Assembly (NCBI GenBank): GCA_021324155.1
Contig: JAJPJQ010000040.1
Span: 1 to 64,000 of the forward strand
Direction: 5' to 3'
Length of the DNA: 64,000 nucleotides
Source of the DNA: Pseudomonadota bacterium
Lineage (GTDB): Bacteria > Desulfobacterota > Binatia > UBA9968
Part shown: positions 1-64,000 of the stretch, one piece after another
Layout of the letters: the number at the start of each line of letters is the position of its first letter
How positions within the stretch are numbered: position 1 is the stretch's first letter
Program-made: the position numbers and the translations under genes
Notes under the pieces: model-generated
What the model saw: the letters and a program-made list of their open reading frames with translations, nothing else
What the model was told of the DNA's origin: nothing
Databases searched by the model: none

Positions 1-1211
1 GTCGAACCTATCGGCCCCGTTGCTCCCGTCGCACCGGCTGCGCCGGTTGGTCCGGTCGGGCCCGTCGAGCCTATGGCGGCGAGCTTCGACCAGCACGGTT
101 GCGAGCCGTTGCCGCAGTCGTCGCTGCCGCCGGGGAAATCGTTTGTGTTGCTCGTGTGATCGAATAATGCCAGCCAGGTCTCGCCCAAGTACGTGACGAC
201 GTCGCGGACTTGGTAATCCGTTGCGTTAGCCCATACGCCTTCGAATACGATGCCGACGGCTCCGGTCGCTCCGGTGGGTCCGGTCGGGCCAGCAGCTCCC
301 GCAGCGCCGGTATTGCCGGTCGTGCCTTGCGGACCGGTCGCGCCAACAGCGCCAGTCGCGCCGGTCGCGCCGGTGCTTCCTTGAGGGCCGGTGGCTCCAG
401 TAGCGCCCGGCGGTCCTATTACGCCTGTGGCACCCGTCGGACCCGTAGGACCGGTCGCTCCCGTAGCCCCTGTGGCGCCGGCCGCGCCGCTTGCCCCACT
501 CGGGCCGGTCGCTCCTGTGGGGCCGATTGCGCCCGTCGGCCCAGTAGCTCCCGTCGGCCCGGTAGCTCCCGTCGCGCCGCCGACTGAGTATCCCACGAGC
601 GTTATTTCGAGCTGCGCATTATGAGCCGTCGAGGAGCCTTCCTTCGCGTCGAACGATAAGATCGTTGCGCCGTCGGCGACAAGGGCTAAGCCGTGATTGG
701 GAATAACTCCGCCGAGCCATTGGTGGACGACGCTCGTAACGTCGATGGCGACGAATTGGTTTTCGTCGGTCGCGTCGACGGGGACGTTACCCGCTACCGT
801 CGCGCCGAGCGCAGGCGAGGTCGCGTGCGAGACGCTGAGCTCGTCCCACGCAGCGGCGACCGCTCTCACGGAAAATGATCCCGGAACTTTTACCGAATCG
901 GCGCTGACGTAGAGTGTCAGCGTGGCTTTCGATACCTGCTCCGGCAGCGTGCCGCCGGGCAGGCTCGACAGGCCGAATTGAATGAAGCCCGTAGCGGACG
1001 GATTTACGAGTATTCTGCTCTGTGAGCCGAAGGTGCCGTTCGGTTTGGAGGACGAGGTATAGGCGTCGTCGAGCAGCGTCGCGGGAACGGCGAAAGCACG
1101 CGCGGCGCAGAAAAATTCCATCGCTGCCGCAAGGAGCGTGGCGGCGAGCAACTTCCATTTGAATTCGAATGCGATTGCGTTCTCCTTGCCGCGGTGCGGC
1201 GCGTCGGCCAT
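1..1211 (-). CDS. Secreted collagen-repeat protein with N-terminal DNRLRE-like domain (partial)
   Basis: Open to the left edge; 403 codons are visible and the stop lies outside the window. The ATG at 1211 follows an in-frame stop and gives a charged N-terminus, then a hydrophobic stretch ending AARAFA, a likely signal peptide. Residues about 45-190 look like a DNRLRE-type beta domain ([46 protein letters not shown]). Residues about 208-318 are continuous Gly-X-Y repeats dominated by GATGPT and GATGAT. Residues about 318-377 form a compact non-repeat module ([18 protein letters not shown] ... CGNGSQPCW) resembling a chitin-binding-like or phage-tail-type carbohydrate-binding fold. A second Gly-X-Y block then starts and runs off the edge. 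Probably an exported fibrous surface or appendage protein; role unknown. Confidence 0.8.
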
Positions 1212-1502
1212 TGACCGCCAGGCGTTTGCCTCGCCCCGATTCTGCAAGCATCACGCGAAGATGAGCAGGCTGTGGAACTTAAATGCAAAGCATGTTCCTA
1301 TAGTGTTGCCTTTGTCCATTGATGACTAGAAATGGCGTAACCATCGAGAACGGCGCTTGTTTTGGAGTTTTCGCGCTTTGGCCCGTTTTTCGGCTGGTAC
1401 AAATCTGAACGAAAGCAGGACCATTATGTCCGGTGTTCACCTGAATTTCGTATAGGGTGTTTACCGGGCGCTGGACGCGGCCGTCGTTTATATGTTTCTC
1501 AT
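1212..1502. other. Intergenic region between divergent genes
   Basis: About 290 bases separate the start of the collagen-like gene (leftward) from marC (rightward) and should hold both promoters. The DNA is locally more AT-rich than its flanks. The marC frame stays open upstream to an ATG at 1362, but the extra residues are not membrane-like, so I treat this stretch as non-coding. I see no convincing terminator or RNA. Confidence 0.4.
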
Positions 1503-2156
1503 ATGTTAATGGACGAAGGGCTGCTCCAATTCGGTCTGCGCGCGTTCGTTACGCTGTTCGTCGTCGTCGATCCGCTCGGCGTTGCGCCCATGTTCGTCGC
1601 CCTCACCGCCGAGCTCGACAATGCCCGCAAGCGCGCGACGCTTTCGCGGGCCGTCGTGGCCGCTTTCGGCATTGCGATGTTCTTTCTCCTAGGGGGCGGA
1701 TTGCTGCTCAGCTATCTCGGCGTCACCGTCGACGCGTTCGCGATCAGCGGCGGGGTTCTGCTTTTCATCGCGGCGGTGCCGATGCTTTTCGGCCAGCGCA
1801 CGCGGCTGCAGGCGCCGCAGGTGAGCGAAGAGCGCCTCGCCGGCGAGGACATCGCGATTTTTCCGCTCGCCATCCCCCTGCTCTCCGGCCCCGGCGCGAT
1901 CGCGTCGGTACTGCTGCTCACGAACCAAGCGCGCGGCGATCCCGCGCGCCTGGCGCTTTTCGCGGTCGTCATCGTCGCGGTCTACGCGATCTCCTGGGGC
2001 CTGCTCGTCGCCGGCGATCGCGTCATGGCGCGCCTCGGCGCCGGCAAAGTCCACATTGTCACGCGCGTGCTCGGCATCGTGCTCGCGGCGCTCGCCGTGC
2101 AGTATATCTTGAGCGGTCTCGCGGGATTTTACGCGACGTTAACCGGCGTGAAATAG
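1503..2156 (+). CDS. MarC family integral membrane protein
   Basis: 217 aa, almost entirely hydrophobic, with about six membrane segments. The first helix carries VVDPLGVAPMFVALT, the conserved DPxGxxPxF..LT signature of MarC/SNARE-associated-type proteins, and the second half has PLAIPLLSGPGAIAS, the matching internal motif. Length is normal for the family (about 200-220 aa). MarC was once linked to multiple antibiotic resistance, but its function is unknown. The start is chosen at ATG 1503 (or 1509), because the frame upstream to 1362 codes for a polar stretch unlike the family. The 3' end overlaps the convergent gene at 2139 by 18 nt. Confidence 0.88.
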   Translation: MLMDEGLLQFGLRAFVTLFVVVDPLGVAPMFVALTAELDNARKRATLSRAVVAAFGIAMFFLLGGGLLLSYLGVTVDAFAISGGVLLFIAAVPMLFGQRTRLQAPQVSEERLAGEDIAIFPLAIPLLSGPGAIASVLLLTNQARGDPARLALFAVVIVAVYAISWGLLVAGDRVMARLGAGKVHIVTRVLGIVLAALAVQYILSGLAGFYATLTGVK

Positions 2157-2495
2157 CGCCGCCGCCCAGGCGAGCAGCAGCGCGATTTCGAGCGCGGCGT
2201 CGAGCAGGTATATCTTCGCGATCGTCCCGAGCGCGACGTAAACAATGTCGACGGCGGTCAGCGCCGCCGCGCTGCCCGTCGCGAGAATCAGAATCCCGAG
2301 CGTGAACTCGTGGCTGATTCCGGCCTGCATCATCGCCGCGCCCGCGACGGCGATCAGGAGTCCCACTGTACGCACGAGCCAAAGGTCGGTCTTCGGGCCC
2401 GTCACCGCGAGAAACGAGCGGATATGCACGACCGGCCATACTCCGGTGAGAAAATAATAAATTCCCTGCGCGGTCAGAATCTCGGTCAGGCCCAT
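2139..2495 (-). CDS. Small four-helix membrane protein, function unknown
   Basis: 118 aa starting MGLTEILTAQGIYYFLTG, with four hydrophobic segments (residues about 8-26, 38-60, 64-86, 92-114). The frame is open further upstream, but that part is polar and antisense to the yihY-like gene, so ATG 2495 is preferred; no clear ribosome binding site is seen. It resembles short uncharacterised four-helix proteins, but I do not recognise the family. Converges on and overlaps marC by 18 nt. Confidence 0.6.
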   Translation of the reverse strand: MGLTEILTAQGIYYFLTGVWPVVHIRSFLAVTGPKTDLWLVRTVGLLIAVAGAAMMQAGISHEFTLGILILATGSAAALTAVDIVYVALGTIAKIYLLDAALEIALLLAWAAALFHAG

Positions 2496-2658
2496 CGGTT
2501 TTTTGTAGCGGCTTTCGGCTTCGGGCGATACGTTCTTCCAGTAAATCCGGCATTCGATGCCGTAATTCACCCGAGTTATCGCATGTGCCGATCGTCGATA
2601 CTCTCCAAATACCAGCGCCTCATTACCCTGATCCCTATATTTTTTCATGGAGCCAACG

Positions 2659-3660
2659 ATGACCATTGCAAACGAATATCGAGACGAGCGCGGCCGCGAG
2701 GCGCGGAGGCCGCGCGAAATTCCCGCGCGCGGCTGGCGGGACATATTTTTCCGCATCAAGGACGAGATCAGCGAAGACAATATATCGATCGTCGCCGCCG
2801 GCGTCGCGTTCTATGTGTTTCTCGCGCTCTTTCCCGGCCTCGCCGCGACGGTATCGATCTACGGCCTGGTCATGGATCCCGCCGGCCTGCAAAAACACAT
2901 GAGCGTCGTCGAGCAGGTTCTACCGCGCGACGCCGCCGGACTTATCAATACCGAGCTTCAGCGCATCGTGCAGGCCGGCTCGGCGGGCAACGGCCTCGGC
3001 TGGGCGGCGCTCGTCGGCATCGCGCTCGCGCTCTGGAGCGCGGCGAAAGGGATGAGCTCGCTGATGGAGGCGCTCAACATCGTCTACGACGAGAAGGAGC
3101 AGCGCGGCTTCATCCGCCGCACCGCGACGGCGCTTTTGCTGACGCTCGCTTTCATTCTGTTTCTTTTCGTCCTGCTCGCGCTGATCGCCGGCGTGCCGGC
3201 GGTGCTCGCATCTTTCAATCTCGACCCGACGGTGACCCAGGTGGTGGGCTATTCGCGCTGGCCGCTGCTCGCGATCGCAATGATCATCGCGCTCGCCGTG
3301 CTTTATCGGTACGCGGCGAGCCGCGCCGAGCCCAAGTGGCGCTGGATCACACCCGGCGCCTTCGTCGCGACGATCCTCTGGGTCGCCGGGTCCGCCTTGT
3401 TTTCGCTCTACGTCAGCTATTTCGCCTCTTACAACAAGACCTACGGCGCGCTCGGGGTTGTCGTGATTCTCATGACGTGGCTCTTGCTGTCGGTCTACAG
3501 CGTGCTCCTCGGAGCCGAAATCAACGCCGAGATGGAGCACCAGACCAAGCACGATACGACGACGGGCGAGTCGAAGCCGATGGGGCGGCGGCGCGCGTAT
3601 GTGGCCGACACCGTCGGCCGCGGCGCGAACGGCGAGGCCGGCGCGGAAACGCATCATTGA
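2659..3660 (+). CDS. YihY/BrkB family membrane protein
   Basis: 333 aa. ATG 2659 is preferred over ATG 2647 because GGAG at 2649-2652 is well placed for it. A cytoplasmic N-terminus (FFRIKDEISEDNISIVAAG) leads into six membrane helices. The family signature is visible: ALFPGLAATVSIYG in helix 1, and GMSSLMEALNIVYDEKEQR followed by a charged loop. The C-terminus is polar. The family was once annotated as RNase BN or serum-resistance protein BrkB; its true role, possibly transport across the inner membrane, is unsettled. Followed by about 130 bases before the next gene. Confidence 0.9.
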   Translation: MTIANEYRDERGREARRPREIPARGWRDIFFRIKDEISEDNISIVAAGVAFYVFLALFPGLAATVSIYGLVMDPAGLQKHMSVVEQVLPRDAAGLINTELQRIVQAGSAGNGLGWAALVGIALALWSAAKGMSSLMEALNIVYDEKEQRGFIRRTATALLLTLAFILFLFVLLALIAGVPAVLASFNLDPTVTQVVGYSRWPLLAIAMIIALAVLYRYAASRAEPKWRWITPGAFVATILWVAGSALFSLYVSYFASYNKTYGALGVVVILMTWLLLSVYSVLLGAEINAEMEHQTKHDTTTGESKPMGRRRAYVADTVGRGANGEAGAETHH

Positions 3661-3790
3661 GCGCATTTCGTTACGCCGCTCCGGCATCGAACGGAGTTGC
3701 CGGCACGGCGTCGTCGGCTAGGGTGAAGTAGCGAAGCTGTCAACAGAATTTCGGGAGAACGAAAATTTCGGGAGAAGAAAGGACGGCAAC

Positions 3791-4990
3791 ATGAGTCTCG
3801 ATCTGATGAAGGAAAAAGGCGTGCCCCTCGACCGGCAGAAGTTCAATTGGCGCGACATCGTCCAGGCGCCGACGAGCAAGCTCGACGACGACGCGTTCAC
3901 CCGCGTGCGCATCATCCTGATGAACGGCATCGAGTCCGAGGCGCTGCGCTTCCAGCACGCCTGCGCGCGCATGAACAAAGAGCTTCAGCTCGCGCTCGCA
4001 CAGGTGCGGCGCGTCGAGCAGCACCAGCAGACGATGGTCAACTGGCTTTTGCCGGCGGACCTATCGCCGCTCGAGACCACGATCGGATTCGAGCAAGTCG
4101 CGATCGAAGTCACCGCCAGCGTCGCGCAGCACGAGCCCGATCCTTACCTCGCGCAGGTTTTTCGTTTCGGGTTGCTCGAAGATTTCGACCACATGTACCG
4201 TTTCTCCGCGCTGATGGACCGCGTCGGCGGCGGCGATTCGAACAACCTTCTGCAGAGCTATACGGATATTTTGCCCGGGCGGCCGACTTCGGTCGAGCAT
4301 CGCGCGCCGGAAGACGATTTACGCAAGCCCTATGACCGCAAGCAGGCCCATCCGATCACCAAGCTGAACGCGGCGACGATCATGGCCGGCGAGCACCAGA
4401 CGCACGACTACTATATGACTATCGGGCCGATGTTCGCCGATCCGCTCGCGCGCCAGCTCTACGCCGAGATCGCCTCAATCGAGGAGCAGCACGTGACGCA
4501 ATACGAGTCGATCATCGATCCGGAGGAGACCTGGCTGGAAAAATGGCTGCTGCACGAGGCGGCGGAGATCTATAACTACTTCAGCTGCCTCACGTACGAG
4601 AGCAATCCGCGCGTGAAGGCGATCTGGCAGCGTTTCTGTGACTACGAGCTCGGCCATCTTCATTTCGTGCTCGATGTCTTTCGCAAGCACGAGAAGCGCG
4701 ATCCCGCGGAGTTCCTGCCGGGCTCGCTGCCCGAGCCGATCGAGTACAAGAGCCACCGCGATTTCGTGCGTGAGACGCTCGCGAAGGAAGTTGATCTGCG
4801 CGCGCGCGGGTCGAAATTCATACCGAAAGAAGAAGAGAAGGACGATTCTCCTTCCGTTGTCTATCGCGAGCAGATGAACTCCAACGGCTCGCCTTCCGAC
4901 GTCGTCGCGGCGGGCTACAAGTGGAAGCCCGGCACCGAGCTCGCCGACGAGACGCCCGATATCAAGCGGCTGCAGAAAAAAATCGCGTAA
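3791..4990 (+). CDS. Ferritin-like diiron protein
   Basis: 399 aa with a good ribosome binding site (GGACGG) before the ATG. It is rich in long helices carrying repeated E/H pairs typical of ferritin-like bundles: GIESEALRFQH (about residue 46), GLLEDFDHMYRF (about 126), MAGEHQTHDYYM (about 197), SIEEQHVTQYES (about 229), HEAAEIYNYFS (about 255) and YELGHLHFVLDVF (about 282). The spacing suggests two ferritin-like bundles in one chain, or one long bundle. The C-terminal 60 residues are polar. The product may bind iron or oxidise an unknown substrate; no catalytic role can be assigned. It pairs with the ferritin-like gene 23 nt downstream, suggesting one operon. A short direct repeat (AATTTCGGGAGAA) lies upstream at about 3747-3776. 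Confidence 0.75.
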   Translation: MSLDLMKEKGVPLDRQKFNWRDIVQAPTSKLDDDAFTRVRIILMNGIESEALRFQHACARMNKELQLALAQVRRVEQHQQTMVNWLLPADLSPLETTIGFEQVAIEVTASVAQHEPDPYLAQVFRFGLLEDFDHMYRFSALMDRVGGGDSNNLLQSYTDILPGRPTSVEHRAPEDDLRKPYDRKQAHPITKLNAATIMAGEHQTHDYYMTIGPMFADPLARQLYAEIASIEEQHVTQYESIIDPEETWLEKWLLHEAAEIYNYFSCLTYESNPRVKAIWQRFCDYELGHLHFVLDVFRKHEKRDPAEFLPGSLPEPIEYKSHRDFVRETLAKEVDLRARGSKFIPKEEEKDDSPSVVYREQMNSNGSPSDVVAAGYKWKPGTELADETPDIKRLQKKIA

Positions 4991-5013
4991 ATCGTAAATA
5001 AGGAGCAGGTAAG

Positions 5014-5865
5014 ATGAAAACGCAAGCGACCGAACAGGAAATGTTGCTCAACCGAACCGGCATCATGACGAATCCGGAGCTCAGCGCCGAATTGATTCAA
5101 GGCGCCAAAGAGGCCGAGCCGAGTCCGGACGGCGACCTGGACGATATCGCCGCGAAGCGCGCCGAATATGTGGAAGAGGCGCTGCCGATCGGTTCCAAGC
5201 CGATGCCGGTCGCCGAAGGCGACATTACCGGAGCCGCCGATGCGGAGGCGGAAGGAGCGACCGATGCGGGACAGGCCCTATCGCTCTTGCTCGATAAATT
5301 GGGCGAGCGCCTCGCCTTCGAGCGGCAGGGCACGCGCCTGTACGAAGGGGTGATACAAAAATGCGAGCTGATCGGCGACAGCGAGGGCGGCCCGTCGGTC
5401 GCCGACCTGCGCCACATCCATGACGAGGAGATGGAGCACTTCAAGATGCTCCAGCGTGTCATCACCGAGATGGGCGGCGACGCGACCGTGCAGACGCCGT
5501 CGGCGGACATCGTCGGCGTCCTTTCGCACGGGATTCTGCAGGTGGTGAGCGACCCTCGCACGACGATGGCGCAGACGCTGCAGGCGATGCTCAACGCGGA
5601 GCTCGCCGACAACGACGGCTGGCAGATGCTCATCACGCTCGCAACCAGCCTCGGCCGCGACGACCTCGAAGAGGATTTCGAAAAAGCGCTCGAATCCGAG
5701 CAGGAGCACCTGGAAAACGTGCGCGGCTGGCTCGAGACGCTGACGCTCAGCGAGGCGCAAGCGCTGCCGGCGGCGGAAGACGACGCCGCGTCCGAGCGCC
5801 GCGAGCACGAGTCGCGGAGCGCAAAAAAGAAATCCTCCTCGTCGAGGAAGAAGAAAAAGAAATAA
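5014..5865 (+). CDS. Ferritin-like protein with lysine-rich tail
   Basis: 283 aa; ATG follows AAGGAGCAGGTAAG, a strong ribosome binding site. Residues 1-85 are acidic and low in structure. Residues about 88-235 form a ferritin-like helical bundle with iron-ligand-like motifs: RLAFERQGTRLYEG, IHDEEMEHFKML, MLNAELADNDGWQ and ALESEQEHLENVRGW. The last 20 residues are mainly Ser and Lys (ending in five Lys), which could bind nucleic acid or polyphosphate. The domain resembles DUF892/YciE-type stress ferritins, from memory. Operon with the preceding ferritin-like gene and the following hydrolase; an oxidative or metal-stress role is an inference. Confidence 0.78.
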   Translation: MKTQATEQEMLLNRTGIMTNPELSAELIQGAKEAEPSPDGDLDDIAAKRAEYVEEALPIGSKPMPVAEGDITGAADAEAEGATDAGQALSLLLDKLGERLAFERQGTRLYEGVIQKCELIGDSEGGPSVADLRHIHDEEMEHFKMLQRVITEMGGDATVQTPSADIVGVLSHGILQVVSDPRTTMAQTLQAMLNAELADNDGWQMLITLATSLGRDDLEEDFEKALESEQEHLENVRGWLETLTLSEAQALPAAEDDAASERREHESRSAKKKSSSSRKKKKK

Positions 5866-5880
5866 GCGGAGGGGTTGAAT

Positions 5881-6792
5881 ATGGGCGCAGACGAACAGAC
5901 GAATGTCCAGGGAAAGACTCCGAACGACCGGCAGGCCGCCGACCGGACGACCGGCCTCTACGCGCGCGACGCCGGCAACGGCAAGGCCGTCGTGCTGCTG
6001 CACGCGCTGCCGTTCAACAGCCGCATGTGGGAGCCGCAGTTGGCCAGTCTTTCCGGCCAAGCGCGGCTCATCGCGCCCGACTTCCCCGGCTTCGGCTTAA
6101 GCCCGATGAAGGAGGTGCGCTCGTTGTCGGACTACGGCCAAGCCGTCGTCGAGCTGCTCGATGCGCTCCGCGTTGACGAGGTCATGGTCGCGGGGATTTC
6201 CTCCGGCGCCTATGTCGCGTTCGATATGATCGCGCCGCTCGGGAACCGTCTGAAGGGGCTCGTCATCGCCGCCGCCGTCGCCGCGCCGGGCGTCGAGCAG
6301 ACGGCGCTCGACCGTCGCCGCCTCGCCGCGGAGGTCGAATGCGGCAGTCTCGACGCCGCAGCATCGGAGTATATCCCGAAGCTGCTCGGCTGGGGCACGC
6401 AGCGCGCGCATCCCGAGCTCATGTCGCGCCTGAAAGCGATGGCGCGCGAGAACAGCCCTGCCGGCGTTGGGGCGATGCTGCGCGCCATCGCCGACCGGCC
6501 GGACTTTTCGTCGATCCTCCCGGAGATTCGCTGTCCCGTGCTCTGCATTGCCGGCGGGGAAGATTCATTGACCCCGCCGGAAATGCTCCGCGAAATGTGC
6601 GAGCGTATGCCGGTTGCGCAGGCCGCGATCGTTCCCGGCGCCGGCCACCTGGTCAACCTCGAATCCGCCGATGCCTTCAACCGCGAGCTGGGCAAATTCA
6701 TCGAGGAGACGACCACCCTCTCGACCGTTCCCGGCGTCGATTACAACGGCAACACGCGCGACGAGAGCGACGCCGACGTGCGCCGCCGCTGA
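5881..6792 (+). CDS. Alpha/beta hydrolase
   Basis: 303 aa. The frame has an earlier TTG at 5875, but GGAGGGG at 5868-5874 sits correctly for ATG 5881. The alpha/beta-hydrolase order is complete: oxyanion-type VVLLHALPFNS (about residue 35), a nucleophile elbow GISSGAY in VMVAGISSGAYVA (about 105), acid residue in CIAGGEDSLTPPEM (about 225), and histidine in VPGAGHLVNLE (about 255). Close to 3-oxoadipate enol-lactonase and haloperoxidase-like hydrolases; the substrate cannot be inferred. Third gene of the ferritin-like operon and followed by a strong terminator. Confidence 0.85.
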   Translation: MGADEQTNVQGKTPNDRQAADRTTGLYARDAGNGKAVVLLHALPFNSRMWEPQLASLSGQARLIAPDFPGFGLSPMKEVRSLSDYGQAVVELLDALRVDEVMVAGISSGAYVAFDMIAPLGNRLKGLVIAAAVAAPGVEQTALDRRRLAAEVECGSLDAAASEYIPKLLGWGTQRAHPELMSRLKAMARENSPAGVGAMLRAIADRPDFSSILPEIRCPVLCIAGGEDSLTPPEMLREMCERMPVAQAAIVPGAGHLVNLESADAFNRELGKFIEETTTLSTVPGVDYNGNTRDESDADVRRR

Positions 6793-6818
6793 TTACCCTT
6801 TAAATTCATAGGCTTCCT

Positions 6819-6850
6819 AAAGCGGCCGGTAGTTCCGGCCGCTTTTTTTT
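6819..6850 (+). terminator. Rho-independent terminator
   Basis: A stem of AAAGCGGCCGG and its complement CCGGCCGCTTT around a 5-nt loop, followed by a run of at least ten T. It lies 26 nt after the hydrolase gene and closes the ferritin-like operon. Confidence 0.9.
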
Positions 6851-7052
6851 TCGTCCCGCTCTTAATCCGCTTAGGGGATTCCCTCACAGATTTAGTAACT
6901 TGCCTCAGGTATTTACCTTGAATTTCTGACCGCCGTTCATTACCCTCACGGGAACATCAGAGAACGCCGAAGGTCATTTCCGGTTTCTTCCTGCTCCGTC
7001 ACCCCCATTTCAGCTTCGCAGCGTTTGGATTTTCATCGTGAGGTGTAACCAC

Positions 7053-8888
7053 ATGATTCAGAAGGCTCTTCATTTATTCTTTTGCTTCGGCAGCAAGGCC
7101 GACCGCCGGCACGTGCTGCGCTGCCTGTCCTATTTTCGCGACGATACGAAGGCGATCGTGTTTCTCATCTGCCTAATGACGTTGTCGGTATTGATCAGCA
7201 TCCTTCAAGCTTGGCCGCTGGCGGTCTTGATCGACACGCTGGTCGGGTCGCCCGCGCGGCACGACTATATTCATCGGCTTTTTCTCGCCTGGCTGCCGCG
7301 TGAGCCTTTGATGCAGATCGCCGGCCTCGCCGCGATGGCGTTCGGGCTGCGGCTCGTGCAGGAACTCATCGGTGTGGTTAAAAAGCTCCTCGGCGCGCGC
7401 ATCAATTACAACGGCGTGCTTCGCTTGCGGCACGATTTCTTCCGCAAGCTCCAGCATATGCATCTCTCGTATCACCGCGCGCGGCCGATGGGCGATTCGG
7501 TTTTTCGCCTTACGAGCGACACGCTCGGGTGCCAGATGGTGCTGGGCGTTCTCATCAGCGTGAGCTTTGCCCTCGTGACAATGGCGATCATTCTCTCGAT
7601 CCTCTTTGCGCGCAGCGTGCCGCTGACGCTCGCGGCGCTGCTCGTCGTGCCGCCGCTCATGCTCATCAACATCGTCTTCGGACGGCGCTTCAACCGGAAG
7701 TCGACCGAGGCAAAGGAAGCCGAGAGCGATTTTCTTAGCGCCGCGCACCGCTCGATGTCGGCGATCGGCCTGACGCAGGCGTTCTGCCGCGAGGACGACG
7801 AGTTGTCGCGCTTCGGCTCCGCGGCCGAGCGCTGCGTTAACTCCTGGCTCGGCATGACGCGCCAGGAGGTCGGCTATGCCCTGAGCATCGGCGCGATCCT
7901 GGGCTCCGGCGGCGCGCTTATTCTCGGCTACGGCGGCTGGCTCGTCTATACGCACGTGCTCACGCCCGGCGAACTGATGATCTTCATGAGCTATCTCGGG
8001 ATGATGTACGACCCGCTCTGCCAGCTGACCGGCGCCGGAATGAATCTGCAGGGCGGCCTGGTCGCGACGCGGCGCATCTTCGAGGAACTTGACAAGAATA
8101 CGCTGGTCGCCGACGCGCCCGACGCGCTCCGCCTGCCGCGCAAGCCGCGCGCGCTGGCCCTCGAGCGCGTGCATTTCCAGTACGTCGGGGGAAAGCCCGT
8201 GCTGAGCGACATCAACGTGACGATTCCGCCCGGCACGAGCGTCGGCTTCGTGGGCTCGAGCGGCGCGGGCAAAAGCACGCTGCTGAATCTGTTGCCGCGC
8301 TTCTACGATCCGTCGGCCGGCCGCGTCACCCTCGACGGCCGCGACGTCAAGAAAGTGCGCCTGAAGGATCTCAGGCGGCACATCGCGCTCGCGCTGCAGG
8401 ATACGATCATCCTGCCGACGAGCATCTACGAGAACATCGCCTACGGCCGCCCGGAGGCGAGCGACGCGGAGATCCGCCGCGCCGCGCGCCTGGCCGGCGC
8501 GGACCGCTTTATCGCCGAGCTGCCGCGCGGCTACGACACGACGCTCACCGAGGGGGGGCAGAATCTCTCCGGCGGCCAGCGCCAGCGCCTCGCGGTCGCG
8601 CGCGCGCTTCTGACCGAGGCGCCGATCCTCGTCCTCGACGAGCCGACGAGCGCGCAGGACGCGCTCCACGAGAACCACCTTACCGAGACGCTGCTAAGGC
8701 TCAAAGGCAAGCGCACGATCGTGCTGGTGAGCCACAAGATCAACACGATCCGCGACTGCGATCTGATCTGCGTATTGGACGGCGGGCGCATCGCCGAGAT
8801 GGGCACGCACGACGAGCTCGTCGCGGCGAAGGGCAAGTATCACGAGCTCGCGTGGCAGAGCGGCGCACTGCTGACCGACGCGGCGTAG
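7053..8888 (+). CDS. ABC exporter, fused permease and ATPase
   Basis: 611 aa. GAGGT before ATG 7053 makes it a better start than the in-frame GTG at 7038. Residues about 30-315 form a six-helix type IV ABC exporter domain. The ATPase domain follows, with Walker A GSSGAGKST (about 401-409), a Q-loop LALQDT, signature LSGGQRQR (about 503), Walker B ILVLDEPTSAQD (about 525) and H-loop LVSHK. It probably works as a homodimer in the inner membrane, like MsbA. Its position beside, and convergent with, the glycan cluster makes a lipid-linked or glycan substrate plausible, but this is inference. The preceding 200 bases after the terminator contain the palindrome AGGTATTTACCT (6907-6918) and presumably the promoter. 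Confidence 0.92.
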   Translation: MIQKALHLFFCFGSKADRRHVLRCLSYFRDDTKAIVFLICLMTLSVLISILQAWPLAVLIDTLVGSPARHDYIHRLFLAWLPREPLMQIAGLAAMAFGLRLVQELIGVVKKLLGARINYNGVLRLRHDFFRKLQHMHLSYHRARPMGDSVFRLTSDTLGCQMVLGVLISVSFALVTMAIILSILFARSVPLTLAALLVVPPLMLINIVFGRRFNRKSTEAKEAESDFLSAAHRSMSAIGLTQAFCREDDELSRFGSAAERCVNSWLGMTRQEVGYALSIGAILGSGGALILGYGGWLVYTHVLTPGELMIFMSYLGMMYDPLCQLTGAGMNLQGGLVATRRIFEELDKNTLVADAPDALRLPRKPRALALERVHFQYVGGKPVLSDINVTIPPGTSVGFVGSSGAGKSTLLNLLPRFYDPSAGRVTLDGRDVKKVRLKDLRRHIALALQDTIILPTSIYENIAYGRPEASDAEIRRAARLAGADRFIAELPRGYDTTLTEGGQNLSGGQRQRLAVARALLTEAPILVLDEPTSAQDALHENHLTETLLRLKGKRTIVLVSHKINTIRDCDLICVLDGGRIAEMGTHDELVAAKGKYHELAWQSGALLTDAA

Positions 8889-8912
8889 AATAAAATCAGG
8901 AGTTTACGCGAA

Positions 8913-9110
8913 ATGAATAGCGTATCCGTTCCGCCGAGAGCCATGTCGTGGATCAAAGCGCTCCAAACCGCAGAAAAAGCGGTGGAAGCGATGCGCTCTC
9001 TGGTCAAGAAGAACGAAGTGTTGTTGAATCGAAACAGACGACTCCGGGAAGAGATTCAGCGGCTCACCAGGCGGACTCGCGCTCACGCGCGCAAAAGCTC
9101 CAGCGTGTAG
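8913..9110 (+). CDS. Small coiled-coil protein
   Basis: 65 aa beginning MNSVSVPPRAMSWIKALQ; AGGAG lies about 10 nt before the ATG. Residues 18-55 have a basic, leucine-spaced pattern (AEKAVEAMRSLVKKNEVL, NRRLREEIQRL) that fits a coiled coil. It lies 24 nt after the ABC exporter gene, and its end overlaps the convergent glycosyltransferase gene by 28 nt. No known family; a real small gene is likely, but function is unknown. Confidence 0.5.
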   Translation: MNSVSVPPRAMSWIKALQTAEKAVEAMRSLVKKNEVLLNRNRRLREEIQRLTRRTRAHARKSSSV

Positions 9111-10156
9111 CTTTCCAATTCCGCGGCGCGGTGCGCGGCGGTGTGCTCGGCCATAACGCGGGCGCGCGCCCGCGCGCCGATCGCGCGCCGCTCCGCGGCG
9201 GAAATATCCCTCAGGTAGCGGAGCACGTCGTCGCTCGACGACGCGATCAGTATCTCTTTTTCGGGCTCGAAGAATTCCCCCAGCCCGGGCCAGTAATCGC
9301 TGATGATCGGCACGGCGCACGCCGCCGCTTCGAAGAGCCGCACGCTCGGCGAATAGCCGGTCGCGATCATGTGCGCGCGCGTGAGGTTCAGCGTGAACGC
9401 CTGCGCGTTGTAAAACGCGCGATGTTTCGCCGGCGGCAGGTGCTCGATGCGCGCGACGTTCGCCGGCCATGCGATGCGCTTGGGATACTGCGGGCCGGCG
9501 ACGACCATGCGCGCGCACGGCCGCCGCCGCGCCGCTTCGAGCAGTAACGCCTCCAGCGGCGGCTGACGGTCGCTACTGTAGGTTCCCATGTAGCCCAAGT
9601 CCCAGCGCGTCCGGCGCGTCTCGGGAAAATAGGCGTCGGGGTCGAATGAGCAGTAAAGTGGCCGCGCCATCGGCGAGCCGTATTCCTTCTGGAGCTTTTC
9701 GAGCAGCGGCCCGCCCGTGAACGAGAGATACATGCGGTAGAGGCGGATCAGCGCCGGATTGAGATATTGGTTTTTGCCTTCTTTCAGCGCAGCGAGGCTG
9801 ACGGGCGTATCGATATCGTAGAACGCGGTGATGCCGCGCGCGTTCTCGATCACCCATTCGCCGACGGCGATGCCGTCCGGCACGAACGAGGCGACGATCA
9901 CGAGATCGGCGCGGCGCACATCGTCTGTGAACCGCTCTTCCAGATCGTCGAGCGTCTTGTAAAGCTCGGTACGGCCGTGCGGCGGCCGGCGCAGGTCTCG
10001 CGCGGCGGCGTACCACGGCACGTCGCGCTCGAGGAACAGCACATTGTGGCCGCGTGCCGAAAGCTCGCGCACGAGGCCGCGATAGGTCGTCGCATGGCCG
10101 TTGCCCCACGACGAAGTGATCGACAGTCCTAGAATGACGATTTTGAGTGACCCCAT
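9083..10156 (-). CDS. CgeB-like glycosyltransferase
   Basis: 357 aa. The N-terminal half starts with a Rossmann-like strand (KIVILGLSITSSWGNGHA) and RGLVRELSARGHNVLFLE; the C-terminal half has the GT-B nucleotide-sugar site region (GYSPSVRLFEAAACAVPI, SDYWPGLGEFFEP). This matches the CgeB/DUF3880-type glycosyltransferases, GT-B fold. Donor and acceptor are unknown. Last gene of the long leftward cluster; its start overlaps the upstream paralogue by 28 nt. It is closer in sequence to the gene at 21138-22262 (shared SSWGNGHAT, FERDVP/LERDVP, FYDIDTP/FYDLDTP) than to its direct neighbours. Confidence 0.85.
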   Translation of the reverse strand: MGSLKIVILGLSITSSWGNGHATTYRGLVRELSARGHNVLFLERDVPWYAAARDLRRPPHGRTELYKTLDDLEERFTDDVRRADLVIVASFVPDGIAVGEWVIENARGITAFYDIDTPVSLAALKEGKNQYLNPALIRLYRMYLSFTGGPLLEKLQKEYGSPMARPLYCSFDPDAYFPETRRTRWDLGYMGTYSSDRQPPLEALLLEAARRRPCARMVVAGPQYPKRIAWPANVARIEHLPPAKHRAFYNAQAFTLNLTRAHMIATGYSPSVRLFEAAACAVPIISDYWPGLGEFFEPEKEILIASSSDDVLRYLRDISAAERRAIGARARARVMAEHTAAHRAAELESYTLELLRA

Positions 10157-11232
10157 ACCGCCAGCCTCTTGAGCGCGTCCTCCACCTCGACGGCGCGCCG
10201 GTCGTACGTGTGTTCCGCGAGCACCCGCTTGAGCCCCGCGGCGCCGATCTCGCGCGCCCGCTTATCGGTGAGGTCGCGCAGATGGTCGTTGATTTCGTCG
10301 CCGTTGTTCGCGGTCAAGCATTCGCGCCCGGGCTCGAGAAAGTAATCGACGCCCTCCCAGTCGTCGGTGATGACGCATGCGCCCGCGCCGGCGGCCTCGA
10401 AGACGCGCGTCGGCGGCGAGTAGCCGTAGCTCGCCATGCTCTGGCGGCAGATGTTGACGACGGCGAGCGGCGTCGAGTTGAAGGCGTTGTGGTCCGCCGT
10501 GTAGACGTGCCCGACGTATTTGACGTTGGGATAGTCCGCCGCGGCGCCTTCCCAGCCGCTGCCGCCGAGGAGAAAATCCTGCTGGGGATTGCCCTGCGCA
10601 GGCTTGAAGAAAAATTCGCGCACGCGCTCCTCGCGGTCGGGGAGCCGGTTGCCGAGAAACGCGAGCCGCGCCTGAAAGCGCGGGTCGGCCGCGACCGGAT
10701 GATGGGTCCGGGGATCGAGCGCGTTGTAGATCGGCACGCAGCTTTTCGCGTTGAGGCGCGTGTAGGCCTGGATGACGGCGTCGCCGCCCCCGTAGGTGAA
10801 GACGAGATCGAAGCGCGGGATGAGCGGCCGCAGCGGATCCGCGGTATCACCCTGCATGCGGTCGAGGGTCGCCGCGGCGTCGACGTCCCAGAAGGCCGCG
10901 AGCGCGCGCTCCGGGCGGAGCTCGACGACGGCGCGCTCGAGCAATTCGTCGTATATGCCGACGCCGCTCGCCTTGACGATCAGGTCCGCCTCGCGCGCGG
11001 CGTCTTCAACGACCTTTACCACTGCGTTCTCGTCGCCCACAGGATAGACAACGCTCCGTGCATACGGCGGGTCGGGGATGTCGCGGTGCGCCTGGCGCTC
11101 CCAGGCGTCGGGCTCGTAGAAAGTAATTTGGTGACCGCGGCGGTGCAGCGCGGACAAAATGCCGCGGTAGTAGGTCGCGGCGCCGTTCCAATAGGCGGAC
11201 ACGAGACTCGAACCGAAAAACGCGATCTTCAT
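10129..11232 (-). CDS. CgeB-like glycosyltransferase
   Basis: 367 aa, GT-B type. It opens with KIAFFGSSLVSAYWNGAATY and RGILSALHRRGHQITFYEPD; the C-terminal domain carries YGYSPPTRVFEAAGAGAC and TDDWEGVDYFLEPG, the acceptor/donor pocket region shared by this family. A central SFWDVDAAATLD-like segment (AAFWDVDAAATLDRM) matches the FYDxDTP segment of the paralogues. Separated by 9 nt from the preceding paralogue and overlapping the next. One of four such enzymes here, so the product is probably a multi-residue glycan. Confidence 0.85.
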   Translation of the reverse strand: MKIAFFGSSLVSAYWNGAATYYRGILSALHRRGHQITFYEPDAWERQAHRDIPDPPYARSVVYPVGDENAVVKVVEDAAREADLIVKASGVGIYDELLERAVVELRPERALAAFWDVDAAATLDRMQGDTADPLRPLIPRFDLVFTYGGGDAVIQAYTRLNAKSCVPIYNALDPRTHHPVAADPRFQARLAFLGNRLPDREERVREFFFKPAQGNPQQDFLLGGSGWEGAAADYPNVKYVGHVYTADHNAFNSTPLAVVNICRQSMASYGYSPPTRVFEAAGAGACVITDDWEGVDYFLEPGRECLTANNGDEINDHLRDLTDKRAREIGAAGLKRVLAEHTYDRRAVEVEDALKRLAVWGHSKSSF

Positions 11233-11241
11233 CCGGTCGCC

Positions 11242-12363
11242 TCACGCCGAGAAGCGCAACGGCGCGGCGTCGGCGCGCCTCGTCTGCGCATAGATGGCGA
11301 TCAACTCGTGGACGCGGTGCGCCGCCGTATGGCGCTCGAGAATCGTCGCGCGCCCGTGCCGCGCTAGCGCGGCGGCGCGATCGGGGTCGTCGAGCAGCGC
11401 GCGCAGGTGGCGCTTCATGTCCGCGCCGTCGGCCGCGACGAGATAATCTTCTCCATCCGTGAAGAGCCCCTCGCTGTCGCGCCACGGCGAGCAGACGAGC
11501 GGCATCCCGCAGGCGAGCGCCTCGAACGGACGGATCGTGGGAATGCCCGGCAGCGCGTGGGTGTAAGGGCGGCGGTGGATGTGCACGGTCAGGCGAAAGC
11601 GCGCGAAAATCTCCGGCACGCGATAATTCGCGACCCAGCCGCCGTATTCGATGCCCGATTTCTTGAGCGCGTCGAGGGCGGCGGCGGGATAGCGCACGCC
11701 GTAAACGCGAGCTTTCAAGCCGAGCGCGCGAACGGGCTCGAGAAGAAATTCCTCCAACTCGGCGGTGCGCTCGCCGTCGCCCCAGTTGCCGATCCAGACG
11801 AGATCGCCGTCTTTTTCGGCGCTCTCGACCGGATAGAAGGTCCGCACGTCGGCGGCCTCGTGCCATACCCAGACGCGCCGCGCCCAGCCGCGCGACTTAT
11901 AGATGCGCGCGATTGCCGCGCCATAGGCGAGCACGCCGTCGTAGCCCGAAAGATCGTACGCCGCCATCGACTCAGGCTGGGTAACCGAGCGATGGTGCGT
12001 GTCGTGAAAGAAGAGCGCGTAACGGCCGCGCGTCTTGCGGTGCGCGCCGAGCGTGCGCACGAGCGCCGGCTCGCTCCATTCGTGCGCGATGACGAGATCT
12101 GCCCCGGCCAGCGCGGCATCGAGGTCGAGGCTCTCGGGCCGGTAAAAAACACTTTCGAGTCCGGGGTAGGCGCGCCGGAACTCCTCTATCGGGGTTTCGC
12201 CGTGCTCCGCGATGAGATGACTGAGGCTCCAGCCATCCTTCGGTTCGTAGATGGCGATCTCGTGGCCGCATTCTTTCAGCTCCCGGGCCACGCCGCGGAG
12301 AAAATGCGCGTTGCCGTGGTTCCAATCGGACAAAAGCGAGTGGTAAAAAAGAACGATTTTCAT
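11242..12363 (-). CDS. CgeB-like glycosyltransferase
   Basis: 373 aa; opens KIVLFYHSLLSDWNHGNAHF and RGVARELKECGHEIAIYEP. The second domain has HALPGIPTIRPFEALACG and CSPWRDSEGLFTDGEDYL, a standard GT4/CgeB nucleotide-sugar region with the conserved Glu. More divergent than the other three CgeB-like enzymes: the central segment reads ALFFHDTHHRSV. Its ATG lies immediately after the stop of the upstream GT4 gene, so the pair is probably translationally coupled. Substrates unknown. Confidence 0.85.
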   Translation of the reverse strand: MKIVLFYHSLLSDWNHGNAHFLRGVARELKECGHEIAIYEPKDGWSLSHLIAEHGETPIEEFRRAYPGLESVFYRPESLDLDAALAGADLVIAHEWSEPALVRTLGAHRKTRGRYALFFHDTHHRSVTQPESMAAYDLSGYDGVLAYGAAIARIYKSRGWARRVWVWHEAADVRTFYPVESAEKDGDLVWIGNWGDGERTAELEEFLLEPVRALGLKARVYGVRYPAAALDALKKSGIEYGGWVANYRVPEIFARFRLTVHIHRRPYTHALPGIPTIRPFEALACGMPLVCSPWRDSEGLFTDGEDYLVAADGADMKRHLRALLDDPDRAAALARHGRATILERHTAAHRVHELIAIYAQTRRADAAPLRFSA

Positions 12364-13503
12364 TTACTCGACTCTCATAGAAAGATTTTTTTTTGCCGCG
12401 GCCGGGCGGCTTGGATCGTATGCGAGGCGCTCGTAGAGGCCGACATAGGCCGCGGCCATACGCTCGGGCGTGAACGCAAGCGCGTGTGCGCGCGCGCGCT
12501 CGGCGAACCATCGGCGAAGCGCGGCATCGTCGATCAGCAGCCCGATCGCCGCGGCGATACTGTCGGCATCGTCCGGCCGGGCGAACAGGGCGGCGCCGCC
12601 CCAGATCTCGCGCAGGCTCGGGATGTCGCCCAATACGAGCGCGCAGCCCGCAAGCGCGGCTTCGAGCGGTCCGTAGCCGAAAGGCTCGTAGCGCGCGGGC
12701 AGGGCGAAAATGGAAGCGCGCGCCAGCTGCGCGGCGAGCGCCGCTTGGTCGAGGCGGCCCAACAGTTTCAAAGCGTCGAGCCGGGCGGCTTTGCGGCCCG
12801 GCGCTGCGCTATCGCCCGCTGCGACGATCGGCCAGGCGATATTTTTCGCAACCTCCGTGAGCACGGCGATGTTCTTCGCTTCGTCCCACAGCCTGCCGGC
12901 GGTGAAAACGAAAGGTTCCTTGGCGGCCGGTTTAAAATGCGCCGCGGAGCGGCCGTTATATACAGGTGGAGCGGCGGCAAAGCCGCCGTAGTGCTTATTC
13001 AGATCCGCGAGCATGGCGCCACTCGGGGCGGTGACGAGATCGGCGGCGGCCAAGCCGGCCGAAACGCGCCGCTTATATTCGTCCCATTCCGCGGGCGGCG
13101 CGCTTCTTTTCACCGCTTCGAACCATGAGTAGACGCAGGAATGTGCGACGACGAGCGCAGGCGCGGGCCATGGCAGCGCTCCGTGCGAGTAGCCGTTGAG
13201 ATGCACGACCGCGGGCTCGATCTCGTCGGAGAGGCCGAGCAGCCATTCGCCGGCCGCCTCGACGTCGTTCCATGGATCGTCCATCCATTCGAGCTTGTAG
13301 GCGCTCTCGAAGACCGTCAGATTCGGAATTGCCCCCGCGGTTTTTTTTTCGCCGGCGCTCAGCGCTCTGCCCATGGTCGCGAGCGCAACGTCCACGCCGA
13401 AGCCGCCGAGCGCGCGGGCGAGCTCGAGCGCGTACGTCCAGACGCCGCCGATCGCGTCGGCAGTCATGAAGATCGGCGACGGTGCGCGGCCGGCAAGGCT
13501 CAT
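12364..13503 (-). CDS. GT4-family glycosyltransferase
   Basis: 379 aa, GT-B fold. N-terminal acceptor domain MTADAIGGVWTYALELARAL is the usual GGVxxYxxxLA start of GT4 enzymes; AHSCVYSWF follows about residue 125. The donor domain contains VFTAGRLWDEAKN and the EX7E-type region GPLEAALAGCALVLGD ... SLREIWGGAA. Length fits the family. Starts with a 4-nt overlap on the Gfo/Idh gene and ends flush with the next start. It resembles glycosyltransferases of exopolysaccharide clusters; donor unknown. Confidence 0.87.
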   Translation of the reverse strand: MSLAGRAPSPIFMTADAIGGVWTYALELARALGGFGVDVALATMGRALSAGEKKTAGAIPNLTVFESAYKLEWMDDPWNDVEAAGEWLLGLSDEIEPAVVHLNGYSHGALPWPAPALVVAHSCVYSWFEAVKRSAPPAEWDEYKRRVSAGLAAADLVTAPSGAMLADLNKHYGGFAAAPPVYNGRSAAHFKPAAKEPFVFTAGRLWDEAKNIAVLTEVAKNIAWPIVAAGDSAAPGRKAARLDALKLLGRLDQAALAAQLARASIFALPARYEPFGYGPLEAALAGCALVLGDIPSLREIWGGAALFARPDDADSIAAAIGLLIDDAALRRWFAERARAHALAFTPERMAAAYVGLYERLAYDPSRPAAAKKNLSMRVE

Positions 13504-14537
13504 TCGTTCCTCTGGTAAATGGCGTCGATCACGCGGGCGACCGCGGCCGCGCTCTCGATCGCGGGATCGAACGCCCGGCTTTCTGCGAGCCGCCCGGCCC
13601 AGTCGACGACCGCGCGCCCGCCCCAGCTGTCGGGCGGCGTGGCGATAACTTTGCGCTCCGTGCCGATAAATTCCTCGGCAATGAAATCATAGAACGAGCC
13701 GTTAACGTTCCTTAGCGAGAGACCGCCTTTGGTGCCGTAAAACGAAGCGCCGATCACGGCGTCGGCGCCGGCGTTGAGATGCCACGAGCAGACGAGATTC
13801 GCCGTCGCGCCGCTGTCGAGGCCGAGTCGCGCGGTGACGTAATCTTCCAGCCGGTGCGCTTCCGGGCCGATCGGCTTGCCTTGGGCGTAGAGGCGGCTCG
13901 ATACTTCGGTGAAGTTGGCACGCGTCATCCAAAGCGCCAGGTCGACGAGATGAATGCCGAGGTCGATCAGGCAGCCGCCGCCCGCGAGCTTGGGATCGTA
14001 ATACCAAGACTTGTCGGGGCCGTAGGCGTTATGAAAGACGAGATCCATCGCGTACAGGTCGCCGATTGCGCCGGCGTCGATGCGCTCTTTGATTTCGCGC
14101 ACGCCGCGAACGAAGCGGTACGACATATCGACGCCGAGCAGCCGGTCGGCCCGCCGCGCGGCGTCGATGACGCTCTGCGTCTCGCGCTCCGTACGCGCGA
14201 GCGGCTTCTGGCAAAACACGGCCATGTTGGCGTCGAGCGCGGCGATCGCCTGCTCGGCGTGCAGCGCGGTCGGCGTCGCGATCACGATGCCGTCGAGGTC
14301 CATGAGGAGAAGCTGCTCGAGCGACTCGCGCACGTCGGCGCCGGGGACTTCGAGGGCCGCCGCGGCCACGACGCCGGGATTCAAGTCGGCGAGGCCGACG
14401 ATCTCGGCATGGCGCGCCTCGGCGATCGATTTGAGCCGGTGCTGGCCGATCCAGCCGACGCCGAGAAACCCGAGGCGCGGGCGCGGCCTTTTGTCATCGT
14501 TTTCGGTATGTCCGTTGTTCGGTTCGGGCTCGAACAT
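13500..14537 (-). CDS. Gfo/Idh/MocA family NAD(P)-dependent oxidoreductase
   Basis: 345 aa; AGGAGG sits 5 nt before ATG 14537. Rossmann domain LGFLGVGWIGQHRL (about residues 24-37) binds NAD(P). The conserved EKP motif appears as CQKPLARTE (about 113). The C-terminal alpha/beta domain carries GGGCLIDLGIHLVDLALW, the typical GGGxxxDxGxHxxD active-site segment. Such enzymes oxidise or reduce sugars and inositols, for example 3-oxidation of UDP-sugars or scyllo-inosose/myo-inositol interconversion. With an inositol-3-phosphate synthase gene in the same cluster, either use is possible. Operon position between the phosphatase and a GT4 enzyme. Confidence 0.88.
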   Translation of the reverse strand: MFEPEPNNGHTENDDKRPRPRLGFLGVGWIGQHRLKSIAEARHAEIVGLADLNPGVVAAAALEVPGADVRESLEQLLLMDLDGIVIATPTALHAEQAIAALDANMAVFCQKPLARTERETQSVIDAARRADRLLGVDMSYRFVRGVREIKERIDAGAIGDLYAMDLVFHNAYGPDKSWYYDPKLAGGGCLIDLGIHLVDLALWMTRANFTEVSSRLYAQGKPIGPEAHRLEDYVTARLGLDSGATANLVCSWHLNAGADAVIGASFYGTKGGLSLRNVNGSFYDFIAEEFIGTERKVIATPPDSWGGRAVVDWAGRLAESRAFDPAIESAAAVARVIDAIYQRNE

Positions 14538-14545
14538 TTTTCCTC

Positions 14546-15148
14546 CTATCTGAGAATTGCCTCGGCCGAGTTGACGCAGCGGACTTTGGCCCTATGCTCG
14601 TGCAGCTCGACGATGCTGACCGATGCCGGATCGACGTCGAAGCGCAGCGAGAGATCGATCGGCACGCCGAGATAATAGGCGAGCGCGGCGCGCACCGGCT
14701 CGGCGTGCGTGACGAGCGCTACCGACGAGCTCTCATGTTCGGCACTCAGGCGCTCCATGAAGCCGACCAAGCGCGCCTGCAGCTCTAGAATCGTCTCGCC
14801 ATTGGGCACGCGCGTCATGCTCCGGACCGAGTTGAAATCGCGCCAGCGCGGAATCTCCGCAAGGTCCGCCAGCGTCTTGCCGCTCCATTCGCCGTAATCC
14901 AATTCGTCGATTTCGTGCGCCACGACCGCTTCACGGCCGAGCATCTCCGCCAGAGGGCGCGCCGTCTCGCGCGCGCGCTCGCGCGGGCTCGTGTAGACGG
15001 CGGCGATGTCTTCCGCCGCGAGCCGCTGCGCTAGGCGCGCGGCCTCGGCGCGGCCGGCGTCGGTGAGCGAGACGCCGTCGAGGCGGCCGGCAATGCGCCG
15101 CCCGATCAGCGCCGTCGCGGCGTGGCGTATGAGAAAGAAGCGCGTCAT
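14546..15148 (-). CDS. Histidine phosphatase family protein
   Basis: 200 aa. ATG 15148 follows AAGGAGG and overlaps the stop of the HAD gene by 4 nt. The phosphate-pocket motif is IRHAATAL (family RHG, here RHA), with ELDYGEWSGKTL and the second-histidine segment VALVTHAEPVRAAL. Fits alpha-ribazole-phosphatase/phosphoglycerate-mutase-like phosphatases (usual 190-220 aa). In this operon it most likely removes phosphate from a sugar or inositol phosphate, which is inference. Confidence 0.88.
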   Translation of the reverse strand: MTRFFLIRHAATALIGRRIAGRLDGVSLTDAGRAEAARLAQRLAAEDIAAVYTSPRERARETARPLAEMLGREAVVAHEIDELDYGEWSGKTLADLAEIPRWRDFNSVRSMTRVPNGETILELQARLVGFMERLSAEHESSSVALVTHAEPVRAALAYYLGVPIDLSLRFDVDPASVSIVELHEHRAKVRCVNSAEAILR

Positions 15149-15843
15149 CCCGCCCTCCTTAGCTCGAGATTGCGGCAGACGTCGAAGAGCGAATGAACGA
15201 CGTCGATGTCCGCGCGCGGCGCCGCGCCCCTGCGGTCGAGCCAGAACGTGCGCATGCCCGCGGCGCGGCCGGCGAGCGCATCGTGGTCGAGCCGGTCGCC
15301 TATATGAAAACAGTTTTCCGGCGCGGTTCGCGCCTGCTCGCACGCGGCACGGAAAATGCGCGTGTCGGGCTTCGCCGCGCCGGCTTCTTCGGAGACGACG
15401 ACGATCGGAAAATAGCGCGCGATGCCGGTTGCGGTGAGCTTCAGCCGCTGCTGAGCGGCCGTTCCGTTCGAGATGATGCCGCAGGTGTGACCGGCAAGCA
15501 TCTCAAGGGCCGGCAGCACGTCGGCGAACAGCGACCAGGCGTCGCGATAGCGCTGCTCGTAAAAGTCGAACACGCCGTCGATCTCCGCGTCGCTCATGCG
15601 CTCGGCGCGCGCGCCGAAAAGCTCGCGGATGCGGCGGCGGCGCGTCTCTTGAAACGGCGCGAGCCCGTCGAAGAAAAGCCGCACGTGCTTTTCTCTCAGC
15701 GCGCGCCACGCGCCGCAGAACTCCGGCAGCGCATAGGGGCGATCGAGCCAGCGGCCGTAGCGGTCGAGAAAGTCGACGGCTGCGGCGGCCTCGGCGCTGC
15801 GCTGATCGAGCAGCGTCTCGTCGATGTCGAAGAAAATCATCAC
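15145..15843 (-). CDS. HAD family hydrolase
   Basis: 232 aa, class I HAD. Motif I IFFDIDETLLD with the DxDxT nucleophile (residues about 5-9), motif II GIISNGTAAQQ, motif III lysine in AGAAKPDTRIF and motif IV HIGDRLDHDALAG. A C1-type helical cap lies between motifs I and II (RYRDAWSLFADVLPALEML). Resembles YjjG/REG-2-like phosphatases; the substrate is probably a small phosphoester. Coupled by 4-nt overlaps on both sides, placing it with an acyltransferase and a second phosphatase. Confidence 0.88.
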   Translation of the reverse strand: MMIFFDIDETLLDQRSAEAAAAVDFLDRYGRWLDRPYALPEFCGAWRALREKHVRLFFDGLAPFQETRRRRIRELFGARAERMSDAEIDGVFDFYEQRYRDAWSLFADVLPALEMLAGHTCGIISNGTAAQQRLKLTATGIARYFPIVVVSEEAGAAKPDTRIFRAACEQARTAPENCFHIGDRLDHDALAGRAAGMRTFWLDRRGAAPRADIDVVHSLFDVCRNLELRRAG

Positions 15844-16820
15844 GCCGCCGCCTCCGTTTGACGCGCGCGCCGGAAGCTGCGCCGGAACGTCGGCCGGTCC
15901 TCGGCGCCCCAGAAATATTTGTAGCGCTCACCGCCGCGGAGGAAATCGAAGGCTTCCTCGCCTTCGGCAATCGCCCGCTCGATGGCGTGGCCGAGGATGA
16001 GCGCGCCGGGGCTTATGTCGCGCAGCCTCGGCTCGAAGCCGCCGAGGTAATAGTAAGTGCGGCGGCGGTCGGCAAACCCATACAAGACGGCCGCAGCGGT
16101 GGCGCCGACGCGAAGCCGGTAGAGCCGCAGCAGGCCGGCGGCGAGCAGCCGCGGCGCCGCCGCGCGATGAAAGCGCTCGACGGCCGGATCGGCCAGGACG
16201 CCCCGGCCTCCGCGCGCGCGCCAAGCTGCGGCGTGAAGACGAAACAGGTCGTCCAAGAACGCATCGACGTTCGACGCGTCGGCGCACGCGAATTCGACTT
16301 CGCCTAGGCGCTCCGCGCGCCGGTGATAGTAGCGGATATTCGCCGTTTGATGCGGTGGGATTGACGCAGCGACCCCCTGTGAGTCCAAGCGCAGGACCGG
16401 ACAGACTTCATCGGCTTCCGTTGCCGGCGTCCACGGTTTTGTCTCCACCCAGCGGGAGAAGCCGGGCAGGCGGTCGAGATCGATCCGAGCGACCCGGCAA
16501 TGCGATAGCGTTTTGAGAGCGCTGTCGAGCGCCGGAGCCGCCGACGATTCATCGAAAACGCCGTCTTGATAATCGCTGACGCCGCCGCCCATCAGTGCGA
16601 GCCGCTCCCGGTGTTGGACGAACGGGAGCAGCGCGGCGAGCCGTCCGTCGCCGCGCACAGCGACGACAAAGGCATCCCGGTCGGCGAAATGCCGCTGCCA
16701 CGGAATCAGCCACGCCGGATGCTGAAACGGCGTCGTATTGGAGGCACGCTCCCACAATTCCGCCCACTCGGGCGCGAGCGCTTCCAGGCGTGCGGTTGTG
16801 GTGGCGATCTCTACGTCCAT
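15840..16820 (-). CDS. GNAT-type (BioF2-like) acetyltransferase
   Basis: 326 aa from ATG 16820, which overlaps the GT4 stop by 10 nt. The frame is open farther upstream but only antisense to GT4. The N-terminal half (WAELWERASNTTPFQHPAWL) is the usual opening of FemAB/BioF2-like double-GNAT proteins. The second half has FRLHAAAWRARGGRGVL, AAAVLYGFADRRRTYYYLGG and a C-terminal FDFLRGGERYKYFWG, the signature end of this family. Members transfer acyl or aminoacyl groups to glycans and peptides. Its place next to a PIG-L deacetylase suggests re-acylation of a freed amine. Confidence 0.85.
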   Translation of the reverse strand: MDVEIATTTARLEALAPEWAELWERASNTTPFQHPAWLIPWQRHFADRDAFVVAVRGDGRLAALLPFVQHRERLALMGGGVSDYQDGVFDESSAAPALDSALKTLSHCRVARIDLDRLPGFSRWVETKPWTPATEADEVCPVLRLDSQGVAASIPPHQTANIRYYHRRAERLGEVEFACADASNVDAFLDDLFRLHAAAWRARGGRGVLADPAVERFHRAAAPRLLAAGLLRLYRLRVGATAAAVLYGFADRRRTYYYLGGFEPRLRDISPGALILGHAIERAIAEGEEAFDFLRGGERYKYFWGAEDRPTFRRSFRRARQTEAAA

Positions 16821-17881
16821 GCGGCGGCTCCGCTGTCGCGCTGCGGCGATCGCCGCGCGATCTGCGCGTAGCGTTGGAGATATTGGCCGGTCATGCGCTC
16901 GGCCGAGAAGCGCCGGCGCGCCGCGTCGCGGCACGCGTCGGGGTCGAGGGTATCGGCGGCGCCGATCGCGTCGGCCATCTCGCGCGCATCGCGCACGAGA
17001 AAGCCGGTGCGGCCGTCCTCGACGATGTCGGCGAGCGCGCCGGAGGGAAACGCGATCACCGGCGTGCCGGCGGCGAGCGCCTCCATCGCCGCGAGCGAGC
17101 TCGTTTCGGGCGCGAGGCTCGGCGCCAGCAGGCACCGCGCCGCCGCGAGCAGCCGCCGCTTGCGCTCGAAATCCGCGGGACCGATGAAGCGGCGATTCTG
17201 GTCAAGCGCGGGCGCGATCTCGCGCCGGAAATAATCTTCGTGTGTCTCGTAGCCGAAGAGCGGGCCGGCGAGCACCATCGGCACGCCGGCGCGCTTGGCG
17301 GCCGCGAGCGCGAGGTGAAAGCCTTTTTCCGGGCAGATGCGGCCGAGCGCCAGCGCGTACGATTCTTTCATGCAATGCGTTTGCAGCCGATCGACCGGAA
17401 CGCCGTTCTCGATCGCCGGCAAAAGGCCGGCGCTCGCCGGGCACTGGCGCTCTTCCGCCTGCGAGACGCAATGGAGGAAAGTATCGGGCCGCGCGAGCGC
17501 GAATATCTTCGCCGGATACCACGACGGCGGCAGGTGCAACGTCGCGAGCGCCGGCACGCCGGCATCCGGCAGGTAGGCGTGGAAATCGATGCCGTGAAAG
17601 TGGATGAGATCGACCGCGAACGCGTCGAGCGTTTCCATGATTGCGCGGCGCATCTCGTCCTCGGCGCGCCGCAGCGCTTCGGCGCCCAATTTTCCCCGCG
17701 GCCGGGCGATCGTTCTCAAAATCCCGGCCGTGCGGGAGCCGTCTTCTGCGATCACGATCGACGTGTGTCCGGCGCTGACGAGCGCGGCGTCGATGAGCGT
17801 CATAACCTGCTCGGCGCCCCCGGTGGCGTCCGGCCCTACGGGCGCGAGTGGATACGCGATGTTGAGGACGGTTAGGTTCAT
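16811..17881 (-). CDS. GT4-family glycosyltransferase
   Basis: 356 aa from ATG 17881 (4-nt overlap with the PIG-L stop). N-terminus MNLTVLNIAYPLAPVGPDA then GGAEQVMTLIDAALVSAGH, the GT4 GGxE glycine loop. Donor domain: LALGRICPEKGFHLALAAAK and ETSSLAAMEALAAGTPVIAF, with the conserved EX7E-type glutamates, then DIVEDGRTGFLV. Related by type to MshA/PIG-A/BshA, which attach GlcNAc to inositol or malate, but also to many other sugar transferases. Direct coupling to a PIG-L gene strengthens the MshA-like idea; this remains inference. Confidence 0.87.
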   Translation of the reverse strand: MNLTVLNIAYPLAPVGPDATGGAEQVMTLIDAALVSAGHTSIVIAEDGSRTAGILRTIARPRGKLGAEALRRAEDEMRRAIMETLDAFAVDLIHFHGIDFHAYLPDAGVPALATLHLPPSWYPAKIFALARPDTFLHCVSQAEERQCPASAGLLPAIENGVPVDRLQTHCMKESYALALGRICPEKGFHLALAAAKRAGVPMVLAGPLFGYETHEDYFRREIAPALDQNRRFIGPADFERKRRLLAAARCLLAPSLAPETSSLAAMEALAAGTPVIAFPSGALADIVEDGRTGFLVRDAREMADAIGAADTLDPDACRDAARRRFSAERMTGQYLQRYAQIARRSPQRDSGAAAWT

Positions 17882-18696
17882 GCGAGGCCAAGCTCCCCCA
17901 GCGCGCGCATAGCGAGGTCGCGCCAGCGCGCGCCGTCCATGCCCCAGGAAAAATGCTCGTAGTAAGGCTTCCCGGCGTGCGGCGGCCGGCTGAAATCGTA
18001 ATCCGGGGCGGCGCGGAAGCGCTCGACGTCGATCGGAAAATCGCCGAGCACGCGCCGCTGCGTCGCATAGCAGGCAAAGAGAGCAGTCTTCAGCGCGCGC
18101 TGCTCGCCGGTGAGGACGTCGCTCGCGACATCGCCGTCGGCGGGCAGGAAAGCGCCCGCTTCCATGCCGCCGCCGGCAGCGGCATGGTAAGACGTCATCT
18201 CGAGGATCGCGGGCGCTGGTCGATCCGTCTTCGCCAGCAGCCGGCACGCGGCGCGGACCGCGAGCGCCGTCGCGTCGTGGTCCGGGTGGCCGCCCTCGTA
18301 AGCGTGCGTCACGACCGCGTCGGCGGCTCCGCTGCGCAGAAATGCGGCTAATATATGGACGAGCGCTACCAGGTTCGCCGAGGCTTCCTGATCGACGACT
18401 TTAATCTGATAAAGATTCGGCGGCGCGACGCCGGCGAGCGCGAGCGCCGTCGCAAGCTCCGCGCGCCGGACGCGCGCATATTCTTCGCGCGAAGCGCAGC
18501 CGGCCTCCGCGGCGTCGACGCCGCCGCGCGGCGCGCCGTCGGTCACGCAGATGAAGCGGGCGGCGGCGAGGCGCGCGAGACGTCCGCCGGCGCCGATGCT
18601 CTCGTCGTCAGGATGCGCGGCGACGACGACGAGAGCCGGTCGCTTGCCGCGTCCGGTCGCGAGCCATTCGAGTAATTCGATCGCGCCGCGCCGCAT
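17878..18696 (-). CDS. PIG-L family (GlcNAc) deacetylase
   Basis: 272 aa. The zinc-site motif AHPDDE is at residues 27-32, and the second ligand motif EGGHPDHDATA at about 135; these are the LmbE/PIG-L catalytic signatures. Enzymes of this family remove acetyl from GlcNAc-inositol (MshB), GlcNAc-PI (PIG-L) or GlcNAc-malate (BshB). First gene of a tightly coupled PIG-L/GT4/acyltransferase/HAD/phosphatase block. Length fits the family. Substrate not proven from sequence. Confidence 0.9.
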   Translation of the reverse strand: MRRGAIELLEWLATGRGKRPALVVVAAHPDDESIGAGGRLARLAAARFICVTDGAPRGGVDAAEAGCASREEYARVRRAELATALALAGVAPPNLYQIKVVDQEASANLVALVHILAAFLRSGAADAVVTHAYEGGHPDHDATALAVRAACRLLAKTDRPAPAILEMTSYHAAAGGGMEAGAFLPADGDVASDVLTGEQRALKTALFACYATQRRVLGDFPIDVERFRAAPDYDFSRPPHAGKPYYEHFSWGMDGARWRDLAMRALGELGLA

Positions 18697-18697
18697 G

Positions 18698-19630
18698 CTA
18701 ACCTGCCCTCACTCCTCCGGCGGAGCGCGCGGTCGCGCGCGCACCGGGCGCATAGCGCCGCGTCATGCGCGCGCAGAAATCCGCGTACTCGGCGATATTT
18801 TTCGGCGGGCTCGTGTGATGCGGCCGGATGCCGCGGCTCTCCGGCGTAAAGCAGAAGGTAAGCGTCACGTGGAACGGCTCGAGCGCGCGCATTTGCCGGT
18901 CGAACCATTCGAGCGCGTCCGGCCGCAGGCTATCGGACCAGCTGAGCCCCGTGCGCAGATAGCGCACGCCCAATCTTTTGAGCCAGCGCACCGCGTCGTC
19001 GAGACGATGATCCTGAAAGTGAAACCATTGGCACACGCCGAGCTCCGGCGTGTAGCGGCTGAAATGCTCGAGCGCGAGCTTCGGCGCGCCGTCCTCGCGC
19101 AGCAGTCCCATGTAGAAATGCCGGTAATACGACGAGCCTTCCGCCTCGCGGTGGCGCGTCGTCGCGGGCCACGCGCGTGGCAGGTCGAAGAGGCTGTACC
19201 AGTGGATGCGCTCCGCGCTGCCGGCGAGGAGCTCGGCCGTGCGCTTGAGACCCCATTCCTGCACCTCTTCGGCGCCGAAGCTCGACACGCCGACTTCGGA
19301 GATCCAGATCGGCAGATCCGTCACGGCGCGGATCTCGTTGATCTTGTCCGGCCATTCGTGAATCGTCCAGTGGTTCCAGTCGAGCGGAAAGCCGTGCAGC
19401 GCGACGGCATCGAGGCGATCGAGCGCGCCGTGCCCGATCATGTTGCGGATGAAATTCGCGTCGATCGGCGAGATGCCGCCGAGCAGGCGCATCACGCGCG
19501 GGTTCTCCGCCGCGACCGCCTCGGCGGCGAGCTTCACCATCGCGGCGTACGTGCGCCATTCAGGATCGATCTCGAAATCCCAGTGCGATTTGTTGTTCGG
19601 TTCATTCCAGAGCATCACGGCTTCGATCAT
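18698..19630 (-). CDS. Glycoside hydrolase-like protein, circularly permuted (beta-xylosidase-like)
   Basis: 310 aa from ATG 19630 (4-nt overlap with the methyltransferase stop). It begins inside a TIM barrel: MIEAVMLWNEPNNKSHWD carries the NEP acid/base Glu at about residue 10, and LPIWISEVGVSSFGAEE (about 125) carries the nucleophile Glu. At about residue 200, after the usual barrel end (LFDLPRAWP, YYRHFYMGLL), comes a segment that belongs at the start of the barrel: WFHFQDHRLDDAVRWLKRLG then FHVTLTFCFTP. Comparison with the GH domain of the fusion at 24574-26760 shows the order is swapped. From memory, proteobacterial homologues annotated as beta-xylosidase share this order. No signal peptide; cytoplasmic. 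Confidence 0.75.
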   Translation of the reverse strand: MIEAVMLWNEPNNKSHWDFEIDPEWRTYAAMVKLAAEAVAAENPRVMRLLGGISPIDANFIRNMIGHGALDRLDAVALHGFPLDWNHWTIHEWPDKINEIRAVTDLPIWISEVGVSSFGAEEVQEWGLKRTAELLAGSAERIHWYSLFDLPRAWPATTRHREAEGSSYYRHFYMGLLREDGAPKLALEHFSRYTPELGVCQWFHFQDHRLDDAVRWLKRLGVRYLRTGLSWSDSLRPDALEWFDRQMRALEPFHVTLTFCFTPESRGIRPHHTSPPKNIAEYADFCARMTRRYAPGARATARSAGGVRAG

Positions 19631-20376
19631 AAGGACTCCAGCGAAGGGCGCTCGGCGCGGCGGCAGACGTAAACCTCGCGCTCCGGCCGGTCGAGAATTT
19701 CGAAGCCCGCCGCGCGGAGCATTGCCTCGGCGCAGGCGCGATTGGGGATCCACCAGTTGGTCGGATCGTGCGCGTATTTGCGCTCGACGAAATAGAGGCT
19801 CGGATACCCGGGTTGCTCGAACGCGCCGTCCTCGAAAAATTCGTAATCGTCGCTCAGCGGCGTGACTTCCGCGCTGCCGCGCAGCATCGACTGAAAGACC
19901 ATTAAATCCTTCGCGACATGCTCATAAATGAGATCGAGCGCGAGCAGGGGATGGCGCAGATGGTAGAGGACGCCCAGGAACAGAACGAGGTCGAACTTCT
20001 CGCGCAAGGATGCGATGTCGTAGACGGAGATTTTAGAAAATTCAATTGCCACGCCGCTCACCTCGGCGGCGAAGCGCGCCTGCGCGAGATATTCGTCCTC
20101 GGTGTCGATCGCCACGACGCGCGCGGCGCCGCGCCGTTTCATCTCGATCGAGTAGAAGCCGGCGTTGCAGCCGATGTCGAGCACGCTTTTACCGCTCAAA
20201 TCGTCGGGCAGGGCGTGCGCGAAACGCCGCCATTTGACGCGCGGATAGTCGCCGAGAAAATGATCCGGCGCGGTCGCGGTGCCCGCGAGCTCGAGGTTAT
20301 GAAACCACGGCCCCAGCTCGCGCACGCGGCGCGCGACTTCCGCCGCGGTGAGTCCGTTCATCGAGGCGCGCTTCAT
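19627..20376 (-). CDS. SAM-dependent methyltransferase (TIGR04290-like)
   Basis: 249 aa. Class I Rossmann motif SVLDIGCNAGFYSIEMKRRG (about residues 63-82) binds S-adenosylmethionine; the acidic end of strand 2 is VVAIDTEDEYLAQ; then FDLVLFLGVLYHLRHPLLAL. The N-terminus ELGPWFHNLELAG and the CmoB-like middle match, from memory, the Rta_06860-type methyltransferases (TIGR04290) that occur in conserved glycan clusters. The substrate is probably a sugar or glycan hydroxyl. Coupled by 4-nt overlaps to the nucleotidyltransferase upstream and the glycosidase-like gene downstream. Confidence 0.85.
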   Translation of the reverse strand: MKRASMNGLTAAEVARRVRELGPWFHNLELAGTATAPDHFLGDYPRVKWRRFAHALPDDLSGKSVLDIGCNAGFYSIEMKRRGAARVVAIDTEDEYLAQARFAAEVSGVAIEFSKISVYDIASLREKFDLVLFLGVLYHLRHPLLALDLIYEHVAKDLMVFQSMLRGSAEVTPLSDDYEFFEDGAFEQPGYPSLYFVERKYAHDPTNWWIPNRACAEAMLRAAGFEILDRPEREVYVCRRAERPSLESL

Positions 20377-21134
20377 GACCCGCTGCCTCCGTAGGCGCGC
20401 GCCGGCTTGCGCTCGCGCTGATTGAGCAGCCAGATCGCCTCGCGATAGCCGTTGAGCGTGCCGACGTCGACGTAGGCCTCGCCGGCGCGGACGGCGGTTG
20501 CCTGTCCGCCCGCGGCGAGATACGCGTTCACCAACGTGCCGATATAGACATCGCTCTCGTCACGCTCGCGCCACAAACGATGAAGCTCCTGCAGGACGGC
20601 GCCGGGCATCTGAAACGCGCCCCAGATCCAATGCGACGCGGCATTTTTCTGCTTCACCTGAATCTCGCTTACGCGGCCGTCCCCGTCGGCGACCACGGCG
20701 TCGAACATCTCCGGCCGCTCGACGGGAAAAAGCAGGAACGAAAGCCGCCCGGCGGGGAGCGCCCGCAGCCCGTCGGACGGGAACCAGATCGTATCGGGCA
20801 GACCGATCGCGACCGTTTCATCGGCGCGGATGAGCGGCAGCGCCCGGAAGATCGCGTCGCAAAGTCCCGACGGATTCGGCTGCACGACGTAACAAAGATC
20901 GGCGGAGCCGACGCCGCCGCCGTAATATTCCATGATGTCGGATTTTCCCGGCGCGATGACGAAACAGATTTTATCCACGCCCGCGGCAAGCAGGCGGTCG
21001 ACGAGATATTCGCTGACCGCGCGCGGGCGCTCGACGGCGCCGTCGGCGCGGCTGCCGACAGGGAGCAGCTCTTTCGAAAACGCGAGCGGCTGGATCCGGC
21101 TGCCCGCGCCCGCGGCGGGAATGACGCCCCACAT
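20373..21134 (-). CDS. Sugar-phosphate nucleotidyltransferase
   Basis: 253 aa. The N-terminal nucleotide loop IPAAGAGSRIQPLAFSKELL is the GxGxRxxPxT..KxL signature of NDP-sugar pyrophosphorylases. VVQPNPSGLCDAIFRAL and GLPDTIWFP (the metal Asp segment) follow, and VDVGTLNGYREAIWLL ends the catalytic domain. The protein would activate a sugar-1-phosphate for the cluster's transferases. No left-handed beta-helix tail. Base specificity is not readable by eye. Operon with the methyltransferase. Confidence 0.88.
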   Translation of the reverse strand: MWGVIPAAGAGSRIQPLAFSKELLPVGSRADGAVERPRAVSEYLVDRLLAAGVDKICFVIAPGKSDIMEYYGGGVGSADLCYVVQPNPSGLCDAIFRALPLIRADETVAIGLPDTIWFPSDGLRALPAGRLSFLLFPVERPEMFDAVVADGDGRVSEIQVKQKNAASHWIWGAFQMPGAVLQELHRLWRERDESDVYIGTLVNAYLAAGGQATAVRAGEAYVDVGTLNGYREAIWLLNQRERKPARAYGGSGS

Positions 21135-21137
21135 GAT

Positions 21138-22262
21138 TCAGCTCTCCGCCTCGAGGCGGCGCGGCGCGGCCTTGGACGACGCGGCTTTGCGCGCCTGCGA
21201 TCTTACGTCTCCCAGTAGCTCTTCCAGCTGGCCGGCGCGGCGCGCGGCGCTGTGTTCTTCAAGCACGCGTGCGCGGGCGCGAGCGGCGATGCGCTTCATC
21301 TCTTCATCGCTCATCGTTAAGGCATCCATAGCTTCTTCGCTGCTGCGCGCGACGAGGATCTCGTCGCCCGGCGCGAAGAAATCATCGAGACCTTCCCAAG
21401 CGTCGCTCAATATCGGCGTGCCGCAAGCGGCGGCTTCGAAAAGACGGCCCGACGGGCAGTAGCCCATGCGCGCCATCGCGCGGCGCGTGACATTGAGCGT
21501 CAAGCGCGATGACGAATACAGCGCCGGATGCTCGGGCGGCGCGATGTGGCGCACGAAATAGATATTTTCGCTCCAGGGGAAATCCTGCGGATACTGCGCG
21601 CCCGCGATAAGAAAGCGAAATCCGGGAAGCCTGCGTGCGGGCTCCAAAAAAAGCATGTCGAGCGCGGCTTGGCGGTCTTCGGCGTACGTCCCGATATAGG
21701 AGAGGTCGGCGGCGTAGCGCGGCGCCGGCGCGCTTGGCAGGTAAACGTCGCCGTCGACGCTGCCGTAGAGCGCTGCGACGCGGCGCGCGCCGAGAGAGGT
21801 TTGCAGCGCGTCGAGCGCGCCGCCGCCGGTGAAGCTCAGGACCAGGTCGAAATCGGCGAGGCCGCGCGGACCGATGTAGTCGACACGGCGGCCGCGCTCG
21901 ATCGCGTCGAGCGTCACCGGCGTGTCGAGATCGTAGAAAACCGAGAGCGGCGCGGCGGCATCGAAAATCGCCTCCGCCGCGGCAACGCCGTCCGGGCAAT
22001 ACGACGTAACGATCGCGGCATCGGCGTCCGCGAGGGCGCGGCGCGCCTCGGGCAGCGCCACTGCCCAATGGGGGTAAACTTTTAGCTCGCCGCCGGGAAG
22101 CTCATACAGGTCGCGGTGCGCCGCATAATAGGGGACGTCGCGCTCGAAAAAGACGGTCCGGTGCCCGCGCGCCGCGAGTGCGCGCGACAGACCGCGCCAA
22201 AGCGTCGCGTGTCCATTTCCCCAAGAAGAACTTATCGTGAGCCCGAAAATGACGAGTTTCAT
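21138..22262 (-). CDS. CgeB-like glycosyltransferase
   Basis: 374 aa, GT-B type. Starts KLVIFGLTISSSWGNGHAT then RGLSRALAARGHRTVFFE; the C-domain has MGYCPSGRLFEAAACGTP and SDAWEGLDDFFAPGDEI. Clear paralogue of the cluster's last gene (9083-10156), sharing the FERDVPYYAAHRDL and FYDLDTPVTLD segments. The C-terminal 30 residues are Ala/Ser/Lys-rich and unique. It follows ino1 after a 113-nt gap that holds two inverted arrays of a 7-nt repeat. Confidence 0.86.
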   Translation of the reverse strand: MKLVIFGLTISSSWGNGHATLWRGLSRALAARGHRTVFFERDVPYYAAHRDLYELPGGELKVYPHWAVALPEARRALADADAAIVTSYCPDGVAAAEAIFDAAAPLSVFYDLDTPVTLDAIERGRRVDYIGPRGLADFDLVLSFTGGGALDALQTSLGARRVAALYGSVDGDVYLPSAPAPRYAADLSYIGTYAEDRQAALDMLFLEPARRLPGFRFLIAGAQYPQDFPWSENIYFVRHIAPPEHPALYSSSRLTLNVTRRAMARMGYCPSGRLFEAAACGTPILSDAWEGLDDFFAPGDEILVARSSEEAMDALTMSDEEMKRIAARARARVLEEHSAARRAGQLEELLGDVRSQARKAASSKAAPRRLEAES

Positions 22263-22282
22263 CGCTGCGTTTGTGCCGGGCG

Positions 22283-22370
22283 GTTTCTGGTTTCAAGTTT
22301 CTGGTTTCATGAAGAAGGGTGTGCGAAAGGCGATCTGTCGTCTTGAAACTTAAAACCTGAAACTTGAAAC
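22283..22370. repeat. Two inverted arrays of a 7-bp repeat
   Basis: Left array 22283-22310 is four head-to-tail 7-mers: GTTTCTG, GTTTCAA, GTTTCTG, GTTTCAT. Right array 22343-22370 is four 7-mers of the complementary type: TTGAAAC, TTAAAAC, CTGAAAC, TTGAAAC. A 32-bp spacer separates them, and the 12-bp arms 22290-22301 and 22359-22370 are perfect complements. The transcript could fold into a long hairpin between ino1 and the next gene, where it might terminate or attenuate transcription. Confidence 0.8.
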
Positions 22371-22375
22371 TGTTT

Positions 22376-23500
<1,125 letters not shown>

Positions 23501-23550
23501 TTACCTGTCCCCCTCTCATCTTCTTTGCGCGTCTAAAGTTCTTAGCGCTT

Positions 23551-24498
23551 TTACGCGCGAATCCAAGACTTCAAAAACCCCTCGGGGCGCTCCTCGAGCG
23601 CCGCGAAGGCGGCCGGAAAATCGTCCAGCGAAAACGCGTGCGTGTACAAGAAAGACGGATCGATGCGTCCTTCGGCGACGGCGGCCGCCGCGGCGCGCAT
23701 GCCGTCGACATAAATCCGCGGATCGCGCTCATGCGCGTTCACCACGTCGATGCCGCGCCAGTTCCACAGCTGCATGTCTATCTTGCGCTCGCCCTGATGA
23801 TATCCGGCGATCACGAGCCGGCCGCGTATACGCGTGATGCGGCTCGCGACGTCGAGGGCCGCCTGCTCGCCGGCCGCTTCGACTACGCAGTCGGCGCCTT
23901 TGCCGGCGGTAATGGCCATGAACTCGGCAACCGGGTCGGAGCCTTTGAGGCCGATCGTCGCCAAAGCCCCGGCGCTCCGCGCGATGTCCAACGCGAAAGG
24001 CCGCCTCGACAGCGCGATGACGAGCGCGCCGGCGCGCGACGCGAGCTCGGCGATGACGGCGCCGATAAAGCCGACGCCGACGACTGCCACGGTCTCGCCG
24101 GCGCGGATGCCGCTGCGGCGAAAGGCGTTGACGGCGCACCCCAGCGCCTCGCCGGGAAATATTGCCGTGCCCGGCGGCGCGGCGACGATCTCCGAGCCTT
24201 GCGCGATATCGTACTCGGCATAGGCGTGGCCGGAGAGAAAAGCGACGCGATCGCCCGGCGCCGCCGAGACAACGTCTTTGCCGACGCCGTCGATGACCCC
24301 CCAGCCTTCGTGACCGGGCGCGCCAGGCGGCAAGGGATATTCGAACCAAGGGCGGCCTTGCCAAACCGGCAGATTTGAGCCGCATACGCCGCAGCCTTCG
24401 AGCCGGACGCGCACCTCGTTCGGCCCCGGCCGCGGCAGCGGCACCTGGAGGGTTTCCGCCCGCCGCGGCGCGACGATGCGCACGGCGCGCATGCGCAT
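23551..24498 (-). CDS. Zinc-type medium-chain alcohol/sugar dehydrogenase
   Basis: 315 aa from ATG 24498, with GGAAG upstream. GroES-like domain: LEGCGVCGSNLPVWQG, where the catalytic Cys sits in GVCGSN, and APGHEGWGVIDGVG with the GHE motif. Rossmann domain: VAVVGVGFIGAVIAELASRAG. The structural-zinc four-Cys lobe is not seen, and the chain is shorter than usual (about 340), so it may lack the structural zinc. Probable oxidation of an alcohol, sugar or inositol. From memory, such MDR genes recur next to epimerase/glycosidase pairs of this cluster type. Confidence 0.85.
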   Translation of the reverse strand: MRMRAVRIVAPRRAETLQVPLPRPGPNEVRVRLEGCGVCGSNLPVWQGRPWFEYPLPPGAPGHEGWGVIDGVGKDVVSAAPGDRVAFLSGHAYAEYDIAQGSEIVAAPPGTAIFPGEALGCAVNAFRRSGIRAGETVAVVGVGFIGAVIAELASRAGALVIALSRRPFALDIARSAGALATIGLKGSDPVAEFMAITAGKGADCVVEAAGEQAALDVASRITRIRGRLVIAGYHQGERKIDMQLWNWRGIDVVNAHERDPRIYVDGMRAAAAAVAEGRIDPSFLYTHAFSLDDFPAAFAALEERPEGFLKSWIRA

Positions 24499-24573
24499 TT
24501 CGGCTTCCGGCTCGCCTTCCTTTCTACCCGTTGATTCCCGTTGCGATAACATGCTTCGATCGGACCGGCGCAT

Positions 24574-26760
24574 CTAAACCCGCGAATCGGCCGAAACGCC
24601 CGCGCGGGCGGCGCCGCGGCGGACAATCCCGCACCGGCGCGTCCCGCGTTCGGGAGCGCGCGCGGTTCTCAGCCATTGATACAGCCGCTTAACCCCTTCG
24701 AGCGGATTCACTTTCGGCCGCCAGCCCGTCGCGCTGCGGAATTTTCGCGTGTTCGAGACATAATAGCGTTGATCGCCGGGGCGCCACTCGCTGAACTCGA
24801 TGCGCGGCCGCGCGCCGTGGAGCTCATCGATCATCTTGAGAAGATCGAGCAGGCTGATCGCCCGCTCGGGGCCGCCGCCGATATTGAACGCCTGTCCCGA
24901 CAAAGCTTTCATGCTGGCGCGCGCCGCCATGAAAGCGTCGACGAGATCGTCGATATACAGGATGTCGCGCACCTGCCGGCCGTCGCCATAAATCGTGAGC
25001 GGCCGGTCCTCGAGCGCGCAGATCAAAAAATGCGCGACCCATCCCTGATCTTCGTTGCCCATTTGATGCGGGCCGTAAATGCAGCTCATGCGGAAAACGA
25101 GCGCTTGCAGGCCGAAGGTGCGCGCGTAATCGATGATGTACTCGTCGGCCGCGCCCTTCGAGCAGCCGTATGGGCTATGGAGATCGAGCGGCCGGGACTC
25201 GTCGATGCCGCTCTCGCGCAGCGGCGCGTGCACAGGCTGATACGAGCCGTTCTGCATGGCGAGCTCCACATCATCGAGACCGCCGTAAACTTTATTCGTC
25301 GAAGTAAAGATAAGCGGCGCGGGCGCGTCCGAGCCGCGCAGCGCCTCGAGCAGATTCAGCGTGCCGAGCGCGTTGACGTCGAAATCGTGGCGCGGGTTGG
25401 CGAGGCTGGTGGTGACGGCCACCTGAGCCGCGAAGTGATAGATCTGGCTCGCGTTGCGCACGGCGCGCCGGACGGCATAGGGATTGCGCGTATCGGCGAA
25501 TTCCACTTGCAGCCGCTGCGGATGCGCATCGAGGAGCCAGCGAAGGTTTTTTTCCGCCCCGGGGCGCGAGAGATTGTCGAAAACGAGCACGCGCTCGCCC
25601 TGGTTCAGCAGACGATGCGCGAGATTGACGCCGATAAAGCCGGCGCCGCCCGTGATAACGACCGGCGGGCTCGGCTTGGCGCCGCGTTTTTTGACCGACT
25701 GCGGCTCGAGCGCGTTGCCGACGGCGTCGAGGCCGCCGTCGGCCCACATGCGCGCGAGCAGTTTCGGCTCGCCGTCGCTGCGATGAAGTCCGAAGTGATA
25801 GTCGCGATCGTCGGCGTGAAAGCCGTCGCGTGTCGACAACTCGGGGTTCAGATCCCGCGCCGCGTACCAGTAAATCCGCTCGACGGGCGCTGCGAGCGTA
25901 TCGGCGAACGCGCGCATCTGCTCGTATTCGTCATGGCGCCAGGTCGAATATCCCGTAGCGGTGATCCAGATCTCGGCGCCGGAGCGGTGCTGATCCAGGA
26001 GCTGCTGCACGTTCTGGATCAGCGCCGGCCATCCCTCCCAGTTCGTCTCGGAAATGCCGGGAAACGAGTGAATGCCGACCGCGTCGATGAAGTGCATCAC
26101 GCCGCGCCGGAACATGAGCTCGAGCCAGTTCGGGTCGAAGGCGCTCTGGGCGGCGAGAATCGTCCGCTTGCCGCGCCGCTGCGCCCAGTAAGCGGCGCCG
26201 CCGATCATGGCGCAGAACGTCTGCCAGTGCGGATCGAGCGTGCGGTCCCATTCGCCCATGCGATCGGGCTCGTTCCACAGCTCGATCCATTCGAAGCAGC
26301 GCCCGAGCCGCGTGATGATGACGTCGATGAAGTCGCCGTACGCCTTCGGGTCCCACGGCGGCGCGGAAACGCGCGGCGCCACCGCCTGGGAAGGGGGAGA
26401 ATAAAGGACGCACGGCACGACGTTCACCTCGGCGGCGAGCCGCGGCAGCAGCCAGCTGTACCAGGCTTCGCCCTCGGGCGTTTCGAAATCCGCCCACGAG
26501 ACGAGCGTGCGCAGGTCCGCGACTTTCAAGGCGCGCAGCTCGGCGAGCGCCGTTTCCACGCCGTGCTTGTCGCCGAGACGGAAATATTCGACGCAGCCGA
26601 TCCTGGCGCCGCGCGTGCCGTCGCTGTCCGGCGCGTGCAAACTCTTGTGTCTAATGACTTGAGCTTCGACGGCGTGATCCTTCTTCTCGCTACCCACATG
26701 GAAAGCCCTACCGTTGGTGTGTCGATTGTTATGGCCTGCGGTTGGCCCGCCTCTTTTCAT
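24574..26760 (-). CDS. Glycosidase-like domain fused to NAD-dependent sugar epimerase
   Basis: 728 aa from ATG 26760, which overlaps the upstream stop (ATGA). Residues about 50-345 form a TIM-barrel glycosidase-like domain in normal order: ALAELRALKVADLRTLVSW, then WIELWNEPDRMGEWD with the NEP acid/base Glu (about 163), then IWITATGYSTW (about 264), where the nucleophile Glu expected from the paralogue is Ala. Residues about 365-705 form an extended SDR epimerase: VITGGAGFIGVNLAHRLL, FDNLSRPGAEKNL, TSTNKVYGGL, YGCSKGAADEY (Tyr/Lys pair), closest to CDP-paratose 2-epimerase types. The fusion is one uninterrupted frame. It may epimerise a nucleotide sugar while the barrel binds a glycan. Confidence 0.85.
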   Translation of the reverse strand: MKRGGPTAGHNNRHTNGRAFHVGSEKKDHAVEAQVIRHKSLHAPDSDGTRGARIGCVEYFRLGDKHGVETALAELRALKVADLRTLVSWADFETPEGEAWYSWLLPRLAAEVNVVPCVLYSPPSQAVAPRVSAPPWDPKAYGDFIDVIITRLGRCFEWIELWNEPDRMGEWDRTLDPHWQTFCAMIGGAAYWAQRRGKRTILAAQSAFDPNWLELMFRRGVMHFIDAVGIHSFPGISETNWEGWPALIQNVQQLLDQHRSGAEIWITATGYSTWRHDEYEQMRAFADTLAAPVERIYWYAARDLNPELSTRDGFHADDRDYHFGLHRSDGEPKLLARMWADGGLDAVGNALEPQSVKKRGAKPSPPVVITGGAGFIGVNLAHRLLNQGERVLVFDNLSRPGAEKNLRWLLDAHPQRLQVEFADTRNPYAVRRAVRNASQIYHFAAQVAVTTSLANPRHDFDVNALGTLNLLEALRGSDAPAPLIFTSTNKVYGGLDDVELAMQNGSYQPVHAPLRESGIDESRPLDLHSPYGCSKGAADEYIIDYARTFGLQALVFRMSCIYGPHQMGNEDQGWVAHFLICALEDRPLTIYGDGRQVRDILYIDDLVDAFMAARASMKALSGQAFNIGGGPERAISLLDLLKMIDELHGARPRIEFSEWRPGDQRYYVSNTRKFRSATGWRPKVNPLEGVKRLYQWLRTARAPERGTRRCGIVRRGAARAGVSADSRV

Positions 26761-27872
26761 ATCGTCAGTCCTCTTATCGCCAGCTGCGCGCTCGCCGTTT
26801 CGACATAATCGTCGGCGGCGCGGCCCTCGAGCCATTCGGATAATTCCAAGATGCCGTCCTCCAGCTCGACCTTCGGACTGTAGCCGAGAATCGAACGCGC
26901 GAGGCTTATGTCGGCGAAGCAGTGGCGTATATCCCCCATGCGGTATTTGCCGACGATTACGGGTTCGATCTCTTTATTGAGAGCGTGCGCCATGCACTCG
27001 GCGATTTCGCGGATTGTATAAGCGCGGCCGCTGCCGATATTGAAGACGCGATCCTCCACACCGGGCGTCTCGAGACACAGCCGGCACGCGCGCGCAACGT
27101 CGTGCGCGCTGACGAAGTCGCGCTTCTGCAGACCGTCTTCGAAAATCAACGGCGGTTTGTCGTTCAGGTAGCGCGAAGCGAAAATCGCGAGCACGCCTGT
27201 GTACGGATTCGACAGCGACTGTCGCGGACCGTAGACGTTGAAGAAGCGTAGCGCGACCGTCGGTATATTGTAGGCGCGCCCGATCATCAGGCACATCCGC
27301 TCCTGCACATACTTCGACAGCGCGTACACGGAGCTCAGGCACGGCGTTTTCGTTTCCGGCGTCGGAACCGGAACGAGCGGCCGCTTCTCCTCGTCGAGCA
27401 GCTCCCACATGCCGCGCTTGAGCTGGTCGATGGTGCGATCCGGCGCCGAGCGGACGCGGCCGTCGACACCGCGATAGAGTCCTTCGCCGTAAATGCTCAT
27501 GCTCGACGCAACAATCAATTTCTCAACCGGGCTTTTGATGAGTGCCTCCATCAGCGCCGCGGTGCCGAGGTCGTTGACGCCGGTGTAGCGCTCGACTTCA
27601 TACATGCTCTGGCCGACGCCGACGGCGGCGGCAAAGTGATAGACCGCGTCGACGCCGCGCAGCGCGCGGTCGAGCTTGTCGCGATCGCGGACGTCGCCGA
27701 CGATGATTTCGATGTCTTTGTCGAGATAGGCGGGCGGCGCCTGCGACTCGCCGTGAACCTGCGCCGACATGCAGTCCATCGCCGTAACGCGATGGCCGTG
27801 CTCCAATAGTTCATCCGCGACGTGCGAGCCGATAAAACCGGCGCCGCCGGTGATCAAAATCCGTTTGCTCAT
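26757..27872 (-). CDS. NAD-dependent epimerase/dehydratase
   Basis: 371 aa starting MSKRILITGGAGFIGSHV; the glycine-rich NAD site is at residues 9-15. YHFAAAVGVGQSMYEVERYT and IVASSMSIYGEG precede the catalytic YALSK (about residues 180-184). RFFNVYGPRQSLSNPY and the C-terminal substrate domain are typical of UDP-glucose 4-epimerase and UDP-glucuronate decarboxylase-like extended SDRs. First gene of the leftward cluster; the promoter should lie in the 325-bp region upstream. Exact sugar unknown. Confidence 0.9.
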   Translation of the reverse strand: MSKRILITGGAGFIGSHVADELLEHGHRVTAMDCMSAQVHGESQAPPAYLDKDIEIIVGDVRDRDKLDRALRGVDAVYHFAAAVGVGQSMYEVERYTGVNDLGTAALMEALIKSPVEKLIVASSMSIYGEGLYRGVDGRVRSAPDRTIDQLKRGMWELLDEEKRPLVPVPTPETKTPCLSSVYALSKYVQERMCLMIGRAYNIPTVALRFFNVYGPRQSLSNPYTGVLAIFASRYLNDKPPLIFEDGLQKRDFVSAHDVARACRLCLETPGVEDRVFNIGSGRAYTIREIAECMAHALNKEIEPVIVGKYRMGDIRHCFADISLARSILGYSPKVELEDGILELSEWLEGRAADDYVETASAQLAIRGLTI

Positions 27873-28197
27873 TTCTGCAGTACCGCTCCTGGTGTGTTTG
27901 CGCGCGCATCGGCGCACTCTTATTTTTGTTGCAAGCATGGCTGCTGCTGCATAGTCGGGGCATTGCTCCCTTTCCACTTTCGGAAATCCTCCAATCGGGT
28001 AAATGCGCGGGAGTAATCCCCGCAAGCGCGTAAAATGCGCTAACGCTTCCGATGCGTTTAACCGGTATCGGGTAAATTCCCTTACTGAATTGAGTGTTAG
28101 CCTTATTGTTCCTGCGCGACGCGCGACGGTACTCTAATTCTCTATGGCACTGGCGGGACCAGCGATGTGTGTACCGGTGGTATTTCCGTGAACGCAG
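27873..28197. promoter_or_regulatory. Divergent intergenic region (probable promoters of glycan cluster and CDF gene)
   Basis: 325 bases with no credible gene. It must hold the leftward promoter of the 18.8-kb cluster and the rightward promoter of the cation transporter. The 11-mer ATCGGGTAAAT occurs twice as a direct repeat (27994-28004 and 28067-28077, 73 bp apart), and AGCGCG-TAAAATGCGCT lies between. These could be regulator sites. I could not pick a -35/-10 pair with confidence. Confidence 0.35.
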
Positions 28198-29133
28198 GTG
28201 AAACCGGAATCCACCACGGCGATTTACGCGGCGATCGCCGCCAATCTCGCGATCGCGACGAGCAAGTTCGTCGCTGCGACGCTCACGGGCAGCGCGGCGA
28301 TGGTCGCCGAAGGCGTCCATTCGCTCGTCGATACCGGCAATGGGGCGCTGCTGCTGCTCGGCCGTCGTTTGAGCCGTCAGCCCGCCGACGCCGCGCATCC
28401 GTTTGGTTACGGCAAAGAGTTGTATTTTTGGACGTTGATCGTCGCCATCGTAATCTTCGGCATCGGCGGCGGCGTATCGATTTACGAAGGGATCCTGCAT
28501 TTGTGGCATCCGGTCGAGTTTCAAAATGCGATCTGGAACTATGCAGTACTGGGGTTCGCGTTTGTGGCTGAAGGCATCTCGTTTATGTTCGCGAGCAAGG
28601 CATTCATCGCCGAGAAGGGCGAGCGGGGCATCTGGCGCACGGTGCGCGCGAGCAAGGACCCAACGACGTTCGCCGTTCTCTTCGAAGACGGCGCGGCGAT
28701 ATTGGGACTCGTCGTCGCATATATCGGCGTCTTCCTTGCGCACCGGCTGCAAAATCCCCATTTCGACGCCGGCGCCTCAATCGTGATCGGCCTGATCCTC
28801 GCGACTGTTGCGGTGGTGCTCGCCTACGAGAGCAAAGGCCTGCTGGTCGGCGAGGCGGTCGATCCCGAAATGCTGCGCGATATCCATCGGCTCGCGCAGT
28901 CCGAGCCCGGAGTCCTCAAGGTGAACCGCGCGATGACGATGTATTTCGGCCCCGAGACGATTCTCCTCGCGATGGACATCCGTTTCCGCCTCGACCTATC
29001 GGCTGCGGAGCTGGAGCGCACCGTCGATCGCGTGGAGAAAAAAATTCACGACCGCCATCCGGAAGTGAAGCACATCTTCATCGAGGCCGATTCGATCGCG
29101 CCAAACCGGAGGACGGGAAGCGGGGCCGCGTAA
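28198..29133 (+). CDS. Cation diffusion facilitator (CDF) transporter
   Basis: 311 aa from GTG 28198. Six membrane helices: the second carries the metal-site pattern GVHSLVDTGN (HxxxD), and the fifth has LFEDGAAILG, where the usual HxxxD is ExxxA/ED, so the metal site is atypical. The cytoplasmic C-terminal domain (GVLKVNRAMTMYFGPETI ... HPEVKHIFIEAD) is the usual CDF dimer domain. Expected role: export of a divalent metal by proton exchange. Metal not predictable. Confidence 0.9.
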   Translation: MKPESTTAIYAAIAANLAIATSKFVAATLTGSAAMVAEGVHSLVDTGNGALLLLGRRLSRQPADAAHPFGYGKELYFWTLIVAIVIFGIGGGVSIYEGILHLWHPVEFQNAIWNYAVLGFAFVAEGISFMFASKAFIAEKGERGIWRTVRASKDPTTFAVLFEDGAAILGLVVAYIGVFLAHRLQNPHFDAGASIVIGLILATVAVVLAYESKGLLVGEAVDPEMLRDIHRLAQSEPGVLKVNRAMTMYFGPETILLAMDIRFRLDLSAAELERTVDRVEKKIHDRHPEVKHIFIEADSIAPNRRTGSGAA

Positions 29134-29171
29134 AGCGGAAGGCTGTGCAATATTGTTATTAAGGAGGCAAC

Positions 29172-29993
29172 ATGAATACCCGAAAAAAGAAGATCATCGA
29201 CTCGCTGTCGGAGGAGCTGCATGAGCGTCGGCTCGCGATCGTCGGCGGCGTCGATAACACCGAAGGAGAGCTAAAAAATATCACCGAAGAACAGGAAGCG
29301 GAACTCGAGGAGGAGGCGCAAAAAGACCGGATCGCGACCGTGCTCGAACATCTGAGCAACCGCGATCGCCAGGCGCTGGAGGAGATCGACGAAGCGCTCC
29401 TGCGAATCGTCCAAGGCACGTACGGCAAATGCCTTTCGTGCGGCAGGTACATCGCGCTGGCGCGGCTGCGCGCGGTTCCGACCACGCGGCTCTGCATCGA
29501 CTGCGCGCGCGCGCACGAAGGCAGAGGCGCTTCCGCTGGCGAGGAAGTCGCCGAGGGCAGCGGCTTGCCCGCCGACCTGAGCTTGCTCGACGACGAAGAG
29601 ATCGAGGCGGCGCTCAATGACATGGTGCGCGATGCCGGCAACGTCGATATGGACGAGCTGCATATCTCCAGCCGCGACGGCGTCATACACCTCGAGGGCA
29701 CGGTGCCGAGCGAGCGGCAGCATCAGATGGTGACCGAGCTGTTGCAGGACGTGGCGGGCATCGGCGAGGTCGTCGACCATCTCGAGGTGCAAAGGACATC
29801 CTGGGAAAAAGGCGATCGGTCGAAGCGGCAATCGGCCGCGGAGCGTCCCGCGGGCGATGACGAAAGTGAGACCGAGGACGTTACGCGCGCGCGCGGCGAC
29901 GCGAGCTCGCCGTATCGCCCGCCGACAACGCCGCCGCCGCTCAGAAAACCCCGCGAGCCGCGCGGCCGCGGGCGGCGGGCGCGCGCCTCGTGA
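29172..29993 (+). CDS. TraR/DksA-type zinc finger fused to BON domain
   Basis: 273 aa; AAGGAGG before the ATG. Residues 1-75 form an acidic helical region. A C4 zinc finger follows with Cys 87, 90, 108 and 111 (CLSCGRY ... RLCIDC), the TraR/DksA arrangement. After an acidic linker, residues about 143-208 read as a BON domain (DEEIEAALNDMVRDAG, ISSRDGVIHLEGTV, VVDHLEVQ). The last 65 residues are Arg/Pro/Ser-rich and disordered. DksA-type proteins bind RNA polymerase; BON domains usually bind membranes or ligands. The combination is unusual. Confidence 0.85.
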   Translation: MNTRKKKIIDSLSEELHERRLAIVGGVDNTEGELKNITEEQEAELEEEAQKDRIATVLEHLSNRDRQALEEIDEALLRIVQGTYGKCLSCGRYIALARLRAVPTTRLCIDCARAHEGRGASAGEEVAEGSGLPADLSLLDDEEIEAALNDMVRDAGNVDMDELHISSRDGVIHLEGTVPSERQHQMVTELLQDVAGIGEVVDHLEVQRTSWEKGDRSKRQSAAERPAGDDESETEDVTRARGDASSPYRPPTTPPPLRKPREPRGRGRRARAS

Positions 29994-30031
29994 GTTGCAA
30001 CGGGCGTTCTTTGCGCTAGTCTTGAAAGGCT

Positions 30032-30988
30032 ATGCGCCTGACGGAACGGTCGCTCGATGCGCTGCGCGCCACATTGTTAAGCGGGGACCGTCGGGTCTCC
30101 GCTCAAACGCTGAACCGCCTGAAGCGCGACCCGCGGCGCGGCGCGCGGCTGCTCTACGAGGTCCTCAAGCGCAAACACGAGAAGGAGCGCGCCGAGCGTC
30201 TGCGGCTCGACAGCATGCTGAATTTCGAGCGCGTGCTGTGGAAGTCGGGCGTGCGCGCGGTCGCCGGCGTCGACGAAGCCGGCACCGGTCCGCTCGCCGG
30301 TCCGGTGGTCGCAGCCGCCGTGGTCTTTTCACCGGGCGTCGAGATCCCAGGCATGAACGATTCGAAGCAGCTCGACGCCGCCGCGCGCGCCGAGCTGGAG
30401 CGAGTCATCCGGCGCGCGGCGACCGCCGTCGCGATCGGTATCGCGGAGGTGGGCGAGATCGACGACATCAATATCTATCAGGCCGCGCTGCTCGCCATGC
30501 GCCGCGCGGTCGAGGGACTGCCGTCGGCGCCGGAGCACCTTTTGGTCGACGCGCGGACGGTCCCGGACGTCGCGATGCCGCAGAACGCTTTTTTCAAAGG
30601 CGACGGCATCAACTTCTCGATCGCCGCCGCGTCGATCATCGCCAAGACACACCGCGATCGGCTGATGGAGCAGCTGGAGCAGACCTATCCGGGCTACGGG
30701 TTTACGCGCCACAAGGGTTACGGCACTCCGGAGCACCAGGAGGCGATCCGCCGGCTCGGGCCGTCGCCGGTCCACCGGCTCTCTTTCGGTCTCATCCGCG
30801 AGCTCTGCGGTGAGTTCTCACCGCTCTTTTATACGCTGAAGCGACGGCTCGAGACATCCGATACGCCGGAGGCGCTCTCGAGCTTCGAAGCGGCGATGAA
30901 AGAAGCCGACGCCGCGCTCGAAGAGCGCGAGCAGCGAAAGCTCAAGATCATGCTGATCCGCCGCTGGAAGACGGTCAAAATACCATGA
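30032..30988 (+). CDS. rnhB: Ribonuclease HII with extensions
   Basis: 318 aa against about 200 for E. coli RnhB. Catalytic D81-E82 lie in AGVDEAGTGPLAGPVV (usual DEAGRG; Arg is Thr here), the next acidic site is in LLVDARTVPD, and SIAAASIIAKTHRD carries the last Asp; HKGYGTPEHQEA is the typical C-terminal motif. The N-terminal 75 residues (LTERSLDALRATLLSG) resemble the accessory N-domain of some RNases HII/HIII. About 45 extra residues follow the core. Cleaves RNA in RNA-DNA hybrids. Overlaps the next gene by 4 nt. Confidence 0.93.
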   Translation: MRLTERSLDALRATLLSGDRRVSAQTLNRLKRDPRRGARLLYEVLKRKHEKERAERLRLDSMLNFERVLWKSGVRAVAGVDEAGTGPLAGPVVAAAVVFSPGVEIPGMNDSKQLDAAARAELERVIRRAATAVAIGIAEVGEIDDINIYQAALLAMRRAVEGLPSAPEHLLVDARTVPDVAMPQNAFFKGDGINFSIAAASIIAKTHRDRLMEQLEQTYPGYGFTRHKGYGTPEHQEAIRRLGPSPVHRLSFGLIRELCGEFSPLFYTLKRRLETSDTPEALSSFEAAMKEADAALEEREQRKLKIMLIRRWKTVKIP

Positions 30989-31635
30989 TCCAAGCCGTTT
31001 TCTTCGATATCGACGGAACCTTGATGGATACGAATTATCTGCACGTCGAAGCCTGGTCGGACGCCTTTGAAAAAATTGGCCGCACGATTCCGCGGCGCGA
31101 AATTCATCGGGAGGTCGGCAAAAGCGGCAAGAAGATGCTCCAGGATTTTCACATCGACGAAGACGACGCGAAAAAGGCCGACAAGCTGCACAGCAAGCTT
31201 TATAAAAATCTCCAGCGCAAGGGCAAGCCGCTGCCCGGCGCGTGCGACCTCATCGCGGCGCTCAAAGACCGGGGCTTGAGCATTTGGTTCGCGACGAGCG
31301 CGAAGCCCGAGGAGCTTGAGCATACCATGAAGGAGCTCGGCGCCGAGGATCTCACCGACATGATCGTGAGCTCGGCGGACGTCGAAGAAGGCAAGCCCGA
31401 GCCGGACGTCTTCCAGCTCGCGCTCGAAAGGGCGGGCGTCGCGGCCGACGAGGCCATCGCGCTCGGCGACACGATCTGGGATATCGAGGCCGCCGAGCGC
31501 ACCGGCATAAAGACGGCCGTCGTACTCACCGGCGGCGCCTTCGGTCGAGAGGAGCTGGAGAAAGCTGGCGCCGTCGCCGTCTACCGCGACTGCGCCGACG
31601 CGCTCAAGTCCGGATTCCCCGCGAAACTCAAATAG
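30985..31635 (+). CDS. HAD family phosphatase
   Basis: 216 aa; overlaps rnhB by 4 nt. Motif I FFDIDGTLMDTN, motif II FATSAKPEELEH, motif III GKPEPDVFQLALE, motif IV ALGDTIWDIEAAER. Helical cap between motifs I and II. Matches phosphoglycolate-phosphatase/beta-phosphoglucomutase-like enzymes. Substrate not predictable; expressed with RNase HII. Confidence 0.9.
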   Translation: MIQAVFFDIDGTLMDTNYLHVEAWSDAFEKIGRTIPRREIHREVGKSGKKMLQDFHIDEDDAKKADKLHSKLYKNLQRKGKPLPGACDLIAALKDRGLSIWFATSAKPEELEHTMKELGAEDLTDMIVSSADVEEGKPEPDVFQLALERAGVAADEAIALGDTIWDIEAAERTGIKTAVVLTGGAFGREELEKAGAVAVYRDCADALKSGFPAKLK

Positions 31636-31636
31636 C

Positions 31637-32170
31637 TCAAGTCTTTTGCGTCCCCATCGCCCGTTTGACCAGCGTCGCCGTGATGCCGGCGAGCGCGGCC
31701 TTTGCCAGCGGGCTCGAAAGCAATCCGCCGACGCCGCTCGAAGCTGTAGAATCCGGCTGCGTGCGTCCTGTCGAGCTCGCCTGCGGACCTCCCGTGAAGC
31801 TGCTGAAAATCTCGCGAATCAGACCTGGCTGCTCGTGCAGTTTCGTCGTCGCTTGGGAAAGCCAGTCCACGTCGCCACCGCCTGCCGCGGGCCCCGAAGG
31901 CGGCAACTGAATTTGGATCCCGCGATTCTGAGCCTGCTCTTGTATGCCGCGTGCGAATTCGGCGCGCTGCTCGGGAGTTAGACGCTCGAACGCTGCGCGC
32001 GCCGCCTGCTCGTAATCGCTCGAAGAGACGCTGTGAGCGACCGCGCCGTAGCGATCCAGCACCTCCTCGTCGGAGTATCCTTCCCACGGCGCGCCCTGAT
32101 TGTAGCGGTTGACGAAATTTTCGTATTCGGGGCGATTTTGGATCGCCTTGAATATATCAGCTAAGGCCAT
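31637..32170 (-). CDS. Conserved hypothetical protein
   Basis: 177 aa, soluble. N-terminal half helical and charged (LADIFKAIQNRPEYENFV, YEQAARAAFERLTPEQRAEF); middle Pro/Gly/Gln-rich; C-terminus a short hydrophobic helix (LAKAALAGITATLVKRAMG). AGGAGG lies before the ATG. Ends two bases from the convergent HAD gene. I do not recognise the family. Followed leftward by 175 non-coding bases. Confidence 0.7.
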   Translation of the reverse strand: MALADIFKAIQNRPEYENFVNRYNQGAPWEGYSDEEVLDRYGAVAHSVSSSDYEQAARAAFERLTPEQRAEFARGIQEQAQNRGIQIQLPPSGPAAGGGDVDWLSQATTKLHEQPGLIREIFSSFTGGPQASSTGRTQPDSTASSGVGGLLSSPLAKAALAGITATLVKRAMGTQKT

Positions 32171-32345
32171 AAAACCTCCTATGAAAAAATATAATTGAGC
32201 TGTTTTCGTCTGGGAAATTCGACGGAGTTATTTTCGGCTAAGACCTATTACGTCTCGCCGTCAATCGAGATGATTCCCGACGAAGGTTAAGCGGGAGCTA
32301 TGGAATAACCGATGAAGCGGAGGCTGTCGGCGGCCGCCAAAATCG

Positions 32346-33776
32346 TCACCGCGGCGCGCGCCTAAAGCACTCTTTCAGCGCTTTTCGCGCCGCGAAGTAG
32401 CCGCACATGCCGTGGACTCCGCCGCCGGGAGGTGTCGAGGCGGAACAAAGATAAAGCCCTTTGGCCGGCGTCGCGTAGAGCCGCCGCGTCGGGCGAAAAA
32501 AAAATTGATCCAGAGTCGCGGCGCCCCCATTGATATCGCCGCCGACGAGATTCGCATTGTGCGACTCCATCTCGGCCGGGGATAGGGAGCGGTGCGCGAG
32601 CACCCGCGCGCGGAAGCCGGGCGCGAAGCGCTCGATTTGCGCGGCGATCTTTTCCGTCATGTCTTCCTTCGACCCGTGCGGCACGTGACAGTAGCTCCAG
32701 AGCGTATGTTTTCCCGCCGGCGCGCGCGACGAATCGAAGAGCGAAGGCTGCGCGACGAGCACGAAGGGCCGCTCGCGGGATTTTCCCTCCCAGACGGCGC
32801 GCTCGGATTCGGCGATCTCCTCCAGCGTGCCGCCGAGGTGAACGGTGCCGGCGCGCCGGCACGCCTCGTTTTTCCAGGGCACCGGCGCGTCGAGAGCCCA
32901 ATCGATTTTGAAGGCGCCCATCCCATAGCGGTAGCGGACGAGACGGGCGCGAAAATAATGCGGCAGCGTGTGGCCGGCGATATTGAGCAGCTGCCGCGGC
33001 GTCACATCGCAGAGAACCGCGCTCGCTTCCGGGAGCTCGTCGAGCGATTCGACGCGCTTGCCGGCCACGATCTCGCCGCCCAGCGAGCGCAGGTAGGCGG
33101 CCAGCGCGTCGGCGATTCGCTGCGCGCCGCCGCGGGGCACCGGCCAGCCCACCGCATGAGCCGCCGCGCCCAGGACCAATGCGAAGCCGGCGGTGAGAGA
33201 ATATTCGAGCGGCAGCATCGCGTGCGCCGCGAGGCCGGCGAAAAGCGCCCGCGCTTTGACATCGCGAAAATGTTTGTCCGCGACCGCGCGCGCTGAGCGC
33301 AGCGCGCGCCTGCCGAAAGCGAGCATAGCAAGCGGATGCGCCGGCAAGCGCGGCGGTGCGAGAAAATCCACCAACAGCCGCTCCCAGTTTTGCGTGATCG
33401 GCTCGAATAATTTCCGGTACGCTTCGGCGTCGCCGCCGAGACCGGCCGCGGTCGCGCGCACAGAGCGCTCGAGGACCGCGGCCGAGCCATCGTCGAGAGG
33501 GTGAGCGGCCGCTATCGGCGGCGAGATCCATTCGAGGCCGTATTCCGCGAGCGGCAGCTCGCGGAAAAAGGGAGAAGCCGCCGCGAGCGGATGAACCGCC
33601 GAGCACACATCGTGGACGAAGCCCGGCAGCGTTAATTCCGCCGAGCGCGCGCCGCCGCCGATGACGTTTTCCGCCTCGAAAACGAGGACCGAGCGGCCCG
33701 CGCGTGCAACCATAATGGCCGCGGCAAGACCGTTTGGCCCGGCGCCGATAACGACGGCATCGTAGGCGCGATTCAC
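32346..33776 (-). CDS. FAD-dependent oxidoreductase, phytoene desaturase-like
   Basis: 476 aa. FAD dinucleotide motif AVVIGAGPNGLAAAIMVARA at residues 6-25, then VFEAENVIGGGARS, the CrtI-type second loop. Middle: GGAQRIADALAAYLRSLGG, the substrate-binding domain start. C-terminal STPPGGGVHGMCGYFAA matches the FAD-binding end of the CrtI/amine-oxidase superfamily. Likely oxidises or isomerises a carotenoid or other isoprenoid, but many members have unknown substrates. No crt genes nearby. Confidence 0.88.
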   Translation of the reverse strand: MNRAYDAVVIGAGPNGLAAAIMVARAGRSVLVFEAENVIGGGARSAELTLPGFVHDVCSAVHPLAAASPFFRELPLAEYGLEWISPPIAAAHPLDDGSAAVLERSVRATAAGLGGDAEAYRKLFEPITQNWERLLVDFLAPPRLPAHPLAMLAFGRRALRSARAVADKHFRDVKARALFAGLAAHAMLPLEYSLTAGFALVLGAAAHAVGWPVPRGGAQRIADALAAYLRSLGGEIVAGKRVESLDELPEASAVLCDVTPRQLLNIAGHTLPHYFRARLVRYRYGMGAFKIDWALDAPVPWKNEACRRAGTVHLGGTLEEIAESERAVWEGKSRERPFVLVAQPSLFDSSRAPAGKHTLWSYCHVPHGSKEDMTEKIAAQIERFAPGFRARVLAHRSLSPAEMESHNANLVGGDINGGAATLDQFFFRPTRRLYATPAKGLYLCSASTPPGGGVHGMCGYFAARKALKECFRRAPR

Positions 33777-33950
33777 GACGCATCAAGATGGCATGATTCC
33801 CTAGGCGAAGCCAGAAACGACTTCGAAACCGCGTATTGGACCGACCCTGCTTTGGTGTTTTAGTTTGAAGCGCAGTATGCGCTAGCGGACGGCTCGAGCA
33901 GTTCGACAAACAACGCCAAAAGTGGAATAATGACCTAAAATTAAGCACTT

Positions 33951-34949
33951 ATGCCTGAACTTCGAAAAGATCCGGTGATCGGTCGCTGGGTGATTATCTC
34001 GACCGAGCGCGCCAAGCGGCCGGCGGCGACCGAGCGGCCGAAGCCGCCGCCGCGTCCCGGCCCGTGTCCCTTCTGCGAGGGCAACGAGGCGATGACGCCG
34101 CCGGAAATCGCCGCCTACCGTCCCGAGGGATCGCAGCGCGACGGCCCCGGCTGGACGCTGCGCGTCGTCCCGAATAAATTTCCGGCGCTCATGATCGAGG
34201 GCAGCCTCGAGCGCCGGGGTGAAGGCGTTTACGACTTGATAAACGGCATCGGCGCGCACGAGGTCATCATCGAGACGCCGGCGCATGAGACCAACGTCGG
34301 CGCGCTGAAAGAGAAGCAATTCGAGGAACTCTTATGGGCCTATCGCGACCGCATTCTCGATTTGCGCGAGGATAAGCGCTTCCGTTACGTCCTGATTTTC
34401 AAGAATCAGGGCGCCGAGGCCGGCGCGACGATGGAGCACACGCATTCGCAGCTGATCGCGCTGCCGATCGTTCCGCGCACCGTCAGCGACGAGCTCGTCG
34501 GCGCGCAGGAATATTACAAGTACAAAGAGCGCTGCATTTACTGCGACATCGTCCGCCAGGAGGTCGAGGATCGCCTGCGGATCGTGAGCGAGAACGAGAG
34601 CTTCGTCGTCATCTGTCCATTCGCGCCGCGCTTTCCGTTCGAGACCTGGATTCTTCCCAAAAAACACTCCTCGTACTTCGAGCATGCCTCGAAGATCGAA
34701 TACATCGATCTCGCGCGCGCGCTGAGGGAGACGGTCGTGCGTCTCAACCGCACGCTGAGCGATCCGCCATTTAATTACCTCGTGCATTCGATGCCGTTCC
34801 AGGAGATGGAAAACGGCCACTACCACTGGCACATGGAGGTCATGCCGAAACTCACGCAGGTGGCGGGCTTCGAGTGGGGCACGGGCTTCTACATCAATCC
34901 GATGCCGCCGGAGATGGCAGCGCAGCTGCTGCGCGAGGTCGTGCTCTAA
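33951..34949 (+). CDS. galT: Galactose-1-phosphate uridylyltransferase
   Basis: 332 aa. The N-domain zinc pair is CPFC at residues 39-42, and a further RCIYC is near 197. The catalytic HIT-like motif HYHWHMEV is at about 287-294; the middle His carries the uridylyl group. KNQGAEAGATMEHTHSQL (about 152) is the conserved hinge with the second HxH. Length is normal for bacterial GalT-2-type enzymes. Transfers UMP between UDP-glucose and galactose-1-phosphate (ADP-glucose analogues are also possible). Directly followed by glgA, linking it to glycogen/glucan metabolism. Confidence 0.92.
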   Translation: MPELRKDPVIGRWVIISTERAKRPAATERPKPPPRPGPCPFCEGNEAMTPPEIAAYRPEGSQRDGPGWTLRVVPNKFPALMIEGSLERRGEGVYDLINGIGAHEVIIETPAHETNVGALKEKQFEELLWAYRDRILDLREDKRFRYVLIFKNQGAEAGATMEHTHSQLIALPIVPRTVSDELVGAQEYYKYKERCIYCDIVRQEVEDRLRIVSENESFVVICPFAPRFPFETWILPKKHSSYFEHASKIEYIDLARALRETVVRLNRTLSDPPFNYLVHSMPFQEMENGHYHWHMEVMPKLTQVAGFEWGTGFYINPMPPEMAAQLLREVVL

Positions 34950-34975
34950 TTCCCGTCAGCCGCGTCCTCTTCTTT

Positions 34976-36433
34976 ATGAAAGTGCTCATGATCGCTTCCG
35001 AATGCGTGCCGCTCATCAAGACCGGGGGGCTTGGCGATGTGGTCGGGGCGCTCGCAGGCGCGCTCGCGCGCGGCGGCGTCCAGACAGCGGTTGCGCTGCC
35101 GGCATATGAAAGCGTCCTGGATAAATTTCCTGCTGAACCGACTGGTCTTGATGTCGCGGTCAGCCTGGGCGACCGAAGACGCTCCGCGGCGGTGCTAAAA
35201 GCCGCCGTCGACGGCGGCGTGCCGGCATATCTGATTCGCAACGACGAATATTTCGCGCGATCCGGCCTCTACGGTACAGCGAAGGGAGATTACCCCGACA
35301 ACGCCGAGCGGTTCGCGTTCTTCTCCAAGGCCGCGCTGGAGCTCGCCGCGGCGACGGGGCCGTGGGACGTGCTCCACTGCCACGATTGGCAGTCCGCGCT
35401 GGCGCCGGTCTTGAACCGTCTCGGCGCGGGAAAGCAGAGCGCGAAAACGATTATGACGATTCACAACCTCGCGCACCAGGGGCTATTTCCGTATTCCGAG
35501 TGGCCGCTGCTCGGTCTCGATATCAAATATTTTACGCCCAAGCATTTGGAGTTTTACGGTAAGATCAATTTCCTCAAAGGCGGAATTCTGTTCGCCGACG
35601 CGCTCACGACTGTGAGCCGCAAATATGCCGAGGAGATACTTACGCCGGAATACGGCTGCGGGCTCGAAGGCGTCCTCCGCGAGCGCCAGCGCAACTTGCG
35701 CGGCATCTTGAACGGCGTGGACTATCGCGAATGGAATCCTGAGAGCGACAACTTCATCAAGAACAACTACGGTCCCGGCAATATGGCCGGTAAGGCTGCA
35801 TGCAAGCAGGACCTGCAGCAGCTCTACAATCTGCCGCAGAGACCCTCCACGCCTTTGCTCGGTATCGTCTCCCGTCTGGCGGATCAGAAGGGGATCGATC
35901 TCCTGCTCGATATCGTGGACCAGCTTCTGGCGATGGATTTACAGCTGATCATTCTCGGGGCCGGGGATGAAAAGTACCAGGAGCTGATTGCGGCGCTTCC
36001 CGCCGCGCACCCGAAGAGAATCGGCGTCGAAATCGGCTTCGACAACGCGCTCGCACACAAGATCGAGGCCGCCGCGGATATTTTTTTGATGCCGTCGCGC
36101 TATGAGCCGTGCGGCCTGAATCAGATTTACAGTCTCAAATACGGCACGGTTCCGGTCGTGCGCGCGACCGGCGGCCTCGACGACACAATCGAGGATTTCG
36201 ACCCGCTCTCGGGGAAGGGCAACGGCTTTAAGTTCGCCGAATATTCCGGCGAGGCGTTTTTGTCGGCGATCAAACGCGCGCTGGCCGTCTACGTCAACGA
36301 AAAAGCGTGGAAGCACGTCGTCGCCAACGGCATGGCGGCGGATTTCTCATGGGAGCGCGCCGCGGCCGACTATCTCCAGCTTTATCGTCAGGTAATTGGC
36401 GTCCGTGCGGCGGCGGCGCAGCTCCGCGCATAA
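34976..36433 (+). CDS. glgA: Glycogen synthase (ADP-glucose type)
   Basis: 485 aa, GT5. The start at ATG 34976 gives the canonical MKVLMIASECVPLIKTGGLG; the KTGGL donor motif begins at residue 15. WDVLHCHDWQSALAPVL and VSRLADQKGIDLLLDI follow, then the C-domain PSRYEPCGLNQIYSLKYG with the conserved catalytic Glu. Adds glucose from ADP-glucose to alpha-1,4-glucan. The gene lies 26 nt after galT and ends at a strong hairpin; glgC and malQ sit on the opposite strand downstream. Confidence 0.95.
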   Translation: MKVLMIASECVPLIKTGGLGDVVGALAGALARGGVQTAVALPAYESVLDKFPAEPTGLDVAVSLGDRRRSAAVLKAAVDGGVPAYLIRNDEYFARSGLYGTAKGDYPDNAERFAFFSKAALELAAATGPWDVLHCHDWQSALAPVLNRLGAGKQSAKTIMTIHNLAHQGLFPYSEWPLLGLDIKYFTPKHLEFYGKINFLKGGILFADALTTVSRKYAEEILTPEYGCGLEGVLRERQRNLRGILNGVDYREWNPESDNFIKNNYGPGNMAGKAACKQDLQQLYNLPQRPSTPLLGIVSRLADQKGIDLLLDIVDQLLAMDLQLIILGAGDEKYQELIAALPAAHPKRIGVEIGFDNALAHKIEAAADIFLMPSRYEPCGLNQIYSLKYGTVPVVRATGGLDDTIEDFDPLSGKGNGFKFAEYSGEAFLSAIKRALAVYVNEKAWKHVVANGMAADFSWERAAADYLQLYRQVIGVRAAAAQLRA

Positions 36434-36435
36434 AA

Positions 36436-36472
36436 AAATCCGGCCGCCGGCATAAAGCCGGCGGCCGGATTT
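36436..36472. terminator. Bidirectional rho-independent terminator
   Basis: Near-perfect stem AAATCCGGCCGCCGGC / GCCGGCGGCCGGATTT with a 5-nt loop ATAAA, starting a few bases after the glgA stop. A run of A precedes and T follows, so it can act on glgA and on the convergent secreted-protein gene. Confidence 0.9.
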
Positions 36473-36501
36473 CCAACCGCTCCTTCCCGTCCGTACGAGG
36501 G

Positions 36502-36924
36502 TTAGCTGCCGGGTGTCACGATGACGCTAGTTTCGCCCGATGCCATGCTATCCTGCATGCCCTGCTGGTCCAACTCGATCGCGCGCTGATCCTCCGCAAT
36601 CTGCTCGTTGCTTGCGCCCGACCTCAAATCCTGGTCCAGTTTTTCCTGATCCTGCTGCAGCTGATCGTTCATCGCAGTCTGGTCCGGTTCCGGGATCGGC
36701 GCCGGATTTGAATCGTTCGAGAACTGCGGGTTTTCATCGGAAAACGAGCGGCCGTTATCCGAAGAGAACGTGCCCTGCGACGTGTCGCCGCTCCAGGCGT
36801 AAGACTGCGACGTGTCGCCGCTACTCGAATACCTGCCGCCGTGCGCGAACGCCGCCGGCGCCGCGATCAACGATCCAGCCAGAATGCCTCCCACTGCGAA
36901 AGTTTTATAACCGTATTTTTTCAT
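36502..36924 (-). CDS. Small secreted Gln/Asp-rich protein
   Basis: 140 aa. AGGAGG lies 8 nt before ATG 36924. Signal peptide MKKYGYKTFAVGGILAGSLI ending AAPAAFAHG. The mature part begins with two near-identical units SGDTSQSYAW / SGDTSQGTF, then a Ser/Asn-rich part, then a charged helix (NDQLQQDQEKLDQDLRSG, EDQRAIELDQQ). No Cys or membrane helix. Reminiscent of short periplasmic proteins with DQxxLxxDQ repeats in other bacteria; function unknown. Confidence 0.75.
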   Translation of the reverse strand: MKKYGYKTFAVGGILAGSLIAAPAAFAHGGRYSSSGDTSQSYAWSGDTSQGTFSSDNGRSFSDENPQFSNDSNPAPIPEPDQTAMNDQLQQDQEKLDQDLRSGASNEQIAEDQRAIELDQQGMQDSMASGETSVIVTPGS

Positions 36925-37002
36925 AGAGCGCACCTCCTGTGAATTTTCGACGCTGTTTCGCGCCTACGCCATTCTCATGACGCAACGCATGTGCCAACAG
37001 CG

Positions 37003-37033
37003 CGAAAAAAAATCCCCGAAGCACGGGGTCTTT
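37003..37033 (-). terminator. Terminator downstream of glgC
   Basis: Stem CCCCG (37014-37018) / CGGGG (37024-37028) with a 5-nt loop. Read leftward it is followed by eight T. It lies about 125 nt beyond the glgC stop. Confidence 0.7.
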
Positions 37034-37154
37034 TATGTTCTGCCCCGGCGTTTTGCGACGGCTGTTCAAGACTATCGGGTAGGAACGAAATAGGGGCGAA
37101 ATATTTTCCGTCGGGTGATCGACCCACGGCAATTAAATATGAAGAAGATGGCTC

Positions 37155-38414
37155 CTACGGAATGATCGTCTGGTCCGACGGATTGACCGGCTTCGGCTCG
37201 TCGCGGGGGATAACAGTGATGCCGCTTTTCGTTACAAAATACTTCTCGCGGTCTTTTTCTGCGTTGTAGCCGATCTCCGTGCCGGGCGGGATATAAACGT
37301 TCTTGTCGATGATGACCCGACGCAGCCGGCAGCCACGGCCGATCTCGACCTGGTTCATCAAGATAACGTCTTCGATCTGCGAGTAGCTGTGGATGCGGAC
37401 GTTGCGCCCGAGAACCGAGCTCTTGACCACGGTGCCGGTGATGATCGTCCCTTCCGAGACGATCGAGTTCAGCGCCATGCCGCGCCGGCCGTCCTCGTCG
37501 AAAACGAACTTCGCCGGCGGGTCGCTGTAGCTGACGGTGCGGATTGGCCAGCTCCGATTGTAGAGATTCAGCGACGGGTTGACGTCGCGCAGCTCCATGT
37601 TCGCTTCGAAGAACGCCTCGACGGTTCCGATGTCGCGCCAGTAGCTGACCTCCTCGCCTTTCGCCAGATTGGGAATGCGGTTGGCGCGGAAATCGTAAGC
37701 GTAGATTCTTTTGCCGGCGCGTAGAATCTCCGGGATGACGTCGATGCCGAAGTCGTGATTGCTGGTTGTCTTCGGAGCGTCTTTTTCCAGCGCGTCGACC
37801 AGCAGCGGCGTGTCGAAAATGTAATTGCCCATCGAGATCAGCGCCATATCCGGCTCGCCGGGAATCGGCTTGGGGTTTTTCGGTTTCTCTTCGAAGCCGA
37901 CGACGCGCCAATTATTATCTACTTCCATAACGCCAAACTGCGTCGCGTCCTCGATCTTCATCGGCAGGGCCGCGATCGACACCTCGGCTCGCTGCCGCCA
38001 GTGGGTCTCGGCCATCTGGCGGATGTTCATTTTATAGACATGGTCGGCGCCGAAAACGGCGACGGCTCTCGGGTGCCGCCGCTTGACGAGATGGAGGTTC
38101 TGGTACACCGCGTCCGCGGTGCCGCGGTACCAATCGACTCCGGAGCGCATCTGCGCCGGCACCGGGATGACGAAATAGTCTCGTACGAGGCCGCTCATCT
38201 GCCAGCCTTCCTGCAGATGCTCGACGAGCGACTGCGCCTTGAACTGCGTGAGGACGTAAATGGCGTAGATACCGGAGTTGACGAAATTCGAGAGGACGAA
38301 GTCGACGATGCGGAATTTACCGCCGAAGGGAACCGCCGGCTTGGCCCGATCGCGGGTGAGAGGGAAGAGCCGGTTGCCCCTGCCGCCAGCCATCACCATG
38401 CCGAGAACTTCCAC
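37155..38414 (-). CDS. glgC: Glucose-1-phosphate adenylyltransferase
   Basis: 419 aa. Nucleotidyl loop MVMAGGRGNRLFPLTRDRAK, then KPAVPFGGKFRIVDFVLSN; VFGADHVYKM carries the metal Asp; VVGFEEKPKNPKPIPG and ISMGNYIFD follow; C-terminal left-handed beta-helix with IIDKNVYIPPGTEIGYN. Makes ADP-glucose, substrate for glgA. AGGAGGAA lies before the ATG. Probably co-transcribed with malQ 52 nt upstream on the same strand. Confidence 0.95.
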   Translation of the reverse strand: MEVLGMVMAGGRGNRLFPLTRDRAKPAVPFGGKFRIVDFVLSNFVNSGIYAIYVLTQFKAQSLVEHLQEGWQMSGLVRDYFVIPVPAQMRSGVDWYRGTADAVYQNLHLVKRRHPRAVAVFGADHVYKMNIRQMAETHWRQRAEVSIAALPMKIEDATQFGVMEVDNNWRVVGFEEKPKNPKPIPGEPDMALISMGNYIFDTPLLVDALEKDAPKTTSNHDFGIDVIPEILRAGKRIYAYDFRANRIPNLAKGEEVSYWRDIGTVEAFFEANMELRDVNPSLNLYNRSWPIRTVSYSDPPAKFVFDEDGRRGMALNSIVSEGTIITGTVVKSSVLGRNVRIHSYSQIEDVILMNQVEIGRGCRLRRVIIDKNVYIPPGTEIGYNAEKDREKYFVTKSGITVIPRDEPKPVNPSDQTIIP

Positions 38415-38466
38415 GGTTCCTCCTTACGCGGGAATATCGCGAATATAACGTCGCGACAAGGGTGAG

Positions 38467-39990
38467 TCAATTTAGCTTCCGCTTGCCGGCTTCGGCAATG
38501 CGGCCGTACAAGGCTGTCGTCTCCGCGAGCTTCGCCGCGAGCGCGCCGCCGAGTTGCTCCGGCAAAACGCGCCAGCCCCAGTTCCCGTCCGTCGTCGCAG
38601 GACGATTCATGCGTGCCTCGGACCCGAGACCGAGCAAGTCCTGCATGGGAATAATCGCGGTTTCCGCCGGCGACATGAATGCCAGGCGCATGAATTCCGC
38701 GTGAACATTGTCCGGCGTGACGGCGTGGCCGATATAGCGCGCCAGGCGCTCACGTTCTGCCGCGCTCGCTTCCTCGAGGAACCACCCCCTGGCGGTGTTG
38801 TTGTCGTGCGTGCCAGTATAAACGAGCGAATTCTTCTCGTGATTGTGCAGCGCGTACGGATTATTCGCCATGTCCTCGCCGAAGCCGAAGATCAGGAGCT
38901 TCATGCCGGCGAAGCCGAAGCGCTTCATGACGGCGCGGACGTCGGGCGTGATCAGCCCCAGATCCTCGGCGAATATCGGCACGTCGGGAAACTCGAGCAC
39001 GAGCGCCGCGAAGAAATCGTCGGAAGCGGCCTTGATCCACTTGCCGTTCTTCGCCGTGCGCTCGCCGGCGGGCACCTCCCAATACGCGACGAAGCCGCGG
39101 AAATGATCGAGCCGGATGCCGTCGAAAAAGGCGAGGTTGTGGCGCAGCCGCTTCAGCCACCAGGCGTAGCGCGTATCCTTTAATACGTCCCAACGGTAAA
39201 CGGGATTGCCCCAGAGTTGCCCCGTCTCGCTGAAATAATCCGGCGGCACGCCGGCGACGGCGCTCGGGCGCTTTTCCTTGTCGAGCTTGAACAACTGCGG
39301 GTTTGCCCACACGTCCGCGCTGTCGGCGCTGACGTAGATCGGCATGTCGCCGATAAAGTAAATATTCTTTTTATTGCAATACTCTTTGAGCGCAGTCCAT
39401 TGCTTGTGAAAGACATACTGGAAGTACTGTTGTTTTTTTATCTCCTCGCGGCAGCGTTTCCGCCATTGGGCAACTGCGCTTTTCTCGCGGTCGCGGATTG
39501 CCGCCGGCCAGTCCCACCACGCGCCTGCTTCCAAATTCGCTTTGAGCGCAGCGAAAAGACTGTAGTCGTCCAGCCAATCGGACTGATCGTGGCAGAACTT
39601 TTCAAAGCCGGCCTCGTTCGCGCCGCGCGTTTGAAAGCGCTCGAAGGCCTTATCAAGGAGAGCCATCTTATACGTGAGGACCGCCTTGTAATCCACGCGA
39701 TCGGTGGGAAAACGCGGGTGCTCCCCGATATCTTCTTTACGGATCAAGTCGTCGGCCAGCAGCGACTCCGGGCTGATGAGCAACGGATTGGCGGCAAAAG
39801 CCGAAGGGCTCGCGTAGGGCGAGTTGCCATTGATCTCGCTCGTCGCCGTCAGCGGGAGAATTTGCCAGTAAGTCTGCCGTGCGTCCGCGAGAAAATCCGC
39901 GAAGCGGTAGGCGGCTGGCCCGATGTCGCCGATGCCGAACGGCGAGGGCAAGGAGGTGATGTGCAGCAGAATGCCGCTCGCGCGTTTCAT
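38467..39990 (-). CDS. malQ: 4-alpha-glucanotransferase
   Basis: 507 aa, GH77. Start MKRASGILLHITSLPSPFGI, then TYWQILPLTATSEINGNSPY, the usual donor-site signature. GDMPIYVSADSADVWANP, RLDHFRGFVAYWEVP (catalytic Asp in RLDHFR), FAEDLGLITPDVRA (acid/base Glu) and YTGTHDNNT follow. Transfers maltodextrin segments. With glgC, glgA and galT it forms a local glycogen module on both strands. Confidence 0.96.
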   Translation of the reverse strand: MKRASGILLHITSLPSPFGIGDIGPAAYRFADFLADARQTYWQILPLTATSEINGNSPYASPSAFAANPLLISPESLLADDLIRKEDIGEHPRFPTDRVDYKAVLTYKMALLDKAFERFQTRGANEAGFEKFCHDQSDWLDDYSLFAALKANLEAGAWWDWPAAIRDREKSAVAQWRKRCREEIKKQQYFQYVFHKQWTALKEYCNKKNIYFIGDMPIYVSADSADVWANPQLFKLDKEKRPSAVAGVPPDYFSETGQLWGNPVYRWDVLKDTRYAWWLKRLRHNLAFFDGIRLDHFRGFVAYWEVPAGERTAKNGKWIKAASDDFFAALVLEFPDVPIFAEDLGLITPDVRAVMKRFGFAGMKLLIFGFGEDMANNPYALHNHEKNSLVYTGTHDNNTARGWFLEEASAAERERLARYIGHAVTPDNVHAEFMRLAFMSPAETAIIPMQDLLGLGSEARMNRPATTDGNWGWRVLPEQLGGALAAKLAETTALYGRIAEAGKRKLN

Positions 39991-40106
39991 CGTTGTCGTC
40001 TAGGCATTCGAAGTTACAGGGGGATTGCTATGGCGATTACTATATAGACCCTTTTTTTTCCGCTCTCTAGAGTCTAAGGTTGGCTTACCAAATCCGGAGG
40101 TGCCTT

Positions 40107-40475
40107 ATGGCGTTCAGGATCAACCATATCCATATCAAAACGCGCGATCCGGAAAAGACCGCCGAATGGTTCGTGCAGAACCTTGGCGCGAAAATCGCGG
40201 CCGAAAATCGCAACGGCGAGAGAATCGCCATCCGTCTCGACCTTCACGGCCTCGGCATGAACGTCACCGACTTTCTCGACGAGCAGAAGCTCGCGCAGCA
40301 TTACGGCATGGAGCACCTCGCGATTGACACAGACGACGTCTTCGGCGAGATCGAAAAGCTCAAAGCTGCCGGCGTGCGCATCCTCGAGGAGCGCAATCTT
40401 CCCGACGGCCGCCACGTCTGCTTTTTCGAAGGGCCCGAGGGTGTGCGGCTGGAAGTGATGGAATGGCGCAAGTGA
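40107..40475 (+). CDS. VOC superfamily (glyoxalase-like) protein
   Basis: 122 aa; CCGGAGG precedes ATG 40107, better than the TTG frame start at 40080. One vicinal-oxygen-chelate unit pair: INHIHIKTRDPEKTAEWF at the N-terminus and MEHLAIDTDDVFGEIEKL in the middle, with GVRLEVMEW at the end; His and Glu metal ligands are present. Glyoxalase, dioxygenase or binding function cannot be told apart. Its stop is 4 nt before the metallohydrolase start: an operon. Confidence 0.88.
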   Translation: MAFRINHIHIKTRDPEKTAEWFVQNLGAKIAAENRNGERIAIRLDLHGLGMNVTDFLDEQKLAQHYGMEHLAIDTDDVFGEIEKLKAAGVRILEERNLPDGRHVCFFEGPEGVRLEVMEWRK

Positions 40476-40479
40476 TTGG

Positions 40480-41640
40480 ATGGCGGACCTGCTGATTAAG
40501 AACGGCCGCGTGCTCGATCCGGCCGCCGAGCGCGACGGCAGATTCGATATCCTCATCCGCGACGGCCTCGTCGAGGCGGTCGGGCCGGATTTGTCTTCCG
40601 CCGATGCGAAGATCATAGACGCGAAAAATCTTATTGTCGTGCCGGGACTGATCGACGTCCATCTCCATCTTATGACCGGCCTCGGCGCCTTCGGAGCCGA
40701 CCCCGACGTCTTCGGCGTCGGCTCCGGCGTGACGACGGTCGTCGACGCCGGCAGCACCGGGCATAGTTTATTTCCGATTTTCCGGCGGCACATCGCCGAG
40801 CCCGCGCGCACGCGCGTGCTCGCCTACGTGAATCTATCGACGCTCGGCTCCGTTGCCGGACCCGGCTACAGCACGCTGGAAGACCCGCGCCTTATCGACG
40901 AGGCGAAGATCGAAGCGGCGGTCGAAAAGAATCGCGACATAATCGTGGGCATCAAAGTCATGGCGACGGGCGCCGCGCTGGGCAAAGCCGGCCTCGAGCC
41001 GCTCCGGCGCGCGCGGCGGCTGGGCGATAATCTGCATTTGCCGCTGCTGGTGCACATTGGCGAGAGCTGGAGCAATACGGCCGAGCCGCCGCCGGTCGTC
41101 AATGTTCTATCGTACCTTAAGCCCGGCGACATCGTGACGCATATGTTCACCGTCCACCGCGGCGGCCTGCTCGACCCGAACGGCAAACTCTGGCCGGAAG
41201 TCGGCGATGCGCGCGCCGCCGGAGTGCTTTTCGACGTCGGGCACGGGCTGCACAATCTCAACTTCGACGTCGCGCGGCGCGTGCTCGACCAAGGCCTCAC
41301 ACCCGACGGCGTGTCGACCGACGGCCACCGCGGTAACCGAGCCGGGCCGGTTTTCGATCTGCCGACGACAATGGCCAAGCTCCTGGCCCTGGGATTTTCG
41401 CTGCCGGAAGTCGTCAAGATGGCCACGGCGAATGCCGCGCGGCTTCTCGGCCGCGGCGAGGAGATGGGATCGATCCGCGTCGGCGCGCCGGCGGATATTT
41501 CAATTCTGCGGCATGAAGAGCGCGAATGGCAGGCGCGGGATTCGCAAAGCGGCACGATGCGCGCCACTCAGGCGCTCGTCCCGGCGCTGGCGATCCGCGG
41601 CGAGACGGTTCATGCGCCGCTGCCGCTCGACCGGCCGTAA
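40480..41640 (+). CDS. Amidohydrolase/deacetylase family metallohydrolase
   Basis: 386 aa. Binuclear-metal TIM barrel: PGLIDVHLHLMTG (HxH), GIKVMATGAA (candidate carboxylated Lys), LLVHIGES, VTHMFTVHRGG and GVSTDGHRGN (final Asp). This order matches the Atu3266/EF0837-type group related to dihydroorotases. It may hydrolyse cyclic amides or N-acetylated compounds. Starts 4 nt after the VOC gene; an orphan solute receptor gene follows, so a catabolic pair is possible. Confidence 0.88.
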   Translation: MADLLIKNGRVLDPAAERDGRFDILIRDGLVEAVGPDLSSADAKIIDAKNLIVVPGLIDVHLHLMTGLGAFGADPDVFGVGSGVTTVVDAGSTGHSLFPIFRRHIAEPARTRVLAYVNLSTLGSVAGPGYSTLEDPRLIDEAKIEAAVEKNRDIIVGIKVMATGAALGKAGLEPLRRARRLGDNLHLPLLVHIGESWSNTAEPPPVVNVLSYLKPGDIVTHMFTVHRGGLLDPNGKLWPEVGDARAAGVLFDVGHGLHNLNFDVARRVLDQGLTPDGVSTDGHRGNRAGPVFDLPTTMAKLLALGFSLPEVVKMATANAARLLGRGEEMGSIRVGAPADISILRHEEREWQARDSQSGTMRATQALVPALAIRGETVHAPLPLDRP

Positions 41641-41737
41641 GGCTTTTGAGCTTTGACATCGCCATCGGGTCTTGTTATGGGGCGTTACGTCGAAAGCCCC
41701 GCGGCATGGCTCGTCTAATCCCTAAGGAGGAAAGGCT

Positions 41738-42766
41738 ATGGCGGATCGGCAAGTGAAGTTCCTCTCGATTGTCTCCGTCTTCGTGCTGGTACATCTCGCG
41801 GCTGCCGGCTTTGCCCAGGATTCTTTCTACAAAGGCAAGAACGTGCGCATCATCGTCGGCGCCGCCGCAGGCGGCGGCTACGACACGTATTCGCGCACGA
41901 TCGCGCGCCATATGGGAAAACATGTCCCCGGCAATCCCACCTTCGTCGTCGACAACATGCCCGGCGCCGGCTTCCTGATCTCGGCGAACCACATGTATAA
42001 GGTGGCGAAGCCCGACGGGCTCACCATCGGCCATTTCATCGGCGGGCTGTTCCTGCAGCAGTTTCTCGGCAAGCCGGGCGTCGAATTCGAGTCCGTGAAA
42101 TTCGGCTTCGTCGGCGCGCCGGGGCAGGACAACTATGTGATGGGTATTTCCAAGTCGCTCGGCATTACCAGCGCCGAGCAATGGCTCAGCTCGAAAACCG
42201 TCGTCAAGCTCGGCGGCGTCGGCGCTGGATCGGCGACCGACGACATCCCGAAGCTCCTGAAAGAGGCGCTCGGGCTGCCGATGCAGCTCGTGAGCGGCTA
42301 TTCGGGAACCGCGACGGTCAAGCTCGCCTTCAACGGCGGCGAGGTGCAGGGCGTCTGCAACTCGTGGGAGTCGTTCAAGGCGACCTGGAAGAACGAGCTC
42401 GACTCGGGGAATCTCATCATCGTCATGCAGCATGTGCCTAAGCCCCATCCCGATCTGCCGAAAGTGCCGATCGACATCACGTTCGCCAAGACCGACGAGG
42501 GCAAGAAGCTGATTCGCGCCATCGTCCACACCGTCGGGCCGACCGCGCGGCCGTATGTCGTGCCGCCGGCCACGCCAAAGGACCGCGTCGAGATCCTGCG
42601 CAAGGCGTTCATGGACACGATGAAAGACCCGGAGTTCCTGGCCGATGCGGAAAAAGCCAAGCTGGATATCAACCCGCTCGACGGCGCGTCGCTGGAGAAG
42701 GCGGTGCGCGAAGTGTTCAACGTCGACCCGACGCTGGTGCCGAAGCTGAAGGAGATATTGAAGTAA
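41738..42766 (+). CDS. Tripartite tricarboxylate transporter-type substrate-binding protein (Bug family)
   Basis: 342 aa; AAGGAGG before the ATG. Signal peptide FLSIVSVFVLVHLAAAG with cleavage after GFAQ. The Bug motif FYKGKNVRIIVGAAAGGGYD is at the mature N-terminus, and NMPGAGFLISANHMY next. Periplasmic receptor for carboxylates. No TctA/TctB membrane genes are in the window, so it is an orphan here. Confidence 0.9.
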   Translation: MADRQVKFLSIVSVFVLVHLAAAGFAQDSFYKGKNVRIIVGAAAGGGYDTYSRTIARHMGKHVPGNPTFVVDNMPGAGFLISANHMYKVAKPDGLTIGHFIGGLFLQQFLGKPGVEFESVKFGFVGAPGQDNYVMGISKSLGITSAEQWLSSKTVVKLGGVGAGSATDDIPKLLKEALGLPMQLVSGYSGTATVKLAFNGGEVQGVCNSWESFKATWKNELDSGNLIIVMQHVPKPHPDLPKVPIDITFAKTDEGKKLIRAIVHTVGPTARPYVVPPATPKDRVEILRKAFMDTMKDPEFLADAEKAKLDINPLDGASLEKAVREVFNVDPTLVPKLKEILK

Positions 42767-42840
42767 TCGGTCGGTTCGCAGCGTAACCGCCGGTTTGAAG
42801 CTGCCTATCTTTCGTGCTATAAATTTCGTCTGAGGTTTTT

Positions 42841-43053
42841 ATGAAAGAAGGCATCCACCCAGACTACAAACCGGCGAAGATCATCTGCGCGTGCGGCCAC
42901 GTGGTCGAGACGCGCTCCACGGTCCCGACGATCCACGTCGAGATCTGCTCCGAATGCCACCCGTTCTTTACCGGTAAGCAAAAATTCGTCGATGCGGCCG
43001 GACGGGTAGAGAAGTTCAGACGCAGGTACGGCATCAAGGACAAGAACGCCTAA
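42841..43053 (+). CDS. rpmE: 50S ribosomal protein L31, zinc type
   Basis: 70 aa. [19 protein letters not shown] with Cys 16 and 18, then [18 protein letters not shown] with Cys 36 and 39, the C+ (zinc-binding) form. Length normal. Followed by a terminator and prfA, a common bacterial order. Confidence 0.97.
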
Positions 43054-43106
43054 ACCCGGCGGAGGTTCGCAGACTGAATGTGATTTACTAGCGAGCTCAG
43101 AAACGG

Positions 43107-43146
43107 AAAGGGCAAAGGGCATAAACAGTCCCTTTGCCCTTTTTTA
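43107..43146 (+). terminator. Rho-independent terminator after rpmE
   Basis: Stem AAAGGGCAAAGGG (43107-43119) / CCCTTTGCCCTTT (43130-43142), followed by T-rich sequence. Separates rpmE from prfA. Confidence 0.85.
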
Positions 43147-43176
43147 TTTGATTCGCCGAAAGTTGAAAGTTATCCC

Positions 43177-44238
<1,062 letters not shown>

Positions 44239-45129
44239 ATGAATCCGTCAGCACAAAGTGAAGCGTCGCCGTCGGTTTCGTCCGAGCTGAGGGATGCGAC
44301 GGTGCGGCTAGCCGCGGCCGGCAGCGCGAGTCCGCGGCTCGACGCCGAGCTGCTCATGGCCGAAGCTCTCGGGGTCGAGCGCGTCAGAGTTTATGTCAAC
44401 GCGAACCATGCGCTCGTCGACGCCGCGCTCGCGCATTTCCGCGCGCTCGTCAAGCGGCGCGCCAGCGGTGAGCCGGTTGCTTATATCATAGGCCACCGCG
44501 AGTTCTGGTCGCTCGACTTCGTTGTCACTCCGGCCGTGCTGACCCCGCGGCCCGAGACCGAGCTGCTGGTGGAAACCGCACTAAAGCTTATGGCCTCGAA
44601 GGCCTCGCGGCGGATTTTAGATTTAGGCACGGGCAGCGGTGCGATCGCCGTCGCGCTAGCGAAGGAAATTGCCGGCGCGGAGATCGTTGCGACGGATATT
44701 TTTCGCGCGGCGCTGGAAATCGCCCGCGCGAACGCGCGGCAGCATGGCGTCGATCACAGGATAGCTTTCTTCGCCGGCGACCTGTTCGCGCCGGTAGCGG
44801 CGATGACCGGCTGTTTCGATTTGATCGTTTCTAACCCGCCGTATATCAGGCGCGCCGACATAGCGGCGCTGCCGCGCGACGTGCGCGATTACGAGCCGCG
44901 CATCGCGCTCGACGGCGGCGCCGACGGCCTCGATTTTTACCGGCGCATCGCAACCGAAGCGCCGGATTATTTGTCCGCTGGCGGATTCGTTGCCGTGGAG
45001 ATCGGCGCGGGCATGGGCGCGGAAGTGGCGCAGCTGTTCGCGGAAGCGGGCTTCGCCGACGTGCGGCTTGAAAAGGACCTGGCGGGCTTGGAGCGCGTGG
45101 TGAGCGCGCGGAGGACCGCGCGTGGATAA
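44239..45129 (+). CDS. prmC: Release factor glutamine methyltransferase
   Basis: 296 aa. SAM motif [18 protein letters not shown]; catalytic NPPY in [15 protein letters not shown] (about residue 199); N-terminal helical domain and [13 protein letters not shown] before the core, as in HemK/PrmC. Methylates RF1/RF2 on the GGQ Gln. Overlaps murA by 8 nt. Confidence 0.95.
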
Positions 45130-46375
45130 GATCGTCGTCAGCGGGGGGCGGAGGCTCTCGGGCGAGGTCGAAGTCAGCGGCTCCAAGAACGCGGCGCTGC
45201 CGATCCTAATCGCGTCGCTTTTGACCGACGAACCGTGCACGTTCGAGCACGTTCCCGAGCTCGTCGATATTAGAACCGCGCTGAAGCTGCTGAAAGGCCT
45301 CGGCGTCAAAGTCGAGCAGGACAAACCGGGCTCGGTGACATTGCAGGCCCGCGGCGTCGACAAGCTCGAAGCATCGTACGATCTGGTGAAGACGATGCGC
45401 GCTTCGTTTCTCGTGCTGGGACCGCTCCTCGCTCGCTTCGGCGAGGCGCTCGTTTCGACGCCGGGCGGTTGCGCGATCGGCGCGCGGCCGGTCAACCTCC
45501 ATATGAAGGGTTTGGCCGAGATGGGCGCCGAGATCGATCTCGTACACGGCTACGTTGCGGCGAAGGCCAAGAAACTGAAGGGCACGAAAATTTATCTCGA
45601 CTCGCCCTCAGTCGGCGCGACGGAGAATCTCATGATGGCCGCCGCGCTCGCAGAAGGCACGACGGTCATCGAGAACGCCGCGCAGGAGCCGGAGATTCAG
45701 GATCTCGCCGACGTGTTGACTAAGATGGGCGCGAAAGTCGCCGGCGCGGGCACCGCGATCGTGAGAATCGAAGGCGCGCGCAGGCTCGGCGGAGTAAAGC
45801 ACCGCGTCATTCCCGATCGGATCGAGGCCGGCAGCCTGATGGTCGCGGCGGCGGTGGCGGGCGGCGACGTGCTGATCCGCGGCGTGCGTGCGGACCATCT
45901 CGACGCGTTTCTTTTGAAACTGAGAGAGGCGGGCGTGGAGTTGGAGATCGAAGGCGACCAGGTGCGCGTCAAAGGCGACGGCGTCAAGAGCGTCGATGTA
46001 TCAACGCTGCCGTATCCCGGCTTTCCGACCGATCTACAGGCGCAGATGATGGTCTTGATGTCCGTGGCCGACGGCGTCAGCGTGATTACCGAAAATATTT
46101 TCGAGAACCGCTTCATGCACGCGCTGGAATTGATCCGCATGGGCGCCGACATCCGCCTCGAGGGCAACCGCGCGGTCGTGAAAGGCGTCAAGAGCCTCTC
46201 CGGCGCCAATGTAATGGCGACGGACCTCCGCGCGAGCATGTCGCTGATTCTCGCGGGGCTTGTGGCGAACGGCTACACCGAGATCGCGCGCGTCTATCAT
46301 CTCGACCGCGGTTACGAGCGCGTCGAGAAAAAGCTCGGGGCGCTCGGCGCCGACATCAAGCGGGTGGCGTCGTGA
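45122..46375 (+). CDS. murA: UDP-N-acetylglucosamine 1-carboxyvinyltransferase
   Basis: 417 aa from GTG 45122. [20 protein letters not shown] then [12 protein letters not shown] at the N-terminus; active-site Cys in [15 protein letters not shown] (Cys at about 117, the fosfomycin target position, so predicted sensitive); [16 protein letters not shown] near the end. First committed step of peptidoglycan synthesis. Overlaps prmC and hisD (4 nt). Confidence 0.96.
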
Positions 46376-47670
46376 AGATTCGATTGCTCAAAACGAGCGA
46401 GCGCGGCTTCGATGCGGCGCTCAAGAAAATCGTCGAGCGCAACAAAAGCAACGGCGCCGGCGTCGACGAGACCGTCGCGGCGATCGTCCGCGCGGTCAGA
46501 GAAAAAGGCGACCGCGCGCTGTTCGACTTCACGCGCCGCTTCGACGGCGTCAAGATCGACCGCCGGAGCGTGGAGGTCGCGAAGCGGGAAGTCGCCGCTG
46601 CCTGGAAGGAAGTTCCCTCGCGGAATCTCCGCACGCTGCGGCTCGCGGCGCGGCGCATCGCGGCGTTTCACCGCCGGCAGGTGGAGAAGAGCTGGGGCTA
46701 TCGCGATCCGCTCGGGATATACCTCGGCCAGCGCATCGCGCCGCTTGCGCGGGTCGGCGTCTACGTGCCCGGCGGCAAAGCGGCGTATCCGTCGACTGTG
46801 CTGATGAATACGATTCCCGCGAAAGTCGCGGGGGTTACAGAAGTCGTCATGACGACGCCCGCCGGACGCGACGGCAAAGTGAATCCGCTGATTCTCGCGG
46901 CGGCGAAGATCGCCGGCGTCGACCGGATTTTTCGTGTCGGCGGCGCGCAGGCGATCGCGGCGCTCGCTTACGGCACCGAGTCGATCCCGAAGGTCGACAA
47001 GATCGTCGGCCCCGGCAACATCTATGTCGCGACGGCAAAGCGGCTCGTCTTCGGCGAGGTTGCGATCGACTCGATCGCCGGACCGAGCGAGATTTTGTTG
47101 CTGGCCGACAACTCCGCCGACCCTGAGCACATCGCCGCCGATATGCTGTCGCAGGCGGAGCACGACGAATTGGCCGCCGCGCTCTGCGTCACGCCGTCGG
47201 CGGCGCTCGCCGAACGCATCCGCGCCGCGCTCGAGCGCCAGATGCGCGACGGCAAGCGGCAGGCGATCACGCTCAAGGCTCTGGAGAATTACGGCGCGAT
47301 CATCGTCTGCCGCGGCCTCGCCGAAGCGGTCGAGATCGCGAACGCAATCGCGCCGGAACATATAGAATTGATCCTGCGCGAACCCGAGCGCTGGGCGCGG
47401 CAGATCAAGAACGCGGGCGCCCTGTTCGTCGGACCGTACTCGCCGCCGCCGCTCGGCGACTACATGGCGGGCCCGAACCACGTGTTGCCGACCGGCGGCA
47501 CCGCGCGGTTTTTCTCGCCGCTCGGCGCCTACGATTTTGTCAAGAGGATGAGCGTCATTCGCGCGGAGAAGCGCGGGTTGCGCGCGCTCGCGCCGGAGAT
47601 CACGCGGCTCGCGCGGCTGGAAGGACTCGACGATCACGCGCGCGCCGTCGAGGCGCGATTCAAGAAATAA
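46372..47670 (+). CDS. hisD: Histidinol dehydrogenase
   Basis: 432 aa from GTG 46372, overlapping murA by 4 nt. [80 protein letters not shown] and [17 protein letters not shown] are all canonical; zinc ligands come from the GAQ/EHD segments. Last two steps of histidine synthesis. Confidence 0.96.
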
Positions 47671-47674
47671 GAGA

Positions 47675-47754
47675 CCTTCGACAAGCTCAGGGCGAACGGA
47701 TTAAAATACAATCCTGATAAATCTACCGTTCGTGCTGAGGCGGTCGAAGCACGG
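47675..47754. repeat. REP-like palindromic repeat between hisD and hisB
   Basis: Left part 47675-47699 reads CCTTCGACAAGCTCAGGGCG then AACGG; right part 47726-47754 reads CCGTTCGTGCTGAGGCGGTC then GAAGCACGG. CGAACGG/CCGTTCG, CTCAG/CTGAG and TTCGAC/GTCGAA pair in order. A similar CTTCGACAAGCTCAGGGCGA core is, from memory, a widespread extragenic repeat of high-GC bacteria. It sits inside the his operon. Confidence 0.75.
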
Positions 47755-47777
47755 TCCTTTAATGAGGAGAAAAGTTT

Positions 47778-48365
47778 ATGGGACGATCGGCCAAGACAGA
47801 GCGCAATACGAAAGAGACGCAGATCGCCGCCGAGCTCGAGCTTGACGGCGGCGGCAGCGCGGAGATCGAGACCGGCATTCCGTTTTTCAATCACATGCTG
47901 GAGATATTCACGCGCCACAGCCTGTTCGACATCAAGCTCCGCGCCAAGGGCGACATCGAGGTCGATTATCACCACACCGTGGAGGACGTCGGCCTCACCC
48001 TCGGCCAGGCGATCAAGGACGCGCTCGGGGACAAACAGGGCATCAGCCGCTTCGGCGAGGCGACGGTGCCGCTCGACGAGGCGCTGGCGAACGTCGTGGT
48101 CGATTTGAGCGGGCGGCCGTATCTCGCTTACAACGTGAAAATCCGCGCCGGTCGCGTCGGCGACTTCGACACCGACCTGCCGCACGAGTTTTTTCAGGCG
48201 CTGGCGAACCAGCTCGGAATGAATCTTCACATCAACGTGAGCGCGGGCGACAACCCGCACCACATCATCGAGGCGTGCTTCAAGGCGACCGCCCGCGCGA
48301 TGGGGCAGGCGACGCGCGTCGACCCGCGCATCAAAGGAGTCTTGTCGACTAAAGGGAGCCTATGA
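47778..48365 (+). CDS. hisB: Imidazoleglycerol-phosphate dehydratase
   Basis: 195 aa, monofunctional. [20 protein letters not shown] and [15 protein letters not shown] hold the manganese-binding His/Glu; a second copy of the pattern is [27 protein letters not shown] before the ATG. Overlaps hisH by 4 nt. Confidence 0.96.
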
Positions 48366-48979
48366 TCGCGATCGTCGACTACGGCATGGGCAATCTCCAC
48401 AGCGTGCAGAAGGCGTTCGAGCGCCTCGGCCACGCTGCGGAGATCACCCGCGACGCCGCCGCCATCATGGCTGCCGACGGCGTCGTTTTGCCCGGCGTCG
48501 GCGCTTTCAGCGCGTGCATGGAGAATCTCAAGCGCTACGATCTCGTCGCGCCGATGCGCGACGTCGTCGCGCGCAAGACGCCGTTTCTCGGTATCTGCCT
48601 GGGCTTCCAGCTGCTGTTCACCGAGAGCGAAGAGTTCGGACCGCAGAAAGGCCTCGATATTTTTCCCGGCCGCGTCGTCGGCTTTCGTCCGGAGAACGGC
48701 ACCAAGGTGCCGCACATGGGTTGGAACCAGCTCGAGATGAAAAAGTCGACGCCGTTTCTCCGCTCGATCGAAAACGGCGACTTCGTGTATTTCGTGCACT
48801 CCTACTATGTTGTACCCGAAGATCGGTCGCTCGTGGCGACGACAACGCCGTATGGCAATTCGTTCGCGTCGAGCATCGCGACCGAGCATCTCTTCGCCTG
48901 CCAGTTCCACCCGGAAAAAAGCCAGAGCGTCGGCCTCAAGATCCTCGGCAACTTCGCCCGCTTCGCGGAGAAAAGATAA
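48362..48979 (+). CDS. hisH: Imidazole glycerol phosphate synthase, glutaminase subunit
   Basis: 205 aa. Glutamine amidotransferase: nucleophile Cys in [12 protein letters not shown], His/Glu in [11 protein letters not shown]. Acts with HisF, whose gene is not next to it. Stop and hisA start share one base (TAATG). Confidence 0.96.
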
Positions 48980-49701
48980 TGATCGTCATCCCGGCGATCG
49001 ACCTGAAAGAAGGGCGCTGCGTCCGCCTCTTTCAGGGCGACATGGACAAAGAGACGGTCTATTTCGCCGATCCCCTCGATGCGGCGAGACACTGGGCCGC
49101 CGAGGGAGCGGAGCTGATCCATGTCGTCGACCTGAACGGCGCGGTCGAAGGCCGTCCCGTGCACAGGCGCGAGATCGCGGCAATGTGCGCAAACATATCC
49201 ATACCCATCGAATTAGGCGGCGGCCTGCGCTCGCTCGCCGCCGTGGCCGACGCCTTCGCGCTCGGCGTCGCGCGCGCGATCGTCGGCACCGCCGCTTACG
49301 ACAATCCAGAATTCCTTCGCGAAGCGTGTCAAAAATTTCCCGGCAAAATCGTCGTCGGCATCGACGCCCGCGGCGGCAAAGTGGCGGTCAAAGGATGGAA
49401 GGAGACGACCGCGCTCGACGCGGTCGAACTCGCGCGCCGCGTCGAAGCAGACGGCGCCTCGCGCATCATCTACACCGATATCGCGCGCGACGGCACGCGC
49501 GACGGCGTGAACGTCGAAGAGACGCGCCGCGTCGCGCAAGCCGTCAACATTCCCGTCATCGCTTCCGGTGGCGTCGCCACGCTCGACGACATCCGTCGCC
49601 TGAAGGCGCTCGAGAAAGACGGCGTGGAGGGTGTGATCGTGGGAAGGGCGCTGTATACGGGTGGGGTCAAGCTAAAAAAGGCGATTCATCTCGCCGGGTA
49701 G
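48979..49701 (+). CDS. hisA: Phosphoribosyl-formimino-AICAR-phosphate isomerase
   Basis: 240 aa, TIM barrel. The catalytic base Asp is in IPAIDLKEGRCVRLFQGD, and the second in IIYTDIARDGTRDGVN; phosphate loops ELGGGLRS and ASGGVATLDD. Last his gene here; hisF, its usual neighbour, does not follow. The DNA after the stop turns abruptly lower in GC. Confidence 0.95.
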   Translation: MIVIPAIDLKEGRCVRLFQGDMDKETVYFADPLDAARHWAAEGAELIHVVDLNGAVEGRPVHRREIAAMCANISIPIELGGGLRSLAAVADAFALGVARAIVGTAAYDNPEFLREACQKFPGKIVVGIDARGGKVAVKGWKETTALDAVELARRVEADGASRIIYTDIARDGTRDGVNVEETRRVAQAVNIPVIASGGVATLDDIRRLKALEKDGVEGVIVGRALYTGGVKLKKAIHLAG

Positions 49702-49758
49702 TTCCGATCCCACCCTTATAACTGCAGGGCCTCAGTCTATAGACGGAATAACTTTCTC

Positions 49759-49788
49759 TTGACAGCCCATCGGGTGGTAGTGCAGAAT
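49759..49788 (+). promoter_or_regulatory. Possible sigma-70 promoter
   Basis: TTGACA at 49759-49764 and CAGAAT at 49783-49788, 18 bp apart, 24 bases upstream of the first lipoprotein gene. The -10 box is weak. Confidence 0.4.
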
Positions 49789-49811
49789 CCCGGCCTTAAA
49801 AGGAGAAGGCC

Positions 49812-50471
49812 ATGATTCATGCACTGCGGATTAGCCTCGCCATCATTGCGCTCTCCCTGTTGGCATCCTGCACGCCAACGACCGGGACTAAAATCGCGGT
49901 CAACCAGAGCGAAATATCGAAAATAAAATCGATCGGCGTACTCGTCAAAAAAGATGAGGATTTCTCGGTTCGTCTCTCGCGGGAAGAGATGTCGAACACC
50001 GGGGCAGCTTTCGGACTTATTGGTGTTGGGATAGAGGCCGCCGTCAGGCGCTCGTCGGATAAAGACAAGGAAGAGCAAATCAAGCCGAGCTTGGGCAATT
50101 TCGATCCGCAGGCACCGCTAACTGAAAGGCTGCGGTTTCATTTGCAGGAAGGGGCGATTGCGACATCGGAGGTGACAGATGGCGGAGAAAAAACAGCTGC
50201 CGACGCTATTCTGGAGGTGACTGTTAGACAGTGGGGACTTCGGCGATGCCCTGGTCCCGCCCCGGAGGTTGTGCAGGCGGGATTCAATGTGAATGGGAAG
50301 CTGTATCGCGCTAGTGGTCATGCCACGGTTTGGGAGCGCGAGGAGCTGTATTTGAACGGTGATTGCCGGCCATGGTCTATGTTTCGTTCGGAAGAGCTGG
50401 CAAACGATATCCTGCCACGTGCTCTCGATGCTCTCGCGACCAAACTGGTTTATGAAATCCTTTATCCATGA
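49812..50471 (+). CDS. Lipoprotein, function unknown
   Basis: 219 aa. Lipobox LLASC follows the hydrophobic IRISLAIIALSLLA-type signal (MIHALRISLAIIALSLLASC). The mature part is soluble (KIAVNQSEISKIKSIGVL, AADAILEVTVRQWGLR), resembling outer-membrane-linked lipoproteins that pack as alpha/beta repeats. AAGGAG before the ATG. Lower GC and different codon use from the his genes upstream suggest transfer. Confidence 0.72.
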   Translation: MIHALRISLAIIALSLLASCTPTTGTKIAVNQSEISKIKSIGVLVKKDEDFSVRLSREEMSNTGAAFGLIGVGIEAAVRRSSDKDKEEQIKPSLGNFDPQAPLTERLRFHLQEGAIATSEVTDGGEKTAADAILEVTVRQWGLRRCPGPAPEVVQAGFNVNGKLYRASGHATVWEREELYLNGDCRPWSMFRSEELANDILPRALDALATKLVYEILYP

Positions 50472-50479
50472 GGTAAAAA

Positions 50480-51118
50480 ATGAAGAGGTTGATTAGACAT
50501 TTCATATTCGCCTTAGCGCTAGGTCTGGTGCTATCCGCATGCGTTTTTAGCAACGCCAATGTCAACCTCGCGTACAAGCCGGTGGAGGGCAGTAAAAGCC
50601 CGCTGAGCACCGTCAAGCCTCTAAAGATCGCTCTCGTGGTGGAGGATCAAAGACCCATCGCCGAGCGCGAGTCTATCGGTAACAAGCGCAACGGTTACGG
50701 CAGTGTTACCGCTCAGGTGAAATCAAACTCGGATGTCCTGACAGTGTTCTCTGATGCCTTAAAGACGGAACTAGGCAATAACGGGCATACGGTCGTCGCA
50801 GACAAAGAGCCCCTGTATGACGTTATGCTTCGTGTTCAACTGAAACGCTATTGGACCGACTCGGTTATTCATTTTTGGGATGTGGAACTTGTTGGCACGA
50901 TCAATAGCGATTTCGTTTTGGGAAAACGGGACGGGGACAAGCCCATCCTTTCGCAGCCGGGGCAGGGAACGTTCCGTGAAAGTCGTCAGTTTGTCACGGA
51001 CTCCGCCTATGAAAATGTTCTAAACGGAGCTTTGTCGGAGTTTGTTAGGAATTTTTCTCGCGATCCGAATATCATCAAAGCGCTGCAGCAAGCCGGGCAG
51101 ACCGCAACGCCGATGTAG
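50480..51118 (+). CDS. Lipoprotein, YajG-like
   Basis: 212 aa. Signal FIFALALGLVLSAC with lipobox LSAC. KIALVVEDQRPIAERESIGN and VTAQVKSNSDVLTVFSDAL followed by a C-terminal helix resemble the YajG lipoprotein family, as far as I can tell by eye. Eight bases after the preceding lipoprotein gene, so one operon. Same lower-GC style. Confidence 0.7.
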   Translation: MKRLIRHFIFALALGLVLSACVFSNANVNLAYKPVEGSKSPLSTVKPLKIALVVEDQRPIAERESIGNKRNGYGSVTAQVKSNSDVLTVFSDALKTELGNNGHTVVADKEPLYDVMLRVQLKRYWTDSVIHFWDVELVGTINSDFVLGKRDGDKPILSQPGQGTFRESRQFVTDSAYENVLNGALSEFVRNFSRDPNIIKALQQAGQTATPM

Positions 51119-51187
51119 CGCACCTCGTTTGGTAAGAAGTAAACGCTGAAAAAACGATACCTGCGGTTGGTGAGTTGGGAGGACAAA

Positions 51188-51597
51188 ATGATGAAGAGCA
51201 GGTTCACTTAACTTACCTTTGATTATTCTTTGTTGTTCCGTCGTATGGCCGTAAGTGGGCATAAGGAGATGGACGACTCCATAGTATTTCTTGGCTCCAA
51301 CCGCGCAGTTATTATTTCAAAATTAGGTGCTCCGGAGACCACACAGAAACAACCAGACGGAACGACAAAGGATTCTTATCTCACCAAAAAGGGCAATGAG
51401 TCCAGCAGCGGACGAGCCTGGGCTCATGCGGGTTTAGATCTCATAAGCTTCTTCGCAGGGGAGTTGGTGGCTACGGCCTACGAACTTATGCAGACCGAAG
51501 AGACTTATCGGCTTTGATTACCTATGATGTCAGTGGTGTCGTTACGCATGTGCAAAAGCTCGGCGCTAAATCGGGGTCGACCCCGGAGACAAAGTAA
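51188..51597 (+). pseudogene. Frameshifted lipoprotein gene
   Basis: GGAGG precedes ATG ATG at 51188, but the frame stops after seven codons. A neighbouring frame then encodes a signal-like NLPLIILCCSVVW. A third stretch (51230-51517) encodes the main body (DDSIVFLGSNRAVIISKLGA, SSGRAWAHAGLDLISFF), and the true C-terminus continues one frame over (LSALITYDVSGVVTHVQKLG) to TAA 51597. Each piece is in-phase with typical small lipoproteins of this kind, and the frames join only with indels. Most likely a decayed gene; sequencing error could mimic one of the shifts. Confidence 0.6.
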
Positions 51598-51752
51598 TCG
51601 CTGATAAGAAATGACTGCTCGCAAACTACCTGTCTAAAGCTTCTTAGGGCTCCTGCTCTCAACACGAGGCATGCGGCCCAAAATACCCACCCCTTCCAAA
51701 CGTACCTCACTCTTTGCTACAGACAGTCCTTGGATTCCAAGGAGGCCTCACC

Positions 51753-52373
51753 ATGATCGACCTGTACACTTGGATCACGCCCAACGGGCGAAAAGTTTCC
51801 ATCATGCTCGAAGAAATCGGCCTGCCGTACGAGGTGCATCCGGTCAACCTCGGCAAGGACGAACAGTTCGAGGAGGAGTTCCTCGCGATCAACCCGAACA
51901 ATAAAATCCCGGCGATCGTCGACCGCGACGGGCCCGGCGGCAAACCGTACACTCTGTTCGAGTCGGGAGCGATTCTCATGTATCTCGCCGAGAAAAGCGG
52001 CAAGCTCATGCCGAAGGACACCGCCGCGCGCTTTCAGGTGATTCAGTGGCTCATGTTCCAGATGGGCGGTGTCGGGCCGATGATCGGCCAGACGCATTAC
52101 TTTCTCCGCAACTGCCCCGAAGACCAGCCGTTCGGGCGCGACCGCTTTATGACGGAGACGATACGGCTCTATCGCGTACTCGACAAGCGCCTCGGCGCGG
52201 CGCCCTATCTCGCCGACGAATACTCGATCGCCGACATCGCCACCTATCCATGGATCGCGCGGTATGAGGCGCACCGCACGCGGCTGGAAGACTATTCCAA
52301 CGTCAAGCGCTGGTTCGACGCCGTCGGCGCGCGCGAGGCGGTGAAACGGGGTATGCAGATTCCCAAAGGATGA
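51753..52373 (+). CDS. Glutathione S-transferase family protein
   Basis: 206 aa; AAGGAGG before ATG 51753. Thioredoxin-like N-domain: MIDLYTWITPNGRKVSIMLE, NNKIPAIVDRD (cis-Pro), LFESGAILMYLAEKSG. C-domain helical with YSIADIATYPWIARYE. Similar to YghU/YfcG-type disulfide-bond oxidoreductases; the Ser/Thr-rich active site TPN fits that group. Overlaps the next gene by 4 nt. Confidence 0.92.
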   Translation: MIDLYTWITPNGRKVSIMLEEIGLPYEVHPVNLGKDEQFEEEFLAINPNNKIPAIVDRDGPGGKPYTLFESGAILMYLAEKSGKLMPKDTAARFQVIQWLMFQMGGVGPMIGQTHYFLRNCPEDQPFGRDRFMTETIRLYRVLDKRLGAAPYLADEYSIADIATYPWIARYEAHRTRLEDYSNVKRWFDAVGAREAVKRGMQIPKG

Positions 52374-53479
52374 CGGCCGTGGCCGACGACAAACCCTCGC
52401 ACATTTTTCCCTCGGAATATCTGCAAGAATTTTCCGCTCAGGTCTTCATGCATTTCCGCGTTCCGGAGAAAGACGCGCGCCAGGCGGCCGACGTGCTCGG
52501 TCGAAGCGATCTGCGCGGCATCGATTCGCACGGCATCGCGCGGCTTCACACATATTTCGACATGCTCGAGATGGAGCGCATCAATCCCAGACCCAAAATC
52601 AAAATCGTGCGGGAGAAAAAGAGCGTCGCGACCGTCGACGGCGACAACGGCCTCGGCCTCGTGGTCGGCCCCAAAGCCAATGCGATCGCGATGGATAAAG
52701 CGGCAAAACACGGCTCGGGCTGGGTCGCAGTGTGCAACACCAACCACTTCGGCATGGCGGGTTATTATCCGCTGCAGGCGCTCGAGCGCGACATGATCGG
52801 CTGGGCGATGACCAATACGACGAAACTCGTGGCGCCGCTGTGGGGAGCCGAGCGTGTGCTCGGCACGAATCCCATCGCGATCGCCTTTCCCGGCGACAAG
52901 GAGCCGCCGATCGTCATCGACATGGCCACTAGCGCGGTCGCCTACGGCAAGATCGAGATCGCTCTCAGAAAAAAATCCGCCGTGCCGCGCGGCTGGATCG
53001 TGGACAAGCACGGCGCGTCGACGACGAACCCGCAGGACATGATCGACGGCGGCGCGCAGCTGCCGCTCGGATCGGAATACGAGCTCGGCGGCCACAAAGG
53101 CTACGCGCTCGGCGCGATGGTGGATATTCTCTGCGCGGTTCTGAGCGGCGCCAACTGGGGTCCGTTCGCCCCGCCGTTCGCATTGCGTCAGGAAATCCCC
53201 GAGCGCAGCGTCGGCAAGGGCATCGGCCATTTTTTCGGCGCCATGGAAATCGGTGGTTTTTTGGACAAGAACGATTTCAAGAAGCAGATCGACGAATGGC
53301 GCCGCGTGCTGAAGGCGGCGAAGCCCGCCGCCGGCACGAGCGGCCCGCTCATTCCTGGCGACCCCGAGCGCATCGCGGAAGCGCGCCGCAGCCGCGAAGG
53401 CATCCCGCTGCTGAAAGCGGTCGTCGAAGATTTACTGGACATTTCGCGCCGGACGGGAATTCCATTCGCGGCGCAATAA
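52370..53479 (+). CDS. Ldh family (malate/L-sulfolactate type) dehydrogenase
   Basis: 369 aa. RSDLRGIDSHGIARL is the signature His segment; NTNHFGMAGYYPL and GTNPIAIAFPGDK follow, then DMATSAVAYGKIE and ELGGHKGYALGAMVDIL. NAD(P)-dependent oxidation of a 2-hydroxyacid. Operon with the GST; convergent with the methyltransferase gene that ends at the next base. Confidence 0.92.
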   Translation: MTAVADDKPSHIFPSEYLQEFSAQVFMHFRVPEKDARQAADVLGRSDLRGIDSHGIARLHTYFDMLEMERINPRPKIKIVREKKSVATVDGDNGLGLVVGPKANAIAMDKAAKHGSGWVAVCNTNHFGMAGYYPLQALERDMIGWAMTNTTKLVAPLWGAERVLGTNPIAIAFPGDKEPPIVIDMATSAVAYGKIEIALRKKSAVPRGWIVDKHGASTTNPQDMIDGGAQLPLGSEYELGGHKGYALGAMVDILCAVLSGANWGPFAPPFALRQEIPERSVGKGIGHFFGAMEIGGFLDKNDFKKQIDEWRRVLKAAKPAAGTSGPLIPGDPERIAEARRSREGIPLLKAVVEDLLDISRRTGIPFAAQ

Positions 53480-54040
53480 TCACTTTACCTGCCATAGATA
53501 AATCGTGTGCTCGTGCTTAAAGCCGGGCGCGCGCTCTTCTACGAGCGGAGATTTCTCGACGCGGTCCGCCGGCCATCCGGCGATGCCGTAGTCGTGGCTC
53601 ACGATGCGCGCGCCGGGTTTGAGGTCGGCGCGGAGTTTGTCTTTCATCGCATCGTTGAACCACGGCAGCATATATAAGGTGACGACCGTCGCGCCGCGAA
53701 GGTCCGCCTCCGCCGCGTCGCCGACGCGGAACTCGACGAGTTCCTCGACGCCTTCCTGCTTCGCCTTCTGGCGCGCCTCCTCCACGAGCCACGAGTCCAT
53801 CTCGACGCCGATGCCGCGCGCGCCGTATTTTTCAGCCGCGCGGATGACGATGCGACCGTCGCCGCTGCCGAGGTCGTAAACGACATCGCCGGATTTGACC
53901 TCGGCCATCTCGAGCATTTGGTCGACGACTGCGAGCGGTGTCGGCCAGAACGGGACTTCGTCCGCCGGACCGCCGGTGAATCCTGCGATGGCTAGGGTTA
54001 AAAATAGAAGAATAAGAAAGCTGCGCCGTAACTTCGGCAT
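53480..54040 (-). CDS. Exported or membrane-anchored SAM-dependent methyltransferase
   Basis: 186 aa from ATG 54040. MPKLRRSFLILLFLTLAIAG is a signal peptide or anchor. Then VVYDLGSGDGRIVIRAAEKY (SAM site), GIGVEMDSWLVEEA, VTLYMLPWFNDAM, ARIVSHDYGIAGWP. Methyltransferase domains with a leader peptide are unusual; similar exported proteins occur in environmental lineages. Substrate unknown. Confidence 0.85.
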   Translation of the reverse strand: MPKLRRSFLILLFLTLAIAGFTGGPADEVPFWPTPLAVVDQMLEMAEVKSGDVVYDLGSGDGRIVIRAAEKYGARGIGVEMDSWLVEEARQKAKQEGVEELVEFRVGDAAEADLRGATVVTLYMLPWFNDAMKDKLRADLKPGARIVSHDYGIAGWPADRVEKSPLVEERAPGFKHEHTIYLWQVK

Positions 54041-54128
54041 CTTGCGTGGCAGAGCGTAGTGGATAATTGCCGCGGCTGTCAAACGCGTTGTGATTGTGTT
54101 TTACCGTCGGGCGGGCTATTTTCAACCG

Positions 54129-55421
54129 ATGCAGCCGCAATCTTCCAAGCAGCAACCTTCAGCGGCATCGAAGACCATTTATTACGGCTGGCTGGTCCTC
54201 GGCCTCAGCTTTTTTACCACCCTGGTCGGCGCCGGCATCCGCTCCTCGCCGCAGGTTTTCATCCATCCATTCGAGAGCGAGTTCGCTTGGAGTCGCGCGG
54301 AGATCTCGTTCGCGCTCGGCATCAACCTGTTGCTTTTCGGCCTAGCGGCCCCGCTCTCCGGATGGCTGCTCGATCGCTTCGGCCCGCGCCGCGTCATGAT
54401 GATCTGTTTATCGATCCTCATCGTCGGCGTGACCGGCACCATGTTCATGCAGACCTATTGGCAGCTCGTGCTCTTGTGGGGCATCGTCGTCGGCCTCGCC
54501 GCCGGCGGTGTCGGATCGGTGCTGTCTGCGACGGTGGCAAATCGCTGGTTCGTCGAGCGCCGCGGACTCGCGTTGGGTATTTTGAACAGCGCCAGCTCGA
54601 CGGGGCAGCTGATCTTCATTCCGCTTTTAATGTTCTTTGTCACCCGGACCGGCTGGCGCAGCGGTTCCTTGACCTTGGTCGGCGCCGCGATAATGCTGCT
54701 GCCTTTCATTTTTCTATTCATGCGCGACGACCCCGCCGAAATCGGCCTCAAGCCCTACGGCGCGAACGATGGTGGTGCCGGTGGAAAAGGCGCCGAAAAG
54801 GAGACGGTTCCGCTCCGCGAGGCGCTCCGCAGTTCGACGTTTTGGCTGCTGGCGGGAAGCTTTTTCATCTGCGGCGGTACGGCCAATGGCCTGGTCGGCA
54901 CGCATCTGATCCCGCATTCGATCGACCATGGCATCTCGGCGGATATCGCCGCCAAGACCGTCGGCATCATGGGCGGTCTTAACTTCGTCGGCACGATGCT
55001 CTCGGGCTGGATGATCGACCGCATCGAGCCGCGCAAGTGGCTCTCGCTGGTCTTCGCGCTGCGCGGGCTCTCGCTTTTCTTTCTTCCATTCGTGACCGAC
55101 TACTCGGGGTATTTCCTGTTCGCGGTCGTGTACGGCCTCGACTGGTTCGCGACCGTGCCGCCCGTAGTCGCGCTCACCTCCGATACCTTCGGCAAGCGGG
55201 CGGTCGCGAGCGTCTATGGCTGGATTTTCATGTCGCACCAACTCGGCGCGTCGCTGATGGCGGCCGGCGGCGGGCTGATTCACGATTACATGAACAGCTA
55301 TCAGCTGGCGTTTTTTTCCGGCGGCGTTATCGCATTGATCGCCGCGGGTCTAGCGTGGCAGATCCGTCCGCAACGGCGCGAGACGCCGGCGATTCCTGTC
55401 GCCGCCGCTCCCACCGCCTGA
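54129..55421 (+). CDS. MFS transporter
   Basis: 430 aa from ATG 54129 (an in-frame GTG lies at 54090). Twelve helices in two halves. GWLLDRFGPRRVMM between helices 2 and 3 and GWMIDRIEPRKWL between 8 and 9 are the MFS signature loops. Resembles oxalate/formate-antiporter-like (OFA-type) carriers for organic acids. Downstream lies a short GC hairpin (55432-55443). Confidence 0.9.
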   Translation: MQPQSSKQQPSAASKTIYYGWLVLGLSFFTTLVGAGIRSSPQVFIHPFESEFAWSRAEISFALGINLLLFGLAAPLSGWLLDRFGPRRVMMICLSILIVGVTGTMFMQTYWQLVLLWGIVVGLAAGGVGSVLSATVANRWFVERRGLALGILNSASSTGQLIFIPLLMFFVTRTGWRSGSLTLVGAAIMLLPFIFLFMRDDPAEIGLKPYGANDGGAGGKGAEKETVPLREALRSSTFWLLAGSFFICGGTANGLVGTHLIPHSIDHGISADIAAKTVGIMGGLNFVGTMLSGWMIDRIEPRKWLSLVFALRGLSLFFLPFVTDYSGYFLFAVVYGLDWFATVPPVVALTSDTFGKRAVASVYGWIFMSHQLGASLMAAGGGLIHDYMNSYQLAFFSGGVIALIAAGLAWQIRPQRRETPAIPVAAAPTA

Positions 55422-55509
55422 AGTTAAATTCCGGCGAAGCCGGCTCGCGAAAGGCTCGCTCCGCCCGGCATTGACAATCCGCTCGACCGTTCCATAGAAT
55501 CATTGCGCT

Positions 55510-56178
55510 ATGGAAAACCACGCCTTCGTCGATAGCGTCATCAAAGAGATCGTCCAGCCCGGCGTCGACGCGCTCATGAACACGCGTTATTTCTGCGAGC
55601 TGCGGGAGGGAAAATTATCGAAGAAGCGGCTTCAAGGCTTCGCCGTGCAGCATTACCTGCACAACATCGCGCTAGTGAAGGGTCTCGTGCTCTGCATGGC
55701 GAAGAACGCGGCCAACACTGATCTGTACGAGCACTTCCGCGAGCAGTTCAATGAGGAGCAGTACCATCCGGAGCTGGCGAAGAAATTCGGCTTTGCACTG
55801 GGGTTGACGGATTCGGATTTCGACGATGCGACGCCGGTATTCGAGTGCTTAGCGCACACGAGCGCGGTGATCCGCGGCATGTTTTTGGGGACGCCGGCCG
55901 AGACTCGCACCGGAGCGCTGGTAAACGAGAGTATGGTTTGTCGCTATTCCGAGGAATTCAATACACAGCTCCGGCGCCACTACGGCCTCGACGACAAGGC
56001 GCGGCAGTTCTTCACGGTGCACGCCGTCGCCGACGTCGAGCACACGAAGGCGGCGGCGGATGTCGTCGCGCGCTACGCGACCACGCCGAAGGAGCAGAAG
56101 CTCGTGCGCGAGTCGGCGCACAACATGGTCGCGTTCAAGCTCGCCAAGTTCGACGGCATCTATCGCGCCTACGGGTGA
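55510..56178 (+). CDS. Iron-containing redox enzyme, haem-oxygenase-like diiron (HDO) fold
   Basis: 222 aa, all-helical. Candidate ligands: HYLHNIALVKGLVL, REQFNEEQYHPELAKKF and FFTVHAVADVEHTKAAAD. Matches the TenA/PqqC-like fold with the extra acidic ligands of the HDO group (such as CADD- or UndA-like oxidases), which cleave or oxidise small metabolites with O2. Substrate unknown. Confidence 0.82.
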   Translation: MENHAFVDSVIKEIVQPGVDALMNTRYFCELREGKLSKKRLQGFAVQHYLHNIALVKGLVLCMAKNAANTDLYEHFREQFNEEQYHPELAKKFGFALGLTDSDFDDATPVFECLAHTSAVIRGMFLGTPAETRTGALVNESMVCRYSEEFNTQLRRHYGLDDKARQFFTVHAVADVEHTKAAADVVARYATTPKEQKLVRESAHNMVAFKLAKFDGIYRAYG

Positions 56179-56197
56179 TCGAAAAGTCAACCGCAGC

Positions 56198-56611
56198 TTA
56201 ATCGTACTCCGTAAAATTCGACACGCGCCAGCCGTCGCCTTCCTTGCGCGCGACGACGAGCCACCGGCGCGTGAACTCCGGGGCGTCCTCGACTTCGATC
56301 GTGCCCTTGTAGAAAAACGAGATGCGCCCCTCGCTTTCCTGCTTGGTTTCCACAAGCTGGAAGTGAACTTTGGGCTTGCGCGTCGAGGCGTCGATCGCCT
56401 GCCCGCGCGTCAAACGGATCTCGTTGTCGATCTTGTCGCGCGCGAGCCCCACCGAATACTCGCGCGCTCGGTTAAGATCGATGTTTACATAGTGCTGGTC
56501 GACGAATTCGTCGGCGACGCCCTGCGCGGTTTTTAAGTCCCGGCCGCAAGCGCCGGCGAGCGCGGCGAGCAGCAGGAAAATGCCGACACGTATCATTCTC
56601 ATCTGACTCAT
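56198..56611 (-). CDS. Small lipoprotein
   Basis: 137 aa from ATG 56611 (ATGA overlap with the esterase gene). Signal MIRVGIFLLLAALAGAC with lipobox LAGAC. The mature part (DLKTAQGVADEFVDQHYV, ISFFYKGTIEVEDAPEF) has the look of a small NTF2-like/DUF4878-type alpha+beta domain. Operon with the hydrolase. Confidence 0.72.
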   Translation of the reverse strand: MSQMRMIRVGIFLLLAALAGACGRDLKTAQGVADEFVDQHYVNIDLNRAREYSVGLARDKIDNEIRLTRGQAIDASTRKPKVHFQLVETKQESEGRISFFYKGTIEVEDAPEFTRRWLVVARKEGDGWRVSNFTEYD

Positions 56612-57363
56612 CTGAGCAAATATTCCGTCAGCCATTCGCTAGTCTCATCCACCGCCTTTTTCAAGTCCGCGCCGGTTAGGCGATGATCGGCTCCCTTTAA
56701 AATGACGAGGCGCTTCGGTCCCCCGAGCGCGGCGTAGAGCTCGTGTCCTTCCTCGACCGGCACTGTCGCGTCGTGGTCCCCGTGGATCACGAGCGCCGGC
56801 GCCGAAATCTTCCGCACGGCGGCCGCGACGTCGATGCTTTCTACGTCTTCGAGCAGCGTGGAATTGAGGCGCTGGCCGTTGTAGACGATGGAGCCGCATT
56901 CGCGCCATTCGCGCCGCTGTTGCTCGGTCAAGAAACGCGACGCGAAGTTTTCCGGATGGACGGGCGCCGCGATCGTGGCCAGCGCCGCGATCGGCTTTCC
57001 GCGTGCAGCGAATAAAAGCGCCGCCGTTCCGCCCATGCTCGATCCGACGAGCCCGATCTTCTCAACGCCGCTTTCCGTAACCACATCGTACGCGGCGGCG
57101 ATGTCCTCCGCTTCGCCGCTGTACGTGACCGCCTCGGACTTTCCCTCCGATTCGCCCGAGCAGGAAAAATCGAAGCGCAGCGCGAGCATGCCGCGCGCCG
57201 ACATCTCTCTGCCGAGCATGATGAACTTCTCGCTCTCCTTGCTTGAGCCCATGCCGTGGCAGAGAATCGCGCCGGCCTTCGGCGGCGCATCGGGACGATG
57301 CACGATGCCGCAAAGCCGCTGCCCGCGGCGATTGAAAAACGTCACGCGCTCCTCGGAAGGCAT
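56608..57363 (-). CDS. Alpha/beta hydrolase (esterase)
   Basis: 251 aa. Oxyanion loop AILCHGMGSSKES, nucleophile GLVGSSMGGTAALL, acid VIHGDHDATVPVEE, His LKGADHRLTG. Close to feruloyl-esterase/acyl-esterase-like hydrolases. Cytoplasmic. Coupled to the lipoprotein gene. Confidence 0.9.
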   Translation of the reverse strand: MPSEERVTFFNRRGQRLCGIVHRPDAPPKAGAILCHGMGSSKESEKFIMLGREMSARGMLALRFDFSCSGESEGKSEAVTYSGEAEDIAAAYDVVTESGVEKIGLVGSSMGGTAALLFAARGKPIAALATIAAPVHPENFASRFLTEQQRREWRECGSIVYNGQRLNSTLLEDVESIDVAAAVRKISAPALVIHGDHDATVPVEEGHELYAALGGPKRLVILKGADHRLTGADLKKAVDETSEWLTEYLLR

Positions 57364-57465
57364 CCTGATTTCGTAACAGGTTTAGCCGGAGAACGGAATC
57401 GCATACGCTGCCCGTTGCGGGCTATGCTATTAATCCTCCTCAATTTATTCCGGGGAGGACTCTGC

Positions 57466-57732
57466 ATGGCGACAAAGCCGCGAGGGAAGACCGTTGAGGT
57501 GGAAATCTGGACTGATCGCTATAGGATCAAAGGACAAGTCTTTATCCCTTTGGGCGATCTCGGGGCCTACAAGGGACGGCTGTCGGACTACCTCAACGAT
57601 ACCGAAAGGACCTTCATCCCCGTCACGCACGTGACACTCGGGCTGTTAAACGGCAACGAGGTCATTTGGGATGGGCGCTTTCTCGCCGTAAACAAATCTT
57701 CGATCTCGCTCGTGCGCGCGCTGCGGGAGTAG
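57466..57732 (+). CDS. Small conserved protein, DUF6812-like
   Basis: 88 aa; GGGGAGGA before ATG 57466. VEIWTDRYRIKGQVFIPLGD, RLSDYLNDTERTFIPVTHVT then LAVNKSSISLVRALRE: a small all-beta protein. From memory it matches a family (DUF6812) of unknown function. Last host-like gene before the prophage. Confidence 0.72.
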   Translation: MATKPRGKTVEVEIWTDRYRIKGQVFIPLGDLGAYKGRLSDYLNDTERTFIPVTHVTLGLLNGNEVIWDGRFLAVNKSSISLVRALRE

Positions 57733-57737
57733 GAGAG

Positions 57738-57899
57738 TCAACGTTTCTCAAGCCGCTCCCGCACGGCTTCGCTATCCCAAACGGGCCAGCCGTTCGGGTA
57801 GAGAGGCTCCGGCAGCCAACCCTTTTTAACCCAGCGCCAAACGGTCCGCCGTGACTTGCCGATTTTTTGCGCCAGTTGCTGTATGTTCAGAACTTCCAT
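57738..57899 (-). CDS. AlpA/MerR-like helix-turn-helix protein (excisionase type)
   Basis: 53 aa: MEVLNIQQLAQKIGKSRRTV then WRWVKKGWLPEPLYPNGWPV, ending SEAVRERLEKR. The pattern QLAxxIGxSxxTVxRWxKxGxLP is the winged helix-turn-helix of AlpA-type prophage regulators and excisionases. Probably binds DNA near the phage ends. Confidence 0.75.
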   Translation of the reverse strand: MEVLNIQQLAQKIGKSRRTVWRWVKKGWLPEPLYPNGWPVWDSEAVRERLEKR

Positions 57900-57944
57900 G
57901 ATTTTTTTTCTCAGCTCGGACGGCGCTGTTCGCCACCGGAATAG

Positions 57945-58115
57945 TCAGCAGCTGCACAGGATGCGACACGCGCCACAGCTTAAGCAGCGGCGAAAGTATC
58001 CGGGATTGCAAGCGCGACACGCATGCTCGAAAGGCCCGCAAACGATTTCGCCGCCGCAGCGGCGGCACCGCAGGTAACGGCCGTAGTAGCGGTGATGTGA
58101 GAATCGACAGCGCAT
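57945..58115 (-). CDS. Small cysteine-rich protein
   Basis: 56 aa from ATG 58115 (an in-frame GTG lies at 58145). Eleven Cys in 56 residues, arranged as CxxC pairs (C17/C20, C33/C36, C44/C47), with His early (HHRYYGRY). Looks like a compact zinc-binding protein. Located in the prophage early operon. No known family. Confidence 0.45.
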   Translation of the reverse strand: MRCRFSHHRYYGRYLRCRRCGGEIVCGPFEHACRACNPGYFRRCLSCGACRILCSC

Positions 58116-58154
58116 GAAACTTTTTTCTCGACGGTTTCCGTTCACTGTAGTCGC

Positions 58155-58436
58155 TTACTGGAGGACATCGATACGTATCTGCCCGAGCGCCGTTTCAAAT
58201 GCTTCCCGAAGCAGCCAGGCCTCGACTGCGCAGAGAAATCCGACGCGCATGGCGATCACGTCGCTGACGACCGCATATTCCGCCGCGCCACAGGATTGCC
58301 GTCCGCACCGGTCACATACAGCCTTGGGTTCATGAGCTAAGCTAGCGCCATAGTCCGCTCGGTTGCGCTCGCGCCAGCGATCGAGGCGAAGTTGTTCGCG
58401 GTCGAGTTCATCGAGTTCTTCCAAAAGGGACCTCAT
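58155..58436 (-). CDS. Prophage protein, hypothetical
   Basis: 93 aa. Acidic helical start MRSLLEELDELDREQLRLDR, then CDRCGRQSCG (possible zinc site), then a hydrophobic helix. Coupled to the upstream gene by ATGA overlap. Function unknown. Confidence 0.55.
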   Translation of the reverse strand: MRSLLEELDELDREQLRLDRWRERNRADYGASLAHEPKAVCDRCGRQSCGAAEYAVVSDVIAMRVGFLCAVEAWLLREAFETALGQIRIDVLQ

Positions 58437-58849
58437 GCGCTCCTCCTTTCATTGACGGCTTGGGCATCCGTGTCAGTCACGGGCGTTTTCGAAATAATCG
58501 CTTTTCGCACTCGATCGGGATCTACGCCGATCAGCTCGCAGGTAAAGTCGAATGCCTCGCCGCGGCGCGAAAACCAGTTTTTTGCCGAGCGCCGCTCGAG
58601 AATCGTGCCGTTGCGATAATCCACAAGCGCCTGCGCGAGGACGGCCAGCATGAGTTGGCCTTCGGGCGAATCACACGGTCGCCAACGTCGGTGCAAGTCC
58701 GCCCATTGGCTCGGGACGATAATTTCCAGGTCGTTGGGTAGATAGAGCGCGGGCGACGATTGCGTACTTGCGCCCTCCGGCAACTCGCGCGGAGCGTCCG
58801 ACGCCGTTTGACGCTCGTTGCGTTTTGTTTTAGTTTTATGAAGTAGCAT
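58433..58849 (-). CDS. Prophage early protein, hypothetical
   Basis: 138 aa. Basic N-terminus; WRPCDSPEGQLMLAVLAQAL, RSAKNWFSRRGEAFDFTCEL and GVDPDRVRKAI resemble a recurrent phage protein I know only as uncharacterised. First gene of the leftward operon, facing the repressor gene. Confidence 0.6.
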   Translation of the reverse strand: MLLHKTKTKRNERQTASDAPRELPEGASTQSSPALYLPNDLEIIVPSQWADLHRRWRPCDSPEGQLMLAVLAQALVDYRNGTILERRSAKNWFSRRGEAFDFTCELIGVDPDRVRKAIISKTPVTDTDAQAVNERRSA

Positions 58850-58916
58850 AAAGGCATGTTATATGATTCCTATAATTTGTCAAGATAAAATATAGTATTC
58901 ACGTAACTGCACTGCG
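58850..58916. promoter_or_regulatory. Divergent prophage control region
   Basis: 67 AT-rich bases between two divergent starts. Leftward, TTGACA is seen as TGTCAA (58880 region) with TATAAC-like boxes; rightward, TATAAT lies near 58871. The inverted repeat TTATA-7-TATAA (58859-58863/58871-58875) is a candidate operator. Typical of repressor/early-operon switches. Confidence 0.6.
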
Positions 58917-59483
58917 ATGAACGGCAGAAAGTTGAAAGATATCCGACGCTTATCAGGTCTTTCGCAAACCGCCTTCGGGACTCGAATCAGGGCGACGCAG
59001 GCGCAAATCACCGCCTGGGAGCGAGGCCTTTATTCGATACCGGAATGGGCCGAGGAGAACATCAAGCGGGAATTTCTGACCGGTCCCGCGACTGCGCCTA
59101 CGGTTCCCGTCATCGGGTATGTCTCTGCCGGCGAGACGGACGTTCACTACGACGACCAGGGTTTCCCGGTCGGAGGCGGCTTCGACGACGTAGATCGGCC
59201 CGGCAAAGTTAAGGACCCGCACGCATACGCGCTACGCGTCAAAGGCGATTCGATGTTTCCAGCGTATCGCGAAGGCGATACGATTGTCCTCGATACGACC
59301 AAACCGGTTTACAACAACGACGACGCGGTGGTGCGCGTTCGCGGCAAAAGTTATTTCAAGATTTTCTGGCAGCTAGGCGATGAGATCATCCTGCGCTCAT
59401 TCAACAACGAGCATCCCGAGATCCGCTGCCGGCCCGAAGATATCGACCTGAAGCACAAAGTAGTCATCGTCGAGCCCAAATAG
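58917..59483 (+). CDS. Phage repressor with S24 (LexA-like) domain
   Basis: 188 aa. N-terminal XRE-type helix-turn-helix: LKDIRRLSGLSQTAFGTRI then ATQAQITAWERGLY. The C-terminal S24 domain has GYVSAGETDV (candidate self-cleavage Ala-Gly), VKGDSMFPAYREGD with the nucleophile Ser, and a later Lys in GKSYFKIFW. Probably maintains lysogeny and is induced by DNA damage. Confidence 0.85.
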   Translation: MNGRKLKDIRRLSGLSQTAFGTRIRATQAQITAWERGLYSIPEWAEENIKREFLTGPATAPTVPVIGYVSAGETDVHYDDQGFPVGGGFDDVDRPGKVKDPHAYALRVKGDSMFPAYREGDTIVLDTTKPVYNNDDAVVRVRGKSYFKIFWQLGDEIILRSFNNEHPEIRCRPEDIDLKHKVVIVEPK

Positions 59484-59586
59484 CAGCTGCAGTCAACCTG
59501 CGCTTCGGCCTCAAGGCGAGAGAAAAGACGGAAGAGAATCCCTCGATAGAGATTCTCTCCCGCCCGGAAATCTGGACCCGCGTACG

Positions 59587-59742
59587 CTAATATCGCCGCG
59601 GAGCTTCGCGATTCGCGGGTGCACTGGCCGCGTCGTCGCCGACCCCCACGCTGGCGCCGGCTCCGCGATGATTGACATCGGCCGAGGCGCTGCAGCCGGC
59701 GACAATCAACAGACCGAATAGCAGAAGAATAGTTGCTTTCAT
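59587..59742 (-). CDS. Very small lipoprotein
   Basis: 51 aa from ATG 59742 with GAAGGAGGG upstream. Signal MKATILLLFGLLIVAGC, lipobox VAGC. Mature part Ala/Gly/Asp-rich (VNHRGAGASVGVGDDAAS). May be a host-like cargo or an entericidin-type peptide. An inverted repeat AGAGAATC-GATTCTCT lies just beyond its end (59537-59561 region). Confidence 0.55.
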   Translation of the reverse strand: MKATILLLFGLLIVAGCSASADVNHRGAGASVGVGDDAASAPANREAPRRY

Positions 59743-59878
59743 GTGATCCCTCCTTCGCAGTAGTCTGCACATGAGGCGGCTTTTGATCAATGGGCGTAAA
59801 AACCTGAAGGGGATAAACGAAACCGTTGCAAAGCGGGCGTTCGTTTGTTAAACACGAACGCGCCTCAAGGATTCTGAT

Positions 59879-60295
59879 GTGGACTACGCCCTCTTATTGC
59901 TCCGAAAAACCGTCCCGCGTATTCTTCGCGCGATGTTGGGTTGTTGGATTGTTATCGGGCCGTTTGTGGTCTTCCTAATGCGCTGGGAAGTCTACAATAT
60001 GCTGTTTGAGTATCTGCTGCTTGTAGGAGCTTTCGTCTTCCTCGGCGTGAAATGCTGGCATGAGGGCCCAGAGTATATCAAGCGCGTGGCCTTTGACAGC
60101 GGCGCGCTCATTAGTTTTATCATTGTCGCTGGCGCATTCAGCTTGGCGGTTGCGAAATTAATACATGTCCGCCTGCCGGCGGTCCTGTTTCTTCCCCTCG
60201 TCGTCGTCGGGGGATTCATGCTGCTCGAATATTATTACGATAGAAAAGTTCTGCCCCAATCGATTCCGGCGAATACGCCTCAGGGCGATTCATAG
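59879..60295 (+). CDS. Membrane protein, function unknown
   Basis: 138 aa from GTG 59879. Four hydrophobic helices; GPEYIKRVAFDSG between the second and third. Hairpin GCGTTCG-11-CGAACGC lies upstream (59837-59861). Could be a prophage moron gene. Family not recognised. Confidence 0.6.
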   Translation: MDYALLLLRKTVPRILRAMLGCWIVIGPFVVFLMRWEVYNMLFEYLLLVGAFVFLGVKCWHEGPEYIKRVAFDSGALISFIIVAGAFSLAVAKLIHVRLPAVLFLPLVVVGGFMLLEYYYDRKVLPQSIPANTPQGDS

Positions 60296-60346
60296 ATATG
60301 ATCAATAAGAGCCGCGATTAATTTCCACCAAAAAAATAGTGTGTCA

Positions 60347-60366
60347 CACTGCGACACACTGCGACA
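60347..60366. repeat. Tandem 10-mer
   Basis: CACTGCGACA occurs twice head to tail in the 220-bp gap before the terminase gene; the upstream GTGTCACACTGC extends the pattern with an inverted half. The remaining gap shows no gene. Confidence 0.6.
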
Positions 60367-60515
60367 GTTTCGGCCGACATTTTTCTTGATTCGTATTCGA
60401 ATTAGGAGCAGTATACCAACCATCGAGGAAGCAACTCTTTAGCTTCCATCGGGTCGCCGCCGCATCCAGCCGGCGATCTTCTCCGAAAATTTCACGGAAG
60501 AACAAACTCGACGCT

Positions 60516-61994
60516 ATGCGTGTGTCCAATCTGCGTGCGCGCCGGACGACGTCCGGCGCGGAAAGTAGCCCTCGTCGAAAGCTCACGATGGGGCCGGTGG
60601 CCGGCGAATTCTTAAACGCTGTCGTCGAGAACCGGGCCCGCGAGATCTGCGTCTACGGCCCGCGCGGCGAGGCAAAGACGCAGACGCTGCTACTCGCCGC
60701 CGTGGCGCACGCGGAGCGCAATCAAATACTCGGCCATCCGATGCCGGTCAAATGGATCGGCGTCACCGACACGCATCGCGCGCACGTCGTCAAGACGATC
60801 CCGTCGCTTCATGATCCGTTGTGGAACGGCGCCTGGCGCATGTTCGACGGCGATCATCTCGCGGTTTTCTTCGATGGCGAGACGCCGCTCGTAACGATGG
60901 AACTCTTCGGCGTCGAGGATCAAGGCGCGATCGACCGGCTTCGAATGGAGACCGTCGGCGTCTGGTTCGAGGAGCCGGTCGCCGTCACCGTGCTCGATCA
61001 AAAAGGAATTTCGGAAACAGCCTGGATGACCGCGATCAGCTCGCAGCGGCTGCCGGCTTATTCGCATCCGGCGGTCATCACGACCAATTATCCCGACGAA
61101 GACCATTGGACTGTCAAGCGCTTTCATCCACCCATGGCGCCGCCGCCGCACGTTTTTCAAGAAGGCGAGCGCATGGCGATCCGGATCCCTGCTGGAGACA
61201 ACCCCCACCTCTCCGAGAGGTTTCGCGACGAAATGGCGGCCTCGCTAAAACACCGCCCCGACCTCTTCGTCCGCCTCTCGGAGGGGAACTTCGGCTCGCT
61301 CGCGATGGGCTCCCAGGTGGCGGCGGGCTTCAATCCCGCCGCGCACGTGAGCAAGGACGCCTTGCGCCCCATCGCGGGCGAGCCGCTTCTCTTAGGCCAG
61401 GACTTCGGCCACACACCGGCGACGATCATCGGGCAAAGCTACCGCGGCTTCGTGCGCGTCTACGCCGCGCTCGCCTGCGATCACGGCGGCGTGCGCCAGC
61501 ATTTCGACGCGAGCGTGATTCCCTGGCTCGCCAAATACGCGCCGTGGGCGCTGAGAGACCGCTCGATGATCGCCGGCGTCTACGATCCGGCCGGCAACAC
61601 GGAGGACGAGAGCGACACCGACCAGTCGCCGATCCGGACGATCGAGAAGATGCTCGGCGGCTACTGGAGCGAAGGGGGAGTCTCGTGGGAATCGCGCAAA
61701 GGGCCGATGCTCGCCCTGTTCAATCGCGCGATCGCCGGCGAAGCCGCCCTCAGGCTCTGTCCCGTCGGCTGCGCGGCGCTCATCCAGGCGCTGAAAGGCC
61801 GCTGGTATTATCCGCTCGACCGGCTCGGCGGCGTGATGCGCGACATTCCGAAGAAGCCCAATCATCCTTGGGAAGATTTGGGCGACGCGTTCTGCTACTT
61901 CGCGAGCGGCCTGGGCCAGGCCGAGATCGAGCCGCGCGCGATCAAAGTGGAAAGCGATTTCGATCTGTTTCGTCCGCTGAGCGTGGAGTTCTGA
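60516..61994 (+). CDS. Phage terminase large subunit-like ATPase/nuclease
   Basis: 492 aa (ATG 60588 is an alternative start). The Walker-A-like loop is CVYGPRGEAKTQTLLL; Walker B is VGVWFEEP with the catalytic Glu; LGQDFGHTPATIIGQ and VYDPAGNTEDES, then NHPWEDLGDAFCYF fit the RNase H-like nuclease domain with acidic residues. Packages phage DNA. The usual small subunit and portal genes are not seen beside it. Confidence 0.82.
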   Translation: MRVSNLRARRTTSGAESSPRRKLTMGPVAGEFLNAVVENRAREICVYGPRGEAKTQTLLLAAVAHAERNQILGHPMPVKWIGVTDTHRAHVVKTIPSLHDPLWNGAWRMFDGDHLAVFFDGETPLVTMELFGVEDQGAIDRLRMETVGVWFEEPVAVTVLDQKGISETAWMTAISSQRLPAYSHPAVITTNYPDEDHWTVKRFHPPMAPPPHVFQEGERMAIRIPAGDNPHLSERFRDEMAASLKHRPDLFVRLSEGNFGSLAMGSQVAAGFNPAAHVSKDALRPIAGEPLLLGQDFGHTPATIIGQSYRGFVRVYAALACDHGGVRQHFDASVIPWLAKYAPWALRDRSMIAGVYDPAGNTEDESDTDQSPIRTIEKMLGGYWSEGGVSWESRKGPMLALFNRAIAGEAALRLCPVGCAALIQALKGRWYYPLDRLGGVMRDIPKKPNHPWEDLGDAFCYFASGLGQAEIEPRAIKVESDFDLFRPLSVEF

Positions 61995-62026
61995 TTTTCG
62001 AAATTCCCGGTTAACGAGGAAATCGC

Positions 62027-62227
62027 GTGGAAAAGACCCGGCGCGGGATAGAAGGGCGAGTTCCACCGATTCGTTTTCATTCGCGAAATCTCCGCTTCGT
62101 TTTCTTTTTCCATTCACGGGAACTCGTTTGCTACCGGAAGGACCTCAAGGAGTTCACCGAAGCGGATAGGCACGAAGCGGACGAAGTTCTCGATCTCCTG
62201 GCAAGCGAGCCGGCCGGCTTCGCGTAA
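62027..62227 (+). CDS. Doubtful small prophage ORF
   Basis: 66 aa from GTG 62027 with GAGGA 7 nt upstream; ends KEFTEADRHEADEVLDLLAS. Charged and helical at the C-terminus. With the next 90 bases it fills the gap between terminase and the next gene. No family recognised; could be non-coding. Confidence 0.35.
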   Translation: MEKTRRGIEGRVPPIRFHSRNLRFVFFFHSRELVCYRKDLKEFTEADRHEADEVLDLLASEPAGFA

Positions 62228-62315
62228 AAACGGCGACTCGCGGGATCGACGGGCCCCCTTACCGATAAAATGTCAGGATTGACGGTCCCGACACCCGCCG
62301 ATCCCGCGAATCGCC

Positions 62316-62492
62316 ATGAGAAAGATTTTGCAAAGCTGGCGCCGGCTCTTTCGCGCCGCACCGCGTCCGGACCCGCTCGAGCTGATCGTCGCGGCGTTCG
62401 CCCTCGATCCGTTCCGGCGGACGGAGGGTGCTCATCGAACGAATCTCGAATCGACAATCCGGACCATTCCAAATAAAAGGAGACGCGCATGA
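62316..62492 (+). CDS. Small basic ORF, coupled to the next gene
   Basis: 58 aa from ATG 62316: MRKILQSWRRLFRAAPRPDP then LELIVAAFALDPFRRTEGAH, ending in a basic tail. Its TGA overlaps the next ATG by 4 nt. Basic amphipathic peptide of unknown role; no clear ribosome binding site of its own. Confidence 0.4.
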   Translation: MRKILQSWRRLFRAAPRPDPLELIVAAFALDPFRRTEGAHRTNLESTIRTIPNKRRRA

Positions 62493-64000
62493 TCGTCATC
62501 CCGCCGCAGGACCCTAACGAGAGACGTTCGGATCCCGCCGAGGAGGCGCTGGGGAAGCTCTATCAGCAGTTCACCAACGTCCAGAACCTCGCCGAGTTCC
62601 ACGCCGCCCTCAGAAAGCGCGACGCGCTGTATGAAGCGCAGCACCAGGAGATAGGCGCCAGCCCGCAGGATTACGAGAACCTTCATCCGAAGGACTTCTA
62701 CCGTCAATTCGACCGCCGCGCCAACGAGGACGACGAGACGGTCGTCTCCGAAGCGCCCTACCGCATCCGCGAGCAGCTACGAGACGCGCTCTGGGCGGAG
62801 CGCGACACGGCGAAGGGCCACGCTTTGGAGACTTACAAGAAGCTCTTCGTCGACCATCAGCTCGGCCAACTCGATCAGGACCGTCTTTACTACTTGGGCA
62901 AGATCGCCGATGCCGCGAGCGATCAGGACCGCGAGCGGTATCTCACGGCGCTCGTCGGCCGCTTAAAGGTCTCCGGCGACGTCGGCCTGCTCTATAAGGA
63001 AGACGCCGACCGGCTGATCGAGAACATCCCGAGCGACTTGGACATTTTTACATACAACCGCGAGTACGCCAGCGATCCGGCCAGAGCCCAGCGCCTGCTC
63101 CTCTACGGCGCCTACCCCAACATACGGCCGGAGCTGAGGGAAGAGCTGGTGAAGGCGGCCACGGAAGCCGTGGGTCCGTCGATGGCAAACCTAGCGAAGG
63201 AGGCGGTCACTCCTGAAACAATCGGCGGCGCTGCATCAGCGGCCGGAGACGATGTCAACGCGGAACTAAAGCGCCGCTTCACAACCGAAGGCGTCGAGGA
63301 ATTTTCGCAGCTGCAGAAGGACGAGGGCGATTCCACTTCGAATAATGGCGAGGAGGCGGCGTCTAACCGTGGTGGCGGCGCAGGTCTGGTTCAAGTTGCG
63401 GGAGCGCCAAGGGGCACCAAGGCACCGCGGGCACAAAAGGCACAACCGGCGCGGCAAGTACCGAGCGGAGCGTTCTCGGAGGGGGACTCGATTCCGGGCC
63501 TCCCCGATATCCCCAAAGATTTGAACGGGGTTCCGCCGGACCTGGCCGCCGTCGTCTTCGCCGCGGCTGGCGATCAAGAGCCAGCGCTCATGGAGGCGGT
63601 TGCGAATACGATTAAGAACCGGATAGGCCTCAATGTTTACGGCTTGGCCAATCTGAATTCATACGACGATGTCATCTACCAATGGACCACCGGCAGAATA
63701 CTGCGGGATCGGAATGGAAGACCGTTTCGTGATCGCTATGGCAATCCAAGACGGCAGGGAGATCGGCCCCAATTCAATGAGATTACCGGGCGACAAATGG
63801 AACGAGCTTACGCAGCCCTTACAACAGATAAAGGGGCGTCCGCACTCCGCGGGCCTGACGACGAGCTTGCGCTGGCCGACGCGTTCGAGACGGCCGAGAA
63901 GGTTTATCATGGGCGAAAGCGGGACAACACGATACCCCCGACTGGAGGCCGCGGCGCGGTGTTCTTTCACGACCGCAGCATTTCTACGCCGCCGGACATT
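62489..64000 (+). CDS. Virion-associated protein with cell-wall-hydrolase-like C-terminus (partial)
   Basis: 504 codons, open at the right edge. AGGAGA precedes the ATG. Residues 1-260 are charged and helical (QFTNVQNLAEFHAALRKRDA, ERDTAKGHALETYKKLFVD), as in phage internal/ejection proteins. A Gly/Pro/Gln linker (about 290-350) follows. From about 350 the text LAAVVFAAAGDQEPALMEAV, NTIKNRIGLNVYG, YDDVIYQW, ALADAFETAEKVYHG and PPTGGRGAVFFHDRS resembles the SleB/CwlJ cell-wall-hydrolase fold. It may open the cell wall during DNA injection. C-terminus missing. Confidence 0.65.
   Translation, partial: MIVIPPQDPNERRSDPAEEALGKLYQQFTNVQNLAEFHAALRKRDALYEAQHQEIGASPQDYENLHPKDFYRQFDRRANEDDETVVSEAPYRIREQLRDALWAERDTAKGHALETYKKLFVDHQLGQLDQDRLYYLGKIADAASDQDRERYLTALVGRLKVSGDVGLLYKEDADRLIENIPSDLDIFTYNREYASDPARAQRLLLYGAYPNIRPELREELVKAATEAVGPSMANLAKEAVTPETIGGAASAAGDDVNAELKRRFTTEGVEEFSQLQKDEGDSTSNNGEEAASNRGGGAGLVQVAGAPRGTKAPRAQKAQPARQVPSGAFSEGDSIPGLPDIPKDLNGVPPDLAAVVFAAAGDQEPALMEAVANTIKNRIGLNVYGLANLNSYDDVIYQWTTGRILRDRNGRPFRDRYGNPRRQGDRPQFNEITGRQMERAYAALTTDKGASALRGPDDELALADAFETAEKVYHGRKRDNTIPPTGGRGAVFFHDRSISTPPDI

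Follow-up and report, generated by a model that had tools for sequence, protein, structure and literature searches.

Loss of the catalytic nucleophile in a glycosidase-like barrel fused to a CDP-tyvelose-2-epimerase-like protein in Binatia-type genomes

The passages on PslG catalysis in PMC6813494 and PMC9075953 name E165 and E276 as its catalytic residues, and those of PMC6813494 describe the catalytic residues as required for Psl production. The abstract of PMC9075953 poses as an open question what a glycosidase does in polysaccharide-synthesis clusters. The other described systems closest to the present locus are the CDP-tyvelose 2-epimerases and the TIGR04290/TIGR04295 (B12_rSAM_oligo) neighbourhood of alphaproteobacteria. 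Pseudo-glycosidases as such are already known. Literature searches on the fusion, on pseudo-glycosidase/epimerase combinations, on natural glycosynthases and on natural permutation gave, among the papers listed, nothing naming the system described here, and no paper naming TIGR04290 was found in the literature searched.

The window, that is, the whole stretch of 64,000 nucleotides that was analysed, carries a gene joining a glycosidase-like barrel to a short-chain dehydrogenase/reductase (SDR) half:

24574-26760 (-): fusion gene, GH39/PslG-like barrel plus CDP-tyvelose-2-epimerase-like SDR (open reading frame, translation, Pfam)
25711-26610 (-): predicted glycosidase-like (beta/alpha)8 half, residues 76-375 (AlphaFold2 strands, family-profile match to PslG)
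26266-26277 (-): WNEP, residues 187-190, with the acid/base Glu189 kept (sequence, alignment, profile)
25957-25959 (-): codon GCT for Ala293, in the place of the catalytic nucleophile, end of beta7 (sequence, alignments, model, profile)
24661-25671 (-): SDR half with GGAGFIG, STNKVYG and YGCSK (Pfam, fold and sequence matches)

The fusion resembles PslG of Pseudomonas aeruginosa (5bx9, 4zn2) in its barrel, its WNEP acid/base site and its nucleophile strand, and in both systems the glycosidase gene lies within a polysaccharide-synthesis cluster. It differs in having Ala at the nucleophile position and in being fused to an NAD-dependent epimerase. With CDP-tyvelose 2-epimerase it shares the SDR half with STNKVYG and YGCSK, whereas the N-terminal barrel sets it apart. 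The fusion, a glycosidase barrel joined to a nucleotide-sugar epimerase, presents a probable pseudoenzyme within a two-enzyme protein, and it amounts to a natural experiment on the reason for having a glycosidase in a polysaccharide-synthesis cluster.

The longest open frame of the fusion covers 24574-26835 (-) and encodes 753 residues, and the residue numbers used here follow this frame (P0001). The start is likely the ATG at 26760, residue 26 of the frame beginning at 26835, because the gene would then share four bases (ATGA) with the end of the SDR gene upstream, stop codon included. Residues 392-653 match the NAD-dependent epimerase family of Pfam. The motifs GGAGFIG, STNKVYG and YGCSK are taken to be the glycine-rich NAD motif and the Ser/Thr-Tyr-Lys active site. 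By sequence the SDR half matched the CDP-tyvelose 2-epimerases 1orr and 9rl0 (E=1.6e-83 and 2e-86), which were far ahead of other SDRs among the matches listed, and by fold it matched CDP-tyvelose 2-epimerase with a target-normalised TM of 0.94 and 43% identity. It is thus, by homology, a CDP-tyvelose-2-epimerase-like nucleotide-sugar epimerase.

For the barrel half, the AlphaFold2 model (mean pLDDT 84, pTM 0.78, most blocks of this half above 85) predicted the (beta/alpha)8 barrel characteristic of clan GH-A. Strands beta1-beta8 were predicted at domain residues 19-23, 48-54, 79-85, 124-127, 165-168, 193-198, 229-235 and 261-265, the domain number being the frame number minus 59. Glu130 in this numbering comes after beta4, and Ala293 falls in beta7. 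No glycosidase model matched the fusion in Pfam at E<=1, a PDB search with the single barrel sequence gave nothing significant (PslG at E=0.14), and Foldseek with the whole fusion model gave solely SDRs among the matches listed. A profile of 26 fused barrels matched PslG (5bx9/4zn2) with E=1.4e-5 and the GH39 beta-xylosidases 2bs9 and 1px8 with E=1.8e-3. In the profile alignment the WNEP of the fusion lies on the WNEP of PslG and its beta7 'TE' column on the 'TE' of PslG, so that Glu189 and residue 293 align with Glu165 and Glu276 when our own reckoning of 26 for the offset between chain and published numbering is applied. Of the two features that mark GH39/PslG-type catalysis, the first, an acid/base Glu within NEP where beta4 ends, is present, and the second, the nucleophile Glu at the end of beta7, is absent in all four Binatia rows.

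The sequence-only reading had described the fusion as keeping WNEP and as carrying Ala (GCT) where Glu was expected, and both statements were borne out at the positions listed above. The WITATG strand lies at 25951-25968 (-), in one open frame with WNEP and the epimerase part. In the alignment of normal-order barrels (A3), position 293 is Glu in every one of the 22 rows that do not belong to the Binatia set. The four that do have Ala, with the codons GCT, GCT, GCC and GCT, and their genomes span two genera. The W, S and W columns flanking the position are invariant in 26/26 rows.

Three technical causes of the Ala were considered and rejected. A frameshift or assembly error at the codon is ruled out by the identical Ala in three other genomes, and a Glu shifted by one residue by the lack of any acid in the WITATGYST strand. 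An artefact of alignment with the permuted paralogue, described below, is ruled out by the agreement of the 22 normal-order homologues.

Both catalytic Glu were kept in 43 of the 50 fusion rows, from many phyla. The alignment held 49 rows, 42 with both residues and seven without; the fiftieth, L167, was the sixth fusion of a further search and was added by hand, its SDR motif being lost. The rows began with the 29 loci of a genome-contig scan (Glu in 25, Ala in three Binatia-type loci, no readable site in the remnant L052), to which were added five of the six fusions of that further search, two ordinary fusions and three with odd sites from profile searches, and 13 plasmid records of the 52 having at least 80% coverage. 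L052, a remnant without WNEP, and the unfused barrels L047, L048, L049 and L051 stand outside these counts, and L024-L026, whose frame lengths and motifs make them look identical to the genomes of L010-L012, were counted once. As some rows are closely related (Dyadobacter, Rhizobium), the counts are of rows and not of independent events. Because the scan took ELWNEP and GEAWYSW-like peptides as its seeds, it under-samples fusions that lost WNEP; the three found came from the profile searches. Among cultured relatives the intact form is carried by, for example, Rhizobium etli and Dyadobacter. A wide search of the phylum around Dyadobacter found distant barrels only, which look secreted among the matches listed, and a search in the family of genome G935 found no extra fusion. 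The homologue alignment proposed with the sequence-only reading thus shows Glu to be common at the position: homologues overwhelmingly keep it, and neither a different nucleophile among them nor a majority of members active with the Binatia residue was encountered.

Catalytic residues have been lost from the fusion several times and in different ways. L055 and L056, from the same phylum as the Binatia set, have WANP with Gly at the nucleophile position and CFNP with the beta7 Glu retained, respectively. In L110, from the order of Aquibium, the WNEP loop is deleted and the beta7 Glu retained. Since no lesion is common to Binatia, L055 and L056, one shared loss cannot explain them. On a tree made from the SDR half only, which keeps the trait out of the tree, the loss label requires three changes, two of them forced by well-supported (starred) branches.

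The mirror image is found in L167 (G1148:C7). Its barrel has both Glu and is 60% identical to that of L166, whereas its SDR half is 29% identical, with STNKVYG replaced by SSYHVYG and YGCSK by VRMATLR. By these motifs the epimerase half appears dead and the glycosidase half intact, and the locus shows that either half can be retained after losing its own chemistry. Together with the permuted paralogue, this recurrent and reciprocal loss is the more surprising part of the results. A 251-residue barrel remnant without WNEP lies at L052:7968-8720 (Algoriphagus pacificus), a locus in which no match to the SDR half was found.

Among the 42 intact rows, 63 columns were near-invariant (each at least 95% identical). 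The Binatia rows keep 55, 55, 55 and 56 of them, Glu189 and His256 included, and L055, L056 and L110 keep 38, 29 and 44. Seven columns, W84, L140, A167, N191, N192, P232 and E293, are changed in all four Binatia rows, and of these W84, N191 and P232 are altered in all four lost lineages. At least three shared columns would arise by random draw with P=0.007, given the same set sizes, the seven common changes as the Binatia set and columns treated as equally changeable. In the window the substitutions are:

26584-26586 (-): Tyr84, Trp in all 22 other A3 rows (alignment)
26260-26265 (-): Asp191-Arg192, immediately following WNEP, where nearly all intact rows have Asn-Asn (alignment)
26140-26142 (-): Ala232, Pro in nearly all intact rows (alignment)

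These parallel pocket changes are read here as a sign that sugar binding and cutting probably no longer constrain the domain. The sequence-only reading had proposed that the domain may bind a glycan rather than cut it, possibly guiding the epimerase half. Of this, the loss of the nucleophile is supported, and retention as a non-cutting domain agrees with the low dN/dS and the predicted intact fold; the binding part is weakened, because W84, N191, N192 and P232 changed alongside the nucleophile, which argues against the old glycan still being bound in the old way. A lectin-like pseudo-glycosidase, which would hold the old glycan in the old pocket and present it to the epimerase or localise the enzyme, fits the 55-56 of 63 columns kept by Binatia, Glu189 and His256 among them, and the low dN/dS. 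This reading is unlikely, however: four pocket columns went with the nucleophile, three of them in every lost lineage, and the substrate of an epimerase is a nucleotide sugar, not obviously the glycan of the barrel.

The changed columns bear also on continued catalysis. Asp191, Asp107 and Asp/Glu118 are the only acids new to the Binatia rows, present in all four and rarely elsewhere, and Asp191 sits two residues past the acid/base Glu, so one of them, as a relocated carboxylate, or else substrate assistance could in principle replace the nucleophile. Asp191 lies, however, on the acid/base loop and not across the pocket, the corresponding residues of the lost rows L055, L056 and L110 are E, R and E, and the changes seen in parallel around the pocket suggest relaxed constraint; a still catalytic barrel is considered improbable.

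In the four Binatia rows the barrel had dN/dS values (Nei-Gojobori) of 0.05-0.15, and the SDR half had values of 0.07-0.12. The pair L010-L011, with a dS of 0.12, gave 0.11 and 0.08, and it is the sole reliable pair, dS being near or beyond saturation in every other. Purifying selection on the barrel has been as strong as on the SDR half, and the barrel is thus maintained in Binatia. The domain can nevertheless be dispensable, as the barrels of L055 and L056 are eroded and the barrel half is missing altogether from the SDR orthologue of Azospirillum lipoferum (L190), an SDR that nests with starred support among alphaproteobacterial fusions. The coordinates 2995-4062 and 7998-8927 belong to this locus. 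A functionless barrel that persists as a decaying passenger, the fusion being young or deletions rare, would account for the erosion in L055, L056 and L110 and for the epimerase retained alone in Azospirillum. It accords poorly with the similar constraint on the two halves in Binatia, also in the closest pair, and with an Ala common to two genera, and it is rated as rather unlikely, slightly more so than glycan binding.

Replacement of the nucleophile by Ala with the acid/base residue intact is the classic engineered glycosynthase change, and Ala293 with Glu189 gives just this arrangement, a small residue at the nucleophile position and the acid/base kept. With Glu189 as general base, the barrel might transfer the sugar of an alpha-linked nucleotide sugar, made by its own epimerase half (a nucleotide-sugar epimerase by homology), to an acceptor; in Binatia an enzyme that cut glycans would then have become one that makes them through the loss of its nucleophile. 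Such a natural glycosynthase is very improbable, as L056 and L110 lost the acid/base residue and L055 lost both, which a glycosynthase could not afford. No natural example was found among the papers listed from the openly licensed literature.

The reading of the fused barrel as a pseudo-glycosidase is well supported. As the best explanation, held with modest confidence as somewhat on the probable side, a barrel that has lost its nucleophile would be retained in its folded form, no longer hydrolysing, to partner the CDP-tyvelose-2-epimerase-like half. It would once have been a PslG-like enzyme, and in an ancestor of the Binatia-type genomes the change from Glu to Ala would have removed the usual residue for the covalent glycosyl-enzyme intermediate and ended retaining hydrolysis. 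The epimerase half would make a nucleotide sugar for the glycosyltransferases of the cluster, with the barrel most likely being a module that docks or stabilises the epimerase and the neighbouring glycosyltransferases. The fusion is expected to act in the cytoplasm because the barrel is joined to an NAD enzyme. The dependence of PslG on its catalytic pair shows that relatives do not, as a rule, act without catalysis. Should the glycan still have to be trimmed by cutting, a paralogue about 6 kb away could do this:

18698-19630 (-): circularly permuted barrel with both catalytic Glu (sequence, matches; Pfam Glyco_hydro_cc 6.7e-5)

This paralogue begins at beta4 (MIEAVMLWNEPNN) and has beta1-alpha3 at its C-terminus, the order being beta4-beta8 followed by beta1-beta3. 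Its WNEP is at 19598-19609 and its WISEVG at 19289-19306. The latter had served in the sequence-only reading as the yardstick for the missing Glu, and the comparison remains valid despite the permutation because normal-order homologues give the same answer. Outside the window the permuted order is seen, for example, at L029:313-1197, and the Dyadobacter counterpart is a clean 294-residue protein of the same order and 70% identity. Among the matches listed, beta4-beta8 precede beta1-beta3 in at least 45 genomes (hand count), and an unfused normal-order relative is present in six (L015, L047, L048, L049, L051 and L089). Unfused relatives of normal order occur in Planctomycetota and in other groups, and several of them adjoin the methyltransferase listed below. 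A PDB search with the single permuted sequence gave nothing significant. The model from four sequences had low confidence (pLDDT 68) and matched many TIM barrels, and the predicted fold can be called no more than 'TIM-like'.

Of the genomes searched, six of the seven with a lost site and nine of the 26 with an intact one have a second homologous barrel in permuted or normal order (Fisher one-sided p=0.023 raw, 0.019 with L167 added), an association that includes just two to three tree-independent pairs and is suggestive only. For genomes G011, G017 and G021 the query was a single protein instead of the profile; G021, which is 84% complete, is the sole lost-site genome without a second barrel. 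In the genome of the window there is also a third, distant homologue (L020, G000:C47:63520-64374) with a signal-like N-terminus, YNEE in place of WNEP and WINEMG at beta7.

The surroundings of the fusion include the following genes:

26757-27872 (-): SDR gene directly upstream (homologue adjacent in 25/25 fusion loci examined)
23551-24573 (-): Zn-dependent alcohol dehydrogenase-like gene, downstream (matches and locus comparison)
22376-23500 (-): inositol-3-phosphate synthase (TIGR03450, 532.6 bits, cut-off 638)
19627-20376 (-): TIGR04290-family methyltransferase (387.9 bits, cut-off 300)
9083-13503 (-): four glycosyltransferase genes, three PF13524/CgeB-like and one GT4 (conserved beside the fusion in many phyla)

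Besides the Binatia set, the 25 fusion loci represent Cyanobacteriota, Planctomycetota, Bacteroidota, Thermodesulfobacteriota, Gemmatimonadota, Pseudomonadota and Zixibacteria. At least the homologue of the glycosyltransferase at 10129 lies downstream in 19 of them, and in the other six the DNA piece ends first. The cluster at 9083-27872, parts of which are conserved in seven other phyla, holds two SDRs, the alcohol dehydrogenase, a Gfo/Idh/MocA protein, several glycosyltransferases and the TIGR04290 methyltransferase, besides the inositol-3-phosphate synthase, a PIG-L deacetylase, a GNAT protein and a phosphatase. The inositol synthase, PIG-L and GNAT are reminiscent of mycothiol-type chemistry. 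From its genes and the family name, the product of the cluster would be an oligosaccharide or glycoconjugate.

The likeness to the TIGR04290/TIGR04295 neighbourhood lies in the methyltransferase, which passes the TIGR04290 cut-off, but no TIGR04295 match was found in the ten window proteins scanned. One cluster in Azospirillum combines the SDR orthologue with inositol-3-phosphate synthase, phosphatase, glycosyltransferases, the permuted barrel and a B12-binding radical SAM gene confirmed as TIGR04295; the barrel, annotated as beta-xylosidase, matches the second part of the query. The fusion occurs with glycosyltransferases and TIGR04290 in Rhizobium and adjoins a TIGR04295 gene in Tistrella, the family having been confirmed on the Azospirillum protein.

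Annotations in the plasmid records mostly call the fusion 'NAD-dependent epimerase/dehydratase family protein'. When the permuted barrel is annotated there, its usual name is 'beta-xylosidase', as on plasmids of Sinorhizobium, Ensifer, Azospirillum, Roseomonas and Bradyrhizobium. Opposite the fusion gene of the window there is an antisense open frame of 710 codons at 24676-26808 (+), which is probably a by-product of GC-rich codon use.
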